Source: Roseovarius litorisediminis
GTDB lineage: Bacteria > Pseudomonadota > Alphaproteobacteria > Rhodobacterales > Rhodobacteraceae
Length of the DNA stretch: 64,000 bases
Direction of reading: 5' to 3'
Assembly: GCF_900172295.1 (NCBI RefSeq)
Contig: NZ_FWFL01000002.1
Location: forward strand, 372,001 to 436,000
Under the pieces are notes generated by a model. It saw nothing but the letters and a program-made list of their open reading frames with translations, was not told the DNA's origin and did not search any database. This document shows positions 1 through 64,000 of the stretch, piece after piece. Positions within the stretch are counted from its first letter, which is position 1; each line of letters begins with the position of its first letter. The position numbers were made by a program, and so were the translations under genes.

Positions 1-468
1 ATCGCGGATGTCGCGCAACAAAGATTGCGTGAGGCGGAAAAGCATGAGGGTAAACCCAATGGGCACTGCCGCGAGGAACCAGACCATCGACACCCGCAGG
101 CCATGACTGACCGAGCCGAACTTGGCCGAGACCATGACGGTTTCAAACGACCAGTAGAGCGCGATGAGGGCAACGGCGAACATGATCAGGTCGCCAAAGA
201 TGTACAGCAATGCTTTCATCCGCCTCGAGACGTAGTGCATGATCACGTCAATTCTTATGTGGGCGCGTTCGCGTACGGCCGAGGCGGCACCAATCCAGGC
301 AAGGTAGATAAACGCGTAGCGCACGATCTCTTCGCCCCAGATTGAGGAGTAGGAAAAAATCTCGCGCCTCAGCACCTCTATGAACATCGTGGCAACCAGA
401 AGAACGTAGAAAAACAAAAGCGCCCACCGTTCTGCGTTCTTGTTCAAATTCGACAAAAACTGATCCAT
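1..468 (-). CDS. dctQ: TRAP transporter small permease (DctQ family), 3' end outside the window
   Basis: Reading from the ATG complementary to 466-468, an open frame of 156 codons runs off the left edge, so the C-terminus is missing. The protein begins MDQFLSNLNKNAERW and has hydrophobic segments at about residues 16-33, 45-65, 85-108 and 130-148, the four-helix pattern of DctQ subunits. The stretch SIWGEEIVRYAFIYLAWIGA and the following HIRIDV are characteristic of the family. It lies downstream of dctP on the same strand, with a hairpin between them, so a DctM large permease is expected just outside the window. The role is secondary uptake of an organic acid or similar solute with DctP and DctM. 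The substrate cannot be read from this fragment. Confidence 0.88.
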   Translation of the reverse strand, partial: MDQFLSNLNKNAERWALLFFYVLLVATMFIEVLRREIFSYSSIWGEEIVRYAFIYLAWIGAASAVRERAHIRIDVIMHYVSRRMKALLYIFGDLIMFAVALIALYWSFETVMVSAKFGSVSHGLRVSMVWFLAAVPIGFTLMLFRLTQSLLRDIRD

Positions 469-549
469 AAGATTCTCGCTTTCGTGCTTGGCCAGGGCAC
501 ATTCGGTGTTAACCGGTGCCAATAAAGCCTGAAAATTTTGGGAATGGCC

Positions 550-581
550 GAGCCGCCAGATGTGCAGTGCTCTGGCGGCTC
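550..581 (-). terminator. Intercistronic hairpin between dctP and dctQ
   Basis: A perfect 11-bp inverted repeat (GAGCCGCCAGA and its complement) encloses a 10-nt loop. No T-run follows. It sits 14 nt after the dctP stop and before dctQ. Such hairpins after binding-protein genes often stabilise or attenuate the transcript so that the binding protein is made in excess. That role is inferred; the repeat itself is seen directly. Confidence 0.7.
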
Positions 582-594
582 AATAGCCCGGGTC

Positions 595-1743
595 TTATGC
601 GTCGTGTACGTAGTAGCGGCCTTTGGTGCCGGCAGCTTCTTCCAGTCTGGCAAAGGCGTCCATGGAACCGGCCAGTTCGGTCTTGAAACTGTCCCATTCG
701 GACCGCTGATATCCGCCTGCCTCTTTCCACACTGCAAGCTGATCGTCGGTCAGTGAATGGAACTCAACACCGGCCTTGCGCAGTTCGGCCATGGCATAGT
801 TGCGGGCTGAGGGCACTTTGGCCAGATTCTGATGGCCGGTGATTTCGGACGCAACCATGATACCGTCCTGAACATCGGCAGGCATCGAGTTGAACCATTC
901 AAGGTTACAGGAGAACACCTGACTGTCGGGCACGGCCTGAGTAAAGGTGACATGGCTCAGGATGTCCTTGAAGCCGAACACATAAAGCGCACCGACGGAC
1001 GGATCGAGAGCATCCGCAACGCCCTGTTTGATCGCCGAAGGTGTTTCGCCCCAGGCAACGGGCGTTGGGTTGGCGCCGACCATTTTGTAATACTGCTGCA
1101 GCATCTTCGAGCCGGGAACGCGGAATTTTACTCCGTTGAGGTCGGCGGGCGTGATCACGGCACCTGCGCCACCTTTGCGAACGGCCACAACCCGGGGGTC
1201 GATCACCACGTAGAAAAGCGCCTTGAAGCCTTTCGCCTCGACGTTGGCTTCGACATCGGTTTTCCACGCGTCGGAATGCACAAGGTTGGTGAACCGCTGA
1301 TTGGAGCCACAGAAATAGGGCATGTTGATCAGGTCAGCCGCAGGGGCGAAGGCCGCAAAGTTCGACAGCGAATGCTGGGCTGCCTGAATGGTGCCGCCCT
1401 GTACCTTTTGTACCAGCGCACCGCCTGCGCCCAGCTGACCGCCGGGGGCCAGTTTCACATATACCTTGCCGTTGGTGGCATTCTGAATGTTTTCTTTCAG
1501 GTCCAGTTGCAGAATGGGGTAGCTGCGCGATGCGCCTAACACATAGGCGGTTGCAATTGTCATGGTGTGCTCTGCGGCGGCCTGACGGTCTTTTTCCTCT
1601 TTGGCGGTCTGTGCCGCAGCCTCGGATGACCAGAGCATGCCTGCCGCGCCTGCGACCATCGCGGCGGTAAAGCCACCGGATCCGGCAAGTTTTAGAAAGT
1701 TGCGCCGTTCTGCCGAGGCAAGTTCGTCACGTTCGTTGGTCAT
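595..1743 (-). CDS. dctP: TRAP transporter substrate-binding protein (DctP family)
   Basis: A 382-residue periplasmic solute receptor of the tripartite ATP-independent transporter family. The N-terminus carries ERRNFLKLAG followed by a hydrophobic, alanine-rich stretch, which fits a twin-arginine (Tat) signal. The mature domain begins near the YVLGASRSYPILQLDLKE region and contains the DctP core: GGQLGAGG, a basic ligand-contact region near KFRVPGS, and WGETPSAIKQGVADA. The start used here follows GGAGG at good spacing; an upstream in-frame ATG would add eight residues but has no ribosome binding site. It belongs to an operon with a small membrane protein upstream and dctQ downstream, and a LacI-type regulator is divergent. 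Control by that regulator is inferred from the operators near 2000. The ligand is unknown. Confidence 0.93.
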   Translation of the reverse strand: MTNERDELASAERRNFLKLAGSGGFTAAMVAGAAGMLWSSEAAAQTAKEEKDRQAAAEHTMTIATAYVLGASRSYPILQLDLKENIQNATNGKVYVKLAPGGQLGAGGALVQKVQGGTIQAAQHSLSNFAAFAPAADLINMPYFCGSNQRFTNLVHSDAWKTDVEANVEAKGFKALFYVVIDPRVVAVRKGGAGAVITPADLNGVKFRVPGSKMLQQYYKMVGANPTPVAWGETPSAIKQGVADALDPSVGALYVFGFKDILSHVTFTQAVPDSQVFSCNLEWFNSMPADVQDGIMVASEITGHQNLAKVPSARNYAMAELRKAGVEFHSLTDDQLAVWKEAGGYQRSEWDSFKTELAGSMDAFARLEEAAGTKGRYYVHDA

Positions 1744-1769
1744 TGATAGTCCTCCCGTTGGTGTCATGA

Positions 1770-1949
1770 TTATTTGTTCTTTTTTGCTGCCGCTTCGCGT
1801 TTCAGAATGGCAGCGACGAAAACAAGCGATGTCAGGGCAAGCAGCAGCATTTCACCAACATCCCCCAGAAAGGGTGTGCCGCCAGACGAGCCGATGGCCA
1901 CGTTGGTCGCAAAGATGGCGAACAAGATGACTGTTGCGAGCAAAGACAT
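1770..1949 (-). CDS. Small two-helix membrane protein at the head of the TRAP operon
   Basis: A 59-residue protein starting MSLLATVILF. The ATG follows GGAGGG at normal spacing. An in-frame upstream ATG would give 74 residues but lacks a binding site. Two hydrophobic segments, about residues 2-20 and 32-49, are joined by a short loop SSGGTPFLGDVGE, and the tail REAAAKKNK is basic. This suggests two membrane crossings with both ends in the cytoplasm. It is the first gene after the regulated promoter and precedes dctP, so it is probably an accessory component of this TRAP system. I do not recognise a named family, and its function is unknown. Confidence 0.75.
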   Translation of the reverse strand: MSLLATVILFAIFATNVAIGSSGGTPFLGDVGEMLLLALTSLVFVAAILKREAAAKKNK

Positions 1950-1993
1950 GTATTCCCTCCAATCACCGGCGCTCCACCGCCGATTCGAAATCA

Positions 1994-2030
1994 ATGTAAG
2001 CGCTTACATATTGTCTTGCAAGCGCTTACA
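1994..2030. promoter_or_regulatory. Tandem LacI-family operators in the divergent TRAP/regulator promoter
   Basis: A perfect 16-bp palindrome ATGTAAGCGCTTACAT occupies 1994-2009. A second near-perfect copy, TGCAAGCGCTTACA, occupies 2017-2030. Their centres are 22 bp apart, about two helical turns, so dimers would bind the same face. The shape, with a central CG, is that of LacI/PurR-family operators. The sites lie between the TRAP operon and the LacI gene and could control both. Binding by the adjacent regulator is inferred. Confidence 0.85.
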
Positions 2031-2118
2031 TTGTCTACTGGGGCAAAACCTGAAGGAGTTGTTCCCTTCATTGCTTCGATCGGTTAGGCCCGGTCTGTCT
2101 GGATTTAGGGCGTCGCGG

Positions 2119-3156
2119 ATGAACAGAAAACAAAAGCATAGTGAAAGATCGGTTCCGACGCTTGAGGATGTTGCGCGTCATGCCGATGTATCGACGGCGA
2201 CGGTTTCGCGGTGCCTGAATTCCCCCGACCGGGTGATCGAGAAAACCCGAAAACGGGTATTGGCCGCAGTGCGGGAACTGGGCTATTCGCCCAATTTCGG
2301 GGCCCGTGCGCTGGCGGCCAAGCGCACCAACACAATCGGTGCAATCATTCCGACGATGGAAAACGCCATCTTTGCGCGTGGCATTCAGGCCTTTCAGGAA
2401 GAATTGCACAGGCTGGGGTTTACCCTGCTGGTTTCAAGTTCGTCCTATCGTCCTGATTTGGAAGATGAACAGATTCGCGCGCTTGTGGCCCGTGGTGCCG
2501 ATGCGCTTTTGTTGATCGGGCATCACCGCGACCCTGAAATATACCGGTTTCTGGAAGATCGCGGTGTGCCGGTTTTGGTGGCGTGGGCCTATCAGAAAGG
2601 GGCGGCGGTGGCGTCAATCGGGTTTGACAACAGGCGCGCCATGGCGGAATTGGCCGAAAAGGTCATGGACCTTGGGCACCGGAAGCTTGGGATTATATCG
2701 GCCGGGCAGGCGCTGAATGACCGGGCCCGCGACCGTGTGCGTGGCGTGATGGAGGTTGCCGCAAAGCGCGGACTTGATCCGCAGGCCATTGCGCTTGTCG
2801 AAACACCTTATTCGATTGAAAACGGGGGGCATGCCTTTCGCCAGTTGATGGAGCAGGAGGAGCCGCCTACGGTGGTGATCTGTGGCAACGATGTTCTGGC
2901 AGTGGGGGCGATGCAAATGGCGCGGCAGATGGGTTTGCGTGTGCCGCAGGATGTTTCGATTACAGGTTTTGACGATATAGAACTGGCCGCCGTGGTTGCA
3001 CCGTCACTGACCACTGTGCACGTACCACATCGCGATATGGGCCGTCAGGCTGCGCAGATTCTGGTGGATATGGTTCTGGGTAAGCCGCTGGCGCAAAGCG
3101 TACTGCTTGAAACAGATCTGCGCCTGCGCGAAACCCTTGGCCCACCCAAAGGCTGA
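2119..3156 (+). CDS. LacI-family transcriptional regulator
   Basis: A 345-residue repressor. The N-terminal helix-turn-helix (about residues 13-35, TLEDVARHADVSTATVSRCL) is followed by the hinge helix region, including GYSPNFGARALAAKRT. The rest is a periplasmic-binding-protein-like effector domain that ends with the typical DVSITGFDDIELA segment. The frame stays open about 345 nt upstream, through the operators, but homology begins at MNRKQKHSERSVPTLEDVA, so this ATG is chosen. The gene is divergent from the TRAP transporter operon and separated from it by two operators that fit its own family. It probably represses the transporter and itself until an inducer binds. The effector is probably the transported solute or a metabolite of it, but its identity is unknown. 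Confidence 0.93.
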   Translation: MNRKQKHSERSVPTLEDVARHADVSTATVSRCLNSPDRVIEKTRKRVLAAVRELGYSPNFGARALAAKRTNTIGAIIPTMENAIFARGIQAFQEELHRLGFTLLVSSSSYRPDLEDEQIRALVARGADALLLIGHHRDPEIYRFLEDRGVPVLVAWAYQKGAAVASIGFDNRRAMAELAEKVMDLGHRKLGIISAGQALNDRARDRVRGVMEVAAKRGLDPQAIALVETPYSIENGGHAFRQLMEQEEPPTVVICGNDVLAVGAMQMARQMGLRVPQDVSITGFDDIELAAVVAPSLTTVHVPHRDMGRQAAQILVDMVLGKPLAQSVLLETDLRLRETLGPPKG

Positions 3157-3183
3157 GCGCCCGGCGACTGCGTTGGGCGTTCA
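3154..3183. terminator. Bidirectional hairpin containing both stop codons of a convergent gene pair
   Basis: TGAGCGCCC and GGGCGTTCA pair over 9 bp with one G-U, around a 12-nt loop. The first three bases are the TGA of the LacI gene; the last three are the complement of the TGA of the gntR gene. No long T-run follows in either direction, so termination efficiency is uncertain. Confidence 0.6.
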
Positions 3184-3870
3184 GGTTTCCGAGGCGCGGG
3201 TCAGCGACAGGCGGGCGGTTTCAAGATGTTCTTTCATGATCGTCGCCGCGCGTTCGGGTTCGCGGGTGCGCAGGGCATTCAGTATCTGGCGGTGCTGGGC
3301 GTTGTATTGATTGATGGTGGCCGCATCCAGCGTCAGGTGGCGCATGCGGGTCCAGTCATCCTGACTGCGGACGTTGGCGATCTGGTCGATGATCCAGATC
3401 AGCAAACCGTTGCGGGTCGAGTCGGCCAGGGCACGGTGAAAATGCGTATCGGCCTCGGAAAAACTGACCGGGTCTTCGACGCATTGTTCCATCCGGGTGC
3501 AGAGCGTCTCCATCTTGTCAAAATCTGCTCGGCGGCCGTGCAGGACGGACAGACGGCATATGTGGGGTTCAAGCGCGAATCGCGTGTCCATCAGTTCAAG
3601 CGGGGTGGCGTTGTCGATCGCCGCAGGAGAGGAGTCGTCGGGTTTGTGAACCACATATGTACCGCTGCCTGGACGAATTTCCACAAAGCCTTCGTCTTCT
3701 AGCAGATTTAGGGCCTTGCGCACCGTTCCGCGGGCAGCGCCATAGGTTTCGGCGAGCACGCGCTCGGGCTGCAGCCGGTCGTGAAGCTGCAGATTCCCTT
3801 TTGAAATCTCACGCCGAACCATCGCGGCTATATCGGAAGCACCCAATTTCTGTTCGGCATGTGCGGTCAT
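3181..3870 (-). CDS. GntR-family (FadR/FCD type) transcriptional regulator
   Basis: A 229-residue regulator. The winged helix-turn-helix spans about residues 8-72 (DIAAMVRREISKGNLQLHDR, then PERVLAETYGAARGTVRKAL and GSGTYVV). An all-helical FCD effector domain follows, with metal- or ligand-binding motifs near EADTHFHRALADSTRN and QYNAQHRQIL. The start is taken at MTAHAEQ; the frame extends 15 codons further into the AT-rich control region. It is divergent from the glnT-glx operon and separated by about 460 bp, so it is the natural candidate to control that operon and itself. It is convergent with the LacI gene. The effector is probably a nitrogenous or carboxylic intermediate, but the sequence does not show which. 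Confidence 0.9.
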   Translation of the reverse strand: MTAHAEQKLGASDIAAMVRREISKGNLQLHDRLQPERVLAETYGAARGTVRKALNLLEDEGFVEIRPGSGTYVVHKPDDSSPAAIDNATPLELMDTRFALEPHICRLSVLHGRRADFDKMETLCTRMEQCVEDPVSFSEADTHFHRALADSTRNGLLIWIIDQIANVRSQDDWTRMRHLTLDAATINQYNAQHRQILNALRTREPERAATIMKEHLETARLSLTRASET

Positions 3871-3890
3871 GTTGATAGTTCCATTTTTAA

Positions 3891-3913
3891 ACCAAATATA
3901 TACCAATATATAC
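3891..3913. promoter_or_regulatory. AT-rich direct repeat upstream of the gntR gene
   Basis: ACCAAATATATA (3891-3902) is followed directly by ACCAATATATAC (3902-3913). The repeat lies 21 bp upstream of the gntR start codon, between it and the glnT operon. It is a candidate binding site for the GntR protein. Assignment rests on position only. Confidence 0.4.
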
Positions 3914-4333
3914 AAAAATCAAATACATGAACTAATTTTGGATCAAAAGCGGTTGACTTTTGGGGCGATCGTTGGAAAGGTTTGGTCAAGTAGACAGTCC
4001 TTCGTCACAAATACATTCTAATGTTGCCGCCAAAGCAAGGCCCAAACCAAGGATCGCTGACACATGGCATTCCCGGATCGTGCAGATCAAGTGGCTGTTC
4101 CAGCAGGTATACATGCTGAGCCGCGCGGGGCAAAGCATGTCGGGGCGTCAGCATTTGATGCAGGTGGCAAGTCTCAAACCGGTTTTTATAACGATCGGGC
4201 ATCGTCCGGGTCTGAGAGGTTCAAAATTGGGGCGCTCCACCCCATGCCGAACCCTTAATTTTCGTGGAGCTGAATACAACCGCTGTGACCGGGCGCGAGA
4301 CCCGAAACAGCACAACATCAGGGAGACTAAAAC
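3914..4333 (+). promoter_or_regulatory. Long leader and control region of the glnT-glx operon
   Basis: About 420 bp without a convincing gene. It probably holds the glnT promoter. A 7-bp hairpin (GCTCCAC at 4234-4240 with GTGGAGC at 4264-4270) lies 60 nt before the start codon. I see no known riboswitch fold. A purine-rich AGGGAG ribosome binding site precedes the GTG start of glnT. Confidence 0.4.
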
Positions 4334-5812
4334 GTGGCTGAGACAGACCTTGAAAGATTTGTAGAAGCGCCTGGACGCGACGAGAAGATCAAAGAAGTAC
4401 GCAAGATGATTGATGCCAAGGGCATCGAGTATCTGTACCTGCAATTTGTATCCGTGACCGGCAAGATCATGGGTAAAGGCATTCCGGCGGACCATTGGGA
4501 ATCAGTTGCCAAGAAGGGCTTTCAGCTGGTTTATGGTGCCACGGTGAACCTGTTTACCGACCGCGCCGGCAATTATTTGGGCTATGGCCCGGAAGCCGCC
4601 GAGCTGATCGGTATTCCCGAGCCTGAGACATTCATGCAGCTGCCTTGGGCGCCTGAAATCGGCCGTTTCTACTGCACACTTTTCCGCAACCGCGAAGAAA
4701 AGGAAAACCCCGGTGGGTTCCTGACCGCAGACAGCCGTGGCAACCTGCGCCGGATGCACGAGGACTTTAAAGCCAAGCATGGCCGCAGCCTGCGGATCGG
4801 CACCGAGCCGGAAATGATGTGGCTGAAATTCGACGAGAATGGCCAGCCTCGCGATGGCTATTCCAAACCCTTCTGCTACCACATCGACCAGTTTGAATCG
4901 CTGCGCCCGGTGTCGATGCAGGTGATCCGCTATGCCCGTGCGATGGGTCTGGATATGATTCAGGGCGATCACGAGGATGCGCCGGGGCAGCTAGAGTTGA
5001 ACTGGATGTTCGACGATGTGCTGCGTAACGCTGACCGCCTGACCACCTATCGCCAGATCTGTGCCCAGGTGGCGCGGGAAAACGGTATCTTTGCCTGCTT
5101 TATGACCAAGCCCTTCATGGGCGTGTCAGCCAGTGGCTGTCACCACAACATGAGCCTGTGGCGCGGTGGCGAGGACGAGTTTGTGAAATGCGGCAACAAC
5201 CCGGATGACCTGCCGGGGATGGCCGAGAACTATATGTATGTCCGGGGCGGTGAAAACACCTTTATGCCGGATGATGACGATCCCCAGATGCCGGGCAAAG
5301 AGGGCTTGGAGGCGATCGGCGGCGTTGTACACCATTTACAGGCGCTGACGGCCATCGGATCATCCACCGTAAACTCGTACCGCCGTTTGTGGGACACGGG
5401 TTTCTGGGCGCCGATTTTTGCCGACTGGGGCTTTCAGAACCGTACCACGGGTCTGCGGGTTTCGGCGCCGGGCCGGTTTGAATACCGGTCGGTAGACAGC
5501 ATGGTGAACCCCTACCTGATGGGCTCGACCCTGCTGGCGGCGATGGACGATGGCATCACCAACAAACTGGACCCGGGCGAGCCGGAAGAACGCAACATCT
5601 ATGAGGCGATCAAGGCTGGCAAGCAGGTGAAAAAGCTGCCGATGAGTCTGGGAGAAGCCCTTGAGCATCTGGAGGGCAGTGAGGTTGTGCGCCGTGGTCT
5701 GCCTGGTGAGATGTACCGTTTGTACCATGAATACAAATATGACGAATGGGCGCGGTTTATGTCCACCGTCACCGATTGGGACAAAGACACCTATATGGAA
5801 TGCCTGCCCTGA
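4334..5812 (+). CDS. glnT: Glutamine synthetase family protein, type III GlnT/GmaS class
   Basis: A 492-residue member of the glutamine synthetase superfamily, starting with GTG behind AGGGAG. Visible active-site elements are GTEPEMM (metal-binding glutamate), QGDHEDAPGQLELN, SGCHHNMSLW (the catalytic His-x-Asn region), STVNSYRRL and RFEYRSVDSMVNPYL. The family joins glutamate with ammonia or an amine using ATP; close relatives are rhizobial GlnT and gamma-glutamylmethylamide synthetase (GmaS). It is longer than the roughly 435-445 residues usual for those, with extra length around residues 265-310. It heads an operon with a three-part glutamate synthase, mirroring glxBCD-glnT of rhizobia and mgsABC-gmaS of methylamine users. 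I infer amine or amide nitrogen assimilation; whether ammonia or an alkylamine is the substrate cannot be decided from sequence. Confidence 0.9.
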   Translation: MAETDLERFVEAPGRDEKIKEVRKMIDAKGIEYLYLQFVSVTGKIMGKGIPADHWESVAKKGFQLVYGATVNLFTDRAGNYLGYGPEAAELIGIPEPETFMQLPWAPEIGRFYCTLFRNREEKENPGGFLTADSRGNLRRMHEDFKAKHGRSLRIGTEPEMMWLKFDENGQPRDGYSKPFCYHIDQFESLRPVSMQVIRYARAMGLDMIQGDHEDAPGQLELNWMFDDVLRNADRLTTYRQICAQVARENGIFACFMTKPFMGVSASGCHHNMSLWRGGEDEFVKCGNNPDDLPGMAENYMYVRGGENTFMPDDDDPQMPGKEGLEAIGGVVHHLQALTAIGSSTVNSYRRLWDTGFWAPIFADWGFQNRTTGLRVSAPGRFEYRSVDSMVNPYLMGSTLLAAMDDGITNKLDPGEPEERNIYEAIKAGKQVKKLPMSLGEALEHLEGSEVVRRGLPGEMYRLYHEYKYDEWARFMSTVTDWDKDTYMECLP

Positions 5813-5826
5813 GGCATTCCAACTTC

Positions 5827-5854
5827 TGGCGGCGGGCGTAACTGCCTGCCGCCA
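5827..5854 (+). terminator. Intercistronic hairpin between glnT and glxB
   Basis: TGGCGGCGGGC and GCCTGCCGCCA form an 11-bp stem with one G-U pair and a 6-nt loop. There is only a weak T-rich tail (TTCTTG). It may partially terminate or protect the glnT message, giving different amounts of GlnT and the Glx proteins. Confidence 0.65.
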
Positions 5855-5897
5855 TTCTTGAATACACGCAACATGCAACTTGAGGAGGCGCATTCAG

Positions 5898-6833
5898 ATG
5901 TGCGGAATTGCAGGACTTATTCACAAGGGCAAAAGCTCGAACGTGGGGGCCGAAATGACCTCGATGCTCAGAGCCCTTAAACACCGGGGGCCAGACAGCA
6001 CCGGATACGCGGTATACGGCGAACCGACCGAGGGGGACTATATCCTACGCGTCAATGTTGCTGAAGCCGAGGATATGAGCAAAGGGCGCGGCATTCATCA
6101 GGTCATCGTAGATCGTATCGCCGAAGTCGAAGCGATTTTGGCCGAGCACGGCGCCAAGGTGAAATCCAAAAGGGCAGACACCGAATATGCGCTGCGTTAT
6201 GTTGTCAGCCATGACGGTGACACCGCCAAGATGGCCGCCCATATCGAAGAGGGCGAAGGCGTCGAGATCATGTCAATGGGCAATGGCCTTGAGCTGATCA
6301 AAGACCTTGGGGATGCTGATGACGTTGCAGCGTTGTACAACCTGAACGCCTTCCAGGGTACGCATGGTATCGGCCATACCCGCATGGCGACTGAATCGGA
6401 CGTGGATATCCGCTCTGCCCACCCCTATTGGGCTTTCCCGTATAATGACGTCAGCGTGGTTCATAACGGCCAGATCACCAACTACTGGATCATGCGCCGC
6501 ACGATGGAGCGCAAAGGCCACCGCTTTATGTCGAATTGCGACAGTGAGCTACTGGCGGTCTACACCGCGCACAATTTGTCGAAAGGCATTTCGCTGGAAG
6601 ACAGCCTGCGCCAGTCGATCAGCGAAATCGACGGTGTGTTCACCTATCTGGTCGCTACCAAAGATCAGCTGGGAATGGCCAAAGACACGATGGCAGCCAA
6701 GCCGCTGGTTCTTTACGAATCGGACGATCTGATTGCCATGGCTTCGGAAGAGGTGGCGATCCGCGCGATCCTCCCTGAAGAAATTGACACAACTGATCCC
6801 TACGACGAGGAGGTCCGGGTATGGCAAGCGTAA
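5898..6833 (+). CDS. glxB: Class II glutamine amidotransferase subunit (GlxB/MgsA-like)
   Basis: A 311-residue Ntn-hydrolase. The start after GAGGAGG places a cysteine at position 2 (MCGIAGL), the nucleophile freed when the first Met is removed. Other family marks are LKHRGPDSTGYA, GHTRMATESDVDIRSAHPYW, VVHNGQITNYW and SNCDSELLAVY. It corresponds to the amidotransferase domain of the glutamate synthase large chain as a separate protein, as in rhizobial GlxB and MgsA of N-methylglutamate synthase. It would release ammonia (or an amine from a gamma-glutamylamide) for delivery to the FMN subunit GlxD. Its stop overlaps the glxC start by 13 nt, implying translational coupling. An insert at about residues 48-130 separates the two halves of the amidotransferase fold. 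Confidence 0.9.
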   Translation: MCGIAGLIHKGKSSNVGAEMTSMLRALKHRGPDSTGYAVYGEPTEGDYILRVNVAEAEDMSKGRGIHQVIVDRIAEVEAILAEHGAKVKSKRADTEYALRYVVSHDGDTAKMAAHIEEGEGVEIMSMGNGLELIKDLGDADDVAALYNLNAFQGTHGIGHTRMATESDVDIRSAHPYWAFPYNDVSVVHNGQITNYWIMRRTMERKGHRFMSNCDSELLAVYTAHNLSKGISLEDSLRQSISEIDGVFTYLVATKDQLGMAKDTMAAKPLVLYESDDLIAMASEEVAIRAILPEEIDTTDPYDEEVRVWQA

Positions 6834-7690
6834 GCGACGCAGAACTTAAGAACATGACCCAGGAAGAGCGGGTAACCGCCCTGGGTATGCGCACCGAACA
6901 GCTGACGGGCAAATCACTCTATCTGGAGTTTGACCCGGATGCGACCGAGAACTTTACCTATCCGTGGGCCCCTGATGTTGATTTCAACAAACGGACCGAA
7001 TTGGATTGTGATGGCAAGACCACGACCGAGGTCAACTCGTCGATCCGCGCGCTGATGAAAGAAGGTTATGGCACTGTGGTGCTGAAAAACCCGCGCGGCA
7101 TGCACTCTCTTGGCGTTGGTATTCTCAGCCGTCTGAACCTTATCGTCGAAGGCTCGACCGGATATTTTGCGGTGGGTCTGATCGACGGGCCAAACGTGCG
7201 CATCAATGGGCGCGTGGGATGGTCATGCGGCGAAAACATGATGTCCGGCACGATCCTGATCGAAAAGAACGCCGGGTCCACCTTTGGCGCCGCAATTCGT
7301 GGCGGCGATCTGGTTTGTCGCGGTTCGGTCGGTTCGCGTACCGGTATCGACCAGAAGGGTGGCACGATCATCGTCGGTGGTGACACAGGCGCATTGTCGG
7401 GCTTCATGATGCAGCGCGGCCGGATGGTTGTCTGCGGCAATGCCGGCAAGAACCTGGGCGACAGCATGTATGACGGCACAATCTTTGTCGGCGGCGAAAT
7501 CAAGTCGCTGGGTGTTGATGCGATCGAGGCTGAACTGACCGATCTCGACAAGGCATGGCTGACGCGGAAGCTGACGCAATATGGCTTGATGCCCGATAAA
7601 GGCGTCGATCACTTCACCAAGGTGGTCGCTGGCAAAATGCTCTGGAACTACGACAACCTTGAGCCCTCTGAGAAGAAACTCATTCTGTGA
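6821..7690 (+). CDS. glxC: GXGXG-domain glutamate synthase subunit (GlxC/MgsB-like)
   Basis: A 289-residue protein made largely of the right-handed beta-helix that ends the glutamate synthase large chain. Glycine-rich repeats are plain at about residues 125-235: GRVGWSCGENMMSGTI, GGDLVCRGSVG, KGGTIIVGGDTGALSGF, GNAGKNLGDSMYDGTIFVGG. It has no catalytic centre of its own and is taken to join the amidotransferase (GlxB) to the FMN domain (GlxD). It starts after GAGGAGG inside the end of glxB. A GC-rich spacer of 65 nt follows before glxD. Assignment to the GlxC/MgsB family is firm; the substrate of the complex is not. Confidence 0.9.
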   Translation: MASVSDAELKNMTQEERVTALGMRTEQLTGKSLYLEFDPDATENFTYPWAPDVDFNKRTELDCDGKTTTEVNSSIRALMKEGYGTVVLKNPRGMHSLGVGILSRLNLIVEGSTGYFAVGLIDGPNVRINGRVGWSCGENMMSGTILIEKNAGSTFGAAIRGGDLVCRGSVGSRTGIDQKGGTIIVGGDTGALSGFMMQRGRMVVCGNAGKNLGDSMYDGTIFVGGEIKSLGVDAIEAELTDLDKAWLTRKLTQYGLMPDKGVDHFTKVVAGKMLWNYDNLEPSEKKLIL

Positions 7691-7755
7691 TTGGCGCCCG
7701 GTCCCCCGCCTGTCGGGCAGGGGCCGCCCATTCCACGAAGGAAAGGAATTACAAA

Positions 7756-9120
7756 ATGGCTGATGGTGATCTGCCCAAAAAACCAGCGCTGGCGCGTGAT
7801 GTAAACCGCATCGGCAACAGCTTTATTTTCCCGCCGGCGGTGATGGATGACATCCACATCAAGTCTGAACTTGGCCGCTACCGGATGCGGGGTTTCTCGT
7901 TGTTCAAGAAAATCCCGCATTGGGATGATCTGACCTTCCTGCCCGGCACGCTGACGCGTTTCGTGATCGAAGGCTATCGCGAGAAGTGCGAAACCAAGAC
8001 CATTATTGGCCCCCGCGCCAAGAAACCGATTGAACTGGATATCCCGGTTTATATCACCGGCATGTCGTTTGGCGCCTTGTCATACGAGGCCAAGACGGCG
8101 CTTGCCCGCGGGGCAACCATGGCCGGCACGGCAACGTGTTCAGGTGAAGGTGGGATGATCCCGGACGAGCGACGCTATAGTTCAAAGTGGTTCTATCAGT
8201 GCATCCAGTCGCGCTATGGCTTTAACCCCAACCACCTGGTTCTGGCGGATGGCTGCGAATTCTTCATCGGTCAGGGCTGTAAAGTTGGCCTTGGCGGTCA
8301 CCTGATGGGTCAGAAAGTGACCGACCAGGTTGCCGAGATGCGCTCGCTGCCCGCCGGTATCGACCAGCGTTCACCTGCCCGTCACCCTGACTGGCTGGGA
8401 CCGGACGACCTGGCCCTGAAAATCCAGGAAATCCGTGAAGCCACCGATTGGCAGATTCCGATCCAGCTCAAGCTGGGCGCCAGCCGCGTCTATGACGATG
8501 TCCGGATGGCCGTTAAGTGTGACCCGGACAGCATCTATATCGACGGTATGGAAGGCGGTACCGGTGCAGGCCCGCACCTTGCGACAGAAGATACCGGTGT
8601 GCCGGGCATGGCGGCGATCCGTCAGGCGCGCAAAGCCATCGACGATCTGGGCAAGCGCGGCGAGATCACGCTGGTTTATGCCGGTGGTATCCGGAACGGT
8701 GCCGATGTGGCCAAGGCGATTGCGCTTGGCGCGGACGCCATCGCGATCGGTCACTCGGCGATGATGGCGCTGAACTGCAACAAGGACATCCCCGAGGCAA
8801 ATTATCCGGAGGAAGTCGGCGCAGAGCCAGGATATTGCTATCACTGCCATACGGGCCGTTGCCCGGTTGGTGTTGCGACGCAAGACCCCAAACTTCGCGA
8901 ACGTCTGGATCCCGATGCAGCCGCCGAACGTGTGTACAATTTCCTGCACACGCTTACCATCGAAGCACAGCTTTTCGCCCGTGCCTGTGGCAAGACCTAT
9001 CTGCATTCGCTGGAACCCGAGGATCTGGCCGCGCTTACGATGGAGGCTTCGGCCATGGCTGGCGTCCCGCTTGCGGGTACCAACCACACCGTCGGCATCG
9101 CCGATTATCACCACCTGTAA
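7756..9120 (+). CDS. glxD: FMN-binding glutamate synthase domain protein (GlxD/MgsC-like)
   Basis: A 454-residue FMN/iron-sulfur subunit equal to the synthase core of glutamate synthase. It has a TIM-barrel with YITGMSFGALSYEAKTAL, GEGGMIPDERRY, IQLKLGAS, YIDGMEGGTGAGP and VYAGGIRNGADVAKAIALG (FMN phosphate site). Cysteines 361, 364 and 369 in CYHCHTGRC match the 3Fe-4S ligands. The reaction would be reductive or transfer chemistry between 2-oxoglutarate and the nitrogen released by GlxB. No NAD(P)H-binding small subunit is encoded nearby, as is also true of rhizobial glxBCD and mgsABC, so the electron donor or transfer mechanism is open. The start is set by AAGGAATTACAAAATG; the frame is open 23 codons further upstream. 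Confidence 0.92.
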   Translation: MADGDLPKKPALARDVNRIGNSFIFPPAVMDDIHIKSELGRYRMRGFSLFKKIPHWDDLTFLPGTLTRFVIEGYREKCETKTIIGPRAKKPIELDIPVYITGMSFGALSYEAKTALARGATMAGTATCSGEGGMIPDERRYSSKWFYQCIQSRYGFNPNHLVLADGCEFFIGQGCKVGLGGHLMGQKVTDQVAEMRSLPAGIDQRSPARHPDWLGPDDLALKIQEIREATDWQIPIQLKLGASRVYDDVRMAVKCDPDSIYIDGMEGGTGAGPHLATEDTGVPGMAAIRQARKAIDDLGKRGEITLVYAGGIRNGADVAKAIALGADAIAIGHSAMMALNCNKDIPEANYPEEVGAEPGYCYHCHTGRCPVGVATQDPKLRERLDPDAAAERVYNFLHTLTIEAQLFARACGKTYLHSLEPEDLAALTMEASAMAGVPLAGTNHTVGIADYHHL

Positions 9121-9132
9121 TGCGTGAAGGTA

Positions 9133-9165
9133 CCCCCGCCCCGCCCGAATGGTGCAGGGTGGGGG
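9133..9165 (+). terminator. Intercistronic GC hairpin after glxD
   Basis: CCCCCGCCC (9133-9141) pairs with GGGTGGGGG (9157-9165) through 9 bp including one G-U, with a 15-nt loop. No T-run follows. It is the second clear hairpin between genes of this operon and may modulate transcript stability. Confidence 0.5.
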
Positions 9166-9195
9166 CAACCCACGCTCTCGACGAGGAGAAATAAA

Positions 9196-9609
9196 ATGGC
9201 TGGAACACAGTACCGCGGCTCCGAGATCAAGGATGTCGACCAGTTCCTGAAAGATGCCGACGGGCTTGGCTCGGAACGCGAAAAGGAAATCGGCCAGCAC
9301 ATCGGCTATCGTTATGATGTTAACCTTGTGCCCGATTACAATCGCATCACCCCCTATCTGGAAAAATACATGGAGGTGATGGGCTGGGACGATCTGAACT
9401 GGCTGGAAGATGTGCACATGGGATACGAAGAGGGCATGCCCGCCGTCTTTGACCGCAACAACAATGGTTGGATCCGCGTACCCGACACGATCGAACTGCC
9501 CGATAACCAGCAGGATCGCGATATGATTGCACGCGAACTTCTTCTGAAATTCCAGATGTCTGACCGTCACCCGCTGGTCAACCTCCGGAAGGCTTATATG
9601 AAGTTCTGA
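9196..9609 (+). CDS. Unrecognised 137-residue acidic protein in the glnT-glx operon
   Basis: A soluble protein with no signal peptide or membrane segment, starting MAGTQYRGSEIKDVDQFLKD after GAGGAGAAATAAA. It is acidic and rich in aromatic residues in the middle (YLEKYMEVMGWDDLNWLEDV, then MGYEEGMPAVFDRNNNGW) and ends LLLKFQMSDRHPLVNLRKA near the C-terminus. I do not recognise a family. It follows glxD and lies six nucleotides before a nitrilase-family gene, so it is part of the operon. A role as an extra subunit or assembly factor of the GlxBCD synthase is only an inference from position. Confidence 0.8.
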   Translation: MAGTQYRGSEIKDVDQFLKDADGLGSEREKEIGQHIGYRYDVNLVPDYNRITPYLEKYMEVMGWDDLNWLEDVHMGYEEGMPAVFDRNNNGWIRVPDTIELPDNQQDRDMIARELLLKFQMSDRHPLVNLRKAYMKF

Positions 9610-9615
9610 GCAAAC

Positions 9616-10464
9616 ATGCCGCGCCCGCTTGATATCGCCTGTCTTCAGACACGGCCAATGCCCGATTTTTCATCGGCGCTGGACGAGGCGATGCCGCTTG
9701 CAAATTCAGCGGTCACAGCGGGCGCGGACATTCTTTTTCTGCCGGAATACTGTGGCGGTCTGAAAACCGAAGGCCGGGCGGTTGTGCCGCCCTCGGCAGC
9801 CGAGGCAAGCCATCCGTTTCTTCAGGAAATGCAGGCATTTGCCGCCAAGCGCCAGGTCTGGGTGAATATCGGATCCGTTGCGGTGGATGGCCCTGACGGG
9901 CGGATCATCAACCGGGGTTTCATGCTGGATGATCAGGGCGCCATTCGTGGGCGCTATGACAAGATCAACATGTTTGATATCCAGCTGTCCGAGACCGAGG
10001 TCTACCGTGAAAGTGATCGCGTCAGCCCCGGGCATCAGGCTGTGATTCACGATACACCCTTTGCCCGTATCGGGCATACCATCTGTTACGATTTGCGCTT
10101 TCCTGATCTGTTTCGCAGCCTGGCGCAGGCCGGGGCCGAGATCATTTGCTGCCCTGCGGCCTTTACTCGCAAGACAGGTGCGGCGCACTGGCATGTTCTC
10201 AACCGGGCCCGCGCGATCGAAACGACGCGATTCGTTGTTTCTGCCTGTGCAATCGGGCCAATTCCGGGGGGTGGTGAAAGCTATGGCCATTCGCTGATCG
10301 TGAACCCATGGGGCGAGGTGATCAGTGATGGCGGCGCGCTGCCCGGTCTGGTTCAGGCCCGGATTGATCTGGACAATGTCGCCGAAACGGCGGCACGTAT
10401 CCCAAGCCTGATGAACGAGCAGCCATTTACACGCGCACCTGAAACCAAAAGGAACGTTGCATGA
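9616..10464 (+). CDS. Carbon-nitrogen hydrolase (nitrilase superfamily, Nit/omega-amidase-like)
   Basis: A 282-residue amidase with the complete nitrilase-superfamily triad: Glu44 in FLPEYCG, Lys116 in RYDKINMFD and Cys157 in HTICYDLRFPDLFR. RYDKIN and CYDLRFP are typical of the Nit1/Nit2 branch, which hydrolyses deaminated glutathione or 2-oxoglutaramate and 2-oxosuccinamate. In this operon an omega-amidase would fit, since it could remove an amide left after transamination of glutamine or of an N-substituted glutamine. That is inference. It starts six nt after the preceding gene, and its stop overlaps the next gene (ATGA). Confidence 0.9.
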   Translation: MPRPLDIACLQTRPMPDFSSALDEAMPLANSAVTAGADILFLPEYCGGLKTEGRAVVPPSAAEASHPFLQEMQAFAAKRQVWVNIGSVAVDGPDGRIINRGFMLDDQGAIRGRYDKINMFDIQLSETEVYRESDRVSPGHQAVIHDTPFARIGHTICYDLRFPDLFRSLAQAGAEIICCPAAFTRKTGAAHWHVLNRARAIETTRFVVSACAIGPIPGGGESYGHSLIVNPWGEVISDGGALPGLVQARIDLDNVAETAARIPSLMNEQPFTRAPETKRNVA

Positions 10465-11051
10465 GTTCTGTCGCCACCCAGCTGGGGCAAAGTTATTCCG
10501 ATCATCCGCTGCGCAAGGCTTTCCTGCGCTGGCAGTGCCGGGTGCGCCAGATGTCGATGCGCGATCAGGACGGGCGCCCGGATGACGCTATCATGCCAGC
10601 CGTTCTGCTGCCGGACCAGCCCGAAGCATTGGGGCACATCATCACGGTCATGAACAAGGCGCCTGGATATTCGGTGACCGCCGAACTGACCCATATGGCG
10701 GCAAAAACCAACGATCCGGCACAGCGTCGTGATGCAGCGATCCGTTTTCTTTCAGCCGGATATTTTCAGAACGCTGTAGAATTCTCGGACATCCTTACGG
10801 CGACTTTCCCGCCCGGATCGGAAGGCGCGAAAAAAATACACGACGCCGGGCAGTGCCAGTTGGTGTTCGAGGCCTATGCCCAGACGTTTGACCTGACCTG
10901 CAAGGTCTGGCGACTTGCGCCGCACAACCTGCTGCATCAGGCCACCATGGCACATAACAGATTGTTCAATCCGAGCATCCATCCCGATACCGAAGTTTTG
11001 GGTTTTGAGCCGGACTGGGGCGCAAGCTCTTCCGACCCGGCCTATTCATAA
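10461..11051 (+). CDS. Unrecognised 196-residue protein ending the glnT-glx operon
   Basis: A soluble protein with an ATGA overlap to the nitrilase gene, so it is translationally coupled. The N-terminal part reads SDHPLRKAFLRWQCRVRQM, a basic amphipathic stretch; the middle contains AQRRDAAIRFLSAGYFQNAVEFSDI, and an AHNRLFNPSIHPDTEVLGFE segment follows. There are no membrane helices and no motif that I can name. Its coupling to an amidase and a GS/GlxBCD set suggests a role in the same nitrogen pathway. The product is a conserved-looking hypothetical. Confidence 0.8.
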   Translation: MSSVATQLGQSYSDHPLRKAFLRWQCRVRQMSMRDQDGRPDDAIMPAVLLPDQPEALGHIITVMNKAPGYSVTAELTHMAAKTNDPAQRRDAAIRFLSAGYFQNAVEFSDILTATFPPGSEGAKKIHDAGQCQLVFEAYAQTFDLTCKVWRLAPHNLLHQATMAHNRLFNPSIHPDTEVLGFEPDWGASSSDPAYS

Positions 11052-11485
11052 TAAAAATCTGAGTCACCTTCGACGCACGCGGGTCTGATCCGGCGGAGCG
11101 CGCCTGCGCGCGCACTTTATCCCTCGTCAGGCTGGCGCCTTCCTCAGATCTGGATGCCAGGTGACGGGTATAACTGATGTGGCGGGGGGAGAGCTTTGGG
11201 ACGAGTATTTGTTGAAAAATGAAAGTTCGGGGTGTTTTGTTTAATCGCTTTCTCAAAAGCACTTTGGGCCTGGCACCCCTCTTTTGAGCACCTGGTTTAG
11301 CGTGGTCAGCGGCTTGGTCGCTGGACCGCGGGTTTCTGACTCTGAAATGTTGACTATGGGTTCGGCGGCTTACTGAAAGCCGTTGTGGTGCCAGGTTGAA
11401 GCAACCTGCAAATGCCAGAGCGTTTGGGAAATCTCTGGACTCGCAATTTTTTCCGTATACAAATTGTATTCAAATAGGAGATTCG
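11052..11485 (+). promoter_or_regulatory. Intergenic region before the betaine-like operon, with a candidate GntR operator
   Basis: 434 bp without a convincing gene. A palindrome ATACAAATTGTAT (6-1-6, positions 11457-11469) lies 16 bp before the gntR start and is a good candidate autoregulatory site for a GntR/FCD protein. A weak hairpin lies at 11304-11327 (GGTCAGCG with CGCTGGACC, one bulge). The GC-rich stretch at 11094-11112 could end the upstream operon. Confidence 0.55.
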
Positions 11486-12190
11486 ATGGCCACTGATAAG
11501 AAAGCCCGCTGCCTGGACGATTTGCGCATGCGAATCCTCACGCTTGATATCGCACCCGGTTCCGACTTGGACGAGGCCGCGCTGTGCGAGCAGTATGGTA
11601 TTTCGCGAACGCCTATTCGCGAGGTGTTTCAACGTCTGGGCGGGGAGGGGTATCTGAGGCTTGAGCAGAATCGCGGCGCCAAAGTGACCTCGATGGATCT
11701 GGGCGTGATGCGGGTATTCTTTCAAACCGCACCGATGATTTATGCCAATGTGGCGCGATTGGCGGCCGAGAACCGCCGTTCGGATGAAATCCCGGGTTTG
11801 AAAGACGTTCAGCATGCGTTCCGGGCTGCAGCGCAGGCCGGCGATGCGGGCCAGGCGGCGTTGCTGAACCACCGGTTTCACCGCCAGATCGGCGAGATGG
11901 CACATAACCCCTATCTGTTGCCCAGTCTGAACCGGATGCTGATTGATCACACCCGGTTAAGTCAGACGTTTTATCGACCCGCCTCGGAGGACGAGGCCGG
12001 GCGCGTTAACCGCGCCATTGACCAACACGATCAGATGATTGTCGCGATTGAGCGACAAGAGGCGGCTTTGGCTGTCGATCTGACCATCGACCACTGGAAC
12101 CTGTCACGGGATCGGCTGGAGCGGTTCGTCACCCCTGACCCGCTGCCCATTGACGTGCTTGCAATGAAGGACAGAAAACATGCAGTTTGA
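11486..12190 (+). CDS. GntR-family (FCD) regulator heading an 11-gene catabolic operon
   Basis: A 234-residue regulator with an N-terminal winged helix (residues about 5-70; CEQYGISRTPIREVFQRLGG and the wing LEQNRGAKVT) and a helical FCD domain with FHRQIGEMAHNPYL and IDQHDQMIVAI, which carry likely metal-binding histidines. The ATG follows ATAGGAG. Directly upstream is the palindrome ATACAAATTGTAT. The gene is the first of the operon rather than divergent from it, and its end overlaps the next gene by 11 nt. Autoregulation with derepression by a pathway substrate is the simplest model. The inducer is unknown. Confidence 0.92.
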   Translation: MATDKKARCLDDLRMRILTLDIAPGSDLDEAALCEQYGISRTPIREVFQRLGGEGYLRLEQNRGAKVTSMDLGVMRVFFQTAPMIYANVARLAAENRRSDEIPGLKDVQHAFRAAAQAGDAGQAALLNHRFHRQIGEMAHNPYLLPSLNRMLIDHTRLSQTFYRPASEDEAGRVNRAIDQHDQMIVAIERQEAALAVDLTIDHWNLSRDRLERFVTPDPLPIDVLAMKDRKHAV

Positions 12191-13088
12191 AGGCATATGG
12201 ACCCCCGTTGTCACGCCTTATACGGACGATTTCCAGATCAACGAACAGGCCCTGGCCGATACGGTAGGCCTGCTGATCGATAAAGGGGTGCACGGAATTA
12301 TCGTGTCCGGCACAACCGGCGAATACTATGCGCAGTCCCATGAGGATCGGATCTGGCTGATGCAGCGTGTGCGGGAGCTTATCAATGGTCGCGTGCCGCT
12401 GGTTGTCGGCACAGGTGCGTTGCGCACCGAGGACAGCATTGAATATGCCAAGGCGGCAAAAGATATTTGTGCTGATGCCATTCTGATCGCGACCCCGCCC
12501 TATTCGGTGCCCACGGGCCGAGAGATCGCCTTGCATGCTCTGGCGATTGACCGGGCGGTGGATATGCCAGTGATGCTGTACAACTATCCCGGCCGGATGG
12601 GTGTGAACATGGACGAGGAAACCCTGGACAGGCTGGGGCGGTCACCCAATTTCTGCGGTATCAAGGAAAGCAGCGGAGACATCAACCGTCTGCATATGAT
12701 CGCGCGCGATTACCCGCATCTGGGGCTGCTGTGTGGCATGGACGATCAGGCGCTTGAGTTTTTCGCCTGGGGCGCGCGTGGTTGGGTCTGTGCCGGGTCG
12801 AACTTTGCCCCCGAGGCGCATGTGGCTCTTTATGAGGCCTGTGTTCTGGAGGGTGATTTTACCAAAGGTCGCGCCATCATGTCGGCGATGATGCCACTGA
12901 TGCGCGTACTGGAACAGGGCGGTAAGTTCATCCAGTGCATCAAGCACGGGCTCACCCTGCGTGGCATTCCTGCAGGACCGCCGCTTAAGCCTCTGCATCC
13001 GCTGAACAAGGACGACAAGCGAGAGCTTGAGAACGTGATCCGCACAATGAACACGGCTGTGGCCAAAATCACAGGAGAGGCGAAATGA
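12180..13088 (+). CDS. DapA/HpaI-fold dihydrodipicolinate synthase family lyase or deaminase
   Basis: A 302-residue class I aldolase-fold protein. The Schiff-base lysine is Lys162 (GIKESSGD), the catalytic tyrosine lies in MLYNYPGRMG (about 134-136), and the substrate-carboxylate motif GTTGE is at 44-48. Besides dihydrodipicolinate synthase, the family includes N-acetylneuraminate lyase, KDG aldolases and pyrroline-4-hydroxy-2-carboxylate deaminase of hydroxyproline catabolism. The last fits best here, because the next gene is an aldehyde dehydrogenase (2-oxoglutarate semialdehyde would be the shared intermediate) and an epimerase of HpbD type is in the same operon. The start lies inside the end of the gntR gene, and the stop overlaps the aldehyde dehydrogenase start by 4 nt. 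Confidence 0.9.
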   Translation: MQFEGIWTPVVTPYTDDFQINEQALADTVGLLIDKGVHGIIVSGTTGEYYAQSHEDRIWLMQRVRELINGRVPLVVGTGALRTEDSIEYAKAAKDICADAILIATPPYSVPTGREIALHALAIDRAVDMPVMLYNYPGRMGVNMDEETLDRLGRSPNFCGIKESSGDINRLHMIARDYPHLGLLCGMDDQALEFFAWGARGWVCAGSNFAPEAHVALYEACVLEGDFTKGRAIMSAMMPLMRVLEQGGKFIQCIKHGLTLRGIPAGPPLKPLHPLNKDDKRELENVIRTMNTAVAKITGEAK

Positions 13089-14575
13089 CTGACCTTCTGA
13101 CCCGCGACGAATACGGCGCCATTGCCGCCGAGATCGACCTGCCCAAGACACCGTTCATTGACGGCAAGTTTCAAAAGGGCAATGGCCCGCTGATGGAAAC
13201 GGTGAACCCGGCCACCGGAGATGTGCTGGTGAAGATCAGTACCGCCGATGCCAAAGACGTGGATTTTGCCGTTGGGAAGGCGCGAGAGGCGTTTGAGCAG
13301 GGCCACTGGTCGCGTCTGCATCCGTCCGAGCGCAAGGACGTGTTGATCCGGTTTTGCAAGCTGATCACCCGGCGGCGGCGCGAACTGGCCGTGATGGAAA
13401 GCCTGGACAGCGGCAAGCCCATTCGCGATTGCGAGTTGATTGATATCCCCGAGACGATCCACACGATCAAATGGCATGCCGAGCTGATCGACAAGATCTA
13501 TGATCAGACCGGGCCATCGGGGGATGATGCGATCAGCATGATCGTCCGCGAGCCGATTGGCGTGGTGGCCGCGGTGCTGCCGTGGAACTTCCCGATGCTG
13601 ATGATGGCATGGAAGATCGGGCCGGCGCTGGCGGCGGGCAACTCGGTGATCGTAAAACCGGCCGAGCAGACCAGCCTGACCGCGCTGCGTCTGGCCGAGA
13701 TTGCGCATATGGCCGGCATCCCGCGCGGGGTGTTGCAGGTGCTGCCGGGGGGCGGGCCCGAGGTGGGAGAGCCGTTGGGCCTTCATATGGATGTGGACAT
13801 GATCAGCTTTACCGGCTCGACCGAGACCGGCAAGCGGTTCCTGCGCTATGCGGCTGACAGCAACGTGAAAGAGGTTACGCTGGAATGCGGCGGCAAGAAC
13901 CCGGCGGTTGTGCTGGAGGATGCCGAAAACCTGGATAGCGTCGCCGAGCATGTCGTCAACGCGGCGTTCTGGAACATGGGCGAGAATTGCAGCGCCTCGT
14001 CGCGGCTGATTGTGCACAAGGCCGTCAAAGAGCCGCTGATGGAGCGGATCGTGGCACGCATTCGCGACTGGAAGGTGGGCGATCCGCTGGACCCGGCCAA
14101 CCATCTGGGCGCGCTGATTGATAGTGAGCATTGCAAGAAGGTCAGCGGCTATCTGACCGGCAAAGCGCTGGTGGGCGGCAAGACGGATGGAAACTTTGTG
14201 GCCCCGACGGTGTATGAAGTCAAAAAAGACGACGCACGCGCGCGCGAGGAAATCTTTGGGCCGGTGCTGAGCGTGATCGAAGTTGCCAGCACGGAAGAAG
14301 CGATAGAGCTGGCGAATGACACTGCCTATGGCCTTGCCGCGAGTGTATTTTCGGCCAACACCCGCAACGCCATACGTGCCGCCCGCAATATCAGGGCGGG
14401 GACGGTGACGGTGAACTGCTATGGCGAGGGCGACATCAGCACGCCGTTTGGTGGCTACAAGCAATCGGGCTTTGGCGGGCGCGATAACTCGGTTCATGCG
14501 CATGACCAGTTTACCCAGCTGAAAACCATCTGGATCGATCTGAGCGATCCGGCAGACGGGGATGATGTGGGATGA
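13085..14575 (+). CDS. NAD(P)-dependent aldehyde dehydrogenase (ALDH superfamily)
   Basis: A 496-residue aldehyde dehydrogenase with all key residues: Asn168 (PWNFP), Glu267 (LECGGKNP) and the nucleophile Cys302 (GENCSASSR). The NAD-binding signature FTGSTETGK lies near 242-250. It resembles the gamma-glutamyl-aminobutyraldehyde/betaine aldehyde branch. Placed after a DapA-family enzyme, it could oxidise 2-oxoglutarate semialdehyde to 2-oxoglutarate, the final step of hydroxyproline breakdown. Which semialdehyde it takes is inferred from neighbours. ATGA overlaps at both ends point to coupled translation. Confidence 0.93.
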   Translation: MTDLLTRDEYGAIAAEIDLPKTPFIDGKFQKGNGPLMETVNPATGDVLVKISTADAKDVDFAVGKAREAFEQGHWSRLHPSERKDVLIRFCKLITRRRRELAVMESLDSGKPIRDCELIDIPETIHTIKWHAELIDKIYDQTGPSGDDAISMIVREPIGVVAAVLPWNFPMLMMAWKIGPALAAGNSVIVKPAEQTSLTALRLAEIAHMAGIPRGVLQVLPGGGPEVGEPLGLHMDVDMISFTGSTETGKRFLRYAADSNVKEVTLECGGKNPAVVLEDAENLDSVAEHVVNAAFWNMGENCSASSRLIVHKAVKEPLMERIVARIRDWKVGDPLDPANHLGALIDSEHCKKVSGYLTGKALVGGKTDGNFVAPTVYEVKKDDARAREEIFGPVLSVIEVASTEEAIELANDTAYGLAASVFSANTRNAIRAARNIRAGTVTVNCYGEGDISTPFGGYKQSGFGGRDNSVHAHDQFTQLKTIWIDLSDPADGDDVG

Positions 14576-15336
14576 ACAGGGTCGGTTTCCTGGGCACGGG
14601 CCATATCGCTGCTCCGATGGCCCGGGTATTGGCTCGCAAAAATTTTTCTGTGACCGTGTCAAAGAGAAATCCGCAAGTTGCCGCCGGGCTGGTGGCTGAC
14701 GGGCTGGGGATACGGGTTGCATCCAATCAGGGTGTCGTGGATGCGTCTGATGTCGTGTTTCTTTGCCTGCGACCGGCTGTCTGGGCCGACGCGGTAGCCG
14801 GTCTGACCTGGCGGGACGATCAGCAGATTGTGTCGGTCATGTCCGGGGTGACGCTGGCCGAGATTGCGCAGGCCTGCCCCCCGGTGACCAAAATTTCGGC
14901 CACGATCCCCTATGGATTTGTCGAGCAGGGCAACTGCCCCTTGCCGGTTGTGGGCGACCCTTCGGCGGTGCAAGCCTTGTTTGGAGATGAGAACCCCGTT
15001 CTTCCACAAACGGAAGAAACCGCGCTGAGATATTTTTTCGCGGCCTCCGCTTTGGTTTCGGGGGTTCTGGAGATGTTGGAAACCTCGGGTGACTGGTTAG
15101 CCGGACAGATCGGAGATGCTGATCAGGCCGAGGTATATGTGGCCAATATGGTCACCGGGGTTCTTTCGAATATGGACAAATCGCGCGCCGGGCGGTTGGC
15201 GGACGAGAAATGGGCACTGGCCACCCCGAATACGCTGAACCTGCAAATGGTGGAAGGGCTGAAGCGTGATGGCGCGTTTGACCAACTTCCTAGTTTACTT
15301 AATCAAATTTCTGCCAGCATGGAGAAGAACGCATGA
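14572..15336 (+). CDS. Pyrroline-5-carboxylate reductase-like NAD(P) oxidoreductase
   Basis: A 254-residue protein with the dinucleotide-binding start GFLGTGHIAAPM, VVFLCLRPAVW, and VSVMSGVTLAEI, all in the positions found in ProC. The C-terminal half is helical with AEVYVANMVTGVLSN, matching the dimerisation domain only loosely. ProC reduces a cyclic imine to proline; in this operon a relative could reduce a pyrroline carboxylate or another cyclic imine made by the FAD oxidase. The match to ProC is clear in the N-terminal domain and weaker beyond it, so the substrate is not assigned. The protein is slightly shorter than standard ProC (about 265-275). Confidence 0.82.
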   Translation: MNRVGFLGTGHIAAPMARVLARKNFSVTVSKRNPQVAAGLVADGLGIRVASNQGVVDASDVVFLCLRPAVWADAVAGLTWRDDQQIVSVMSGVTLAEIAQACPPVTKISATIPYGFVEQGNCPLPVVGDPSAVQALFGDENPVLPQTEETALRYFFAASALVSGVLEMLETSGDWLAGQIGDADQAEVYVANMVTGVLSNMDKSRAGRLADEKWALATPNTLNLQMVEGLKRDGAFDQLPSLLNQISASMEKNA

Positions 15337-16883
15337 GCGTTGATGCAGTTGGAACCACCCGCCGCGGGCGGGGTGCCAGAAAGGCCATTCGCCAGACGCG
15401 GGACGTGAAAATGTTACCTGCGCTCAAGCGGAACCTGCCGCTGACAGAACCGATGGATGCTGAGCAGATCTCGCGGATTGACGCGGCCTCGATGCATATA
15501 CTGGAAAATGTCGGTGTGGTTTTCCGTGATGACATAGCTTTGGAGGACTGGCGTCTTGCCGGTGCCAAGGTGGTGGGCGACCGGGTGTATCTGGACCGGG
15601 GATTGGTGCGCGAGCTGATCAGGACCATCCCTGAAACCTTCATCTATCACGCGCGCAACCCGGCCAATAACCTGCCGTTTGGCCGCGAGCATGCCATATT
15701 CGTGCCGATGACCGGTGCGCCGTTTCTGCGTGATCTGGAGGATGTGCGGCGCAATCCGACGCTGGACGATCTGGCAAACTTTCACAAGCTGGCGCATATG
15801 CTGCCGGCCCTGCATTCTTCGGCGCACCACATCGTTGAGCCCTATGATCATCCGATCAGCCAGAGACATCTGCGGATCACCTACAGCTCGATGAAACATT
15901 CCGACAAGACGTTCATGGGTATGACAACCAGCCCAAAGAACGCCGAGGACGTGATGGAGATGTGCGCGATTGTGTTTGGTGAGGATTTTCTTGAAACTCA
16001 TCCGGTCTGCACTGGCAACTGCAATGGGAACTCACCACTTGTGTGGGATGAAACCATGCTGGGTGCGATGCGTGCCTTCAACAAACGTAATCAGCCGGTG
16101 CTGTGCTCTCCTTTCGTGCTGGGCGGGGCGAACACGCCGGCCAGCGTTGCGCCCACCGTGGCGCAACTGAATGCCGAGGCACTGAGCGCGCTGGCCTATA
16201 CGCAGGTGGTGCGCAAGGGCTGCCCGGCGATCTACGGTCACTACCTCAGCGCGGTCAGCATGAAATCCGGCGCGCCGATGGCTGGCACCCCCGAGATCAG
16301 CCTGATGAACCTGATGATCGGTCAGATGGCGCGGTTCTACGGCGTGCCTTGGCGGTCCTCGAATACGCTTGGCGGCGCCAAGACGTTTGACGCGCAGGCG
16401 GGGTATGAAAGTGCCACAACGCTGATGGCGCTGCAGATGGCAGGCACCAATTACATGTGGCACTCGGCCGGATGGAACGAGGCCGGGATGCATTGCTCGA
16501 TGGCCAAATTCGTTGTCGATGCCGAGCAATGTGCCATGGCCTATCGCATGGCCGAAGGCATCCGTTGGGATGACTTTGACGAGGCTTTGGCGGCGGTGGC
16601 AGACGTCGGCCCGGGCGGGCATTACCTGGGTCATCCGCATACGTTGGAAAACTTTCAGCGGGCGTTTTTCATGCCTGAATTGTTCGACAACAACTCGATC
16701 GAACAATGGCAGGCCGAGGGCGGCGTTGAGATAAATGAGCGTGCCCTCACCCAGGTCAAAACCATGCTGAACGAATACGAGGAGCCCAAGCTGGACGCTG
16801 GCGTCAACGAGGCGCTTCTGGATTACATCGCCCGGCGTGAGCGGGAAATCCCTGCTGCAGATGCGTTAAATCAGGATATCTGA
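15333..16883 (+). CDS. Trimethylamine methyltransferase family protein (MttB superfamily, non-pyrrolysine)
   Basis: A 516-residue protein of the MttB superfamily: corrinoid-dependent methyltransferases for trimethylamine, glycine betaine (MtgB), proline betaine (MtpB) and related quaternary amines. Recognisable stretches are DAASMHILENVGVVF, HARNPANNLPFG, TSPKNAEDVMEMC and SAGWNEAGMHCS. There is no in-frame amber codon, so it is not a pyrrolysine enzyme. The expected reaction is transfer of a methyl group from a quaternary amine to a cobalamin protein. No corrinoid protein (MtgC/MttC type) or corrinoid:tetrahydrofolate methyltransferase is found in the window, so the partner is missing or elsewhere. 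The surrounding operon, with a betaine epimerase, supports a betaine substrate. Confidence 0.88.
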   Translation: MSVDAVGTTRRGRGARKAIRQTRDVKMLPALKRNLPLTEPMDAEQISRIDAASMHILENVGVVFRDDIALEDWRLAGAKVVGDRVYLDRGLVRELIRTIPETFIYHARNPANNLPFGREHAIFVPMTGAPFLRDLEDVRRNPTLDDLANFHKLAHMLPALHSSAHHIVEPYDHPISQRHLRITYSSMKHSDKTFMGMTTSPKNAEDVMEMCAIVFGEDFLETHPVCTGNCNGNSPLVWDETMLGAMRAFNKRNQPVLCSPFVLGGANTPASVAPTVAQLNAEALSALAYTQVVRKGCPAIYGHYLSAVSMKSGAPMAGTPEISLMNLMIGQMARFYGVPWRSSNTLGGAKTFDAQAGYESATTLMALQMAGTNYMWHSAGWNEAGMHCSMAKFVVDAEQCAMAYRMAEGIRWDDFDEALAAVADVGPGGHYLGHPHTLENFQRAFFMPELFDNNSIEQWQAEGGVEINERALTQVKTMLNEYEEPKLDAGVNEALLDYIARREREIPAADALNQDI

Positions 16884-16884
16884 C

Positions 16885-17529
16885 ATGCAGGTTAGCATTA
16901 AGGCCGGACAACCCGATCATGCTTCAGAGCGCATTGCGGAACTGATCTGGTCGACCGATCCAGTCTTAATGAATTTCATGTTTGGAGATATTTCGGCGTT
17001 TCGGCGCGCTACAGCGCGCGAGTGGCCATCAGACGCGGGGCTTATTTGCTACAAGCAAGCTTTTGTTGCCGAGGCCAATGACGAGATCGTCGGTCTTTGC
17101 ATCGGGCATACCACAGAGGAATACGGTCCGAATTTCGAAGCGGCGCAGCGTATTCAATCCGCTGCACTTAGGGCGGCAGAAGGTTGGCATATCCGCGAGG
17201 CGCTGGATTGGATGGATCGCTTGTTTCCCGCCCCCCGCGACGAATCTTTTTATATTCTTGAACTCGCCGTGAGTGAAAACGCTCAGGGTCTGGGCCTGGG
17301 TCGCAAACTGCTTGGCAAAGCGGTTGAGCGTGCACGGCAGTTGCAATGCAAACGGCTTGCGCTTGATGTTGCAGCGGATAATCCGGCGGTCGATTTCTAT
17401 CTTCAGCTTGGGCTTGAAGTCGAGATTGAGACGCGTGTGCCCTGCCTGGCAGATGGTTTCGGGATTGGCGCGCACCTTCACATGTCCGCACCGCTGGGCA
17501 AACTGGCAACCAGTTTAAAGGACATATGA
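16885..17529 (+). CDS. GNAT-family N-acetyltransferase
   Basis: A 214-residue protein with the acetyl-CoA-binding core near residues 128-165 ([20 protein letters not shown], the Q-x-x-G-x-G/A motif A) followed by [20 protein letters not shown] (motif B). An N-terminal helical extension of about 50 residues precedes the fold. It follows the MttB-family gene after one nucleotide and overlaps the epimerase gene by 4 nt. The acceptor is unknown; detoxification or activation of an amino intermediate in the pathway is possible. No firmer function can be read. Confidence 0.85.
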
Positions 17530-18635
17530 TGCGTATTGCTGAACTTCATATCTACCAGCACGATCTGCCGGTGAAAAACGGCCCGTATACCATGGCCAAT
17601 GCACAGGTCTGGTCCCTGACCAGCACACTGGTTCGGTTGATTTCGGATACCGGGCTGGAAGGTTGGGGAGAGACCTGCCCGGTTGGCCCGACCTATGCTG
17701 AGGCCCATGCTAACGGCGCATGTGCTGCGCTGATGGAAATGGCTCCCGGTCTGATTGGGGCCGAGGTTACGACTCTGACCCTGCACCGGGCGATGAACGG
17801 GCTGCTGAACGGCCATAACTATGCCAAAGCGGCTATTGATATTGCCGCCCATGACCTGATCGGCAAGGCGACCGGTTTGAGGGTGGCTGATCTGCTGGGC
17901 GGGGCAATAACTGCGCGGGTTCCCTCTTATTACGCCACGGGTGTGGGCGAACCCGATGACATTGCACGCCTTGCCGCAGATAAAGTGGCTGAAGGCTATC
18001 CGCGATTGCAGATCAAGGTAGGCGGCCGCCCGGTCGAGGTGGATATTGCTGTCATCCGCAAAGTCTGGGAAACGATAGGCACGGCGGCCCGTCTAGCAGT
18101 GGATGGCAATCGCGGCTGGACCACCCGTGATGCGCTGCGCGTCAGTCGCGAATGCCCTGACATCCCGTTCATCATGGAACAGCCGTGCAACACCCTGGAC
18201 GATTTGCGACAGATACGCGGGCAAGTGGGCCATGCGATTTACATGGATGAAAACGCCGTCGATCTGTCGACTGTGATCAACGCCGTCGGCACCGGGTTGG
18301 TGGATGGGTTCGGTATGAAAGTCACGCGCATTGGAGGCCTGCACCCGATGGCGGCTTTCCGCGATATCTGCGAATCGCGCAATTTGCCTCATACCTGCGA
18401 CGACAGTTGGGGCGGGGATATCATCGCCGCCGCCTGCACCCATATCGGGGCCACGATCAATCCGCGCCTGTTGGATGGTGTCTGGTTGGCAGCACCTTAT
18501 ATCGAAGGGCATTACGACCCCGAGAACGGTATCCGAATTGAGGGCGGTCATATCAATCTGCCCCAAGGGCCGGGGCTGGGCGTGGTGCCGGATGTATCAC
18601 TGTTCGGTGATCCTGTGGCCGCTTTCGGAGGCTGA
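17526..18635 (+). CDS. hpbD: Betaine 2-epimerase-like enolase-superfamily enzyme (HpbD type)
   Basis: A 369-residue member of the muconate-lactonising branch of the enolase superfamily. Catalytic bases Lys164 (LQIKVGG) and Lys265 ([11 protein letters not shown]) and metal ligands Asp193 (VDGNRGW), Glu218 (IMEQP) and Asp241 (YMDENAV) are in place. The stretches [24 protein letters not shown] and [13 protein letters not shown] closely match my memory of HpbD from Pelagibaca bermudensis, which epimerises trans-4-hydroxyproline betaine and proline betaine at C2. I therefore infer that a prolyl betaine or close analogue is the operon's substrate. Two adjacent ATG codons (17526 and 17529) could start it. 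The exact substrate range cannot be read from sequence. Confidence 0.85.
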
Positions 18636-18638
18636 GGG

Positions 18639-19829
18639 ATGGTTTCGAAGCTGCCATATCTTGATCTGAGCGATCCTGAATTCTCGACCCGAGGGCCCGA
18701 TGTGCTGGCCGCCCGCGATGCGGGCTGGTGTGCCGAAACGCCCTATGGTCTGGCGGTGCTGCGCTGGCGCGAAGTGGGTAAAATCTTGCGGGACAGGCGG
18801 TTTCGGCAGGGCAGTCACAACTGGCCGGGTACGGTGGGTATTTCAGGGCCGTTTGCAGATTTCTGGCGGCAGTCGGTGATCGGGCAGGAAGGAAATGCGC
18901 ATCAGCGCCTGCGTGCGCTGGCAGTGCCCGCGCTGAGTGAAGATTATGTGCAGAGTCTCAAGCCCGCTTTCCTGCAGATCGCCCGCGACATTTGTGCAAC
19001 GTTGCGCAAGACCGACCGGGCCGAGTTTCAATCTGCCTTTTGCGATCCGTTCACGGGCCAGGTGATTGGCACGCTACTTGGGCTGGGGCAGGATGAATGG
19101 CCTGCGGTCGCGCGTGATGCGTCCGAGTTGGGCCTGGCGATGGGGATCACGGCAAAACAGTACGAGGATCGCTCCAATGCCGCCTGTGAACGCCTGTTTG
19201 CGAAAGCCGAGCAACTGGTGTCGCGGGTGCAGCAGGGTAAAGATAGCGACAGTTACATCGCGCGGATGGTTGCCGAATTCGACAAAAACGGCGATTGCAG
19301 CCATGCCGAACTGCACAACACCATTGTGATTTCGATCTTTGGCGGTGTCGATACCACGCGTGCATTGCTGGGCCTGGGGCTGTCGCTTTTCATTGAAAAC
19401 CCTGATCAATGGCAAAAGCTGCGCGCGGATGCCTCGCTGATTCCAAGCGCGGTTGACGAGTTTATCCGCGCCCGCCCCACCACCACCTGGGCCACCCGCG
19501 AAGCGACTGAAGATGTGGATATGAACGGGATGGTGATTGCCAAAGGCACGGTTCTGCATCTGCTGGTTCATGCCTCGGCCCGCGACCCGGAAATCTGTAA
19601 TGATCCAAGGTTTGACATTTCAGCGACCCGTAAAAAGCACTTTGGCTTTGGCGGTGGTGCGCATCACTGCATCGGCCATTTCGTGGCCCGCACTGACATA
19701 GCCGCAGCCCTGACAGCATTGCGCGAGACTTTTGCAACTATAGCGTATGACGGCACACCGGATTGGCTGCCGGACAGTGGTAATACCGGGGCTATCAGGC
19801 TGCCGATCAAATATGAGGTTACAATATGA
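18639..19829 (+). CDS. Cytochrome P450 monooxygenase
   Basis: A 396-residue soluble bacterial P450. The haem-thiolate motif FGGGAHHCIG places the ligand at Cys344. The oxygen-activation I-helix motif GGVDTTR lies near residues 234-240, and the ExxR pair is in DEFIRARP. A typical substrate-entry region HQRLRALAVPALSE includes the conserved HxxxR. No ferredoxin or ferredoxin reductase gene lies in the operon, so electrons must come from elsewhere. In this pathway oxidative N-demethylation or ring hydroxylation of a betaine is a reasonable guess, taking the place of the Rieske demethylase known from other proline betaine operons. It starts 3 nt after the epimerase stop. Confidence 0.93.
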   Translation: MVSKLPYLDLSDPEFSTRGPDVLAARDAGWCAETPYGLAVLRWREVGKILRDRRFRQGSHNWPGTVGISGPFADFWRQSVIGQEGNAHQRLRALAVPALSEDYVQSLKPAFLQIARDICATLRKTDRAEFQSAFCDPFTGQVIGTLLGLGQDEWPAVARDASELGLAMGITAKQYEDRSNAACERLFAKAEQLVSRVQQGKDSDSYIARMVAEFDKNGDCSHAELHNTIVISIFGGVDTTRALLGLGLSLFIENPDQWQKLRADASLIPSAVDEFIRARPTTTWATREATEDVDMNGMVIAKGTVLHLLVHASARDPEICNDPRFDISATRKKHFGFGGGAHHCIGHFVARTDIAAALTALRETFATIAYDGTPDWLPDSGNTGAIRLPIKYEVTI

Positions 19830-20557
19830 GATTTAATAATAAAAATGCACTTGTAACCGGTGCTTCAGGCGGCATTGGCAAGGTGTTGGTTGCGATGCTT
19901 CGGGCAGAAGGCGCACGTGTGGCAGTGACCGACCGCGATACGTCAGGCGTTCAGGCCGAGGCGCATCTGGATGGTGATCTGCTGGATGATGCCTTTTGTG
20001 ACGGTCTACCAGGGCAGGCGGCCGAGGCCCTGGGCGGGCTGGATATCGTCTGCAACAATGCTGGCGTCATTACCCGGGGCAACATTACCTTGGCCACCGA
20101 TGCCGATTACGCACTTACGATGGGCGTCAATGTCGAAGCGCCGTTTCGGATCTGCCGTGCTGCAATTCCCCTGATGGCCCAGGCAGGAGGTGGGGCGATC
20201 GTAAACACCGCTTCGTGCTGGGGCCTTAGCCCGGGGCCGGATCATCCACTTTATATCATGTCCAAGGCTGCCCTTGCGTCGCTGACCCAGTGCCTGGCGC
20301 GTGATCATGCGCATCAGGGTATTCGCGTGAATGCCGTATGCCCGAACGAAGTGAATACACCAATGCTGCGCACGGGATTTGCCATTCGCGGGCTGGATCC
20401 GGACAAGGCGGTGGACGAGTTGAATGCCAGTGTACCGCTGGGCCGGATCGCCGAGCCCGAGGATATTGCGGATGTTATTATATTTCTGGCCTCGGACGCT
20501 GCGCGCTATGTCTGTGGTGCGCTGGTCGAGGCCAACGGTGCTAAACCGGTGGCATGA
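19826..20557 (+). CDS. Short-chain dehydrogenase/reductase (first of two)
   Basis: A 243-residue classical SDR. The NAD(P)-binding motif TGASGGIG is at about residues 11-18, NNAG near 78 and the catalytic Tyr-Lys pair in YIMSK. Acidic residues after the second strand (VTDRD) favour NAD over NADP. It oxidises or reduces an alcohol/ketone intermediate. Overlaps of 4 nt with the P450 gene and with the next SDR point to coupled translation. It differs clearly from its neighbour, so this is not a recent duplication. The substrate is unknown. Confidence 0.9.
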   Translation: MRFNNKNALVTGASGGIGKVLVAMLRAEGARVAVTDRDTSGVQAEAHLDGDLLDDAFCDGLPGQAAEALGGLDIVCNNAGVITRGNITLATDADYALTMGVNVEAPFRICRAAIPLMAQAGGGAIVNTASCWGLSPGPDHPLYIMSKAALASLTQCLARDHAHQGIRVNAVCPNEVNTPMLRTGFAIRGLDPDKAVDELNASVPLGRIAEPEDIADVIIFLASDAARYVCGALVEANGAKPVA

Positions 20558-21288
20558 TGGGGAGGTTTTCAGGAAAAGTCGCGCTTGTCACAGGGGCCTC
20601 GTCGGGCATGGGACAGGCAACGGCACGCATGCTGGCGGACCAGGGCGCGCGGGTCTTTACCGCGCAGCGCGGTGCTGCAGAGCATGAGGCGCTTGTGGCG
20701 GATTTCACTGATCCGGGTGCCCCCGAACAGGTGGTCAATGCCGTGCGCAAGGCTGCTGGTCAGCTTGATATCCTGATCAACAACGCTGGTGTGATGCGCG
20801 AGGGCACGGTCGAGGAAACAACGCAGGACGACTGGCACCTGCAGCTTCAGGTCAACCTGACTGCCCCTTTTCTGCTGACCCGCCACGCCATGCCGTTGCT
20901 GAAACAAGGCCGCGGTGCGATCGTGAACGTCGGCTCGATTGAAGGGCTGGGGTCGAACCCGCGCCATCCGGCCTATTGTGCGTCAAAGGCGGGCTTGCAT
21001 GGGCTGACCCGCGCCGTGGCGGTGGACCACAGCCCCGACGGGGTGCGCTGTAACGCCGTCGCCCCCGGCTGGATCGACACAGGCCTGAACGTTGATTTCA
21101 TCGAAAGCATGGGCGATCCGGAAGAGTTCCGTCGGCAGATTGGCCGGATTCATCCGGTGCGACGTACCGGGCTGCCTGAAGAAGTGGCGCGGCTGATCTG
21201 CTGGCTGGCGTCAGACGAGGCAAGTTTCGTCACCGGACAGATTTACACAATTGATGGGGGTCGCACATCCCAACTGAGTCTGCCATGA
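20554..21288 (+). CDS. Short-chain dehydrogenase/reductase (second of two)
   Basis: A 244-residue classical SDR with TGASSGMG (about 13-20), NNAGVM, a serine in VNVGSIEG and YCASK for catalysis, ending GQIYTIDGGRTSQ. It resembles FabG-like oxidoreductases of catabolic operons. It lies between another SDR and an FAD amino-acid oxidase, with ATGA overlaps on both sides. A hydroxylated intermediate formed by the P450 would be a natural substrate for one of the two SDRs, but this is inference. Confidence 0.9.
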   Translation: MMGRFSGKVALVTGASSGMGQATARMLADQGARVFTAQRGAAEHEALVADFTDPGAPEQVVNAVRKAAGQLDILINNAGVMREGTVEETTQDDWHLQLQVNLTAPFLLTRHAMPLLKQGRGAIVNVGSIEGLGSNPRHPAYCASKAGLHGLTRAVAVDHSPDGVRCNAVAPGWIDTGLNVDFIESMGDPEEFRRQIGRIHPVRRTGLPEEVARLICWLASDEASFVTGQIYTIDGGRTSQLSLP

Positions 21289-22616
21289 AAGTGACCCGCC
21301 TGCCGGTCGATACCGGCCCTGCCGCCTGGAACAGAATACTACCGCCGCAAGAACCCGCAAAGGTACTTGAAGAAAACATCACTGCGGACTGGTTGGTGAT
21401 CGGTGGGGGCTTTGCCGGGCTGGCCGCAGCTCGTCGCCTGAGCCAATTGCATCCGGGTGACCGTATCGTGTTGCTGGAAGCCAAACGCATTGCCGAGGGC
21501 CCGGCGGGGCGCAATACCGGTTTCATGATCGATCTGCCGCATCACCTGACCTCGGAAGGGTATGGCGGCCAGATGGAAAAGGACCGCGCCGAGGCTGCTG
21601 CCAACCGGGCAGGCATTGCCTTTGCTGCCGAGATGGCTGCTGAATTCGGTCTTAGCCGTGAGGCGTTCAACCCCTCAGGCAAGATCAACGCTGCCGCAAC
21701 TGAGCGGGGCCATAAACACAATCTGGACTATGCCCAGCATCTGAGCAATCTGAATGAGGCACATCAGTTGCTGGACGCAAAGCAGATGCACGAGATGACA
21801 GGGACCACCTATTATCAAAGTGGTCTCTTTACGCCGGGTGCTGTGATGATCCAGCCGGCGCTATTCGTGCGGGGCATTGCCAGAAGTCTGAAAGCCAACC
21901 ACATCTCGATATTTGAAAACTGCCCGGTCACACAGTTGACCCGCAATGGCGAATGGACGGCGCGAACGCCAGGGGGACATGTATCGGCGCCCAAGGTTAT
22001 CCTTGGGGTGAACGGCCATGCCAACAGCTTTGGCAAGTTCAAAGGCCGGCTGATGCATATCCACCTTTACGGGTCGATGACGCGGGCGCTGACGCCCGAG
22101 GAATGTCGTAAACTGGGTGGGGCAGACCGCTGGGGGGTGACGCCCGCTGATCCGATGGGATCAACAGTGCGGCGCATTTCAGGTACCGGGGGCGACCGTA
22201 TAATTGTGCGTAACCGCTTTACCTATGACCCGACGATGCAGGTCAGCGAGGGCCGCGTCGCCCGGATGGCACAGGACCACAGCAAAGGTTTTGCGGCGCG
22301 GTTCCCAATGCTAGACGGTGTCAGGATGGAATACCGCTGGGGTGGTCGCCTATGTCTGAGCCGGAATAATGTGCCTGCTTTGGGCGAGGTCGACGAGGGG
22401 CTGTATTCCGCGTGCTGCCAGAACGGGCTGGGCACTGCCAAGGGCACTCTGCATGGCATGCTGATGGCTGATCTGGCTTCGGGCAATGGCTCGGATCTGC
22501 TGGATCAGGTTATGGATCAGCCTCGCCCCTCGCGCCTGCCACCCAATCCGTTTGCCTATATCGGCGCCAACGCAGCGCTGCGCTGGAGCGAGATCAAAGC
22601 AGGGAAAGAAATTTAG
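21285..22616 (+). CDS. FAD-dependent amino-acid oxidase (DAO/PuuB-like family)
   Basis: A 443-residue flavoprotein with the Rossmann motif VIGGGFAGLAAARRL near residues 37-52 and the GRNTGFM segment found in gamma-glutamylputrescine oxidase-like members. The C-terminal FAD-contact region is RWGGRLCLSRNNVPALGEV followed by CCQNGLGTAKG. Members of this family oxidise secondary amines, D-amino acids and N-methyl amino acids. As the last gene of the operon it could oxidise a D-proline or N-methylproline product made after epimerisation and demethylation, yielding the cyclic imine for the DapA-family enzyme. This placement is inferred. Confidence 0.9.
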   Translation: MKVTRLPVDTGPAAWNRILPPQEPAKVLEENITADWLVIGGGFAGLAAARRLSQLHPGDRIVLLEAKRIAEGPAGRNTGFMIDLPHHLTSEGYGGQMEKDRAEAAANRAGIAFAAEMAAEFGLSREAFNPSGKINAAATERGHKHNLDYAQHLSNLNEAHQLLDAKQMHEMTGTTYYQSGLFTPGAVMIQPALFVRGIARSLKANHISIFENCPVTQLTRNGEWTARTPGGHVSAPKVILGVNGHANSFGKFKGRLMHIHLYGSMTRALTPEECRKLGGADRWGVTPADPMGSTVRRISGTGGDRIIVRNRFTYDPTMQVSEGRVARMAQDHSKGFAARFPMLDGVRMEYRWGGRLCLSRNNVPALGEVDEGLYSACCQNGLGTAKGTLHGMLMADLASGNGSDLLDQVMDQPRPSRLPPNPFAYIGANAALRWSEIKAGKEI

Positions 22617-22885
22617 TACAGGCCGGAACGTCGGAAAAGAAAGGTGTCTGAATTTTTCGATGTCTGAAAATTCTTGCAATTTATCTTGGTGAAAGCTCGG
22701 AATATTGCCTCCCAAATTGGCTTGGCATATCAATATGGGACATGCTGGTCATTGGCGTGATAAATTGGATGAAGACGTGCCTTTACCCAAAGACTCCAAG
22801 CATTTTCGATCTGGAATAATGTATATCTAATACAAGGGTGGTGATGGGCTGGAAGGTCCCGGACACAATCGTTGTGTTTAGAAAC
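22617..22885. other. Spacer between the betaine-like operon and cueR
   Basis: 269 bp, more AT-rich than its surroundings, where two operons converge. An imperfect AT-rich hairpin (GAATTTTTC near 22650 with GAAAATTC ending at 22673) may terminate the upstream operon. A 31-codon open frame starts at 22735 without a good ribosome binding site. Nothing else is recognisable. Confidence 0.4.
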
Positions 22886-23272
22886 TCAACCCGAAGCCAG
22901 ATCCTTCAGGATCGGGCAATCCGGGCGGTTGTCGCCCGCGCATTCCTGTACCAGATGCGTCAATGTTGTCTGCATTGACTGAAGCTGCGCTATCTTCTCT
23001 TCAATCTGATCCAGATGCTTTTTCGCCAGCCGTTTGACATCTGCACTGGCGCGATCCTCGTCCTCGTAAAGCGCCATCAGCGTCCGGCAATCCTCGATCG
23101 AGAATCCCAGGGCGCGGGCGCGGCCCAAAAAGGCCAGTTTGTGAAAATCAGCTTCGCGGAAAACGCGGTATCCGTTGGTGTCGCGCAGGGGACGGATCAG
23201 TCCGATTTCCTCATAATAGCGGATGGTCTTGGCGGGCAGGCCCGTGCGTTTTGCCACGTCTCCGATATTCAT
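22886..23272 (-). CDS. cueR: MerR-family copper-responsive regulator CueR
   Basis: A 128-residue MerR-type activator. The winged helix is at residues 1-70 (MNIGDVAKRTGLPAKTIRYY), the dimerisation coiled coil at about 75-108, and the metal loop contains Cys111 and Cys119 in CAGDNRPDC, the CX7C spacing of CueR. Monovalent copper or silver is therefore the expected inducer. It overlaps the 3' end of copA by 4 nt on the same strand, so regulator and pump form one operon. A promoter with the 19-bp spacer that CueR distorts lies upstream of copA. Confidence 0.93.
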   Translation of the reverse strand: MNIGDVAKRTGLPAKTIRYYEEIGLIRPLRDTNGYRVFREADFHKLAFLGRARALGFSIEDCRTLMALYEDEDRASADVKRLAKKHLDQIEEKIAQLQSMQTTLTHLVQECAGDNRPDCPILKDLASG

Positions 23273-25740
23273 GCGGCCCTCGGTTCATCTGCGGCGCTCT
23301 GCATTGCGGGGCGTATCCCGCGCAGACGCAAGGCATTGCTCAGCACAAAGACCGAGGATAGCGCCATTGCACCCGCCGCCAGCATTGGCGACAGCATCAT
23401 GCCAGTCACCGGGTATAGCGCGCCTGCGGCCACCGGGATCAGCGCTGCGTTATAGGCAAAGGCCCAGAAAAGGTTTTGCCGGATGTTGCGCATTACCTGT
23501 CGTGAAAGATGCAGCGCATTGACCACACCTGCCAGATCGCCGGACATAAGCACAATATCCGCGGCCTCAATCGCCACATCCGTGCCCGTTCCCACCGCCA
23601 GACCGATGTCGGCCTCGGCCAGCGCAGGCGCATCATTTATCCCGTCGCCGACAAAGGCTACAGGGCCAAAACGTTCGCGCAGACCCGAGATGGCCGCGAC
23701 CTTACCATCTGGCAATACCTCGGCTTCGATATGATCGATGCCCAGTTCGGTGGCAATCGCCTGTGCTGTGGCGGCGGTGTCGCCGGTGATCATCGCCACC
23801 TTCAATCCCTGGGCGTGCAATTGCTTGACCACTGCGCGGCTGGTTGGTTTCACAGGATCCGCCACGGCCAGCACGGCGGCCAGTTGGCCGTCGATGGCGG
23901 CAAACACGGGGGTCTGGCCCTTGGCCGTCAAGTCTTCGACCACACCCGCAAATCCATCAATGGCCACGTCCTCGCGTGTCATCAGGCGCTCGGCGCCGAC
24001 CAACATGTCACGGCCTTCGACGCAGGCCTGCAATCCATAGCCGCTGATTGCGGTGAATGTTGTCACCTCGGGCAGGTCCATTCCCTTGGCGGCGGCTTCG
24101 ATCGCGCGGGCTATGGGGTGTTCTGATTTGCCTTCAACCGCCGCCACCAGGCGCAGCACGGTATCATGCTCAAAGCCTTTTGCCAGTTCGATCCGTGTCA
24201 CTGTCGGGTGCCCTTTGGTCAGCGTGCCGGTCTTGTCAAAGGCCACTACGCGGGCCTCGTCCAGTTGCTGGAGTGCGTCGCCCTTGCGAAACAAAACCCC
24301 CAGTTCCGCCGCACGGCCCGTGCCCACCATGATCGACGTTGGCGTGGCCAGACCCATGGCGCAGGGGCAGGCAATTATCAGCACCGACACACCTGCAACC
24401 AAGGCATAGGTCAGTGCGGGTGTAGGGCCAAAGGCAAACCAGGTCGCGACCGTCAGCAGCGCCAGTGCAATGACCACCGGCACAAAAATGCGTACCACCT
24501 TGTCGGCCAGGGCCTGTATCGGCAGCTTGGCGCCCTGTGCCTGTTCAACCATGTCGATGATCCGCGCCAGAACCGTGTCACGGCCCACTTTTGTGGTTCT
24601 GAAGGCAAGCGCGCCTTCGCCGTTGATCGTGCCACCGATGACCTCTGCTCCGATGGTTTTCTCTACCGGCACCGGCTCGCCCGAGATCATGCTTTCATCG
24701 ACGTAGGAGGCACCTTTTGTTACCTCGCCATCCACAGCAATCTGTTCGCCGGGGCGGACATGTACGATGTCGCCCACGGCGACCTCATCAATGGCCAGAT
24801 CGATGATCTCGCCCTTGCGCTCGACCCGCGCAGTTTTGGGCTGCAGGCCGATCAACTTCTGGATCGCGGCGCCGGTGCGCCCCTTGGCCCGGGCTTCCAG
24901 CCAGCGACCCAACAGGATCAGGGTGACAATGACGGCAGCTGCCTCGAAATACACCGCGCGCGTGCTTTCGGGCAGCAAGGCGGGTGCGAAAAGTGCCAGG
25001 GTTGAAAATGCCCAGGCCGCCGAAGTGCCAAGGGCGACGAGGCTGTTCATATCCGGCGCGGCTTTCAGCAAGGCCGGGATGCCTTTGGTGAAAAACTGGC
25101 GGCCGGGCCAGATCAGTACCAGCGTGGTCAGCACAAATTGCAACAGCCACGACGTTTCACGGCCAATCGTGGCATCAACCCACCCCCGCATGCCGGGAAT
25201 GAAATGGCTGCCCATTTCGATCACAAAGACCGGCAGGCTAAGGGCAGCCGCGATCAGTGTCATTTGCCGGGCGTGATCAATCTCGGCCTGCCGTCGTGCA
25301 GCCTGATCATCGCCCGTGCCGTCTGCCGGACGGGCAGGATACCCCGCCTCGGTCAGTGCGCGCGCCAAAGCGCCGGGGGTGGTTGTGCCGGTCAGATAGT
25401 GCACCTGTGCTGTCTGGGTGGCCAGATTGACTGATGCCTCAAGCACGCCGGGCACACCTTGCAACGCCGCCTCGGCCCGGCCTACGCAAGAGGCACAGGA
25501 CATGCCGCTGACGGCCAGAGTGATAGCGGCTTCTCTGGCCGGATAGTTGGCCGCCTTCAACGCCGACGTGACGTCGTGCAGATCACCGCCGTCCAGCACC
25601 ATCTGTGCCGTCCCTGCCGCGAAATTGACTGACACATCGCTGACCCCTGTTACGCCCTGCAGGGCCCGTTCGGCCCGCCCGGCACATCCCGCGCAGGACA
25701 TGCCTTCGATTTCTATCCTGACCATGTTGGGTTTAGACAT
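23269..25740 (-). CDS. copA: Copper-translocating P1B-type ATPase
   Basis: An 823-residue pump with two N-terminal heavy-metal domains (Cys16/Cys19 in GMSCAGC and Cys82/Cys85 in GMSCASC). The transmembrane metal site is CPC in IIACPCAMGLATP, the phosphorylation site DKTGTLT, the HP motif SEHPIARA, and the hinge GDGINDAPAL. Eight membrane helices are expected in the usual P1B arrangement. It exports Cu(I) from the cytoplasm using ATP. The gene precedes cueR in the same operon and has a CueR-type promoter. Length and motifs are normal for the family. Confidence 0.96.
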   Translation of the reverse strand: MSKPNMVRIEIEGMSCAGCAGRAERALQGVTGVSDVSVNFAAGTAQMVLDGGDLHDVTSALKAANYPAREAAITLAVSGMSCASCVGRAEAALQGVPGVLEASVNLATQTAQVHYLTGTTTPGALARALTEAGYPARPADGTGDDQAARRQAEIDHARQMTLIAAALSLPVFVIEMGSHFIPGMRGWVDATIGRETSWLLQFVLTTLVLIWPGRQFFTKGIPALLKAAPDMNSLVALGTSAAWAFSTLALFAPALLPESTRAVYFEAAAVIVTLILLGRWLEARAKGRTGAAIQKLIGLQPKTARVERKGEIIDLAIDEVAVGDIVHVRPGEQIAVDGEVTKGASYVDESMISGEPVPVEKTIGAEVIGGTINGEGALAFRTTKVGRDTVLARIIDMVEQAQGAKLPIQALADKVVRIFVPVVIALALLTVATWFAFGPTPALTYALVAGVSVLIIACPCAMGLATPTSIMVGTGRAAELGVLFRKGDALQQLDEARVVAFDKTGTLTKGHPTVTRIELAKGFEHDTVLRLVAAVEGKSEHPIARAIEAAAKGMDLPEVTTFTAISGYGLQACVEGRDMLVGAERLMTREDVAIDGFAGVVEDLTAKGQTPVFAAIDGQLAAVLAVADPVKPTSRAVVKQLHAQGLKVAMITGDTAATAQAIATELGIDHIEAEVLPDGKVAAISGLRERFGPVAFVGDGINDAPALAEADIGLAVGTGTDVAIEAADIVLMSGDLAGVVNALHLSRQVMRNIRQNLFWAFAYNAALIPVAAGALYPVTGMMLSPMLAAGAMALSSVFVLSNALRLRGIRPAMQSAADEPRAA

Positions 25741-25770
25741 TGCGGCCTCTTCTGGCTGTCGTGTGGACTA

Positions 25771-25801
25771 CAGATAGGGGTTCCAGTCACGGGAAGGTCA
25801 A
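25771..25801 (-). promoter_or_regulatory. CueR-type promoter of copA-cueR
   Basis: On the minus strand, TTGACC (-35, at 25796-25801) and TATCTG (-10, at 25771-25776) are separated by 19 bp, the long spacer typical of MerR-activated promoters. Inside the spacer TTCC and GGAA form a dyad with a 7-bp gap, as in known CueR sites. It lies 30 bp upstream of the copA start. Confidence 0.8.
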
Positions 25802-25862
25802 GGGGCAACGGCGAAAATTCGTGCAGGTTTGCCGGCAAGGCGTTCCGCAACGCAACTTGGTC

Positions 25863-26273
25863 TTAGCTGTTGCGATACCGAAACACACCGGTCGCCGTTG
25901 CAATGATGGTGCCCTGTGCGTCGGTCACGCGCCCTTCGGCGAAATAGGTCTTTCTGCCGCCGCCGGTTCGCCAGCCTTCGGCAACCAGCACCGCGCCCTG
26001 CGCCTGTGCCAAATAGTTCACTGTCATTGACAGGGTCAGTGCCATCTGTTGCAGGTCGGGATCACCGGTATAACAGCCGGCAAATCCCATGGCCGTGTCC
26101 AGCAGCGTCGCATGCACGCCCCCATGTGGAAGGCCCTGACGGTTCAACAGGAAATCGCTCAGCGGGGCCTCGATCCGCGCATAGTCGGGCTTCCAGCTGG
26201 TTAAGGTAATGCCCAGATGCCTGGCCAGGGCCGAGGGTTCTTCAATCAGGCACGGATCAAGGTCTTCTCTCAT
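25863..26273 (-). CDS. PaaI-type hotdog-fold thioesterase
   Basis: A 136-residue acyl-CoA thioesterase of the hotdog fold. The signature NRQGLPHGGVHATLLDTAMG spans the central helix with the HGG motif and an aspartate likely to act in hydrolysis. The C-terminal strand pair includes GRVTDAQGTIIATATGVF. It overlaps the kinase-like gene upstream by 4 nt and forms an operon with that gene and an acyl-CoA ligase. It may release or proofread CoA esters made by the ligase. The precise acyl group is unknown. Confidence 0.9.
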   Translation of the reverse strand: MREDLDPCLIEEPSALARHLGITLTSWKPDYARIEAPLSDFLLNRQGLPHGGVHATLLDTAMGFAGCYTGDPDLQQMALTLSMTVNYLAQAQGAVLVAEGWRTGGGRKTYFAEGRVTDAQGTIIATATGVFRYRNS

Positions 26274-27298
26274 GCGATTCCTTTCGCAGCGGCCAGCCCG
26301 CCACGCGCAAATTCAGGTACGTACGCGCCCAGTTGCAGCCCGCGTTTCGGATCACTTGCATTGCCGTCCAGCGCACGTTTCTTCACGCCCTGCAATATGG
26401 CGGCCATGCGGAAATAGCAAAACGCCAGGTAGAATTCGAACCGCTTTATCCCACTTAGCCCGCGGCGGTGGCAGTATTCTGTGACAAAGCGCTCATCGCT
26501 CCAAAGGCCCAGCTTTTCGCGATCAACCCCTGCCAGCCCGCGCCCCTCAGTCGTGGCGGGCATTGACCATTGCATGATCACCGCCGCCAGATCGGCATAG
26601 GGATGCCCTATGGTCGAAAGCTCCCAATCCAGCACCGCCAGGCAATCTGGTCCGTTCTGTGCAAACAGAAGATTGTCCAGACGGTAGTCGCCATGTACCA
26701 GTGTGCGCTGGCCATCGTCATCGGGCATGTTGGTGTCCAGCCAGTCGATCAGTGCCGTCATATCGGCAAGATCTTCGGTTTGCGATGCGTGATATTGCTT
26801 TGTCCAGCGATCCAATTGGCGTTGATAGTAGTTGCCTGTGGGTCCGAAATCGCTCAGCCCCACAGCGTCAATATCGACGTTGTGAATTGCAGCCAGAACG
26901 CGGTTCATCTCATTCATTAGCGCGTCGCGCTCGGTCGGATCAAGATCAGGCAATGAGGGTTGGTCAAAGTTGCGACCCGGCACCTCGTCCATCAGGTAAA
27001 AAGCAGCTCCGATCACGTTATCGTCTTCACAAAGCAGATGCACCCGCGCGACCGGTACATCCGTGTCTGCGAGGGCCTGCTGCACGCGAAACTCGCGGTC
27101 CACTGCATGGGCTGATTTAAGCAGCACACCGGGCGGTTTGCGCCGGAGCACGTAGTTGCCAGACCGCGTTTGCAACCGGTAAGTGGGGTTCGATTGACCA
27201 CCGCTGAATTTGGTTGCTGTAACTGGCCTGTCAAACCCGGGCAGACGTCCTGCAACCCAGGCGGAAACCGCTGCCGTGTCCAACTGGGTGTCGCTCAT
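26270..27298 (-). CDS. APH-family phosphotransferase (ACAD10/11 N-domain or LvaA-like)
   Basis: A 342-residue protein kinase-like phosphotransferase. FSGGQSNPTYRL and YVLRRKPPG form the nucleotide-binding lobe, LVHGDYRLDNLLF carries the catalytic aspartate, and VLDWELSTIGHP the metal-binding aspartate. This branch is known from the N-terminal part of ACAD10/11 and from LvaA, which phosphorylate 4-hydroxyacyl-CoA. Its translational coupling with an acyl-CoA ligase and a thioesterase supports a substrate that is a CoA ester, not an antibiotic. No acyl-CoA dehydrogenase partner is encoded here. The function is inferred from family and context. Confidence 0.88.
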   Translation of the reverse strand: MSDTQLDTAAVSAWVAGRLPGFDRPVTATKFSGGQSNPTYRLQTRSGNYVLRRKPPGVLLKSAHAVDREFRVQQALADTDVPVARVHLLCEDDNVIGAAFYLMDEVPGRNFDQPSLPDLDPTERDALMNEMNRVLAAIHNVDIDAVGLSDFGPTGNYYQRQLDRWTKQYHASQTEDLADMTALIDWLDTNMPDDDGQRTLVHGDYRLDNLLFAQNGPDCLAVLDWELSTIGHPYADLAAVIMQWSMPATTEGRGLAGVDREKLGLWSDERFVTEYCHRRGLSGIKRFEFYLAFCYFRMAAILQGVKKRALDGNASDPKRGLQLGAYVPEFARGGLAAAKGIA

Positions 27299-28938
27299 GT
27301 TTGCGCCTCCCGCAGATCTGGCAACCTGTAATCGGCAAACTGCTCGCGTAGCGAGAGTTTTGAGATTTTGCCGGTGGCGGTCAGAGGCAGGGCGTCAACA
27401 TAGACCACATCATCCGGCAGCTGCCACTTGGTAAAATGCGGGGCCATGTGGGCGTGAAGATCCCCAAGCGAAGGGCGTTTATCGCCTGCGGCAACCGCGA
27501 CCAGAATCGGGCGTTCATCCCATTTTGGATGCGGTATTGAAATGACGGCACAGGATAAAATTCCGGGATGTGAGACCGCGGCGTTTTCGAGATCGATCGA
27601 GCTGATCCATTCGCCGCCCGATTTGATCAGGTCCTTGGCCCGGTCACGGATCACCAGTTGTCCTTCGGGACTGATCGAAGCCACATCACCGGTGCCAAAC
27701 CAGCCTTCCGCGTCCATTGCAGCCTTGGTTGCCGCGTCGTTTCGGAAATAGCCGCGGATGATGGTACTGCCGCGCACATATAATTCACCTCTGGCGTCAC
27801 CGTCATGCGGCTGACGCTGGCCTTCGTCATCCACAATCTTGAACTCTACCCCGAACAGCCGCCGCCCGGCACAGGCCTTGGCGGCGATACGGTCTGCCGC
27901 TGGTGCATCCTGCAGGGACGGGGGCAGCATGCCATGGCTGCCGATCGGGCTCATCTCGGTCATGCCCCAGGCCTGGCTGACCGTTACACCGCGCGCCTCA
28001 TAGTCTTCGATCATTACCTTTGGCGCGGCCGAGCCGCCGACCACCAGATCATCGAACTCCTCGGGCACGCGCCCCTGTTTTTTTATTTCTTCCAGCAGTC
28101 CGGCCCAGACGGTGGGCACGCCCCAGGCCGAATAGACCTTTTCGGCATCCATCAGGCGGAACAGGCTTGCCCCATCCAGATTGCCCCCGGGCATGACCAT
28201 CGTCATGCCGCGCAACGGTGCAGTATAGGGCAGGCCCCAGGCGTTGACATGAAACAGCGGCACTACCGGCATCACCCGGCGCCCGGCCTCAAAGCTGCGG
28301 GTTTGCCCGGTGGGGACCATCAGCGCATGCAGCACGGTGGAGCGGTGCGAATAAAGCGCCCCCTTCGGGTGGCCCGTGGTGCCTGAAGTATAGCAAAGAC
28401 CCGAGGCGGTATCCTCGGGAAACTCTTTCCAGTCAAAGGTTTGATCGTGCGGCGCAAGCAGGTCCTCGTAACACAGCGCGTCCAGTACTGTGTCGGGCAT
28501 ATGCGCCCGGTCGGTGAGGATCACAAACGTCAGTTCACGGGGTAACTGGTCACGCAGGTCTTCGACGATGGGCACGAAAGTGGTGTCGATAAACAGCGCC
28601 CGGTCGCCGGCATGGTTGATGATATAGACCAGCTGCTCGGCACTCAGGCGCGGATTGATCGTGTGACAGACAGCCCCAATGGCCGAAGCGCCGTAATATA
28701 GTTCAAAGTGGCGGTAGCCGTTCCAGGCCAGTGTCGCAACACGGTCACCCAGATTTATACCCATACTTTCAAGAGCATGGGAAAGTTTCGCCACCCGACC
28801 CAGTGTTTCGGGATAGCAAGCGCGGTGAATGTCGCCCTCGGTGCGGACCGAGATAATGCCCTGATCCGGCCAGGCCTCGACGGCATAGGTCAGGATGTCG
28901 ATGATCCTCAGGGGGCGGTGCATCATCATCGCTTGCAT
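27295..28938 (-). CDS. Acyl-CoA ligase (AMP-forming, AlkK/DmdB-like)
   Basis: A 547-residue member of the ANL superfamily. It shows the AMP/ATP motif [16 protein letters not shown], the adenine region [19 protein letters not shown], the hinge [17 protein letters not shown], and the catalytic lysine in [14 protein letters not shown]. It activates a carboxylic acid to the CoA ester. The length and motifs match medium- to long-chain or methylmercaptopropionate (DmdB-like) ligases; I cannot separate these without a tree. It is the first gene of a three-gene operon and overlaps the kinase gene by 4 nt. The start follows AAAGG. Confidence 0.9.
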
Positions 28939-29115
28939 TTTGGGCCTTTCGCGGTTTCAGGGCTGACGGTTACATAATGACGCGGGCGGATCAATTCTGA
29001 ATACGTGTCAGGGACTTACGTCAATGGCATGTTGTGGCAGGATCGGGGGGTCTTGACCTTGGTCGTTTCACGCCGCATGTGCAGGGGGCGTCCCGCTGCT
29101 GACAGGAGACTAAGG

Positions 29116-29814
29116 ATGACTTTTGACCGTTCCATCAAGATTGCCCCGTCGATTCTTTCGGCTGACTTCGCCAATTTTGGTCAGGAAATTCAATGCATTG
29201 AGGCGCAAGGGTGTGATTGGGTGCATGTCGATGTGATGGACGGGCATTTCGTGCCGAACCTGACTTTCGGGCCGCCGTTGTTGAAGGCTATTCGCCCGCA
29301 TATCAAGACGGTGATGGACGTGCACCTGATGATTTCCCCGGTAGATCAATACATTAGCGCATATGCGGATGCCGGTGCCGATGTGCTGACGGCGCATCTT
29401 GAAGCCGGGCCGCATATACACCGAACCTTGCAGGCCATTCGTGGCGCGGGGTGCAAGGCGGGTCTGGCGCTGAACCCCGGCACCGGGATCGAAGATGTTG
29501 ATTACCTGCTGGATATGGTCGACCTGATTTGTGTCATGACCGTTAATCCCGGTTTTGGCGGGCAGAAATTCATTCACAGCCAGATAGATAAGGTGCGGAA
29601 ATTGCGGGAAAAAATTGGCGATCGTCCGATCCATATAGAAATCGACGGTGGCATAACCCCCGAAACCGCGCCCCTGATGGCCGAGGCCGGGGCAGATGTT
29701 CTGGTTGCCGGATCGGCGGTCTTTGGCGGGGGCAGCGTTGATAACCCTGACGTCTACGGCCAAAATATACGCGCCATCCGCAAAGCCGCCGAGGCCGCGC
29801 GACAAGAAAACTGA
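29116..29814 (+). CDS. rpe: Ribulose-phosphate 3-epimerase
   Basis: A 232-residue TIM-barrel enzyme interconverting ribulose 5-phosphate and xylulose 5-phosphate. Family signatures are IAPSILSADFANFG, VHVDVMDGHFVPNLTFGP, MDVHLMI, MTVNPGFGGQKF and EIDGGI, with the metal-binding His and Asp residues present. The ATG is preceded by AGGAGACTAAGG, and the frame stays open 37 codons upstream without homology. It may serve the pentose phosphate pathway. It is a single gene, followed by a 0.55-kb spacer. Confidence 0.96.
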   Translation: MTFDRSIKIAPSILSADFANFGQEIQCIEAQGCDWVHVDVMDGHFVPNLTFGPPLLKAIRPHIKTVMDVHLMISPVDQYISAYADAGADVLTAHLEAGPHIHRTLQAIRGAGCKAGLALNPGTGIEDVDYLLDMVDLICVMTVNPGFGGQKFIHSQIDKVRKLREKIGDRPIHIEIDGGITPETAPLMAEAGADVLVAGSAVFGGGSVDNPDVYGQNIRAIRKAAEAARQEN

Positions 29815-29815
29815 G

Positions 29816-29860
29816 AATCGTACGAAACGTACGATTTGTACGTGGATTTCGTACGCGATT
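29816..29860. repeat. GTAC-core repeat cluster downstream of rpe
   Basis: Four GTAC cores begin at 29820, 29829, 29838 and 29851, so the first three are spaced exactly 9 bp apart. The first two form a 9-bp inverted repeat (AATCGTACG, 3-nt gap, CGTACGATT). The cluster begins two nt after the rpe stop codon and 15-20 bp before a strong Shine-Dalgarno sequence. It could be a protein-binding array or an RNA hairpin; no T-run follows. Confidence 0.6.
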
Positions 29861-29887
29861 GGGGCGGCTTTCCCAGGAGGGGCATTA

Positions 29888-30040
29888 ATGGCAATTCTGC
29901 TTTTCCTTATGCATCGCCTAAAGGCCACCACGCGGTTTTTCCGGGCGGTGCGAATGGGTGACCCAAAACCCCATTTCCTGCCAGACAGGACGTGCCTGAA
30001 GACATCTGGATATTGTGCAAACCGGAAAGCAAACAGATAA
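29888..30040 (+). CDS. Possible 50-residue small protein between rpe and smc
   Basis: The ATG is preceded by a perfect AGGAGG at seven-nt spacing (29875-29880), which is unusual for a chance frame. The product MAILLFLMHRLKATTRFF begins hydrophobic and turns strongly basic, ending CANRKANR. This resembles small membrane-associated or leader peptides, but the protein matches nothing that I know. The codon use is not convincing, and the frame runs over sequence that may be only regulatory. Translation would need to be tested. Confidence 0.35.
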   Translation: MAILLFLMHRLKATTRFFRAVRMGDPKPHFLPDRTCLKTSGYCANRKANR

Positions 30041-30361
30041 CCAACTGTATGTTGTCTGCCGTTGACCTGAAAGAAGGGCTGCTCAGGCTGGCGCTGGCAG
30101 GTCTCCGGGAACTTTGGGGAGCCTCACAATACCGGTCCGATGCCTGCGCTTGGACTGGCAGTGCCCTGTATTTCAGTGTGTCTGCTTAGGGCCTGGGGCT
30201 GGCATTTATCCTTTTCTCTGACTTCTGGCAGCCTGTTACGCAATATATTGTGGATAACTATCGCTTTTCATCCATATCGTGGGGTTAGCCGTTGACAGGG
30301 GCCTTTCGCCTTCGTCACATTTAACCCAGATAGGAATCACCGACCCTGCCATGACCCTGAG
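30041..30361 (+). promoter_or_regulatory. smc upstream region with a DnaA-box match
   Basis: About 320 bp without a convincing gene. A perfect DnaA-box 9-mer (TGTGGATAA, complement of TTATCCACA) is at 30249-30257 in an AT-rich stretch. A TTGACA hexamer at 30292-30297 is a good -35 candidate for smc. A single box can occur by chance in a window this size. Confidence 0.5.
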
Positions 30362-30367
30362 GTGCCT

Positions 30368-33300
30368 TTGCAGTTCTCAAAACTCAGACTGACCGGCTTC
30401 AAAAGCTTCGTCGACCCCACCGATCTGATCATCGCCGATGGTCTGACCGGTGTTGTGGGGCCGAACGGCTGTGGCAAGTCGAACCTGCTTGAGGCGCTGC
30501 GATGGGTAATGGGCGAAAACCGCCCCACCGCGATGCGTGGCGGCGGGATGGAAGATGTGATCTTTGCCGGCGCCGCCACCCGGCCCGCGCGAAATTTTGC
30601 CGAGGTTATGATCCAGATCGACAACTCGGACCGGTTGGCACCTGCCGGATTCAATGACTCTGATCAGCTGGAAATCGTTCGCCGCATCACCCGCGATGTG
30701 GGGTCGGCCTATAAGGTCAATGGCAAAGACGTGCGCGCCCGCGATGTTCAGATGCTGTTTGCCGATGCCTCGACCGGCGCGCATTCGCCGGCCCTTGTTC
30801 GTCAGGGGCAGATCAGTGAACTGATCAATGCCAAGCCCAAATCCCGCCGCCGTATTCTGGAAGAGGCGGCTGGTATTTCCGGCCTTTATCAGCGCCGCCA
30901 TGAGGCCGAGCTGAAACTTAACGGGGCGGAAACCAATCTGGCACGTGTTGATGATGTGATTGAACAACTGGCCAACCAGTTGGCGCAGCTGGCGCGTCAG
31001 GCCCGTCAGGCGGCGCGGTATCGGCAGATCGGGGACGAGTTGCGCCAGGCCGAAGGCCTGCTGCTTTACCGGCGCTGGAAAGAGGCCGATCTGGCCCGAG
31101 CCGGTACGGAAGATGAATTGCGCGAACGCACCACCCTGGCCGCACAGGCCGAAGCGGCGGCGCGCGAGGCGGCAAAACTGCGCCTCAAATCCGACGACGC
31201 CCTGCCTGCCCTGCGCGAGGAAGAGGCGATTGCGGCCGCTGTCCTGCAACGGCTTCAGGTTCAACGTGACACGCTGAACGAGCAAGAGGCCAATGCGCGC
31301 GACCGCATTGAAACGCTGGAGCGCCGGATTGAACAGCTGGCCCGTGACATAGAGCGCGAAACCGGGCTTAACCGCGATGCGGGCGAAACCATCGAGCGGC
31401 TAGAATGGGAAGCGCGTGAACTGGCCAAGGCGTCCGAAGGGCATGATGCCCGGCTGGAGGCGGCGAATGCGTCTTCTCGCGAAGCCGCGCAGATTCTGCA
31501 GCAACGCGAAACCGACCTCAGCCAACTGACCGAGGATGTGGCCCGCCTGGCCGCCCGTCACCATTCGGCGCAGCGTCTGCTGGAAGACAGCCGCAAGACC
31601 CTGACCAAGAGCGAATCCGAGGCTGAGCGCGCCCGAGCCGCCGTGGCCACCTCGCAAGAGGCGCTGTCAAAGGCCGGGGCCGATTATGACGCCGCCCATA
31701 TCGCCGAGGCGCAGGCCACTGCCGCCGCCGCCGCTGCCGAGGCCGCTTTGATCGCCGCTGACGAGGCCCGTACCGAGACCCAATCGCGCGAGGCCGAAGC
31801 CCGCGGCCATCGCTCAGAGGCTGAAGGCGAGGTCAACGCTCTGCGCGCCGAGGTTTCAGCTCTGGCCAAACTGGTGCAGCGCGACACCGCTGAAGGTGGC
31901 CAGATCATGGATCGCCTGCAAGTGGCGCAGGGCTATGAAAAGGCGCTTGGCGCGGCACTGGCCGATGATCTGCGCGCGCCCGAGGTTGATGCCGACGGCC
32001 CTTCAGGCTGGGCCGTGTTACCGGGATATGCCACCGCGCAAACCCTGCCTGACGGGGTTACTGCGCTGACCAATCACGTCTCGGTTCCCGAGGTGCTGAC
32101 TCGCCGTATGGGTCAGATCGGCCTGGTCGATCCCGAAGACGGCCCGCGCCTGCAACCCCAGCTGAAACCGGGCCAGCGGCTTGTCAGCCTCGAAGGCGAT
32201 CTGTGGCGGTGGGACGGGTTTCGCGCCTGGGCCGAAGATGCGCCCTCGGCCGCCGCTCTGCGCCTGCAGCAGCTCAACCGCCTTGAAGAACTCAAGCAAC
32301 AGCTTGAACATGCTACCGCCCGCGCCGACGGGGCGCGGCAGGCCCACGAAACCCTGACTGCCAAACTGGCCAAGCACACCCAGCAGGACCGCGAGGCGCG
32401 CGACGCCCGCCGTGCCGCCGACACCGCAGTGAACGAGGCCAACCGTGCCCTGAGCCGCGCCGAGGCCGACCGTAACCTTGCCCAATCGCGGCTTGAATCG
32501 CTTGGTCTTGCCGTCACCCGACACGAAGAAGAGGCGATGTCGGCGCGCAAACAGCTGATCGGGGCCGAAAAGGGCCTGGCCGATCTAGGCGATCTGGAGG
32601 CCGCCCGTGCCGATGTCGAAGACATCAAGATGACGGTCGAGGCCGCGCGCATGATGATGATGACCAAGCGCTCGGCCCATGACGAGTTGCGCCGCGAGGG
32701 CGAACAGCGCACCCGCCGCATGCAGGAAGTGACCAAGGAAATCAGCGGCTGGCGTCATCGCCTTGAGACCGCCGAGAAACGCAGCGCCGAACTGGCTGAG
32801 CGCAAGGAAACCTCTCAGGTGGAATTGAAAGAAGCCTCTGCCGCCCCTGAGGAAATCGCCGCCAAACGCTCGGAACTTGGCAATGAGATCACCAAGGCCG
32901 AGGCCCGCCGCGCGGCTGCTTCCGATACGCTTTCCACCGCCGAAGGCGCCGCGCGTCAGGCCGTCGAGGCCGAGCGGAATGCCGAACGTGCGGCCAGCGA
33001 GGCGCGCGAGGCCCGCGCCCGCTCTGAGGCCCGCGCCGACGCCGCCCGCGAAACCCTGGCCCATGCTGCCGAACGCATCAGGGATGAGCAGGAAACCACA
33101 CCTGACCAGCTGCTGGAACATCTTGGTGCGGACCCTGACAAGATGCCCGCCTCTGACGCGATCGAGGCCGATGTGAACCGTCTCAAGCGCCAGCGCGACG
33201 CACTGGGCGCCGTCAACCTGCGCGCCGAAGAGGACGCCAAAGAGGTTGAGGAAGAACACAACAATCTGGTGGCCGAAAAGACCGATCTGGAAGAAGCCAT

Positions 33301-33823
33301 CAAGACCCTGCGCAGTGGCATCGCCAGCCTGAACCGCGAAGGCCGCGAACGCCTGCTGACCGCTTTTGAACAGGTCAACAGCAACTTTTCACTGCTTTTC
33401 AAACACCTCTTTGGCGGTGGTGAGGCCAATCTGGTGATGGTCGAAAGCGACGACCCGCTGGATGCCGGGCTTGAGATCATGTGCCAGCCGCCGGGCAAAA
33501 AACTCGCCACACTCAGCCTGCTGTCGGGGGGCGAACAGACGCTGACTGCGTTGGCGCTGATCTTTGCAGTCTTCCTTGCCAACCCTGCGCCCATCTGTGT
33601 GCTCGATGAGGTCGACGCACCTTTGGACGACGCCAATGTCGGCCGCTTCTGTGACCTGCTGGACGAGATGTGCCGCCGGACCGAAACGCGCTTTCTGATC
33701 ATCACCCACCACGCTGTGACCATGAGCCGTATGGACCGCCTGTTCGGCGTCACCATGGCCGAACAGGGCGTCAGTCAACTGGTGTCGGTCGACCTGAAAA
33801 AAGCCGAACAGATGGTGGCCTGA
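30368..33823 (+). CDS. smc: Chromosome segregation ATPase SMC
   Basis: A 1151-residue structural maintenance of chromosomes protein that loads on DNA with ScpA/ScpB and organises the chromosome. Walker A GPNGCGKS is near residue 31. Long alanine-, glutamate- and arginine-rich coiled coils flank a hinge at about residues 515-620 (GYEKALGAALADDL to the WAVLPGY region). The C-terminal head has LSGGEQ, Walker B VLDEVDAPLDD and the switch THHAVTM. I place the start at a TTG preceded by GAGG; the alternative GTG six nt upstream (30362) lacks a binding site. Related proteins begin with a residue pattern matching the TTG start (x-Q/R-F-x-K-L-R-L). No scp genes lie nearby. Confidence 0.95.
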   Translation: MQFSKLRLTGFKSFVDPTDLIIADGLTGVVGPNGCGKSNLLEALRWVMGENRPTAMRGGGMEDVIFAGAATRPARNFAEVMIQIDNSDRLAPAGFNDSDQLEIVRRITRDVGSAYKVNGKDVRARDVQMLFADASTGAHSPALVRQGQISELINAKPKSRRRILEEAAGISGLYQRRHEAELKLNGAETNLARVDDVIEQLANQLAQLARQARQAARYRQIGDELRQAEGLLLYRRWKEADLARAGTEDELRERTTLAAQAEAAAREAAKLRLKSDDALPALREEEAIAAAVLQRLQVQRDTLNEQEANARDRIETLERRIEQLARDIERETGLNRDAGETIERLEWEARELAKASEGHDARLEAANASSREAAQILQQRETDLSQLTEDVARLAARHHSAQRLLEDSRKTLTKSESEAERARAAVATSQEALSKAGADYDAAHIAEAQATAAAAAAEAALIAADEARTETQSREAEARGHRSEAEGEVNALRAEVSALAKLVQRDTAEGGQIMDRLQVAQGYEKALGAALADDLRAPEVDADGPSGWAVLPGYATAQTLPDGVTALTNHVSVPEVLTRRMGQIGLVDPEDGPRLQPQLKPGQRLVSLEGDLWRWDGFRAWAEDAPSAAALRLQQLNRLEELKQQLEHATARADGARQAHETLTAKLAKHTQQDREARDARRAADTAVNEANRALSRAEADRNLAQSRLESLGLAVTRHEEEAMSARKQLIGAEKGLADLGDLEAARADVEDIKMTVEAARMMMMTKRSAHDELRREGEQRTRRMQEVTKEISGWRHRLETAEKRSAELAERKETSQVELKEASAAPEEIAAKRSELGNEITKAEARRAAASDTLSTAEGAARQAVEAERNAERAASEAREARARSEARADAARETLAHAAERIRDEQETTPDQLLEHLGADPDKMPASDAIEADVNRLKRQRDALGAVNLRAEEDAKEVEEEHNNLVAEKTDLEEAIKTLRSGIASLNREGRERLLTAFEQVNSNFSLLFKHLFGGGEANLVMVESDDPLDAGLEIMCQPPGKKLATLSLLSGGEQTLTALALIFAVFLANPAPICVLDEVDAPLDDANVGRFCDLLDEMCRRTETRFLIITHHAVTMSRMDRLFGVTMAEQGVSQLVSVDLKKAEQMVA

Positions 33824-34044
33824 TATGCGAACGTTTGCCTGACGGCATTGCGAATGGGGTGGATTGCCCCGGCAACATCCGGCTTCGCAATGCGCCATAG
33901 TGCGGTTGTAATCGAATGCTTTCGAGAAGAGCGCTCTGAGCGCAAGCTACAAGACTCGGCCTTGTTTTGGGGAATAGCGTTTTTCAAGCCCACGGAATAC
34001 GCGGATCTTATAGCCGGTCCTGAGGTTGAGCCCTGAGTATGTTC
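33824..34044. other. Spacer after smc without a recognisable gene
   Basis: The region between the smc stop and the puuD terminator holds a 62-codon frame at 33848-34036. Its product MRMGWIAPATSGFAMRH has no recognisable motif and no ribosome binding site. I see no clear smc terminator apart from the shared hairpin at 34045-34088. Confidence 0.4.
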
Positions 34045-34088
34045 AAAACCACAAATCCCCGCCTACACCGACGGGGATTTGTGGTTTT
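34045..34088. terminator. Strong 17-bp hairpin between smc and puuD
   Basis: AAAACCACAAATCCCCG and its exact complement enclose a 10-nt loop. A-rich and T-rich flanks on each side make it a good bidirectional intrinsic terminator. It lies 14 bp beyond the puuD stop on the minus strand. Confidence 0.85.
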
Positions 34089-34102
34089 GGTTTGTATCTT
34101 CT

Positions 34103-35362
34103 TTATTGAAAAGCAATTCTGAAGGGCATGTCTTGAGATGCGTTTTTGTACCATTGGATGATTGCCTTGCGTTCGGCGTCTTCCATGTATGAGACATTGG
34201 CCGGAGGCATGGCGGTGGTGACGCCGGCCTGCAGATAGATCTGGCGGGCGGCGCGGGCGATATCGGCCGGGGTTTCCAGCAGGATGTTCTTGGGGGCCCG
34301 GCGAATACCGTCATAAAAAGGCTCGCGGGCGTGGCACATCGAACAGCGGCCGGGCACGATGCTGGCGACCTCGTCAAACCCGCCGGCCGAGGCAAATACC
34401 TGTTCAGTTTTCGTCAGCGCGCGCGCCTGGGAGGTCTCGGGGCTGTCGTGCATCAGCGGGGCGGTTGAAAGCCACATGACCCCGATGAAAAGCAGCGCCG
34501 TCACCGCCCACGTCCACCATTTCATGCCCCCGCCTGCATGCATCGTGTTGAAAAAATGCCGGATCGTGACCCCCATCAGAAAGACCAGCGCCGCGATCAG
34601 CCAATTATATTCGGTGGCAAAGGCCAGCGGATAGTGGGTGGAGAGCATCAGGAACACCACCGGCAACGTCAGGTAGTTGTTATGGGTCGAGCGCAGCTTG
34701 GCTATTTTGCCGTACTTGGGATCAGGGGTGCGGCCCTCCTGCAGGTCTTTGACCACGATGCGTTGGTTCGGCATGATGATGAAAAACACGTTAGCGGTCA
34801 TGATCGTAGCGGTGAACGCCCCCAGATGCAGCAGTGCCGCGCGGCCGGTGAATATCTGGTTGTAGCCCCAGGCCATCACCACCAGCAGCACGAACAACAG
34901 CACCATCAGCAAGGTCGGTTGTTCACCTAGTCTGGATTTGCACAAGAAGTCATAGATCAGCCAGCCAACGCTTAGCGAGGCCGCCGAGATAAGAATGCCT
35001 TGCCAGATCGCAAGATCGGCCTTGGCGGCATCTATCAGATAGAGTTCGGCCCCGGCCCAATAGACAACCATCAAAAGCGCTGCCCCTGACATCCATGTGG
35101 CATAGCTTTCCCATTTGAACCAGATCAGATGGTCGGGCATGTTTTCCGGCGCCACCAGGTATTTCTGGATGTGATAGAATCCGCCGCCATGCACCTGCCA
35201 CTCTTCACCATGAGCGCCAACAGGCAGATGCGGCACCTTGCGCAGCCCTAGATCAAGCGCCACAAAGTAAAAAGATGACCCGATCCAGGCGATCGCGGTG
35301 ATGACGTGCACCCAACGGATGGCAAAAGCCGCCCAGTCCCAAATGATTGCCAGATCGTGCAT
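34103..35362 (-). CDS. puuD: Urate hydroxylase PuuD (membrane protein with cytochrome c domain)
   Basis: A 419-residue integral membrane protein. The first ~300 residues contain about eight hydrophobic helices with the motifs VHVITAIAWIGSSFYFVALD and GGGFYHIQKY, typical of PuuD. The C-terminal cytochrome c-like domain has the haem motif CSMCH near residue 342 and a likely methionine ligand. PuuD converts urate to 5-hydroxyisourate with electrons passed to the respiratory chain. The start follows GGGAG. A LysR gene is divergent, and uraH, the puuE-uraD fusion and allA lie nearby, so all following steps except allantoate hydrolysis are close at hand. Confidence 0.94.
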   Translation of the reverse strand: MHDLAIIWDWAAFAIRWVHVITAIAWIGSSFYFVALDLGLRKVPHLPVGAHGEEWQVHGGGFYHIQKYLVAPENMPDHLIWFKWESYATWMSGAALLMVVYWAGAELYLIDAAKADLAIWQGILISAASLSVGWLIYDFLCKSRLGEQPTLLMVLLFVLLVVMAWGYNQIFTGRAALLHLGAFTATIMTANVFFIIMPNQRIVVKDLQEGRTPDPKYGKIAKLRSTHNNYLTLPVVFLMLSTHYPLAFATEYNWLIAALVFLMGVTIRHFFNTMHAGGGMKWWTWAVTALLFIGVMWLSTAPLMHDSPETSQARALTKTEQVFASAGGFDEVASIVPGRCSMCHAREPFYDGIRRAPKNILLETPADIARAARQIYLQAGVTTAMPPANVSYMEDAERKAIIQWYKNASQDMPFRIAFQ

Positions 35363-35468
35363 GTCAAACTCCCGAATATTCTTGATTTTCTACTACCGCA
35401 GTTATTCATTGTTCTGAAATACTGAAAAAATCCTAGCTGCTTCAATAGAAAGCTAATAATCTCATTTC

Positions 35469-36380
35469 ATGGCTTATTTGGACAATATCAGAACCTTTGT
35501 GCGGATCTATGAACTGGGCAACATGTCGGCCGCGGCCCGTGATCAACGGATTTCGGCGGCGGTTGCATCTGCAAGGATTGCCCATCTCGAGGAACACCTG
35601 AACATCAGGTTGTTCCAGCGCACCACCCGGAGTTTGCATCCGACCGAACAGGGCACGTTGTTCTATCGGGGCGCCTGCAAGATACTGGAAGCCGTAGACG
35701 ACGCCGAAGCGGAAATCAGCAATGTGACCAGCACACCGAGGGGGTCGCTGTTCATAGCGGCACCACTTGGCATGGGCAAACGGTTTATCGCCCCGGCGGT
35801 TCCCGCCTTTAACGCGCAATTCCCGCTGGTGAATATCCGGTTGCGCCTGTCGGACCGCAAGCTTGACCTTGCCGCAGAGGGGCTGGACGCCGCGTTTTTC
35901 CTTGGCCTGCCCGAGGATTCAACGTTGCGCATACGCAAGATCGTTGATTGCCCAAGGCTTTTGTGTGCCGCGCCCGAATATATTGCGCGCAAAGGCCAGC
36001 CCGACACCAGCGCCAGTTTGAGATCTGACAAACATGCCTGTCTTAATCTGCGCTTTCCGGGCGCACCTGAATTTCAATGGCCGTTACAGACACCAGATGG
36101 GGTCAAGCGCATTTCCGTGTCCGGCCCGTTTGAAACCGACGATGGTGATGTCCTGACCCAATGGGCACTGGAGGGGCATGGGATCATACTGAAGCCGCTG
36201 TTTGAGGTGGCCGAGTACCTTGGCAAAGGTCAGCTTGTGCCGGTGCTGCAAAACGAGCCGCCGATCCCGATTCAAATGGGGTGTCTGTACACCCACCGGC
36301 GGCGTCAGGACCCCAAAATTCGGCTGTTTATAGATTTTGTGGTCAACCACATCCTTGAGAAGCTGCCGAAGGAAATATGA
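35469..36380 (+). CDS. LysR-family regulator of the urate cluster
   Basis: A 303-residue LysR regulator. The helix-turn-helix is at residues 5-65 (FVRIYELGNMSAAARDQRIS, HLEEHLNIRLFQRTTRSL), and a periplasmic-binding-type effector domain follows, with RLSDRKLDLAAEGLDAA. It is divergent from puuD, with 106 bp of AT-rich DNA between them, and convergent with uraH. By position it probably controls puuD and perhaps the puuE operon, with urate or a product as inducer; that is inference. Confidence 0.9.
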   Translation: MAYLDNIRTFVRIYELGNMSAAARDQRISAAVASARIAHLEEHLNIRLFQRTTRSLHPTEQGTLFYRGACKILEAVDDAEAEISNVTSTPRGSLFIAAPLGMGKRFIAPAVPAFNAQFPLVNIRLRLSDRKLDLAAEGLDAAFFLGLPEDSTLRIRKIVDCPRLLCAAPEYIARKGQPDTSASLRSDKHACLNLRFPGAPEFQWPLQTPDGVKRISVSGPFETDDGDVLTQWALEGHGIILKPLFEVAEYLGKGQLVPVLQNEPPIPIQMGCLYTHRRRQDPKIRLFIDFVVNHILEKLPKEI

Positions 36381-36406
36381 CGCCAGGCACGACGCCAGAA
36401 CCTTTG

Positions 36407-36760
36407 TCAGCTGCCGCGGTAGGTGGCGTAACCGAACGGCGACAGCAACAGGGGCACATGATAATGGCTATGTTCAGACATGCCAAAGCGCAGCGGCACC
36501 ACATCCAAAAAGCGCGGATCTTCGGCGGGGGTTCCGGTTGCAGTCAGATAATCGCCTGCATGAAACACCAGCTCGTACGTGCCAATGGCAAATTCCTCGT
36601 TAGGTAAAATCTGCTCGTCTGTGCGCCCATCGTCATTGGTTTCAAGCGTTTTAAGGAGTTTTCGCCCTTCAGCATCAATCCGGAAAAGCTCAATCTTCAC
36701 GCCCTCTGCGGGGACGCCACGGGCGGTGTCCAGAACATGCGTCGTCAGATAGCCAGCCAT
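36407..36760 (-). CDS. uraH: 5-hydroxyisourate hydrolase (transthyretin-like)
   Basis: A 117-residue transthyretin-related protein. The N-terminus GYLTTHVLDTARG supplies the catalytic histidine, the middle has RTDEQILPN, and the C-terminus ends YRGS, the family hallmark. It hydrolyses 5-hydroxyisourate to OHCU, the step after PuuD. The start at the second of two nearby ATG codons (two codons downstream of 36766) has GAGG at proper spacing. It is divergent from the puuE-uraD fusion that takes its product. Confidence 0.94.
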   Translation of the reverse strand: MAGYLTTHVLDTARGVPAEGVKIELFRIDAEGRKLLKTLETNDDGRTDEQILPNEEFAIGTYELVFHAGDYLTATGTPAEDPRFLDVVPLRFGMSEHSHYHVPLLLSPFGYATYRGS

Positions 36761-36913
36761 TTTCATGCCTCAACGGTTTGCACTGCACCAATCATTGCCG
36801 ATTTTTGCTCTAACTTAACACCTTACTCTTGCAAGTAACTCTTTCAAGATTTTCTGGAAAGTTGTTTTTATTATTTTGACATAAAACGAAATCAAAAAAT
36901 CGGAGACTTTTTT

Positions 36914-38332
36914 ATGACACGCTATCCTCGCGACATGCGCGGCTATGGGGGCCTGACCCCTGACCCGAAATGGCCAAACAACGCGAAAATTGCCGTGCAA
37001 TTCGTAATCAATTACGAAGAGGGCGGCGAAAACAACATCTTGCACGGCGATGCCGCATCCGAGGCCTTCCTGTCCGAGATCGTTGGCGCCGCGGCCTGGC
37101 CGGGTCAGCGGCATTGGAACATGGAATCGATCTATGAATACGGCGCGCGCGCCGGGTTCTGGCGTCTGCACCGCTTGTTCACAGAGCTGAATATACCCGC
37201 GACGGTCTATGGTGTGGCCTCTGCCCTTGCGCGCAATCCCGAACAGGTGCGCGCCATGCAGGACGCCGATTGGGAAATCGCAAGCCACGGGTTGAAGTGG
37301 ATCGAGTACAAGGATCATACGCCCGAGGCCGAAAAGGCCGATATGCTTGAGGCGATCCGCCTTCATACCGAGGTGACCGGCACCCGCCCACGCGGCTGGT
37401 ATACCGGGCGGTGTTCGGCAAATACCGTCGATCTTGTCGCGGAAGAAGGCGGATTTGATTATGTTTCGGACGCCTATGCCGATGACCTGCCGTACTGGAT
37501 CACGTCGCATGGCAAGGATCAGCTGATCGTGCCTTATACGCTTGATTGCAACGACATGCGCTTTGCCACGCCGCAGGGGTTCAACTCGGGCGATCAGTTC
37601 TTTGCCTATCTCAAGGACAGCTTTGATGCGCTTTACGCCGAGGGCGAGGCCGGTCAGGCCAAGATGATGTCGATCGGCCTGCATTGTCGGCTGATCGGGC
37701 GCCCGGGGCGGGTCATGGCGCTGCGCCGTTTCATGGAGTACGCCCAAGGGCATGCCGATGTCTGGTTCGCACGCCGGATCGAGATTGCCCGTCATTGGCA
37801 TGATCACCACCCGAACGTCGCGTTTGAGCGCCCGTCTGAAATGACCAAAGAGGCGTTTGTCGCCGCCTTTGGCGGTGTGTTCGAGCATTCGTCCTGGATC
37901 GCCGAGCGCGCCTTTGATCTTGAGCTTGGCCCGGCCCATGATTGCGCAACGGGTCTGCATCATGCGCTTTGCCGGATGTTCCGTTCTGCATCGCATGCCG
38001 AGCGGCTTGGCGTTTTGACGGCACACCCTGACCTTGCTGGCAAGCTGGCCGCTGCAGGGCAACTGACCGCAGAAAGCACATCCGAACAGGCGGGCGCTGG
38101 GCTTGATATGCTTACCGATGCCGAGCGCGCGATGTTCCAGTCGCTGAACGCCGAATACGTCGCCAAGCATGGTTTTCCCTTCATCATCGCGGTGCGTGAC
38201 AACACCAAGGCGTCAATCCAGCAGGCGTTTGAACGCCGGATCAACAACGATAGCGAGACCGAGTTTGCCGAAGCCTGCAAGCAGTTCGAGCGGATCGGCG
38301 AATGGCGTCTCAAGGACATGTTGCCGCAATGA
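36914..38332 (+). CDS. puuE: Fused allantoinase PuuE and OHCU decarboxylase UraD
   Basis: A 472-residue two-domain protein. Residues about 1-300 form the PuuE allantoinase of the polysaccharide-deacetylase fold: NYEEGGENN, WEIASHGLKW, PRGWYTGRCSANT and IGLHCRLIGRPGR. Residues about 305-472 are OHCU decarboxylase (UraD): FGGVFEHSSWIAERA, LTAHPDLAGKLA and FPFIIAVRDN, with the catalytic histidine in HPDL. The two activities are consecutive (OHCU to allantoin, then allantoin to allantoate), so fusion allows direct handover. The stop overlaps the allA start (ATGA). An AT-rich 147-bp spacer separates it from the divergent uraH gene. Such fusions are known in proteobacteria. Confidence 0.94.
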   Translation: MTRYPRDMRGYGGLTPDPKWPNNAKIAVQFVINYEEGGENNILHGDAASEAFLSEIVGAAAWPGQRHWNMESIYEYGARAGFWRLHRLFTELNIPATVYGVASALARNPEQVRAMQDADWEIASHGLKWIEYKDHTPEAEKADMLEAIRLHTEVTGTRPRGWYTGRCSANTVDLVAEEGGFDYVSDAYADDLPYWITSHGKDQLIVPYTLDCNDMRFATPQGFNSGDQFFAYLKDSFDALYAEGEAGQAKMMSIGLHCRLIGRPGRVMALRRFMEYAQGHADVWFARRIEIARHWHDHHPNVAFERPSEMTKEAFVAAFGGVFEHSSWIAERAFDLELGPAHDCATGLHHALCRMFRSASHAERLGVLTAHPDLAGKLAAAGQLTAESTSEQAGAGLDMLTDAERAMFQSLNAEYVAKHGFPFIIAVRDNTKASIQQAFERRINNDSETEFAEACKQFERIGEWRLKDMLPQ

Positions 38333-38850
38333 CCCGCCCGCTGACCCTTACACCCCTGACGCCAGAGGCGTTTGCGCCCTACGGCGACATCATCGAGCCG
38401 CGCGACGCGCCCACCAAGATGATCAATCAGGGCATGTGCGGCCGCCATCACGATCTGGCCGCGCTTGATTTCTCGGACGGGCGCGCCGGGATAAGCCTGT
38501 TTGACGCCAAGGCGCGCCACCTGCCGCATCTTGTGGATATGGTCGAGCGTCACCCCGATGGAAGCCAGGCGTTCGTGCCCCTCAACGGGGTGCCTTTTCT
38601 TGTGATCGTTGCCGATGACGAGGGCGGCGTTCCGGTGAACCTCAAGGCGTTCATCACCGGGCCGGGGCAATCCATCAACCTGCATCGCGGCGTCTGGCAC
38701 GGGGTGCTGGCCCCGATTGGTGCGCCGGGACAATACATTGTGGTCGATCGCATCGGCGACGGCCCCAATCTTGAAGAACACTGGTTCGATGATCCGTTTG
38801 TCGTCGAGTCCATTGACCAAGCACTCTGGCAAAAAGAACCAGAGGCATAA
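38329..38850 (+). CDS. allA: Ureidoglycolate lyase
   Basis: A 173-residue cupin-fold enzyme that splits (S)-ureidoglycolate into glyoxylate and urea. Key stretches are LTPEAFAPYGDII, HPDGSQAFVPL, the metal-proximal INLHRGVWHGVL and DRIGDGPNLEEHWF. The start forms an ATGA overlap with the puuE-uraD stop. It supplies glyoxylate, the substrate of the bhc pathway encoded 4-7 kb downstream, and so links purine breakdown to central metabolism. Confidence 0.93.
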   Translation: MTRPLTLTPLTPEAFAPYGDIIEPRDAPTKMINQGMCGRHHDLAALDFSDGRAGISLFDAKARHLPHLVDMVERHPDGSQAFVPLNGVPFLVIVADDEGGVPVNLKAFITGPGQSINLHRGVWHGVLAPIGAPGQYIVVDRIGDGPNLEEHWFDDPFVVESIDQALWQKEPEA

Positions 38851-38879
38851 CGCGGACAGCTACGACAGGAGGGCTGATC

Positions 38880-40322
38880 ATGGCTGATACTTCAATAGGG
38901 ACGCCCGAACAGCTTCGCGATCCAAACTACTTCCCCGGTCTTGCACGTGGCATTCCCCTGGGAATTCAGCACGTTCTGGCTATGTTCGTTTCTAACGTGA
39001 CGCCAGCGATCATCGTTGCGGGGGCGGCCGGGTTCGGCTTTGGTTCCAACTCACCTGACTTTCCCGAACTTCTGTATCTCATCCAGATGTCCATGCTGTT
39101 CGCAGGTGTTGCTACGCTTTTGCAAACGCTGACCGTCGGACCTGTTGGCGCGGCTCTGCCAATCGTGCAGGGCACATCCTTTGCCTTTCTGCCGATTATG
39201 ATCCCGCTGGTGGCGGGCAAGGGCGTGGATGCGCTTGCAGTGCTTTTCACCGGCGTCATCATCGGCGGTTTGTTCCACGCCATGCTGGGGTCATTCATCG
39301 GCAAGATACGCTTTGCGCTGCCGCCGCTGGTTACGGGACTTATTGTTACAATGATCGGCCTCGCGCTGGTCAAGGTCGGCATTCAATATGCCGCCGGAGG
39401 CGTTCCGGCGAAAATGTCAGGGGCCGCGGAATACGGCTCTTTGCTGAACTGGTCTGCCGCACTGATCGTAATCTTTGTCACCCTGGGGCTCAAGTTCTTT
39501 ACCCGTGGGATGCTGTCGATCTCGGCCGTTCTGATCGGGTTGGTTGTGGGTTACATTTATTGCCTGTTAGTAGGCATGCTTAGTTTTGACGACATTGCCG
39601 CCTCGTGGTCTCGTTCGGCTGCATTTGCCCTGCCTCAGCCCTTCAAATACGGGTTTGAGTTTTCGGCAGCGGCTGTTGTTGGATTCTGCCTGATGGCCTT
39701 TATCTCGGCGATTGAAACCGTGGGCGATGTCTCGGGGATCACCAAAGGCGGTGCCGGGCGTGAGGCCACTGATAAAGAGATTCAGGGCGCGACCTATGCC
39801 GATGGTCTGGGCACGGCTATTGCCGGGTGTTTCGGGGCCTTCCCCAACACCTCATTCAGCCAGAACGTAGGCCTGATTGCGATGACAGGCGTGATGAGCC
39901 GGCACGTGGTCACATGCGGCGCTGTGTTCCTGATCATCTGCGGCCTGATCCCGAAGGTTGGCGGCGTCATCCGCACAGTTCCGATCGAGGTTCTGGGCGG
40001 TGGCGTTATAGTAATGTTCGGGATGGTTGTGGCGGCAGGCATCTCGATGCTGTCAGATGTTGCCTGGAACCGCCGTAACATGGTGATCTTCGCGATCGCC
40101 CTTTCGGTTGGTCTGGGTCTGCAGCTGGAACCGGATGCGGTGAAATACCTGCCTGACACCGTGCGTATCCTAATGACATCGGGCCTTTTGCCAGCAGCGT
40201 TCATTGCCATTGTGCTGAATCTCTTGTTGCCGGAAGAACTGGCGGATGAAGCTACCGAAGAAGTTGCGGGCGGCATGGCTGGCCACGGCAAAGGGTCGCT
40301 GGCCAAAGACAACCACCTTTGA
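38880..40322 (+). CDS. NCS2-family purine (urate/xanthine) permease
   Basis: A 480-residue membrane protein with about 12-14 helices. The NCS2 motifs are present: GIPLGIQHVLAMFVSNVTPA in the first helix, the substrate-site FCLMAFISAIETVGD, and NTSFSQNVGLIAMTGV. The sequence around TSFSQNVG resembles urate- and xanthine-transporting members more than uracil transporters. It is the last gene of the puuE operon, followed by a strong terminator. Import of urate or xanthine is inferred from the neighbouring urate genes. Confidence 0.92.
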   Translation: MADTSIGTPEQLRDPNYFPGLARGIPLGIQHVLAMFVSNVTPAIIVAGAAGFGFGSNSPDFPELLYLIQMSMLFAGVATLLQTLTVGPVGAALPIVQGTSFAFLPIMIPLVAGKGVDALAVLFTGVIIGGLFHAMLGSFIGKIRFALPPLVTGLIVTMIGLALVKVGIQYAAGGVPAKMSGAAEYGSLLNWSAALIVIFVTLGLKFFTRGMLSISAVLIGLVVGYIYCLLVGMLSFDDIAASWSRSAAFALPQPFKYGFEFSAAAVVGFCLMAFISAIETVGDVSGITKGGAGREATDKEIQGATYADGLGTAIAGCFGAFPNTSFSQNVGLIAMTGVMSRHVVTCGAVFLIICGLIPKVGGVIRTVPIEVLGGGVIVMFGMVVAAGISMLSDVAWNRRNMVIFAIALSVGLGLQLEPDAVKYLPDTVRILMTSGLLPAAFIAIVLNLLLPEELADEATEEVAGGMAGHGKGSLAKDNHL

Positions 40323-40329
40323 AAAAACC

Positions 40330-40358
40330 AATGCCCCGGGAACTAAGCCCGGGGCATT
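40330..40358 (+). terminator. Intrinsic-type terminator after the purine permease gene
   Basis: AATGCCCCGGG and its complement form a perfect 11-bp stem with a 7-nt loop, 8 nt after the stop codon. The trailing T-run is short (CATT, then CG), so it may act with Rho. Confidence 0.75.
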
Positions 40359-40472
40359 CGGAAATTCGGCTCAGGTCTTTTGTCGAAAAAGGTGTCGCCA
40401 GAGATTGTGTTTCTCAGGTATTGTGACCGGAAGCGAACTGCGTGATGATGCGCCGAACCGAAAGCCCGGACC

Positions 40473-41417
40473 ATGACACCAAAAAAAGATCTGGCCTATT
40501 TGACAGATGAAGACCTTGGGGCACTTGGCATAAAAACTTCGGAAATTGCCAACGCTATCGAAGCCGCGCTGGTCGCCAAGGCGGAAGGACGGCTTCATAC
40601 TTCACCAAAGACAGCAATCTTGCCCGGGGACGGGCGGTACGCGATGTCCACGCTTGCTGTCGGTGACGACGGATACATTGTTGTTAAACAGGTCACCGTC
40701 TGCCCTGAAAATCCGGCCAGAAACCTTCCGACAATCAACGGCGCAATCATGGTGCTGGACGCGGAAACCGGTCTGCTGATTGCTGTTCTGGATGCAAACT
40801 GGATTACAGCGGTCAGAACTGCGGGGCTGTCGCTGGTGGCCGCACGTCGCCTTGCCGAACCAGACGCCGAGACGGTTGCTTTCGTGGGGACCGGCGTTCA
40901 GGCGCATTCGCATTTAAAAGCATTTTCGGAACAGTTTCCGCTGAAACGGATTCGCACATTCGGACGTGGCAAGGCGAATATCGATAGGCTTTGCCAATAC
41001 GCCCGCAGCCTGGGCCTTGAAGCTGAGAAGTGTTCCAGCGCCGAGGAGGCCCTGCGCGAAGCTGATCTGGTGGTGACATCCATTACACTGGATTATTCCA
41101 TTGAACCCTTCCTGGACGCCCGATGGCTCGGGCCGACGTCCTTTGCCGCTATCACAGACGCCTGCATTCCCTGGAAGCCGGATAGCATGTCAGCCTTCGG
41201 AACCGTGATTGTCGACGACCGGAAACAGGAGGCTGAAAGTAGCAAGCCGATGCTGCCATATGATCAGATATCGGGTGACCTGACGGAATTGATCTCGGGG
41301 GAAACTGACATGGACAGATATGCAAAGCCGGCAGCATTTGCATTCAGAGGAATTGCATTGGGCGACTACGCCGCTGCCGTTCTTGCAGTTCGTCGTGCTT
41401 TGGATATTGGGGATTAA
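40473..41417 (+). CDS. Ornithine cyclodeaminase/mu-crystallin family dehydrogenase
   Basis: A 314-residue NAD(P)-binding protein. The dinucleotide motif is VAFVGTGVQAHSHLKAF (residues about 130-150), with the family residues NLPTINGAIMVLDAETGLLIA and LDANWITAVRTAGLSLVAAR. Relatives are ornithine cyclodeaminase, ketimine reductases and iminosuccinate reductase. A second, more typical member of the family (bhcD) lies immediately downstream on the other strand. This one could be a redundant imine reductase or a ureide-linked enzyme, but its substrate is unknown. Confidence 0.85.
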   Translation: MTPKKDLAYLTDEDLGALGIKTSEIANAIEAALVAKAEGRLHTSPKTAILPGDGRYAMSTLAVGDDGYIVVKQVTVCPENPARNLPTINGAIMVLDAETGLLIAVLDANWITAVRTAGLSLVAARRLAEPDAETVAFVGTGVQAHSHLKAFSEQFPLKRIRTFGRGKANIDRLCQYARSLGLEAEKCSSAEEALREADLVVTSITLDYSIEPFLDARWLGPTSFAAITDACIPWKPDSMSAFGTVIVDDRKQEAESSKPMLPYDQISGDLTELISGETDMDRYAKPAAFAFRGIALGDYAAAVLAVRRALDIGD

Positions 41418-41424
41418 CGCCAAC

Positions 41425-41445
41425 GGCCTGGCCATCTGGCCGGCC
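41425..41445. terminator. GC hairpin between convergent cyclodeaminase-family genes
   Basis: GGCCTGGCC and GGCCGGCC pair with one bulge over a 4-nt loop. No T-run is present. It is the only stem in the 95-bp gap between the two convergent genes. Confidence 0.45.
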
Positions 41446-41512
41446 TTCCGCGTCAGGCAGGTTGCCGCCCCATATCAGGTGCGGGACGGCTGGAAATACC
41501 GACAGTGAAGAT

Positions 41513-42481
41513 TCAGAAATCAACCTCGATCGCTATACCTTTCTCAATGGCCAGATCAACCACTGCCAAAGCCACGGCCAGATCCTGCAAACCGACGCCG
41601 GTGCCATCGAACAGTGTTATCTCATCATCCGAAGTGCGGCCTGGATGATCACCATTGATCACAGCACCGATTTCGTTGATGTCGCCCTGGGACAGTGAGT
41701 CATCTGCAATCGCATGCTGACATTCACCGATGGTGATGGATTGTGCCAATTCATCGGTAAAGACGGTTGCACGGGCCACCAGGGCCGCATCGACTTCTTG
41801 CTTGCCTTTGGTGTCGGTACCCATGCACGCGATATGCGTGCCGCCTTTTACCTGCGCATCCATCAGGATCGGGTCAAAGGATGAGGTGATAGTGATGATC
41901 ACATCTGCCTCGGCCCCTAGTTGATCAAGTTCGACAGCCTCAAACGGCAGGTCAAATTCCCTTGCGACTTCGTCCAACCGGCTCAGGGCTTCAGGATGGA
42001 GGTTCCACCCGATGACCTTTTCAAAATTGCGTTGCTCAAGCGCTGCACGCAACTGAAACGTGGCCTGATGGCCTGCGCCGATCATACCCATCACCTTCGC
42101 ACCTTTAGGCGCCAGATGTTTGATTGACACAGATGAGGCCGCAGCGGTGCGCAGGGCTGTCAGCAGGTTGCCGCCAACCATCGCCTTGACGCGGCCCGTA
42201 TCTGGATCGAACAGAAAAATGGTGGACTGGTGGTTGATCAGGTTATTTTTTTCCAGGTTGTTTGGCCAATAACCGCCCGCCTTGAGCCCAAGCGCCATTC
42301 CTGTCTTGTCAAAACCACCCTTGAAGCCAAAAAGCGCATCTTCGTGGCCGATTGCTTCTCGGATTACCGGAAAATTATAGGCCGAGCGCGCCGACATTGA
42401 CGCAAATACCTTTTCTACCGCATCAAAACTTTGCGCCCTCGTTACCAGCCCGGCGATTTCTTTTTCGGGAACAATATACAT
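41513..42481 (-). CDS. bhcD: Iminosuccinate reductase of the beta-hydroxyaspartate cycle
   Basis: A 322-residue member of the ornithine cyclodeaminase family with the cofactor motif GMIGAGHQATFQLRA and the substrate region GGNLLTALRTAAASSVSIK. In the beta-hydroxyaspartate cycle BhcD reduces iminosuccinate to L-aspartate, regenerating the amino donor for BhcA. It is the last gene of the bhcABCD operon, with a GC hairpin in the 69-nt gap after bhcC (GGCGGG/CCCGCC). The identity rests on the intact gene order and family. Confidence 0.93.
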   Translation of the reverse strand: MYIVPEKEIAGLVTRAQSFDAVEKVFASMSARSAYNFPVIREAIGHEDALFGFKGGFDKTGMALGLKAGGYWPNNLEKNNLINHQSTIFLFDPDTGRVKAMVGGNLLTALRTAAASSVSIKHLAPKGAKVMGMIGAGHQATFQLRAALEQRNFEKVIGWNLHPEALSRLDEVAREFDLPFEAVELDQLGAEADVIITITSSFDPILMDAQVKGGTHIACMGTDTKGKQEVDAALVARATVFTDELAQSITIGECQHAIADDSLSQGDINEIGAVINGDHPGRTSDDEITLFDGTGVGLQDLAVALAVVDLAIEKGIAIEVDF

Positions 42482-42550
42482 GTCAGCCTCTCAATAGAGA
42501 AAAAGGGGCGGGAGCAATCATATGGCCCCCGCCAGGTCAGGGAGAGTTCT

Positions 42551-43714
42551 TTAGTAGGCCTTACCGCGTGCCGATACCGGCCAGACCGTTTCAACTTTGC
42601 CGTTCCGCACGCCGACATACCAGTCATGTACATTGCATGTCGGGTCGCAGTGGCCAGGCACGAGGCGCAGCTTGTCGTTGACCTTCAGCGCGCCATTCGG
42701 GTCGGCGACGACACCGTGCTCGTCCGAGCATTTCAGGTATTCGACATCGTTGCGGCCATAGACAAACGGCAGGCCGCTGTCGACGGATTGCGCCTTCAGG
42801 CCCGCATCCACAATCGCCTTGTCGGCTTTGGAATGGCTCATCACAGTTGTCAGGATGAACAGCGCGTTCTCCCATTCACCCTCGTCGATACGTTTGCCGT
42901 TTTCGTCAAGGATGCGGCCATAATCAGCGTCCATAAAAGCGTAGGAGCCGCACTGCAATTCGTTGTAAACGTTCGACGCGCTTTCAAAGTAGTAAGATCC
43001 GGTACCGCCGCCGCCGACGATATCACATTCCAGGTTGTTACTTTTCAGACCGGTAACCGCATCCGCCACTTGTGCGATGGCCGCATCAAGTTTTTCTTTG
43101 CGATCCGCATAAAGGTCCATGTGCTGCATGGCACCCTGATAAGCCTGGATACCGGCAAATTTCAGGTTTGGTGCCGCGTCTATCAACTTGGCAATGTTCA
43201 CCACGTCCTGCGTGGTGTTCACCCCGCAACGGCCCGCGCCACAGTCAATCTCGACCAGAGCTTCCAGTTCGGTGCCGGCCGCAACTGCCGCATCGGACAA
43301 CGCTTTGACGTTTTCAGGATCGTCGACGCAAACCAGAACGCGGCAGCCCAGTTTTGGCATGGCGGCCAGACGTTTGATCTTGGCAGGTTCGGTCACCTGA
43401 TTGGACACCATCACGTCCTTGATGCCACCGCGGGCAAAAACCTGGGCTTCGGAAACTTTCTGACAGCACACGCCAACGGCGGCGCCCATATCCTGCTGCA
43501 GCTTCAGTACATCAACGGATTTGTGCATTTTGCCGTGGGCGCGGTGACGCATGCCATGTTCCTTGGCATAGTCGCCCATCTTCCTGATGTTGCGCTCCAG
43601 CGCGTCCAGGTCCAGCACCAGACAGGGGGTCTGTATATCCGCCTCGTCCATACCGGGGACGGCAGGTACGTCATAGCCCACTTCAAGTTTTGAGAAATCT
43701 ACAAGTGCGTTCAT
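42551..43714 (-). CDS. bhcC: 3-hydroxyaspartate aldolase
   Basis: A 387-residue fold-type III PLP enzyme of the D-threonine aldolase group. PLP lysine lies in RHRAHGKMHKSVDV (about residues 56-69); a metal site is in PGHCDPTC near the C-terminus. It condenses glyoxylate and glycine to give beta-hydroxyaspartate, the carbon-carbon bond-forming step of the cycle. It lies between bhcB and bhcD in the usual order. Confidence 0.95.
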   Translation of the reverse strand: MNALVDFSKLEVGYDVPAVPGMDEADIQTPCLVLDLDALERNIRKMGDYAKEHGMRHRAHGKMHKSVDVLKLQQDMGAAVGVCCQKVSEAQVFARGGIKDVMVSNQVTEPAKIKRLAAMPKLGCRVLVCVDDPENVKALSDAAVAAGTELEALVEIDCGAGRCGVNTTQDVVNIAKLIDAAPNLKFAGIQAYQGAMQHMDLYADRKEKLDAAIAQVADAVTGLKSNNLECDIVGGGGTGSYYFESASNVYNELQCGSYAFMDADYGRILDENGKRIDEGEWENALFILTTVMSHSKADKAIVDAGLKAQSVDSGLPFVYGRNDVEYLKCSDEHGVVADPNGALKVNDKLRLVPGHCDPTCNVHDWYVGVRNGKVETVWPVSARGKAY

Positions 43715-43733
43715 TTTACTTACCTTTCCGATA

Positions 43734-44687
43734 TCAACTGTTCAGCCAGGGCAATTTGCCGAGATCGACATTGCCTCCGGTAACGATCACGCCAACGCGT
43801 TTACCCGCGAAGACTTGTTTGTTTTTAAGAATGGTTGCCAGCGGCACGGCCGATGACGGTTCCATCACCACACGAAGGTGCTTCCAGGTGATCTTCATCG
43901 CGTCGATGATCTCTTCCTCGGATGCGGTATAGATTTCGTGGACGTTGTTTGAAACGAAATGCCAGGTCAGATCCTTGAGCGGCACCAAGAGGCCATCGGC
44001 GATGGTCTTGGGTGCATCATCGGCGATGATGTGACCGGCCTTGAAGCTGCGATAGGCATCGTCAGCCTGCTCGGGCTCGGCCGCGATCACCTTGGTTTCA
44101 GGTGCCAGATTTGACAGGGTCAGGCAGGTGCCCGAGATCATGCCGCCGCCACCGATGGGGGCCACAACAAAATCCAGACCGTCAGTTTGCTCGATCAGCT
44201 CTTTTGAACAAGTTCCCTGGCCCGCGATTACGCGCGGATCATTATAGGGATGCACGAAATCACCGCCTGTCTCGGCCTGCACCTTGGCAAAGGTCGCCTC
44301 GCGTGAGGTGGTGGACGGTTCACATTCAGTGATCTTGCCACCATAACGGCGCACGGTGTCTTTCTTGGCCTGCGGTGCTGTGTGTGGCATGACCACGTTG
44401 CAGGGAATACCGCGCAGCATGGCCGCGTAAGACAGGCACGAGGCATGGTTGCCAGACGAATGCGTTGCAACGCCCTGTTTGGCTTGCTCGTCGTCAAGGC
44501 CAAACACCGCATTGCTGGCGCCGCGCACCTTGAAGGCCCCCGGCTCCTGAAAGTTTTCGCATTTGAAAAACAGTTGTGCGCCGCTCAGCTCATTCAGATA
44601 GTCCGAGGTCCGCACCGGCGTGCGCCGGATATGCGGTTTGATCCGCTCGTGCGCGACCAGCATGTCTTCAAGTGTCGGGATATACAT
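43734..44687 (-). CDS. bhcB: Beta-hydroxyaspartate dehydratase
   Basis: A 317-residue PLP-dependent threonine dehydratase-like enzyme. The PLP lysine is in FQEPGAFKVRGA, the serine-glycine loop in THSSGNHASCLSYAA, and the phosphate-binding glycines in VVAPIGGGGMISG. BhcB removes water from beta-hydroxyaspartate to make iminosuccinate, which BhcD reduces. The gap of 19 nt to bhcC and 17 nt to bhcA supports one transcript. Confidence 0.95.
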   Translation of the reverse strand: MYIPTLEDMLVAHERIKPHIRRTPVRTSDYLNELSGAQLFFKCENFQEPGAFKVRGASNAVFGLDDEQAKQGVATHSSGNHASCLSYAAMLRGIPCNVVMPHTAPQAKKDTVRRYGGKITECEPSTTSREATFAKVQAETGGDFVHPYNDPRVIAGQGTCSKELIEQTDGLDFVVAPIGGGGMISGTCLTLSNLAPETKVIAAEPEQADDAYRSFKAGHIIADDAPKTIADGLLVPLKDLTWHFVSNNVHEIYTASEEEIIDAMKITWKHLRVVMEPSSAVPLATILKNKQVFAGKRVGVIVTGGNVDLGKLPWLNS

Positions 44688-44704
44688 CTTGCCAATCTCC
44701 GTGA

Positions 44705-45880
44705 TCAGGCGGCGTTGGTCGTGTTGCGGTAGTATTCCTGAGCCGCAGCAACACCCGAACCCAGTTTTATATCGAGACCCAGATCAACCATGACCATTTC
44801 CGCCGTGGCCACGCCACTCAGCGCGAGGACATCTGTCAGCATTCCCAGATGGCCGATACGAAACACCTTGCCTGCAACTTCACCCAGACCCACGCCGAAA
44901 GCGACGCCATATTTGTCGGCGGCATGGGTGACGACATCAGTGGCGTTAAAGCCTTCTGGTGTCTGAATCGCGCTGACCGTATCGGATTCGACCTCCTTAG
45001 TGGCGGCCTTCAGCTTCAGACCCCAGGCATCGATCCCCCGGCGGATACCTTCGGCAAGGCGGAAATGACGCGCAAACACGTTCTCCAGACCTTCATCCAG
45101 CAGCATCTCGCAAGCCAGCTTCAACCCGTTCATCAGGCCAACTGCAGGCGTATAGGGATAACCGTTGGCGGCATAGCCTTTGCTCATGTCGCGAACATCA
45201 AAGAAGGTGCGAGGCAGCGTTGCCGTTTCGACGGCCGCCATTGCCTTGGGGGAAAACCCGACGATGCCCAGTCCGGCAGGCAACATAAAGCCCTTTTGAC
45301 TACCGGTCACGGCGACATCCACGCCCCATTCGTCCATGCGAAAATCCATTGACCCGATCGAACTAACACCGTCAACAAACAGCATCGCGGGGTGGCCGGC
45401 TGCGTCCATCGCGCGGCGAACTGCAGCAATATCGCTGCGCACTCCTGTGGCTGTCTCATTATGCGTGGCCAGTACGGCCTTGATTTCGTGATTGGTGTCG
45501 GCGGTCAGCGCTTCTTCATAGCGATCCGCTGGCAGGCCTTCCCCCCAAGTGGTTTCGACAATCTGGACTTCCAGACCATGACGCTGACACATGTCGATCC
45601 AGCGATGGCTGAACATGCCGTTGCGGGCAGCCAGCACCTTGTCACCGGCGCTTAATGTGTTGGTCAGGGCGGTTTCCCAGCCACCGGTGCCAGTTGAGGG
45701 ATAGATGAAAATCTCGGCGGTTTCGGATTTGAGAATCTTCTTCACTCCCGCTCGTGCGGGATGCAAAATTTCACCAAACAGGTCCGAACGATGGTCGATT
45801 GTCGGCATACAAATTGCCTTGCGAATCTCTTCGGGCATATTGGTTGGACCGGGAATGAAAACCGGATTCTGAAAGCTCAT
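44705..45880 (-). CDS. bhcA: Aspartate:glyoxylate aminotransferase
   Basis: A 391-residue fold-type I class V aminotransferase. The PLP lysine sits in VAVTGSQKGFMLPAGLG, the aspartate that contacts the pyridine nitrogen in MLFVDGVSSIGS, and the start MSFQNPVFIPGPTNMPEE is the usual alanine-glyoxylate aminotransferase entrance. BhcA makes glycine and oxaloacetate from glyoxylate and aspartate. It is the first gene of the operon; the ATG follows AGGAGG. The divergent gene bhcR lies 195 bp away. Confidence 0.95.
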   Translation of the reverse strand: MSFQNPVFIPGPTNMPEEIRKAICMPTIDHRSDLFGEILHPARAGVKKILKSETAEIFIYPSTGTGGWETALTNTLSAGDKVLAARNGMFSHRWIDMCQRHGLEVQIVETTWGEGLPADRYEEALTADTNHEIKAVLATHNETATGVRSDIAAVRRAMDAAGHPAMLFVDGVSSIGSMDFRMDEWGVDVAVTGSQKGFMLPAGLGIVGFSPKAMAAVETATLPRTFFDVRDMSKGYAANGYPYTPAVGLMNGLKLACEMLLDEGLENVFARHFRLAEGIRRGIDAWGLKLKAATKEVESDTVSAIQTPEGFNATDVVTHAADKYGVAFGVGLGEVAGKVFRIGHLGMLTDVLALSGVATAEMVMVDLGLDIKLGSGVAAAQEYYRNTTNAA

Positions 45881-46075
45881 ACATCTGCCCTCCTGTGGCG
45901 ATTCTGGCCAACCTATCCGTATGATCGAGAATATGATATTTTTCTGATTTCAATTCCAGATTCCGGAAAATTTTATTATTTTCGTTTAATTTCAGTAATT
46001 TGAATTTTTCATTAGTCAAAATGTATTTTCACTATTATCCAGAAGGTTCTAATTTATTTAACCTGTGAGGTCGAA
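45881..46075. promoter_or_regulatory. Divergent bhcA-bhcR control region
   Basis: 195 bp of AT-rich DNA. An imperfect palindrome, TTCCAGATTCCGGAA (12 of 15 positions symmetric), lies at 45954-45968, a candidate BhcR site. The literature shows BhcR to bind this intergenic region in Paracoccus; the exact motif here is not verified. Confidence 0.5.
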
Positions 46076-46900
46076 ATGCCAGACAAACCGCGACGCAAGG
46101 GGCGCCCGAAAAATTTTTATGGCAAACCCGCAGCGACAACGATCCAATCACTTGATCGGGCATTTGATGTGCTGGATGCTCTTGCTGCAAACATGGGCAT
46201 GACACTGACGGAAATTGCCAAGGACCTTCAGCAATCTCCGGCAACAATGCACCGGGTGCTTTCCACCCTAGAGGCCCGAAACATCGTTGAAATAGATCTG
46301 CAGACACAGACATGGCATATTGGGTCGATGGCCTTTCGTCTTGGGTCTGCTTTCCTGCGCCGCAGCGGCGTAATCGAGCGCAGCCATCCGGTTATGCGCG
46401 AGTTGATGGAACAGACCGGCGAAACCTCGAACCTTGGTATCGACATGAATGGCAGGGTCATGTTTATCAGCCAGATAGAAACCCACGAAACAATCCGCGC
46501 GTTTTTCCCACCTGGAACGATTTCGCCGATGCATGCCTCTGGCATTGGCAAGGCACTTCTCAGCCAATATTCCGATCAAAGGATTGCTGAATTTCTGCGC
46601 AGTCATGCGCTTGAATGCTTTACCGACAAAACCATTTCGGCCGCCGCGGATCTGCAAGAAGATCTGCTGAAGTCCAGACAACGCGGCTGGGCTTATGACG
46701 ACGAGGAAAAGACAACGGGTATGCGTTGCGTCGCCGCCCCCATTCTGAATCTTTTCGGTGAAGCTGTGGCTGGTATATCCGTTTCGGGCCCCACCCTTCG
46801 CATGTCAGAAGACAAGATTGATCGGATAGGGACAATGGTTCGGGACGCCGCCGAACGGGTTTCCCGCAGCATGGGGGCACCGGACATCGGGGCCGGTTGA
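46076..46900 (+). CDS. bhcR: IclR-family regulator of the beta-hydroxyaspartate cycle
   Basis: A 274-residue IclR-type regulator. The winged helix-turn-helix spans about residues 25-85 (MTLTEIAKDLQQSPATMHRV, LSTLEARNIVEID), and the GAF-like effector domain includes ETSNLGIDMNGRVMF and SPMHASGIGKALLSQY. In Paracoccus denitrificans BhcR controls the divergent bhc operon in response to glyoxylate. Gene order and family match here. Confidence 0.93.
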   Translation: MPDKPRRKGRPKNFYGKPAATTIQSLDRAFDVLDALAANMGMTLTEIAKDLQQSPATMHRVLSTLEARNIVEIDLQTQTWHIGSMAFRLGSAFLRRSGVIERSHPVMRELMEQTGETSNLGIDMNGRVMFISQIETHETIRAFFPPGTISPMHASGIGKALLSQYSDQRIAEFLRSHALECFTDKTISAAADLQEDLLKSRQRGWAYDDEEKTTGMRCVAAPILNLFGEAVAGISVSGPTLRMSEDKIDRIGTMVRDAAERVSRSMGAPDIGAG

Positions 46901-46942
46901 CCTCTCTGCCACGGGGACCGCACGCGCGACAAAGCCGGGGGT

Positions 46943-47776
46943 TTATCCTGCCGGAACAGATAGCGGCATGTGCCGATTCACATCCTTGTATAGCAGATAG
47001 CGAAACGGCCCCGGGCCACCTGCATAACAGGCTTGCGGACAGAACGCGCGTAACCACATGTAATCGCCGGCCTCAACCTCAACCCAGTTCTGATTGAGGT
47101 GGTATACCGCCTTGCCTTCCAACACATAAAGCCCGTGTTCCATCACGTGGGTTTCGGCAAACGGAATAACCGCACCGGGCATCAGCGTCACGATTGTGAC
47201 ATGCATGTCGTGGCGCAGGTCGCTAGGCTCGACAAAGCGCGTTGTCGCCCACGCCCCGTCGGTGTCAGGCATCACTGTCGGCGCAATGTCGTTTTCGTTG
47301 GTGACAAATGCAACAGGTCGATCCAGACCGTCGACCGCTTGATACGCCTTGCGAATCCAGTGGAACCGCACCGCTTGGGTGCCATTGTTGCGCAACGTCC
47401 AATTCGCATCGGGTGGCAAATACGCATAGCCACCGGGCGCCATATCATGGGGTGTACCGTCAATCGTCACCGTCATGCCGCCTTCGACCACGAACAACAC
47501 CGCCTCAACCCCGGTATCGGTTTCGGGGCGGTCGCTGCCGCCGCCTGGCTGAACCTCGGCAATGTATTGCGAAAACGTTTCGGCAAAGCCCGACAGCGGG
47601 CGCGCGATCACCCAGAAACGGGCACCTTCCCAAAAGGGCAGGAAACTGGTGACGATATCACTGTTCGTACCTTTGGGGATTATGGCGTAAGCTTCGGTAA
47701 ATACAGCGCGATCGGTCAGAAGCTGCGTTTGAGGTGGCAAGCCACCCTTGGGTGCGTAGTAGGTCCGTTTCGACAT
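46943..47776 (-). CDS. allE: (S)-ureidoglycine aminohydrolase
   Basis: A 277-residue bicupin. The first cupin is about residues 70-140 (VLFVVEGGMTVTIDG, GYAYLPPDANW), the second about 190-265 (HDMHVTIVTLMPGAVIPFAE, THVMEHGLYVLEGKAVYHL). The metal ligands of the second cupin are in ETHVMEHG and CYAG. It converts ureidoglycine to ureidoglycolate with ammonia release, the step just before AllA. It lies next to bhcR, so the purine genes enclose the glyoxylate-consuming bhc operon. No allantoate amidohydrolase (AllC) gene was found in the window. Confidence 0.93.
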   Translation of the reverse strand: MSKRTYYAPKGGLPPQTQLLTDRAVFTEAYAIIPKGTNSDIVTSFLPFWEGARFWVIARPLSGFAETFSQYIAEVQPGGGSDRPETDTGVEAVLFVVEGGMTVTIDGTPHDMAPGGYAYLPPDANWTLRNNGTQAVRFHWIRKAYQAVDGLDRPVAFVTNENDIAPTVMPDTDGAWATTRFVEPSDLRHDMHVTIVTLMPGAVIPFAETHVMEHGLYVLEGKAVYHLNQNWVEVEAGDYMWLRAFCPQACYAGGPGPFRYLLYKDVNRHMPLSVPAG

Positions 47777-48205
47777 TATGCTGCCTTTTGAAAATTTGTA
47801 CTTACCCTATCAAATCACGATCAACAATCTCAGCAACCCGTTTCGTAGACGAATGAGATTGAAGCTATTTCTTGAGATAGTTGATAATACCCTCAGGCTC
47901 GGCGTCGGAGATCTAATTTTTGACAAGGCTGGTCACATTTACGGCCGGTCCGGGCGAAATTTTCCCACTCCGCACCGCCTTGGCGGAGGGTATACTGGCA
48001 ATTTTTCGCGACTGCGCATGTTGCTGCGGCGTCACCGTGTCCCAAGGCGTGGATCAATGGCGTGCCATCACATACGCTTGTCTTCTCTACAGGAGGTCTG
48101 CATCGGGATTGCCGGTTAGAACGGGTTTCAATGATCTGCACGCTCACTCTACTTGCAACTATACGGGTCCCGGGCACATAGTTCGGGCAGCAGCAGGAGG
48201 TGGCG
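47777..48205. other. Spacer between allE and the nitronate monooxygenase-like gene
   Basis: 429 bp divergent spacer that must hold promoters for both sides. A frame at 47778-48119 shows no recognisable motif, starts inside the allE leader and has poor codon use. A strong AGGAGG lies at 48195-48200 ahead of the next gene. I see nothing else. Confidence 0.4.
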
Positions 48206-49174
48206 ATGAAAACCAGACTGACAGACGCGTTCGACCTTGAGCACCCTATCATCTCGGCGCCTATGGCCTTTGCCGCAGGGGGCAAGTTAGCAGCGGCGGT
48301 GACGCAAGCGGGGGGATTGGGCCTGATTGGGGGGGGCTACGGCGACACGGATTGGATGGAGCGCCAGTTTGGCCGCGCCGGAAATGCAAGGGTCGGCTGC
48401 GGGTTCATCACCTGGAAGCTGGCCGAGCAACCCCAGTTGCTGGATCTGGCGCTGGGCCATGCCCCGGCGGCGATGTTCCTGTCGTTTGGCAATCCTGCGC
48501 CTTTTGCATCCCGAATTGCCAATGCGGGCGTACCGCTGATCTGTCAGGTGCAGACATTACGTGATGCGCAGAACGCGGCAAGCTGCGGGGCACAGGTGAT
48601 TGTCGCACAGGGCAGCGAGGCGGGCGGGCACGGCGAGAAGCGCGGCACGATCACGCTGGTGCCCGAGGTAGCTGACTGGCTGGCGGTAAATGCGCCGGAT
48701 GTTCTGCTGGTGGCTGCGGGCGGCATTGCCGACGGGCGCGGTCTGGCGGCGGCGCTGATGTTGGGGGCCGATGGCGTGCTGGTGGGTTCACGTCTCTGGG
48801 CCTCGGCCGAGGCGGATGTGTCACAGGCGATGACCGATGCGGCGATAGCCGCGACCGGCGACCAGACCATCCGCTCGACCGTGATGGACAAGGCGCGCAA
48901 TCTGAACTGGCCTGATCGCTATACCGCGCGCGTGTTACGGAATGCCTTTACCGACCGCTGGCATGACGATTTGCCCGGCCTGCTGGCCAATGCACAGAAA
49001 CAGGCAGACGCCTGGCGCAAGGCATGGATGGCGGGAGACCCGGAGGGGTCAAATACCTTTGTCGGCGAGGCAGCAGGCCTGATCCATGACCGTCCGCCTG
49101 CGGCCCGGATCATAGAGGATATGGTCGCACAAGCCGAGGTGCTGCTGACACAGGCGAAGGGGTGGACGGGATGA
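48206..49174 (+). CDS. Nitronate monooxygenase-like flavoprotein
   Basis: A 322-residue TIM-barrel FMN protein of the 2-nitropropane dioxygenase/NMO family: HPIISAPMAFAAGGKLAAAV, GGLGLIGGGYGD, the central QGSEAGGHGEKRG and the phosphate-binding GGIADGRGLAAALMLGADGV. It probably oxidises an alkyl nitronate or acts as a related FMN reductase. The ATG follows AGGAGG; an upstream GTG would add two codons. Its stop overlaps the M20 peptidase start (ATGA). The true substrate in this pairing is unknown. Confidence 0.88.
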   Translation: MKTRLTDAFDLEHPIISAPMAFAAGGKLAAAVTQAGGLGLIGGGYGDTDWMERQFGRAGNARVGCGFITWKLAEQPQLLDLALGHAPAAMFLSFGNPAPFASRIANAGVPLICQVQTLRDAQNAASCGAQVIVAQGSEAGGHGEKRGTITLVPEVADWLAVNAPDVLLVAAGGIADGRGLAAALMLGADGVLVGSRLWASAEADVSQAMTDAAIAATGDQTIRSTVMDKARNLNWPDRYTARVLRNAFTDRWHDDLPGLLANAQKQADAWRKAWMAGDPEGSNTFVGEAAGLIHDRPPAARIIEDMVAQAEVLLTQAKGWTG

Positions 49175-50451
49175 ACCTGCAGGAAAGGTTGAAGGCCGAA
49201 GTCGAGGCGCGGCGCGACGATCTGGTGGCGCTGACACAGGACCTGATCCGCATGCCTACGTTGAACCCACCGGGGCTGAACTATCGCGAGATTTGTGATT
49301 ATCTGGACCGGCGGCTGTTGCATGCCGGGTTTCAAACCGAACTGATCCGTGCCGAAGGGGCGATTGGCGACAGCGACAAATATCCACGCTGGAATCTTGT
49401 GGCGCGGCGCGAGGGTGTGCTTGCTGGTGAGTGCGTGCATTTCAACAGCCATATCGATGTGGTCGATGTCGGCCACGGCTGGACGATGCCGCCATTTGGC
49501 GGCGATGTGAAAGACGGCAAGGTCTATGGGCGCGGTGCTTGTGACATGAAGGGTGGGTTGGCGGCCAGTATCATCGCTGCCGAGGCGTTTATCGACATCT
49601 GCCCCGGCTATGCCGGGGCGATTGAAATCTCGGCTACGGCGGATGAGGAATCGGGTGGGTTTGGCGGTGTCGCCTATCTGGCCAAGAAGGGGTATTTCAG
49701 CCCGGACCGTGTGGATCACGTGATCATCCCCGAACCGCTGAACAAAGATCGTATCTGTCTGGGCCATCGCGGGGTCTGGTGGGCCGAGATCGAGACCAAG
49801 GGCGAGATCGCCCACGGGTCGATGCCGTTCCTGGGGGATTGTGCGGTGCGCCATATGGGGGCGGTCATGCGCGAGATGGAGGACAAGCTGTTTCCGGCGC
49901 TGGCGGCACGACGGACCGATATGCCGGTGGTGCCCGAGGGGGCGCGGCAGTCGACGCTGAACATCAATTCGATTCATGGTGGCGAGGCAGAGCAGGAACT
50001 GGATTACACCGGGTTGCCATCGCCATGTGTACCCGACCGGTGTCGCATGGTGATCGACCGGCGGTTCCTGATCGAGGAGGATATCGGCGAGGTCGAGGCC
50101 GAAATCCGGGATATGCTGGAACGGGTGCGCATGGACCGCGAAAGCTTTGATTATGACATGCGCGAATTGCACCGGGTGCTGCCCTCGATGACCGAGCGCG
50201 ATGCGCCGGTCGTGGTCTCGGTGGGGCAAGCCATTCAGAAAGTGTTCGGGCGTGAGGCCGAGTACGTGGTCAGCCCCGGCACCTATGACCAGAAGCATAT
50301 CGACCGGATCGGGCGGCTGAAGAACTGCATTGCCTATGGGCCGGGCATTCTGGATCTGGCGCATAAGCCAGATGAATATGTCGGTATTGATGACATGGTT
50401 CAGTCGGCCCAGGTGATGGCGTTGACGCTGTACGATTTGCTGGGGAAATGA
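49171..50451 (+). CDS. M20-family metallohydrolase (ArgE/DapE type)
   Basis: A 426-residue zinc hydrolase, starting MNLQERLKAEVEARRDDL. Metal-binding motifs of the M20 family are visible: FNSHIDVVDV (His and Asp), YGRGACDMKGGLAAS, the catalytic SATADEESGGFGG and the late QKHIDR with a histidine. The internal lid domain is at about residues 200-310. It is translationally coupled to an NMO-like gene. It resembles acetylornithine deacetylase/succinyl-diaminopimelate desuccinylase-like enzymes; the acylated substrate is unknown. Confidence 0.9.
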   Translation: MNLQERLKAEVEARRDDLVALTQDLIRMPTLNPPGLNYREICDYLDRRLLHAGFQTELIRAEGAIGDSDKYPRWNLVARREGVLAGECVHFNSHIDVVDVGHGWTMPPFGGDVKDGKVYGRGACDMKGGLAASIIAAEAFIDICPGYAGAIEISATADEESGGFGGVAYLAKKGYFSPDRVDHVIIPEPLNKDRICLGHRGVWWAEIETKGEIAHGSMPFLGDCAVRHMGAVMREMEDKLFPALAARRTDMPVVPEGARQSTLNINSIHGGEAEQELDYTGLPSPCVPDRCRMVIDRRFLIEEDIGEVEAEIRDMLERVRMDRESFDYDMRELHRVLPSMTERDAPVVVSVGQAIQKVFGREAEYVVSPGTYDQKHIDRIGRLKNCIAYGPGILDLAHKPDEYVGIDDMVQSAQVMALTLYDLLGK

Positions 50452-50460
50452 TCGCCGCCC

Positions 50461-51513
50461 TCACGCGTCCCGCCCACCCTCCCTGACGCGTTCGGGCGGC
50501 GATTTGGGCAGAAAGCCGGACAGGCAGGCGCCCTGGGCCAGGCTGAGTTCCCCCTGAGTGGAAATCACCCGGTGAAATCTGTCCCATTCGGGGATTTCCC
50601 TGAGCTTTGCAATGCGGTGGCGATGCCAGCGGCAGGCACGGGTGTGCCAGCGGGCCAGTCTGGGATCTGTCAGCAGGTCGTCATAGATTGCACGGGCGGC
50701 GGGCAGGTGGGCCAGGATGCTTTCATCATGTTCGATATTGAAATTCAGCCGGGCCCAGTATTCGGGGCCCTGATCATGCTTGATATGGTTGGTGCGTCCG
50801 CGGTCGCGTTTGACCAGAAAGCTGTCGGCGGACCGCAGCGCATAATGGTGCAGGCGAGCAAAGCTGTGATCAAAGTTGGCATGGGCGGCCCAACCGCGTT
50901 GATGATAGGCCTCGGGCATGGGCTGCCCCCCGGCGTCAACCCATCGCGGCATCGGCACGGATTTGTCCAGACGGGGGCGATGGATGGCGATGCGTGAAAA
51001 GGTGCCGTCGTTGCGAAACAGGGTTTTTAAGCCACGGGACTGAAGCGAGGGATAGCTATGTTCAGGGCAGGCCCACTGGAACTGCCGGGTGACAAAACTA
51101 TCGTCGAAACCGGTAATGCCGCCATTGCCGAACAGTTTCCAGCAGATGGAAATGGCGGCGGCATCACCGGTTGCCTGCAGCAGATCGGGCAGGCGGCCCT
51201 GACCGGTGCGGATGTTCAGAAATTCATCAACATCGGCGCAGAACAGCCAGTTGGCCTGCCGCACCAGCGTATGTTTGCGGGCCTTGCGCAGGGCCTTGCG
51301 TTGCGGGCTTTCGCCGGGACCAACGGGGTTGGGGATATGGGTAACGTAGCCCAATCGTTGCAGACGCTGGGCCAGCATATCGGTGCCGTCGGCGCAATCG
51401 TTGGTAAAGATCAAAAAATCGGTAAAACCGATCGACAGATTATAGGCGACCCATTCCAGCACGAAGGGGCCTTCGTTTTTCATTGTCGTGATGATAACGA
51501 ACCGCTCTGACAT
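50461..51513 (-). CDS. Glycosyltransferase family 2-like protein
   Basis: A 350-residue protein beginning MSERFVIITTMKNEGPFVLE, the strand and substrate loop of GT-A glycosyltransferases of the Glyco_tranf_2_4 group. The metal-binding DxD is in FCADVDEFLNI near residues 92-102. The C-terminal half is rich in His, Arg and Trp and resembles similar orphan glycosyltransferases of Rhodobacteraceae. The start is placed at MSERF because the family core begins there; the frame is open another 23 codons. It is probably cytoplasmic, acting on a surface polysaccharide, with no partner genes nearby. Confidence 0.85.
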   Translation of the reverse strand: MSERFVIITTMKNEGPFVLEWVAYNLSIGFTDFLIFTNDCADGTDMLAQRLQRLGYVTHIPNPVGPGESPQRKALRKARKHTLVRQANWLFCADVDEFLNIRTGQGRLPDLLQATGDAAAISICWKLFGNGGITGFDDSFVTRQFQWACPEHSYPSLQSRGLKTLFRNDGTFSRIAIHRPRLDKSVPMPRWVDAGGQPMPEAYHQRGWAAHANFDHSFARLHHYALRSADSFLVKRDRGRTNHIKHDQGPEYWARLNFNIEHDESILAHLPAARAIYDDLLTDPRLARWHTRACRWHRHRIAKLREIPEWDRFHRVISTQGELSLAQGACLSGFLPKSPPERVREGGRDA

Positions 51514-51593
51514 CGCCTTGCCCCAAACACATTCGCCCATCTGACTAGGTTTTGGTGTCGGGGAAAAGGGGACGGAAGGCAATTTTAACGCAG

Positions 51594-51613
51594 CCTGCTG
51601 CTTTTACAGCAGG
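51594..51613 (-). terminator. Hairpin downstream of panC
   Basis: CCTGCTG and CAGCAGG pair over 7 bp with a 6-nt loop. On the minus strand it lies 18 nt beyond the panC stop, and a TTAAAATT stretch follows. It is a moderate intrinsic terminator candidate. Confidence 0.55.
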
Positions 51614-51630
51614 TATAAAAGCGCCGGGCC

Positions 51631-52479
51631 TTATCCCCCAATGGCGATGTTGTCGATCAGGCGGACCCCCGCCAGCCAGGCTGCTGCGAACAGGCGGGCG
51701 GGCCGATTTGGGGTTTCCAGCAAGGACAGGTCGTCATTGGCACGCATTTCCAGATATTCCACCTTGGTGAAGCCCGCATTCTCTAGTCTTTTGAGCGCGG
51801 CAGCCTGTAGCTGATGAAAGGGCTGACCTTCGGCGACACCTTCGGCGATGGCCTCCATTTCCTCGTACAGGATTGGGGCGGCAACGCGGGCGCGGTCCGA
51901 CAGCAGCAGATTCCGCGATGACATCGCCAGCCCGTCAATCTCGCGGATTGTCGGGCAACCGTGAACCGTGATCGGGATATCAAGATCACGGGCCATGCGA
52001 CGCACGACCTGCAACTGCTGAAAATCCTTTTCGCCGAAAAACGCGTCTGAGGCCGAGCTTTGCAGGAAAAGCTTGGCGACAACCGTTGCCACGCCATCGA
52101 AATGGCCAGGACGATAGACACCGTCCATCACATCGGTCAGCCCGGAAACCGACACCGTGGTGGCAAAACGTTCGGGATAGATCTGTTCGGGATCGGGCAC
52201 GTATACCACATCTACCTCGAACCGGGCCAGTTTGCGGGCATCCTCGGATTCGGTGCGCGGATAGTTTTCCAGATCCTTGGGATTGTTGAACTGCTTGGGG
52301 TTCACAAAGATCGTGACGATCACCCGGTCGCAGACCTTTTTCGCCGCCGCAACCAGCGACAGATGGCCGTCATGCAGCGCGCCCATGGTGGGCACTACGC
52401 CAATAGTTTCGCCGGCCGCCTGCCATTCGGCGGTGGCGGCGCGCAGATCTGCCAGCTTGCGCAGAATGGGCGGCGTCAT
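51631..52479 (-). CDS. panC: Pantothenate synthetase
   Basis: A 282-residue class I nucleotidyltransferase-fold enzyme joining pantoate and beta-alanine with ATP. Motifs: [16 protein letters not shown] (HIGH-like), [24 protein letters not shown] and MSSRNLLL (KMSKS-like). It overlaps panB by 4 nt on the same strand, giving the usual panBC pair for coenzyme A synthesis. Confidence 0.96.
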
Positions 52480-53303
52480 TTACCGGGGGCCTTTTCGGCG
52501 AAAGTATGTTCGGGCGCGGGAAAGTGGCGCGCGCGCACCTCGTCGGCATAGGCCTTGATTGCGGCCTCGCCATCCCGACCCAGATTACCAAAGCGTTTGA
52601 CGAATTTCGGCTTGAAGGTCGTGAATAGACCCAGCATGTCATCCACCACCAGAATTTGCCCGTCGCACCCTGCCGAAGCGCCAATGCCGATCGTCGGTAT
52701 TGCAATCTCGGCGGTGATGCGGTCGGCCAGCCTGGCGGGTACTTTTTCAAGTACGACTGAAAAGGCGCCTGCATCGGTGACCGCCTGTGCATCGGCCATA
52801 AGCATGTCAGCCTGATCGTCGCGGCCCTGCACCTTGTAGCCGCCCAGCGTGTTGATCGACTGGGGTGTCAGGCCAATGTGCGCCATGACTGGTATGCCGC
52901 GTGCCACCAGAAAGGCGATGGTGTCTGCCATGTGCTGCCCGCCTTCCAGTTTGACGGCGCCCGCCCCGGTTTCGGCCATCAGGATGGCGGCATTGCGAAA
53001 CGCCTGTGCGGGGGTTTCCTCGTAGCTGCCAAATGGCATGTCCACCACCATCATGGCCTTGCTCAGACCACGGGCCACCGCGCGGCCGTGCATCACCATC
53101 ATCTCCATGGTCACGCCAAGTGTTGATGGTAGCCCGTGCAGCACCATACCGACACTGTCGCCGACCAGCACAAAATCGCAATGATCGTCCATCATTTGCG
53201 CCATTGGCGTGGTGTAGGCGGTCAGGCTGACAATGGGCGTGCCGCCTTTCATTGCCCGGATATCGTCGGGCATCGGGGCTGTTTTTCGGGCAGTGGCGCT
53301 CAT
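52476..53303 (-). CDS. panB: Ketopantoate hydroxymethyltransferase
   Basis: A 275-residue TIM-barrel enzyme adding a hydroxymethyl group from 5,10-methylene-tetrahydrofolate to ketoisovalerate. Motifs: [52 protein letters not shown] and [14 protein letters not shown]. The start is placed at [14 protein letters not shown], where family similarity begins; the frame is open another 39 codons. It is coupled to panC. Confidence 0.94.
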
Positions 53304-53463
53304 TTTCTGGTCCGGTTTATGCTGCATTGCAGCGCAAACTAGCAACTGCGCGCAAATAAATCCACTGTTCAATTTGTCTTCATTTGCTTGATTACCCGGT
53401 GTTTTGCGGGGACACTTCAAACTGTCTGGGGGACGGACACGGTATAAAGACAGGAGGCATGCG

Positions 53464-54939
53464 ATGACATGCGTGCGAAACTGGGGATTGGCAGGCGTTT
53501 TGGCGTTGGCCGGAATAAGCGCGCAAGCGCAGGGCGATATCGTGGTGGGCCTTCAGTTGGAGCCGCCGCATCTTGACCCGACAAGTGCCGCTGCAGGTGC
53601 CATTGACCAGGTGGTTTACGCAAATGTTTTCGAAGGGCTGACACGGTTTGACCCCGACGGATCTGTAGGGCCGGGGCTGGCGGAAAGCTGGGATATTTCG
53701 GAAGATGGGTTGGTCTACTCGTTCCATCTGCGCAGCGGTGTGCGATTTCATGATGGCACTGAACTGGACGCCAAGGATGTCAGGTTTACCCTTGATCGTG
53801 CCCGTGATGATACCAGTCAGAATGCGCAGAAAGCGCTGTTTGCAGGGATTGAAACAGTTAAGGTGATTGACCCGCTGACTGTACAGGTGACGCTGAAGGC
53901 GCCCGATGGCAGTTTTCTGTTCAACATGGCTTGGGGCGACGCGGTGATTGTGGCGCCCGAAAGCATCGGTGAGATCAAACACAAGCCCGTCGGCACCGGC
54001 GCGTTCATGTTTGACGACTGGGTGCAGGGCGACCGGATTGAGCTGGTGAAATATGCCGGTTACTGGGGTGAGCCGGCAAGGCTGGATCATGTTACCTTCA
54101 AATTCATCAGTGATCCGACGGCGGCGTTTGCCGCGGTCATGGCCGAAGATGTGGATGCCTTTCCAGGCTTTCCCGCGCCGGAAAACCTGCCCCAATTCGA
54201 GGCGGATCCAAGGTTTCAGGTGCTGGTGGGCAGTACCGAAGGCGAAACCATCCTGAGTATAAACAACAAATTGGCGCCACTGGATGATGTGAGGGTACGC
54301 CGTGCAATCACCCATGCGATTGACCGAAAGTCGGTAATTGACGGGGCGATGTTTGGCCTTGGCACACCGATCGGTACGCATTTTGCGCCTCATCATCCCG
54401 ACTATGTCGATCTGACCAGCCAATCCGCCTATGCCCCCGAGCTGGCCCGGCAATTGCTGACCGAGGCCGGGTATGCTGACGGTTTCACAATCACGCTGAA
54501 GCTGCCGCCGCCGTCTTATGCGCGGCGTGGGGGCGAAATAATTGCCGCGCAACTGCGCAGTGTCGGGATCGAGACCGAGGTCACCAATCTGGAATGGGCG
54601 CAGTGGCTGGAACAGGTGTTTCGGGGCCATGATTTTGGCCTGACCATCATCAGCCATACCGAACCGTTCGATATCGATATTTACGCCCGGCCCGAGTATT
54701 ATTTTCAATATGACAGTGCCGCGTTCCAAGCGCTGATGGCAGCGCTGAAGGCAGAGGCCGATCCGGAAAAACGCTCGGATCTGCTGGTTCAGGCACAAAA
54801 GATGATCGCGGACGATTATGTGAACGCCTATCTTTTTCAACTGGCCATACCCACAGTAGCCAATGCCAGATTGCGCGGTTTGTGGCGCGATGCACCGACA
54901 CAGGCCACCGACCTGACGGCGGTCTATTGGGACAAGTGA
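53464..54939 (+). CDS. Peptide/nickel-type ABC transporter substrate-binding protein (SBP_bac_5)
   Basis: A 491-residue periplasmic protein. Signal peptide: [20 protein letters not shown], with likely cleavage after AQA. The mature protein has the family signature [55 protein letters not shown] and [14 protein letters not shown]. It would deliver an oligopeptide or similar solute to the permeases encoded next. The ATG follows AGGAGG. It is divergent from panB. The ligand is unknown. Confidence 0.93.
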
Positions 54940-55036
54940 CCGCGTCCGCGCCCTTTTACCGAGAGGTTTCGCCGAGGGTACGGCCTGGAGCCGCTGGCAG
55001 GGATGTTTTCGGCAAGAAGAAAACGGAGGCGACTTG

Positions 55037-55984
55037 ATGCTGCGCTATGTGCTGCAGCGGTTGGTTTCGCTTTGCCTGTCACTGCTGGTGGCAAGCGCGG
55101 TAATCTTTCTGGCGCTTGAGATCGTGCCGGGTGATCCGGCGGCCTATATGCTGGGGCTGAACGCGCAGGAGGATACGCTGGCCGCGCTGCGTGACGAACT
55201 GGGGCTGAACGGCACAGCCCTGCAACGCTATGGCAGTTGGCTGAGCGGGATGCTGCACGGGGATTTCGGCATATCCTATACCTATCGCACACCGGTGGCC
55301 GAGATGATTGGCGATCGGTTGTGGGTATCGTTGCCGCTGGCGCTATTTGCTTTGGGCCTGAGTTGTCTGATCGCCTTTCCGGCGGCGCTTTGGGCCGCGT
55401 CCCGGCGTGGCACGCTGGGTGAACTGGGTGTTATGGGAATGACGCAGCTGGGCATTGCAATCCCGAATTTCTGGTTTGCCATGCTGATGGTTCTGATCTT
55501 TGCTGTGAACCTGCGCTGGTTTCCGGCGGGTGGCTTTGCCGGATGGGAAGAGGGCCTTTTTGCCGGGTTGAAATCGCTGACCCTTCCCGCGGTGGCGCTG
55601 GCCCTGCCTCAGGCCAGCATTCTGACGCGGGTCATGCGCTCGGCGCTGCTGGACACACTGGGCGAGGATTTTATCCGCACAGCACGCGCCAAGGGGCTGA
55701 CGCGCGGGCAGGCACTGCGCCGTCATGCCCTGCGCAATGCGATGATTCCGGTGCTGACGATCATTGGCCTGCAGTTTTCGTTTCTGCTGGCAGGTGCCAT
55801 CATCATTGAGAATGTGTTTTTCCTGCCGGGTCTGGGGCGGCTGGTGTTTCAGGCGATATCAGCGCGTGATCTGATCGTGGTGGAATCGGTGGTCATGTTG
55901 CTGGTCTTTGCGGTCATTCTGGTGAATTTCACCGTCGATCTGGCTTATGCCTGGGTTGATCCGCGTCTGAGGGGGCGCAGATGA
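55037..55984 (+). CDS. DppB/OppB-type ABC transporter permease
   Basis: A 315-residue permease with six membrane segments, opening MLRYVLQRLVSLCLSLLVAS. It carries VPGDPAAYMLG, SYTYRTPVAEMI, and the EAA loop around RTARAKGLTRGQALRRHALR that contacts the ATPase. The ATG follows GGAGG. Overlap of 4 nt with the next permease supports one operon. Confidence 0.93.
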   Translation: MLRYVLQRLVSLCLSLLVASAVIFLALEIVPGDPAAYMLGLNAQEDTLAALRDELGLNGTALQRYGSWLSGMLHGDFGISYTYRTPVAEMIGDRLWVSLPLALFALGLSCLIAFPAALWAASRRGTLGELGVMGMTQLGIAIPNFWFAMLMVLIFAVNLRWFPAGGFAGWEEGLFAGLKSLTLPAVALALPQASILTRVMRSALLDTLGEDFIRTARAKGLTRGQALRRHALRNAMIPVLTIIGLQFSFLLAGAIIIENVFFLPGLGRLVFQAISARDLIVVESVVMLLVFAVILVNFTVDLAYAWVDPRLRGRR

Positions 55985-56796
55985 GGCGCAACCTGATCCT
56001 TGGCACTGGCCTGAGCGCGATGTTCGCGGGCGCGGCGCTCTTGTCGTTTTTCTGGGTGCCCTTTGATATCGGTGCCCTTGATATCGCGAACAAAATAAAA
56101 CCGCCGTCGGGCGCACATTGGCTGGGCACTGATCATTTTGGTCGTGATATCCTGAGCATGATCATGGTTGGGGGGCGCACCTCTATTGCGGTGGCCCTGG
56201 TCGCGGTGGGGATTGGCATGGGGCTGGGTGTGCCTTTGGGGCTGGCCGCTGCCGTGCAGCGCGGCGGGTGGCTGGACGAAGGTATCATGCGCGCCAATGA
56301 TCTGATCTTTGCCTTTCCCAGCCTGCTGATCGCCATCATGATCACCGCCGTTTTCGGTGCCAGCGCGGTGAATGCTATCATTGCGATTGGTATTTTCAAT
56401 ATCCCTGTTTTTGCACGTCTGACGCGGGGCGCGGCCCTGGGCCTTTGGACCAGAGATTTTGTGCTGGCGGCACGGGTTGCGGGCAAGGGGGCGGTGCGGA
56501 TCAGCTGCGAACATATCCTTCCTAATCTTGTTAACCTGTTGATTGTGCAGGGGACAATCCAGTTCAGCCTTGGCATTCTGGCTGAAGCGGGGCTGAGTTA
56601 CGTGGGCCTTGGCGCGCAGCCTCCGGTGCCCAGTTGGGGACGGATGCTGGCCGACAGCCAAACGATGATTTCATTTGCGCCCCATATGGCGCTGTCTCCT
56701 GGGCTGGCGATTTTGCTGACGGTTCTGGGGCTGAACCTGATGGGCGACGGGCTGCGTGATTTGCTGGACCCACGCCTGCAGAGGGGGCAGAGATGA
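55981..56796 (+). CDS. DppC/OppC-type ABC transporter permease
   Basis: A 271-residue permease with about six membrane segments. GAHWLGTDHFGRDILSMIM is the DppC N-terminal signature; the EAA loop lies in AARVAGKGAVRISCEHILPN; LAEAGLSYVGLG and PSWGRML follow. It pairs with the preceding permease to form the channel, and overlaps the ATPase gene by 4 nt. Confidence 0.93.
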   Translation: MRRNLILGTGLSAMFAGAALLSFFWVPFDIGALDIANKIKPPSGAHWLGTDHFGRDILSMIMVGGRTSIAVALVAVGIGMGLGVPLGLAAAVQRGGWLDEGIMRANDLIFAFPSLLIAIMITAVFGASAVNAIIAIGIFNIPVFARLTRGAALGLWTRDFVLAARVAGKGAVRISCEHILPNLVNLLIVQGTIQFSLGILAEAGLSYVGLGAQPPVPSWGRMLADSQTMISFAPHMALSPGLAILLTVLGLNLMGDGLRDLLDPRLQRGQR

Positions 56797-58358
56797 GCCT
56801 TTTGCAGGTTGAAAATCTGCGCGTTGAGCTTGGCGGGGCACCCGTGTTGCAGGACGTTTCGCTACGGGTTGCGTCAGGCCAGATTGTTGGCGTGATCGGC
56901 GAAAGCGGCTCGGGCAAGTCGATGACAGCGCTGGCGGTGATGCAGTTGCTGCCGCCGGGTGCACGCTGCACCGGGCAGGTGGCGCTGAAGGGACAGGACA
57001 TGCTGGCGCTCACTGAAAGGCAGTTGTGCCGGATGCGCGGGCGCGATGTGGGAATTGTGTTTCAGGAACCGATGACCGCACTCAATCCGCTGCAGACAAT
57101 TGGCCAGCAGGTGGCCGAAACCATCCTGATCCACGAGATTGTCAGCCGGGCAGAAGCGATGGCCCGTGCCGCGCGGACGCTGGAACGGGTGGAATTGCAG
57201 GTGCCGCCAACGCGCTACCCGCATGAATTGAGCGGGGGGCAACGGCAGCGGGTCTGCATAGCGATGGCGATTGCACTGCGGCCTGAACTGCTGATCGCGG
57301 ATGAGCCGACAACGGCGCTGGATGTGACCACACAGAAGGGGGTACTGGACCTGCTGAAACAGCTGGTCGCAGAAGATGGCATGGGCCTTTTGCTGATCAG
57401 TCATGATCTGGGTGTGGTGGCGGATATGGCCGATCAAATCGTGATCATGCAGCGGGGTCAGGTGGTTGAAACCGGCCGGTTCTGTGACTTGCGCCATTCC
57501 TATTCAAAAGCATTGCTTGCAGCATCAGACCATGTGCCGGATCGTACAGGCGCAGGCAGTGAGGCGCCGTTGTTGCAGTTGCGCGATGTGGTGCGCGACT
57601 ATCCCACGCCGCGCAAAGGCTGGCTGGGAAAACCGGGCAGGTTCCGCGCGGTGGACAGGGTAAGTTTCGAGATCCGACGCGGCGAAAACCTGGGGTTGGT
57701 AGGTGAATCCGGCTGCGGAAAGTCTACGCTGACGCGGGCGATCCTGGGGCTGGAGGCCGTGCAGGAGGGAACAATCCTGCTAGGGGGGCAGCCGGTTTAC
57801 GACGGGCAGCGGGCCAATCGAAGCATACGCAGGCGTATGCAAATGGTTTTTCAGGATCCTTACAGCAGTTTCAATCCGCGTCACAGGGTGGGGCGGCTGG
57901 TCAGTGAACCGTTTCATCTGCTTGAGACGGCTCCGCAAGGGGTCGAGAAAGAGAGGGTCATTGCCGAGGCGCTGGAAAGCGTTGGTCTGCAGGCGGCGGA
58001 TCGACATAAATTTATCCATGAATTCAGTGGCGGGCAACGGCAGCGTATCGCGTTGGCACGGGCATTGATCATCCGGCCCGATCTGATTGTGCTGGACGAG
58101 GCGGTCAGCGCGCTGGATGTTCAGGTGCGTGCACAGATGCTGGACCTTCTGGCCGATCTGGGCGATCGTTTTGGACTGACCTATCTGTTCATCAGTCATG
58201 ACCTGAGCGTTGTGCGGAATGTAACCGACCGGGTTGTTGTGATGCGGGCAGGCCGGATTGTAGAAGAGGGAAAGACCGGGGAAGTGTTTGAAAACCCGAA
58301 AAATATTTATACAAAGCAATTGCTTGCCACAATTCCCCGGTTGCCGGAGAACGCATGA
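56793..58358 (+). CDS. Fused DppD-DppF-type ABC transporter ATPase
   Basis: A 521-residue protein holding two complete ATPase domains. First: Walker A GESGSGKS at 36-43, signature LSGGQRQRVCIA, Walker B LLIADEPTTALD. Second: Walker A GESGCGKS near 300-307, signature FSGGQRQRIALA, Walker B LIVLDEAVSALD. It powers import by the two permeases. Fused double ATPases are common in this transporter class. The stop overlaps the next gene (ATGA), which encodes a DNA repair-like protein. Confidence 0.95.
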   Translation: MSLLQVENLRVELGGAPVLQDVSLRVASGQIVGVIGESGSGKSMTALAVMQLLPPGARCTGQVALKGQDMLALTERQLCRMRGRDVGIVFQEPMTALNPLQTIGQQVAETILIHEIVSRAEAMARAARTLERVELQVPPTRYPHELSGGQRQRVCIAMAIALRPELLIADEPTTALDVTTQKGVLDLLKQLVAEDGMGLLLISHDLGVVADMADQIVIMQRGQVVETGRFCDLRHSYSKALLAASDHVPDRTGAGSEAPLLQLRDVVRDYPTPRKGWLGKPGRFRAVDRVSFEIRRGENLGLVGESGCGKSTLTRAILGLEAVQEGTILLGGQPVYDGQRANRSIRRRMQMVFQDPYSSFNPRHRVGRLVSEPFHLLETAPQGVEKERVIAEALESVGLQAADRHKFIHEFSGGQRQRIALARALIIRPDLIVLDEAVSALDVQVRAQMLDLLADLGDRFGLTYLFISHDLSVVRNVTDRVVVMRAGRIVEEGKTGEVFENPKNIYTKQLLATIPRLPENA

Positions 58359-59518
58359 AACCGCTTGAGATTTCCAATCGGGACGCCCGGCGCCTGTGGC
58401 TTTGGGCCAACGGTCTGGCGGTATCCCCGGTGGGCAAGCCCGATGTGATGGGCATGATCCGGGCGCTGGGCTTTGTGCAGATCGACACGATCCGCAACGT
58501 CACCCGTGCGCACCACCATATTCTGTGGAGCCGCAATCAGAATTACCGAGAGAAAATGCTGTGGCCGCTTTTGCGACAGCGCCACCTGTTCGAGCATTTC
58601 ACCCATGATGCTTCGCTTATCCCGATGGAAACCCTGCCAATGTGGCAGCGGCAGTTTCGGCGGTTGGGCGCGAAGGTAGCGCAAAATGACTGGTATCAGT
58701 CAGGTTTGGGCAAGGTGGAAATCAAAAACATACGTCAGCGTATAGAAAGGGAAGGGGCGCTTTCGACCCATGCCTTTGACACCAAGGCCAGCAGTCGCGA
58801 AATGTGGGCGCGGCCGCCGCATAAAAAGGCCCTGGATCAGATGTGGTATGCGGGAGATCTGGCCACCTGCCACCGTGAGAATTTCGTCAAGTTCTATGAT
58901 CTGGGTGAACGGGTGTTTCCGCCCCATCTGCGCGAGGGCCCGTGCGACCCGGATCAGATAAATTGGCTTTGCGATCAGGCAATTGACAGGCTCAGCATGG
59001 GTACATGTGGGGAGGTGCAGCGGTTCTGGGAGGCAATGAGCGCAAAAGAGGTGCAAACCTGGCTGGCTAGCTGTCAGCTAATACCTGTACGCATACAGAA
59101 TGCCGACCGGAGCTGGCGTGAAGCCTGGGCTGTAGCGGACATTGAAACCCGGTTAAAAGCGGCACCTGCGCCAACCGTACGCCTACGTATACTTAATCCA
59201 TTCGATCCCGCCATACGCGACCGTATGCGCACCGAGCGCCTGTTCGGTTTTGAATATCGAAACGAGATGTTCGTGCCCGCCGTCAAACGCCGCTGGGGGT
59301 ATTATGTGTATCCTCTGCTGGAGGGAGATCGTTTTGTTGGTCGGATCGAGCTGAAGGCCGACCGCAGTGAAGGCTGGCTGCGGGTTACCGGATTCTGGCC
59401 GGAACCGGGTGTGACCTGGGGTACGATACGGCTGGAGAAGCTGGAGGCCGAACTGAAACGCTTTGCCAGGCTGGCGGGGATCACCGAGGTCAACTGGAGT
59501 GTGGCGCGACCGGCCTGA
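58355..59518 (+). CDS. YcaQ/AlkX-family DNA glycosylase (HTH_42 winged-helix protein)
   Basis: A 387-residue protein of the winged-helix HTH_42 family that includes YcaQ/AlkX and AlkZ, glycosylases that unhook interstrand crosslinks and remove bulky alkyl lesions. The catalytic Q-hydrophobic-D motif is Gln42-Ile43-Asp44 in VQIDTIRNVTRAHH, as in AlkX. WYAGDLATCHR and RILNPFDPAIRDR with an ERLFGFEY stretch also match the family. It is translationally coupled to a peptide-type ABC ATPase, an unusual setting. A shared role in handling a toxic peptide or alkylator is a possibility, not shown. Confidence 0.85.
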   Translation: MKPLEISNRDARRLWLWANGLAVSPVGKPDVMGMIRALGFVQIDTIRNVTRAHHHILWSRNQNYREKMLWPLLRQRHLFEHFTHDASLIPMETLPMWQRQFRRLGAKVAQNDWYQSGLGKVEIKNIRQRIEREGALSTHAFDTKASSREMWARPPHKKALDQMWYAGDLATCHRENFVKFYDLGERVFPPHLREGPCDPDQINWLCDQAIDRLSMGTCGEVQRFWEAMSAKEVQTWLASCQLIPVRIQNADRSWREAWAVADIETRLKAAPAPTVRLRILNPFDPAIRDRMRTERLFGFEYRNEMFVPAVKRRWGYYVYPLLEGDRFVGRIELKADRSEGWLRVTGFWPEPGVTWGTIRLEKLEAELKRFARLAGITEVNWSVARPA

Positions 59519-59636
59519 GGGGCAAAACAATTATTCTGCGAATAATCGGGCCAGCCTTCCGGCCGCTGCAAACTGGTCAGCGTCACAAAAACATCGTAGC
59601 AATGAGCGGACGAAATTCGAAACGGGGCCTTCATCC

Positions 59637-60377
59637 ATGCGCTTGAAAGGTAAGACAGCCATAGTGACCGGCGGTGCTAGCGGCTTTGGCGAAGGGATTG
59701 TGCGTAAATTCATCGCCGAAGGCGCGCAGGTGATGATTGCAGATATCAACGGGGACGGGGCGGCGGCCCTGGCCCAAGAATTGGGGGCGCTGGCCTGTCG
59801 GGTTGACGTCGCGGACGGCGCAAGCGTACAGGCGATGGCCCAGACCGCGCAAGAGCTGTTGGGCTTTCCCGATATCATCGTCAACAACGCCGGCATCACC
59901 CACCTGCCGCAGGCGCTGGACCATGTCACTGAAGATGACTTTGACCGGGTATTTGCCGTCAATTGCAAATCGGTCTACCTGACGGCCCGCGCGCTGGTGC
60001 CCGGCATGAAGGCGCGCGGCAGCGGCACGATCCTGAATGTAGCCTCGACCGCCGGTGTCAGTCCCCGGCCGAAACTGAACTGGTACAATGCCAGCAAAGG
60101 CTGGATGATTACGGCCACCAAAACGATGGCGGTGGAACTGGCGCCTGACGGCATCCGTGTCAATGCGCTGAACCCGGTGGCGGGGGAAACCCCGCTTCTG
60201 GCCAGTTTCATGGGCGAAGATACGCCGGAAATGCGGGCCAAATTCCTGTCGACTATCCCGCTGGGACGTTTTTCGACACCACAGGATATGGGCAATGCGG
60301 CCTGTTTCCTGTGCAGCGACGAGGCCAGCATGATCACGGGCGTCTGCATGGAGGTCGACGGCGGACGTTGTATCTGA
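59637..60377 (+). CDS. Short-chain dehydrogenase/reductase (SDR)
   Basis: A 246-residue classical SDR: TGGASGFGEGI, NNAGITHLPQ, NVASTAG (catalytic Ser) and YNASKGW. The second strand ends in IADINGD, favouring NAD. It resembles FabG/glucose-dehydrogenase-like oxidoreductases. The frame is open well upstream, but the family core begins here. It lies between a DNA glycosylase and the fucose genes without clear link to either. The substrate is unknown. Confidence 0.88.
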   Translation: MRLKGKTAIVTGGASGFGEGIVRKFIAEGAQVMIADINGDGAAALAQELGALACRVDVADGASVQAMAQTAQELLGFPDIIVNNAGITHLPQALDHVTEDDFDRVFAVNCKSVYLTARALVPGMKARGSGTILNVASTAGVSPRPKLNWYNASKGWMITATKTMAVELAPDGIRVNALNPVAGETPLLASFMGEDTPEMRAKFLSTIPLGRFSTPQDMGNAACFLCSDEASMITGVCMEVDGGRCI

Positions 60378-60498
60378 GGTCTGGACGGTGCAGGTTTTTG
60401 CCCATCGGGCCGGTTAATCGGGCCAAAACACCTGTTCTTTGCGCGCCCAAGGCAGTATCCGGGGCATTGTGAGACAGACCAAACAAGGGGCGCGTATC

Positions 60499-61539
60499 TT
60501 GAAAAAGGCACTTATCACCGGTGTGACCGGGCAGGACGGGGCGTATCTGGCGGAATTTCTGCTGAACAAGGGCTATCAGGTTCACGGGATAAAGCGGCGC
60601 ACGTCGCTGTTTAACACTGCACGGATCGACCATCTGTTCGAAGGAGAGCCCGGCAAATCGGGTCAGTTTCAACTGCATCACGGCGATATGACCGACAGTT
60701 CGTCACTAACCCATATCCTGCAGAAAACCCGGCCCGATGAGGTGTACAATCTGGCGGCGCAAAGCCATGTCGCAGTTTCGTTTGAGGAGCCGGAGTATAC
60801 GGCCAACTCGGATGCGATGGGTGCGTTGCGCCTGCTGGAGGCAATTCGGTTTTTGGGGATGGGCGAAAAGACGCGGTTTTATCAGGCCTCGACCTCGGAG
60901 CTTTACGGTCTGGTTCAGGAAACACCGCAGCGCGAAACCACGCCGTTTTACCCGCGTTCGCCTTATGCCGTGGCCAAGCTTTATGCCTACTGGATCACGG
61001 TGAATTACCGAGAAGCCTATGACATGTATGCCTGCAACGGCATCCTTTTTAACCACGAAAGCCCAATTCGCGGCGAAACTTTCGTGACCCGTAAAATCAC
61101 CCGCGCGCTGGCCCGCATCAAGCTGGGTACGCAAAGCGAGCTGGCCCTTGGCAACATGGACGCCAAGCGCGACTGGGGCCACGCGCGCGACTATGTGCAG
61201 ATGATGTGGCTGATGCTACAACAGGACAAGCCCGAGGATTATGTCATTGCCACCGGGCAGCAATACTCGGTGCGCGACTTCGTTGCTCGCGCCGCCGAGG
61301 CACTGGAGATGAAGTTGACCTTCGAGGGGACGGGCGCGGATGAGGTGGCCCGCGATGAAACCGGTCGTGTCGTGGTGCGCGTTGATCCGCAATATTTCCG
61401 TCCCGCAGAGGTGGAAACCCTGCTGGGGGATGCGAGCAAGGCACGTGAACAGCTGGGTTGGGAGCCGGAAACAAGTTTTGACCAACTGGTCGATGAGATG
61501 GTGAAATCTGATCTGGAAGAGGCCCGCCGCTATGGCTGA
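60499..61539 (+). CDS. gmd: GDP-mannose 4,6-dehydratase
   Basis: A 346-residue extended [57 protein letters not shown] and [12 protein letters not shown] (Tyr-x3-Lys). It converts GDP-D-mannose to the 4-keto-6-deoxy sugar. I place the start at a TTG preceded by AGGGG, because the family begins with KKALITG; an in-frame GTG at 60469 is another option. It overlaps fcl by 8 nt, giving a two-gene GDP-L-fucose operon for surface polysaccharide. Confidence 0.95.
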
Positions 61540-62470
61540 GGCCTATTCGCTGAACGGCAAGCGCGTTTATGTGGCAGGCCACCGTGGCATGGTCGGTTCG
61601 GCCATCATGCGGCGGTTGGCGCAGGAGGGTTGCGAGGTACTGACCGCGTCACGTGCAGAAGCTGATCTGACACGACAGGCCGAAGTCGAGGCGTGGTTTG
61701 AGACCCACAAGCCGGATGCGGTTTTTGTGGCGGCGGCCAAGGTGGGCGGCATTCTGGCCAATGACAGCTATCCGGCGGATTTTCTGTATGAAAACCTGAT
61801 GATCGAGGCCAATGTCATTCATGCAGCATATCGCACTGGTGTTGAAAAGCTGATGTTTCTAGGGTCATCCTGTATCTACCCCAAGATGGCGCCGCAGCCG
61901 ATTTCGGAAGACGCGCTTCTGACCGGACCGCTGGAGCCTACCAACGAATGGTACGCCATTGCCAAGATTGCAGGCATCAAGCTGTGTCAGGCTTATCGAC
62001 GTCAGCATGGGGCTGATTTCATCTCGGCCATGCCGACTAATCTTTATGGTACCGGAGACAACTACGATCTGAAAACCAGCCATGTGCTGCCCGCGCTGGT
62101 GCGCAAGGTTGTTGAAGCGCGCGAGGCGGGTGCGGACGAGATCGAGATTTGGGGCACCGGCAGCCCGCTACGCGAGTTCATGCATGCCGATGATCTGGCA
62201 GATGCGCTGATTTTCCTGATGAAAACCTATTCCGATGCAGAGCATGTGAATGTGGGCAGTGGGCAGGAAGTGACGATCAGAGCGCTGGCGGAAATGATCG
62301 TGGCCGCCGCCGGGTATAAAGGCCGGATCGTGCATGACACTACCAAACCCGATGGCACGCCTCGCAAGCTGATGGACAGTGAGCGGCTTTTGTCGATGGG
62401 CTGGCGGCCGCAGATTTCGCTGGAAGAGGGGCTGGCGCGAACTATCCGTGAATTCGAGACCTCACGCTGA
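61532..62470 (+). CDS. fcl: GDP-L-fucose synthase
   Basis: A 312-residue extended SDR with [37 protein letters not shown] and [14 protein letters not shown] (Tyr-x3-Lys). It epimerises and reduces the Gmd product to GDP-L-fucose. The start lies inside the end of gmd. A GC-rich spacer of 114 bp separates it from the convergent kdsD gene. Confidence 0.95.
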
Positions 62471-62584
62471 ACCGACCCGCCGTTAAAAGGAGCGCGCTGT
62501 TCTGCGCGCAGGAAATCTCGTCCTTGGTAGGCCGAAGTATGCCTCCGGCTGGGACTTTTGGGGGGCGGGCCCTCTTTTTACTGA

Positions 62585-63544
62585 CTAGGCGACACCGGCG
62601 CGCAGAGCGTCGTGGATGTGGACAAGACCCTGTAGGCGGCCCGCCGTGTCCACGGCAAAAAGCGCGCTGATCTTGTTGGTGTTCATGATGCCCAGGGCCT
62701 CGGATAATAGTGCGTCGGGCGAAATGGTGCGGGGGCCGCGGGTGGCCACCTCGCCCGCTGTGCGGCCCATAAGGTTTTCCAGGTTGCGACGCAGATCGCC
62801 GTCGGTGATGACGCCGGTCAGGATGCCGTTTTCGATCACAGCAGCCACGCCAAAACCCTTGGCGGTCATTTCCAGCAGCGCGTCGCCCATATTGGTTGTC
62901 TCATGCACGATAGGTAGCGCGTCGCCCTTGTGCATGACTGCCCGCACCTTGATCAGTTGCGCGCCCAAGTTGCCGCCGGGGTGAAAGGCCAGAAAATTGT
63001 CGCGCTCAAACCCGCGCAGGCGCATCATTGCCACCGCCAACGCATCTCCAAGGGCCAGAGTGCAGGTGGTCGAAGTGGTGGGCGCCATGCCAATCGCACA
63101 GGCCTCGGGCGCGTCGGGCAGTTGCAGCAGGTGATCGGCCTGTTGGCCAAGGGTGCTTTCGGATTTTTTGGTAATGGCGATCAGCGGGATGGCAAAGCGG
63201 CGTGTATGGGCGATGATATCGGCCAGTTCGCGCGTCTCGCCCGAGTTTGAGATCAGGATCACCGCATCCTGACTGGTGATCATGCCCAGATCACCATGGC
63301 TGGCCTCGCCGGGGTGTACGGTTTGCGCGGGCGTGCCGGTGCTGGCCATGGTGGCCGCAATCTTGGCCGCGATATGGCCCGATTTGCCCATGCCCGACAC
63401 GATGACCCGACCGGGGACCTTGAGCAGCAGTTCGACGACCTCATCGAACGCGGGGGGGAGCCCGTCGCGCATCTTCAGTAGCGCCTCGCCTTCGATACCA
63501 AGCACGTCGCGGGCGATGTCGGTGGGGGAGGGGACAGAGGTCAT
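62585..63544 (-). CDS. kdsD: Arabinose-5-phosphate isomerase (KpsF/GutQ family)
   Basis: A 319-residue protein. The SIS sugar isomerase domain at about residues 35-170 has SGMGKSGHIAAKIAATM, HPGEASHGDLGM, ISNSGETRE and AIGMAPTTSTTC. Two CBS domains occupy about 205-319. It makes arabinose 5-phosphate for KDO synthesis in lipopolysaccharide. It is divergent from a partial MFS gene. Confidence 0.94.
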   Translation of the reverse strand: MTSVPSPTDIARDVLGIEGEALLKMRDGLPPAFDEVVELLLKVPGRVIVSGMGKSGHIAAKIAATMASTGTPAQTVHPGEASHGDLGMITSQDAVILISNSGETRELADIIAHTRRFAIPLIAITKKSESTLGQQADHLLQLPDAPEACAIGMAPTTSTTCTLALGDALAVAMMRLRGFERDNFLAFHPGGNLGAQLIKVRAVMHKGDALPIVHETTNMGDALLEMTAKGFGVAAVIENGILTGVITDGDLRRNLENLMGRTAGEVATRGPRTISPDALLSEALGIMNTNKISALFAVDTAGRLQGLVHIHDALRAGVA

Positions 63545-63658
63545 GGATCAGGCTCCGGCTTGGATTGAGAGTGTGATACCCTGCGGCGCGATCAAGGCCA
63601 AGCCCCCGGAGCATTTCGTCACTGGTGGAATTCGCGACACCACCGTAACGTCGCGGAC

Positions 63659-64000
63659 ATGAACGATCATCTGATCCTTGACAGCCGTTATGCCTGGTCG
63701 CGTCTTGCCCTATCGCTTTTTGTGGCGATGATCGGCAGTGCGGGCATGTGGGCGAATATTCTGGTGATGCCAGCCATTCAGGCCGAGTTTGCAGTGGATC
63801 GTGCGGATGCGTCATTACCCTATACGTTGACCATGATCGGATTTGCCTTTGGCAATCTGGTGATCGGGCGCGTGGTGGACCGGTTCGGTATCGCTTTTGC
63901 GCTGATCCTGTCGGCGCTGATCATCGGGGCGGGCATGGGCCTGTCGGTATTCAGCCCCACCGTCGAGGTGCTGGCGGGGCTGCAGTTTGTCATCGGCTTT
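63659..64000 (+). CDS. MFS transporter, 5' part only
   Basis: An open frame of 114 codons from ATG 63659 to the right edge. The first helices MIGSAGMWANILVMPAI and YTLTMIGFAFGNLVIG are followed by the loop GRVVDRFG, the MFS signature between helices 2 and 3. It is probably a major facilitator carrier, with the C-terminal part outside the window. The substrate cannot be told. Confidence 0.85.
   Translation, partial: MNDHLILDSRYAWSRLALSLFVAMIGSAGMWANILVMPAIQAEFAVDRADASLPYTLTMIGFAFGNLVIGRVVDRFGIAFALILSALIIGAGMGLSVFSPTVEVLAGLQFVIGF

Follow-up and report, generated by a model that had tools for sequence, protein, structure and literature searches.

To our knowledge, the known aerobic demethylases of prolyl-type betaines are Rieske oxygenases. 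The substrates of HpbD are prolyl betaines, and the enzymes of the canonical 4-hydroxyproline pathway are HypRE, HypO, HypD, and HypH. For another betaine, glycine betaine, a recent paper shows aerobic demethylation by MtgBCD in Ruegeria pomeroyi and proposes that extra MttB paralogues act on other methylated compounds, whose identity is left open there (PMC12478193, 2025). MtpB is the proline-betaine methyltransferase of the anaerobic acetogen Eubacterium limosum (cited in PMC8604678).

We analysed a stretch of 64,000 nucleotides from Roseovarius litorisediminis (hereafter the window), in which eleven open reading frames, all starting with ATG and unbroken in frame as checked in the window, form an operon on the plus strand (11486–22616). 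Eight junctions are overlaps (one of 11 nt and seven of 4 nt), and gaps of 1 and 3 nt separate mttB from the GNAT gene and hpbD from the P450 gene, respectively. Coordinates and frames reproduce exactly the one-strand layout of the initial annotation, and its family labels agree with Pfam (GntR and FCD, DHDPS, Aldedh, F420_oxidored, MTTB, Acetyltransf_1, MR_MLE, p450, two SDRs, and DAO). The features are:

11455..11472, plus strand: operator-like palindrome GTATACAAATTGTATTCA, candidate GntR site, 13 nt before the gntR start
11486..12190, plus strand: gntR, regulator of the GntR/FCD family, core gene (Pfam GntR 52.1 bits, FCD 64.5 bits)
12180..13088, plus strand: dapA, Schiff-base lyase of the DHDPS superfamily, core gene (Pfam DHDPS 211.8 bits)
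13085..14575, plus strand: aldh, nearest to PuuC/KauB-type aminoaldehyde dehydrogenases by profile and PDB matches, core gene
14572..15336, plus strand: proC-like reductase, plug-in gene (PRK06476 139 bits, cutoff 254)
15333..16883, plus strand: mttB, non-pyrrolysine methyltransferase of the MttB superfamily, core gene, predicted first N-demethylase (Pfam MTTB 714.9 bits)
16885..17529, plus strand: GNAT-family acetyltransferase, plug-in gene (Pfam Acetyltransf_1 54.6 bits)
17526..18635, plus strand: hpbD, (hydroxy)proline-betaine 2-epimerase by orthology (PDB matches, identity, conserved residues)
18639..19829, plus strand: cytochrome P450, possible N-demethylase of an N-methyl intermediate (Pfam p450 77.7 bits)
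19826..20557, plus strand: SDR1, NAD-type short-chain dehydrogenase, plug-in gene (Asp36 invariant in 81/81)
20554..21288, plus strand: SDR2, NADP-type short-chain dehydrogenase, plug-in gene (Gln38-Arg39 invariant in 82/82)
21285..22616, plus strand: fad, flavin amine oxidase of the DAO family, core gene (DAO domain and fold present)

The order gntR-dapA-aldh-mttB-hpbD-P450-SDR1-SDR2-fad is repeated in seven further loci of the genus (L040, L041, L042, L130, L131, L132, and L133; L129 coincides with L040 and was not counted separately) and is therefore not due to chance. The proC-like and GNAT genes are variable: both recur at their positions in L177 and L184, the proC-like gene also in L183 and L188, and searches of L040 and L042 turned up neither. 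Scans for promoters and terminators yielded counts at chance level. With up to three mismatches allowed, the palindrome is matched only once in the window (0.02 expected), and its GTATACA is invariant across nine aligned upstream regions, the window's own among them. Control of the operon is probably exerted by the GntR protein, which would bind at this site. We preferred the gntR start at 11486 to a TTG further upstream (11396), since with the latter the palindrome would fall within the coding region. Upstream of the operon lies a glutamine-synthetase/glutamate-synthase-type operon (4334–11051), syntenic in L040, L131, and L132 and in parts in L042 and L129; at the remaining loci no such synteny was seen. 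A functional tie between the two, through release and re-assimilation of methylamine, is offered as a thought only.

The product of hpbD is 70.9% identical to that of the annotated hpbD of Paracoccus pantotrophus and matches PDB entries 4e8g (611 bits) and 2pmq (548 bits), both of which we take to be HpbD, with the next entry at 216 bits. K164, K265, and W320 are retained by 97% or more of the 90 sequences aligned; the lysines are presumably the catalytic pair and the tryptophan the aromatic side chain that covers the cation. The earlier assignment to HpbD is thus borne out, and by orthology the enzyme is predicted to be an epimerase acting on (hydroxy)proline betaine. Neighbourhoods were compared for 80 of 148 HpbD relatives, loci cut by contig ends being scored as without the gene. 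This comparison, which the initial annotation had proposed, placed an orthologous mttB beside hpbD in 57 of the 80 loci (39 of them at 300 bp or less and on one strand), spanning 20 named genera plus eight loci without a genus name. Among 248 genomes of the family (one per genus, own included), 65 encode MttB at 77% identity or more, and HpbD (E ≤ 1e-140) was present in 13 of the 65 with MttB (E ≤ 1e-215) versus one of the 183 without (Fisher p 1.2e-7); one of these 14 HpbD matches, in G252, is reported as interrupted by a stop and was scored as present. The two genes lie within about 6 kb of each other by coordinates in nine of the 13 genomes with both. For the operon with hpbD, cyclic-betaine catabolism is, as initially suggested, the most probable function. 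To the reading as a whole, in which a corrinoid route serves to degrade 4-hydroxyproline betaine and perhaps also proline betaine as predicted substrates, we assign a probability of roughly 60%.

The eleven genes had been taken for one fixed pathway; the conserved unit comprises five genes, mostly without HpbD. All of gntR-dapA-aldh-mttB-fad occur in 32 of 40 MttB-anchored stretches (drawn from 65 MttB places) and hpbD in one, so that the unit is modular, with these five genes as conserved core and HpbD and the SDR pair behaving as plug-ins. HpbD as a core member is ruled out, as most MttB cores are without it. SDR1 and SDR2, whose Asp36 and Gln38-Arg39 presumably mark NAD and NADP type, respectively, adjoin on one strand in 73/73 loci with both, and the pair accompanies MttB in 56 of the 58 loci that also hold HpbD and in 10 of the 39 that do not (in this count, L203 and L066 are apparently one contig), which we count in favour of the betaine reading. 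With relatedness allowed for, the HpbD–SDR link comes down to six independent pairs, about four to none in its favour and two uninformative (median p 0.125), which we count against the betaine reading. Also on the debit side are the absence of HpbD (E ≤ 1e-140) from 52 of 65 MttB genomes and 39 of 40 MttB-anchored stretches, and the near absence of betaine transporters from the 40 MttB-anchored stretches (ProV 0, BCCT 1), from Roseovarius L040–L043, and from the window operon. In favour of the reading, ProV is near 21 and BCCT near 11 of the 57 HpbD+MttB loci.

With HpbD missing from most MttB cores, the core itself may act on something other than an HpbD substrate. It might degrade a different quaternary amine, not of the prolyl type, and have acquired HpbD and the SDRs later for an extra substrate; the name of a hydroxyproline-betaine pathway would then fit the plug-in part alone. 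The 52 HpbD-free genomes fit this idea, as do Yoonia SS1-5, where dapA-aldh-mttB-fad adjoins a BCCT carrier and no orthologue of hpbD or the SDR pair was found in the 25 kb covered, and a quick MttB tree (103 rows, 63 with HpbD) on which the HpbD label changes 14 times, at least six of them forced. HpbD, however, has repeatedly been gained or lost by the core, and in the family it seldom occurs where MttB is missing (1/183); a shared intermediate would explain this most simply. We regard a non-prolyl core as unlikely.

The mttB product lies far above the PF06253 cutoff (714.9 versus 25 bits), and its 516 codons are open with no in-frame TAG, as in a non-pyrrolysine member; against TIGR02369, the pyrrolysine-type trimethylamine MttB, it reaches 281.7 bits (cutoff 525). 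The genome contains one match each to PF02607 (corrinoid MtgC) and PF07796 (DUF1638), on ORFs 0.6 kb apart (L128), and MtgE-like, MtgC, and DUF1638 genes are clustered on contig C13, so that corrinoid components are available in the genome. It is extremely improbable that the window MttB is the glycine-betaine enzyme MtgB with unrelated neighbours: the MtgB described for aerobic roseobacters in PMC12478193 also belongs to PF06253, but the window protein is one of nine MTTB paralogues in its genome and at most 43% identical to the other eight, and in 35 of 40 MttB-anchored stretches the gene travels with dapA, aldh, and fad, which are not needed for glycine betaine.

A P450 and an MttB protein had initially been placed where a Rieske demethylase stands elsewhere, and only the MttB half of this proposal held up. 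No close canonical Rieske protein, orthologous to the one beside hpbD of Paracoccus, was found in the own genome (best match 36% over 213 aa, E 5.5e-35), and none at E ≤ 1e-100 in 25 of 50 HpbD+MttB genomes, the search covering 50 of the 57 loci. Paracoccus onubensis (L085/G313) shows the reverse swap: HpbD, the SDR pair, fad, aldh, and dapA stand next to a Rieske pair, and a search of that genome yielded no MttB orthologue. Mutual exclusion of Rieske and MttB is unsupported, since 25 of 50 HpbD+MttB genomes carry a Rieske gene versus eight of 10 MttB-less ones (Fisher p 0.16; the genome-wide search covered 16 of the 23 HpbD loci without MttB, all but L087, L088, L098, L103, L108, L116, and L117), a result that counts against the betaine reading.

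Haem-cysteine and I-helix motifs can be read in the P450 translation. At 60% identity or more, the P450 is confined to Roseovarius operons among the loci examined and is missing from 54 of 57 HpbD+MttB loci and 40 of 40 MttB-anchored stretches, which rules it out as a conserved general demethylase. An HpbA-like, demethylase-like flavoenzyme occupies its slot in R. albus, the single case of such a swap; given this and the restriction to Roseovarius, the P450, if anything, would serve a later step. Three points here weigh against the betaine reading: the slot swap is a single case, the best NCBIfam model of the R. albus flavoenzyme is another OYE-type family, below cutoff, and no redox partner of the P450 was found in the operon. 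Two P450 relatives (42–45%) adjoin glutamine-synthetase-type amine genes on plasmids; they and the fit of the gene families speak for P450 and MttB jointly replacing the Rieske enzyme, the remainder being the known route from hydroxyproline to 2-oxoglutarate. We consider this very unlikely, because the P450 is so widely missing and because of how DapA and the ALDH compare with that route. The window DapA shares only 25% identity with its counterpart in the same genome's hydroxyproline cluster (L140), arguing against orthology, and the ALDH appears nearest PuuC/KauB and not α-ketoglutarate semialdehyde (aKGSA) dehydrogenase, which leaves the initial assignment of dapA, aldh, and fad to the hydroxyproline route unproven. 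IKESSGD and YNYP motifs of DapA are conserved in a 95-sequence alignment, and its score is under the TIGR00674 dapA cutoff (193.1 versus 206.15); sequence allows no choice among deaminase, retro-aldolase, and 4-hydroxy-2-oxoglutarate aldolase. Model scores of the ALDH, all below cutoff, decrease from PuuC (501 bits) over BADH (429) to aKGSA dehydrogenase (323), and its nearest PDB entry is 7uyy, followed by PuuC-type enzymes and KauB.

Under the preferred betaine reading, HpbD would invert C2 of the imported betaine, as orthology suggests, and MttB would pass one N-methyl group to MtgC, encoded elsewhere, and on to tetrahydrofolate, leaving an N-methyl ring amino acid. The FAD oxidase would then oxidise the tertiary amine of this compound; after ring opening, the 2-oxo product would be the substrate of the DapA-family lyase, and the aldehyde so formed would be oxidised by the ALDH. 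The second N-methyl group is probably taken off by the P450 or, in R. albus, by the HpbA-like flavoenzyme. HpbD and the NAD/NADP SDR pair may be adaptors that bring other stereoisomers into the core, the SDRs plausibly inverting C4 of 4-hydroxyproline betaine by oxidation and re-reduction. In a more specific version, the core would destroy one stereoisomer of 4-hydroxyproline betaine and make no free hydroxyproline: MttB would remove one methyl group, the FAD oxidase would open the N-methyl ring, DapA as a retro-aldolase would yield pyruvate and methylaminoacetaldehyde, and the aminoaldehyde-type ALDH would form sarcosine, with HpbD (C2) and the SDR pair (C4) converting the other isomers and the P450 as a lineage-specific extra. 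That all these steps hold jointly seems quite unlikely.

Marine bacteria with MtgC often hold several MttB-type proteins. One such paralogue, found in about a quarter of the family genera sampled (65/248), is now tied to defined neighbours and, via HpbD, to prolyl betaines, so that its substrate is directly testable, as in Cereibacter sphaeroides 2.4.1, whose plasmid pB carries the MttB cluster. If true, the betaine reading would add a B12-dependent aerobic route for the breakdown of cyclic betaines, stress compounds that serve algae and plants as osmolytes. A literature search, with subscription papers mostly outside its coverage, returned no recognisable description of this cluster.

Like the canonical 4-hydroxyproline pathway, the operon clusters an epimerase, an FAD oxidase, a DapA-family lyase, and an ALDH; a separate canonical cluster, L140, is present in the genome (NCBIfam 4-hydroxyproline epimerase 578 bits, cutoff 450), and its DapA, taken as HypD by context, is the one that the window DapA resembles so little. 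The hpb cluster on pPAN2 of P. pantotrophus is alike in HpbD and in the apparent aim of removing N-methyl groups from prolyl betaines, but has a Rieske pair, HpbA, a betaine ABC transporter, and fdhA, whereas the window operon has MttB, dapA-aldh-fad, and SDRs and no Rieske, fdhA, or transporter gene; among 16 proteins from the pPAN2 hpb region, HpbD alone matches an operon protein (blastp, E ≤ 1e-5). MtpB is alike, by description, as an MttB-superfamily demethylase of a prolyl betaine, a role predicted here, but the passages on it mention neither HpbD nor a downstream ring-degrading operon (PMC8604678). The R. pomeroyi MtgBCD system, as described in PMC12478193, whose results and discussion do not name the neighbour genes of our operon, shares the PF06253 enzyme, a stand-alone corrinoid protein, a DUF1638 protein, and an aerobic roseobacter host, whereas the window MttB is tied to a cyclic-betaine epimerase and catabolic genes for an amino-acid ring.

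The eleven reading frames of the operon, their junctions and their family labels all agreed with the initial annotation upon re-reading of the ORFs and profile searches. The operon is a real, conserved catabolic module, and its closest named relatives among the matches listed are Roseovarius. The genome measures 3.999 Mb, and the window, which is part of its contig 22, contains the following regions:

4334-9117, glutamine-synthetase-like gene, then GATase, GXGXG and glutamate-synthase-domain genes, which we take to resemble the gamma-glutamylmethylamide/N-methylglutamate synthase set
11486-22616, one strand, the operon (gntR, dapA, aldh, proC-like, mttB, GNAT, hpbD, P450, SDR1, SDR2, fad)
34103-40322, presumed purine/allantoin degradation-like genes with a xanthine/uracil permease
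41513-46900, about 19 kb downstream of the operon, presumed beta-hydroxyaspartate cycle-like cluster with an IclR-type regulator, judged from translations

Syntenic parts of the 4334-9117 set also lie upstream of the operon in the fetched loci L040, L131 and L132, joined there by a small gene, a gene of the nitrilase family and one encoding 196 aa. A palindrome at 11455-11472, 13 nt ahead of gntR, has no second match elsewhere in the window; all nine upstream regions aligned, that of the window among them, keep its GTATACA half without change.

The main correction to the initial annotation concerns the unit itself, which MttB neighbourhoods and an MttB tree identified as a widespread five-gene core (gntR, dapA, aldh, mttB, fad) with plug-ins (HpbD, the SDR pair, the proC-like gene and GNAT). 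In a family survey of 248 genomes (one per genus, own genome included), MttB orthologues (E ≤ 1e-215) were present in 65 and HpbD orthologues (E ≤ 1e-140) in 14 genomes. Thirteen of the 14 HpbD-bearing genomes contained MttB, with coordinates placing the two genes about 6 kb or less apart in nine of the 13. HpbD is thus tied to MttB (13/65 genomes with versus 1/183 without MttB, p = 1.2e-7), yet MttB mostly occurs without HpbD. Stretches of up to 20 kb around 40 of the 65 MttB places encoded dapA, aldh and fad in 35 cases, with gntR too in 32, and further the SDR pair (n = 11), proC (n = 4), GNAT (n = 2), HpbD (n = 1) and a BCCT carrier (n = 1); P450 and ProV were each found in none of the 40. 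The single HpbD-bearing stretch (L203) and L066, one of the HpbD loci, seem to come from one and the same contig. Among 80 loci that have all five core genes, 30 share the window's single-strand arrangement; the other 50 are arranged differently, usually in two convergent halves. In a quick tree built from 103 MttB rows, partly selected by HpbD and with 'without HpbD' meaning within the fetched stretch, the HpbD label changed 14 times, at least six of them on well-supported branches. The gntR of a core without HpbD in Yoonia SS1-5 (L136) is split in the annotation into two short genes that overlap, and may be broken. In the laboratory strain Cereibacter sphaeroides 2.4.1, plasmid pB carries the cluster.

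HpbD neighbourhoods were scanned in one genome per species, using the best 80 of 148 relatives. MttB (at least 70% identical) was encoded at 57 of these 80 loci, and the P450 was found at three of the 57. The SDR pair was present at 55 of the HpbD+MttB loci, 48 additionally had gntR, dapA, aldh and fad, and an HpbA-like flavoenzyme (n = 4) and a proC-like gene (n = 3) also occurred, while GNAT was found at none of the 57; genes at loci cut by contig ends were scored as absent. The 57 loci derive from 20 named genera plus eight loci without a genus name, with 17 of the 57 from Ruegeria, and are thus far from independent. ProV-type transporters (21/57), BCCT carriers (11/57) and a GbdR-like regulator with a model score under its cutoff (36/57) were encoded nearby. 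At several loci (L083, L085, L066, L051, L086 and L092), two from Streptomyces included, HpbD has a Zn-alcohol dehydrogenase and an additional enolase-superfamily enzyme nearby, a further variant. A Verrucomicrobiales MAG contig (L112) carries dapA, aldh, mttB, fad, HpbD and the SDR pair, with gntR not found, and reflects either inter-phylum transfer or mis-binning.

Placement of HpbD in another enolase-superfamily group was not borne out, because its nearest PDB entries are 4e8g/4izg/4j1o (611 bits) and 2pmq/4h2h (548 bits), followed by an entry with 216 bits, it is 70.9% identical to a Paracoccus gene annotated as hpbD (4-hydroxyproline betaine 2-epimerase), and it scores 260 with the NCBIfam cis-3-hydroxyproline dehydratase model (cutoff 500), which gives 712 for a different protein encoded in this genome. 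The two catalytic lysines, K164 and K265, and W320, the aromatic residue placed above the cation, are conserved in 97% or more of 90 aligned sequences. The HpbDs of L130, L131 and L132 are only 59–65% identical, with MttBs of the same operons at 89–91%, and are fast-evolving or replaced, possibly with a changed substrate.

SDR1 has an invariant Asp (81/81) at the cofactor-type position, which we take to be the NAD position, and SDR2 has Gln-Arg there (82/82). Both genes were found at 73 of 120 loci examined, adjacent and on the same strand in all 73. The pair occurs at 56 of 58 MttB loci with HpbD versus 10 of 39 without; a relatedness-aware comparison had only six pairs, with a split of about 4 to 0 and a median p of 0.125. 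If the C4 hydroxyl were first oxidised with NAD and the product then reduced with NADPH, its configuration would be inverted, in parallel to C2 inversion by HpbD.

Contig 23 of the same genome encodes a hydroxyproline cluster in which a 4-hydroxyproline epimerase and a cis-3-hydroxyproline dehydratase exceed curated cutoffs, alongside an FAD oxidase, a DapA-family protein and an ALDH. Context suggests that this DapA is the deaminase of the pathway, a function that no curated model confirms. The operon DapA is 25% identical to it. The operon ALDH is nearest to PuuC/KauB structures; among the models, those for PuuC and betaine-aldehyde dehydrogenase score best and that for 2-oxoglutarate semialdehyde lower, none reaching its cutoff. 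We read the two enzymes as probably performing a parallel chemistry whose intermediate is N-methylated or differs in some other way, where DapA could be either deaminating or cleaving. Contig 23 also has three enolase-superfamily genes in a row (L141), with Rieske-like, dimethylglycine-dehydrogenase-like and Zn-alcohol dehydrogenase neighbours, which may be a further cluster for a betaine or a cyclic amino acid.

A search of the own genome for the canonical Rieske enzyme, a neighbour of hpbD in Paracoccus, yielded no close homologue. Among 50 of the 57 HpbD+MttB genomes, Rieske (E ≤ 1e-100) was present in 25 and absent from 25; judged by sequence, half of those tested thus appear to have no close Rieske able to do the first demethylation. 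Rieske and MttB are not mutually exclusive (25 of 50 against 8 of 10 HpbD genomes without MttB, p = 0.16). Of 16 genomes searched from the 23 HpbD loci without MttB, six have MttB elsewhere; Rieske at the same threshold occurs in two of these six and in eight of the remaining ten. The sharpest case of Rieske where MttB is lacking is Paracoccus onubensis, which has hpbD, Rieske and its reductase, the SDR pair, fad, aldh and dapA, with MttB absent from the genome at E ≤ 1e-150. The own genome encodes one PF02607 corrinoid protein, adjoining a DUF1638 gene and a homocysteine-methyltransferase gene, and this single match suggests that classical MetH is absent. Set against it are nine MTTB paralogues (L001–L009) of 23–48% mutual identity.

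The most likely substrate of HpbD-bearing operons is 4-hydroxyproline betaine or a closely related compound, and MttB is their putative first demethylase. No paper found in the open-licence literature joins corrinoid betaine demethylation and HpbD to the operon's downstream gene set; each of the two is already known, and the corrinoid protein and its adjoining genes correspond to components described in Ruegeria, where they belong to a joint methionine synthase/glycine-betaine demethylase (PMC12478193).
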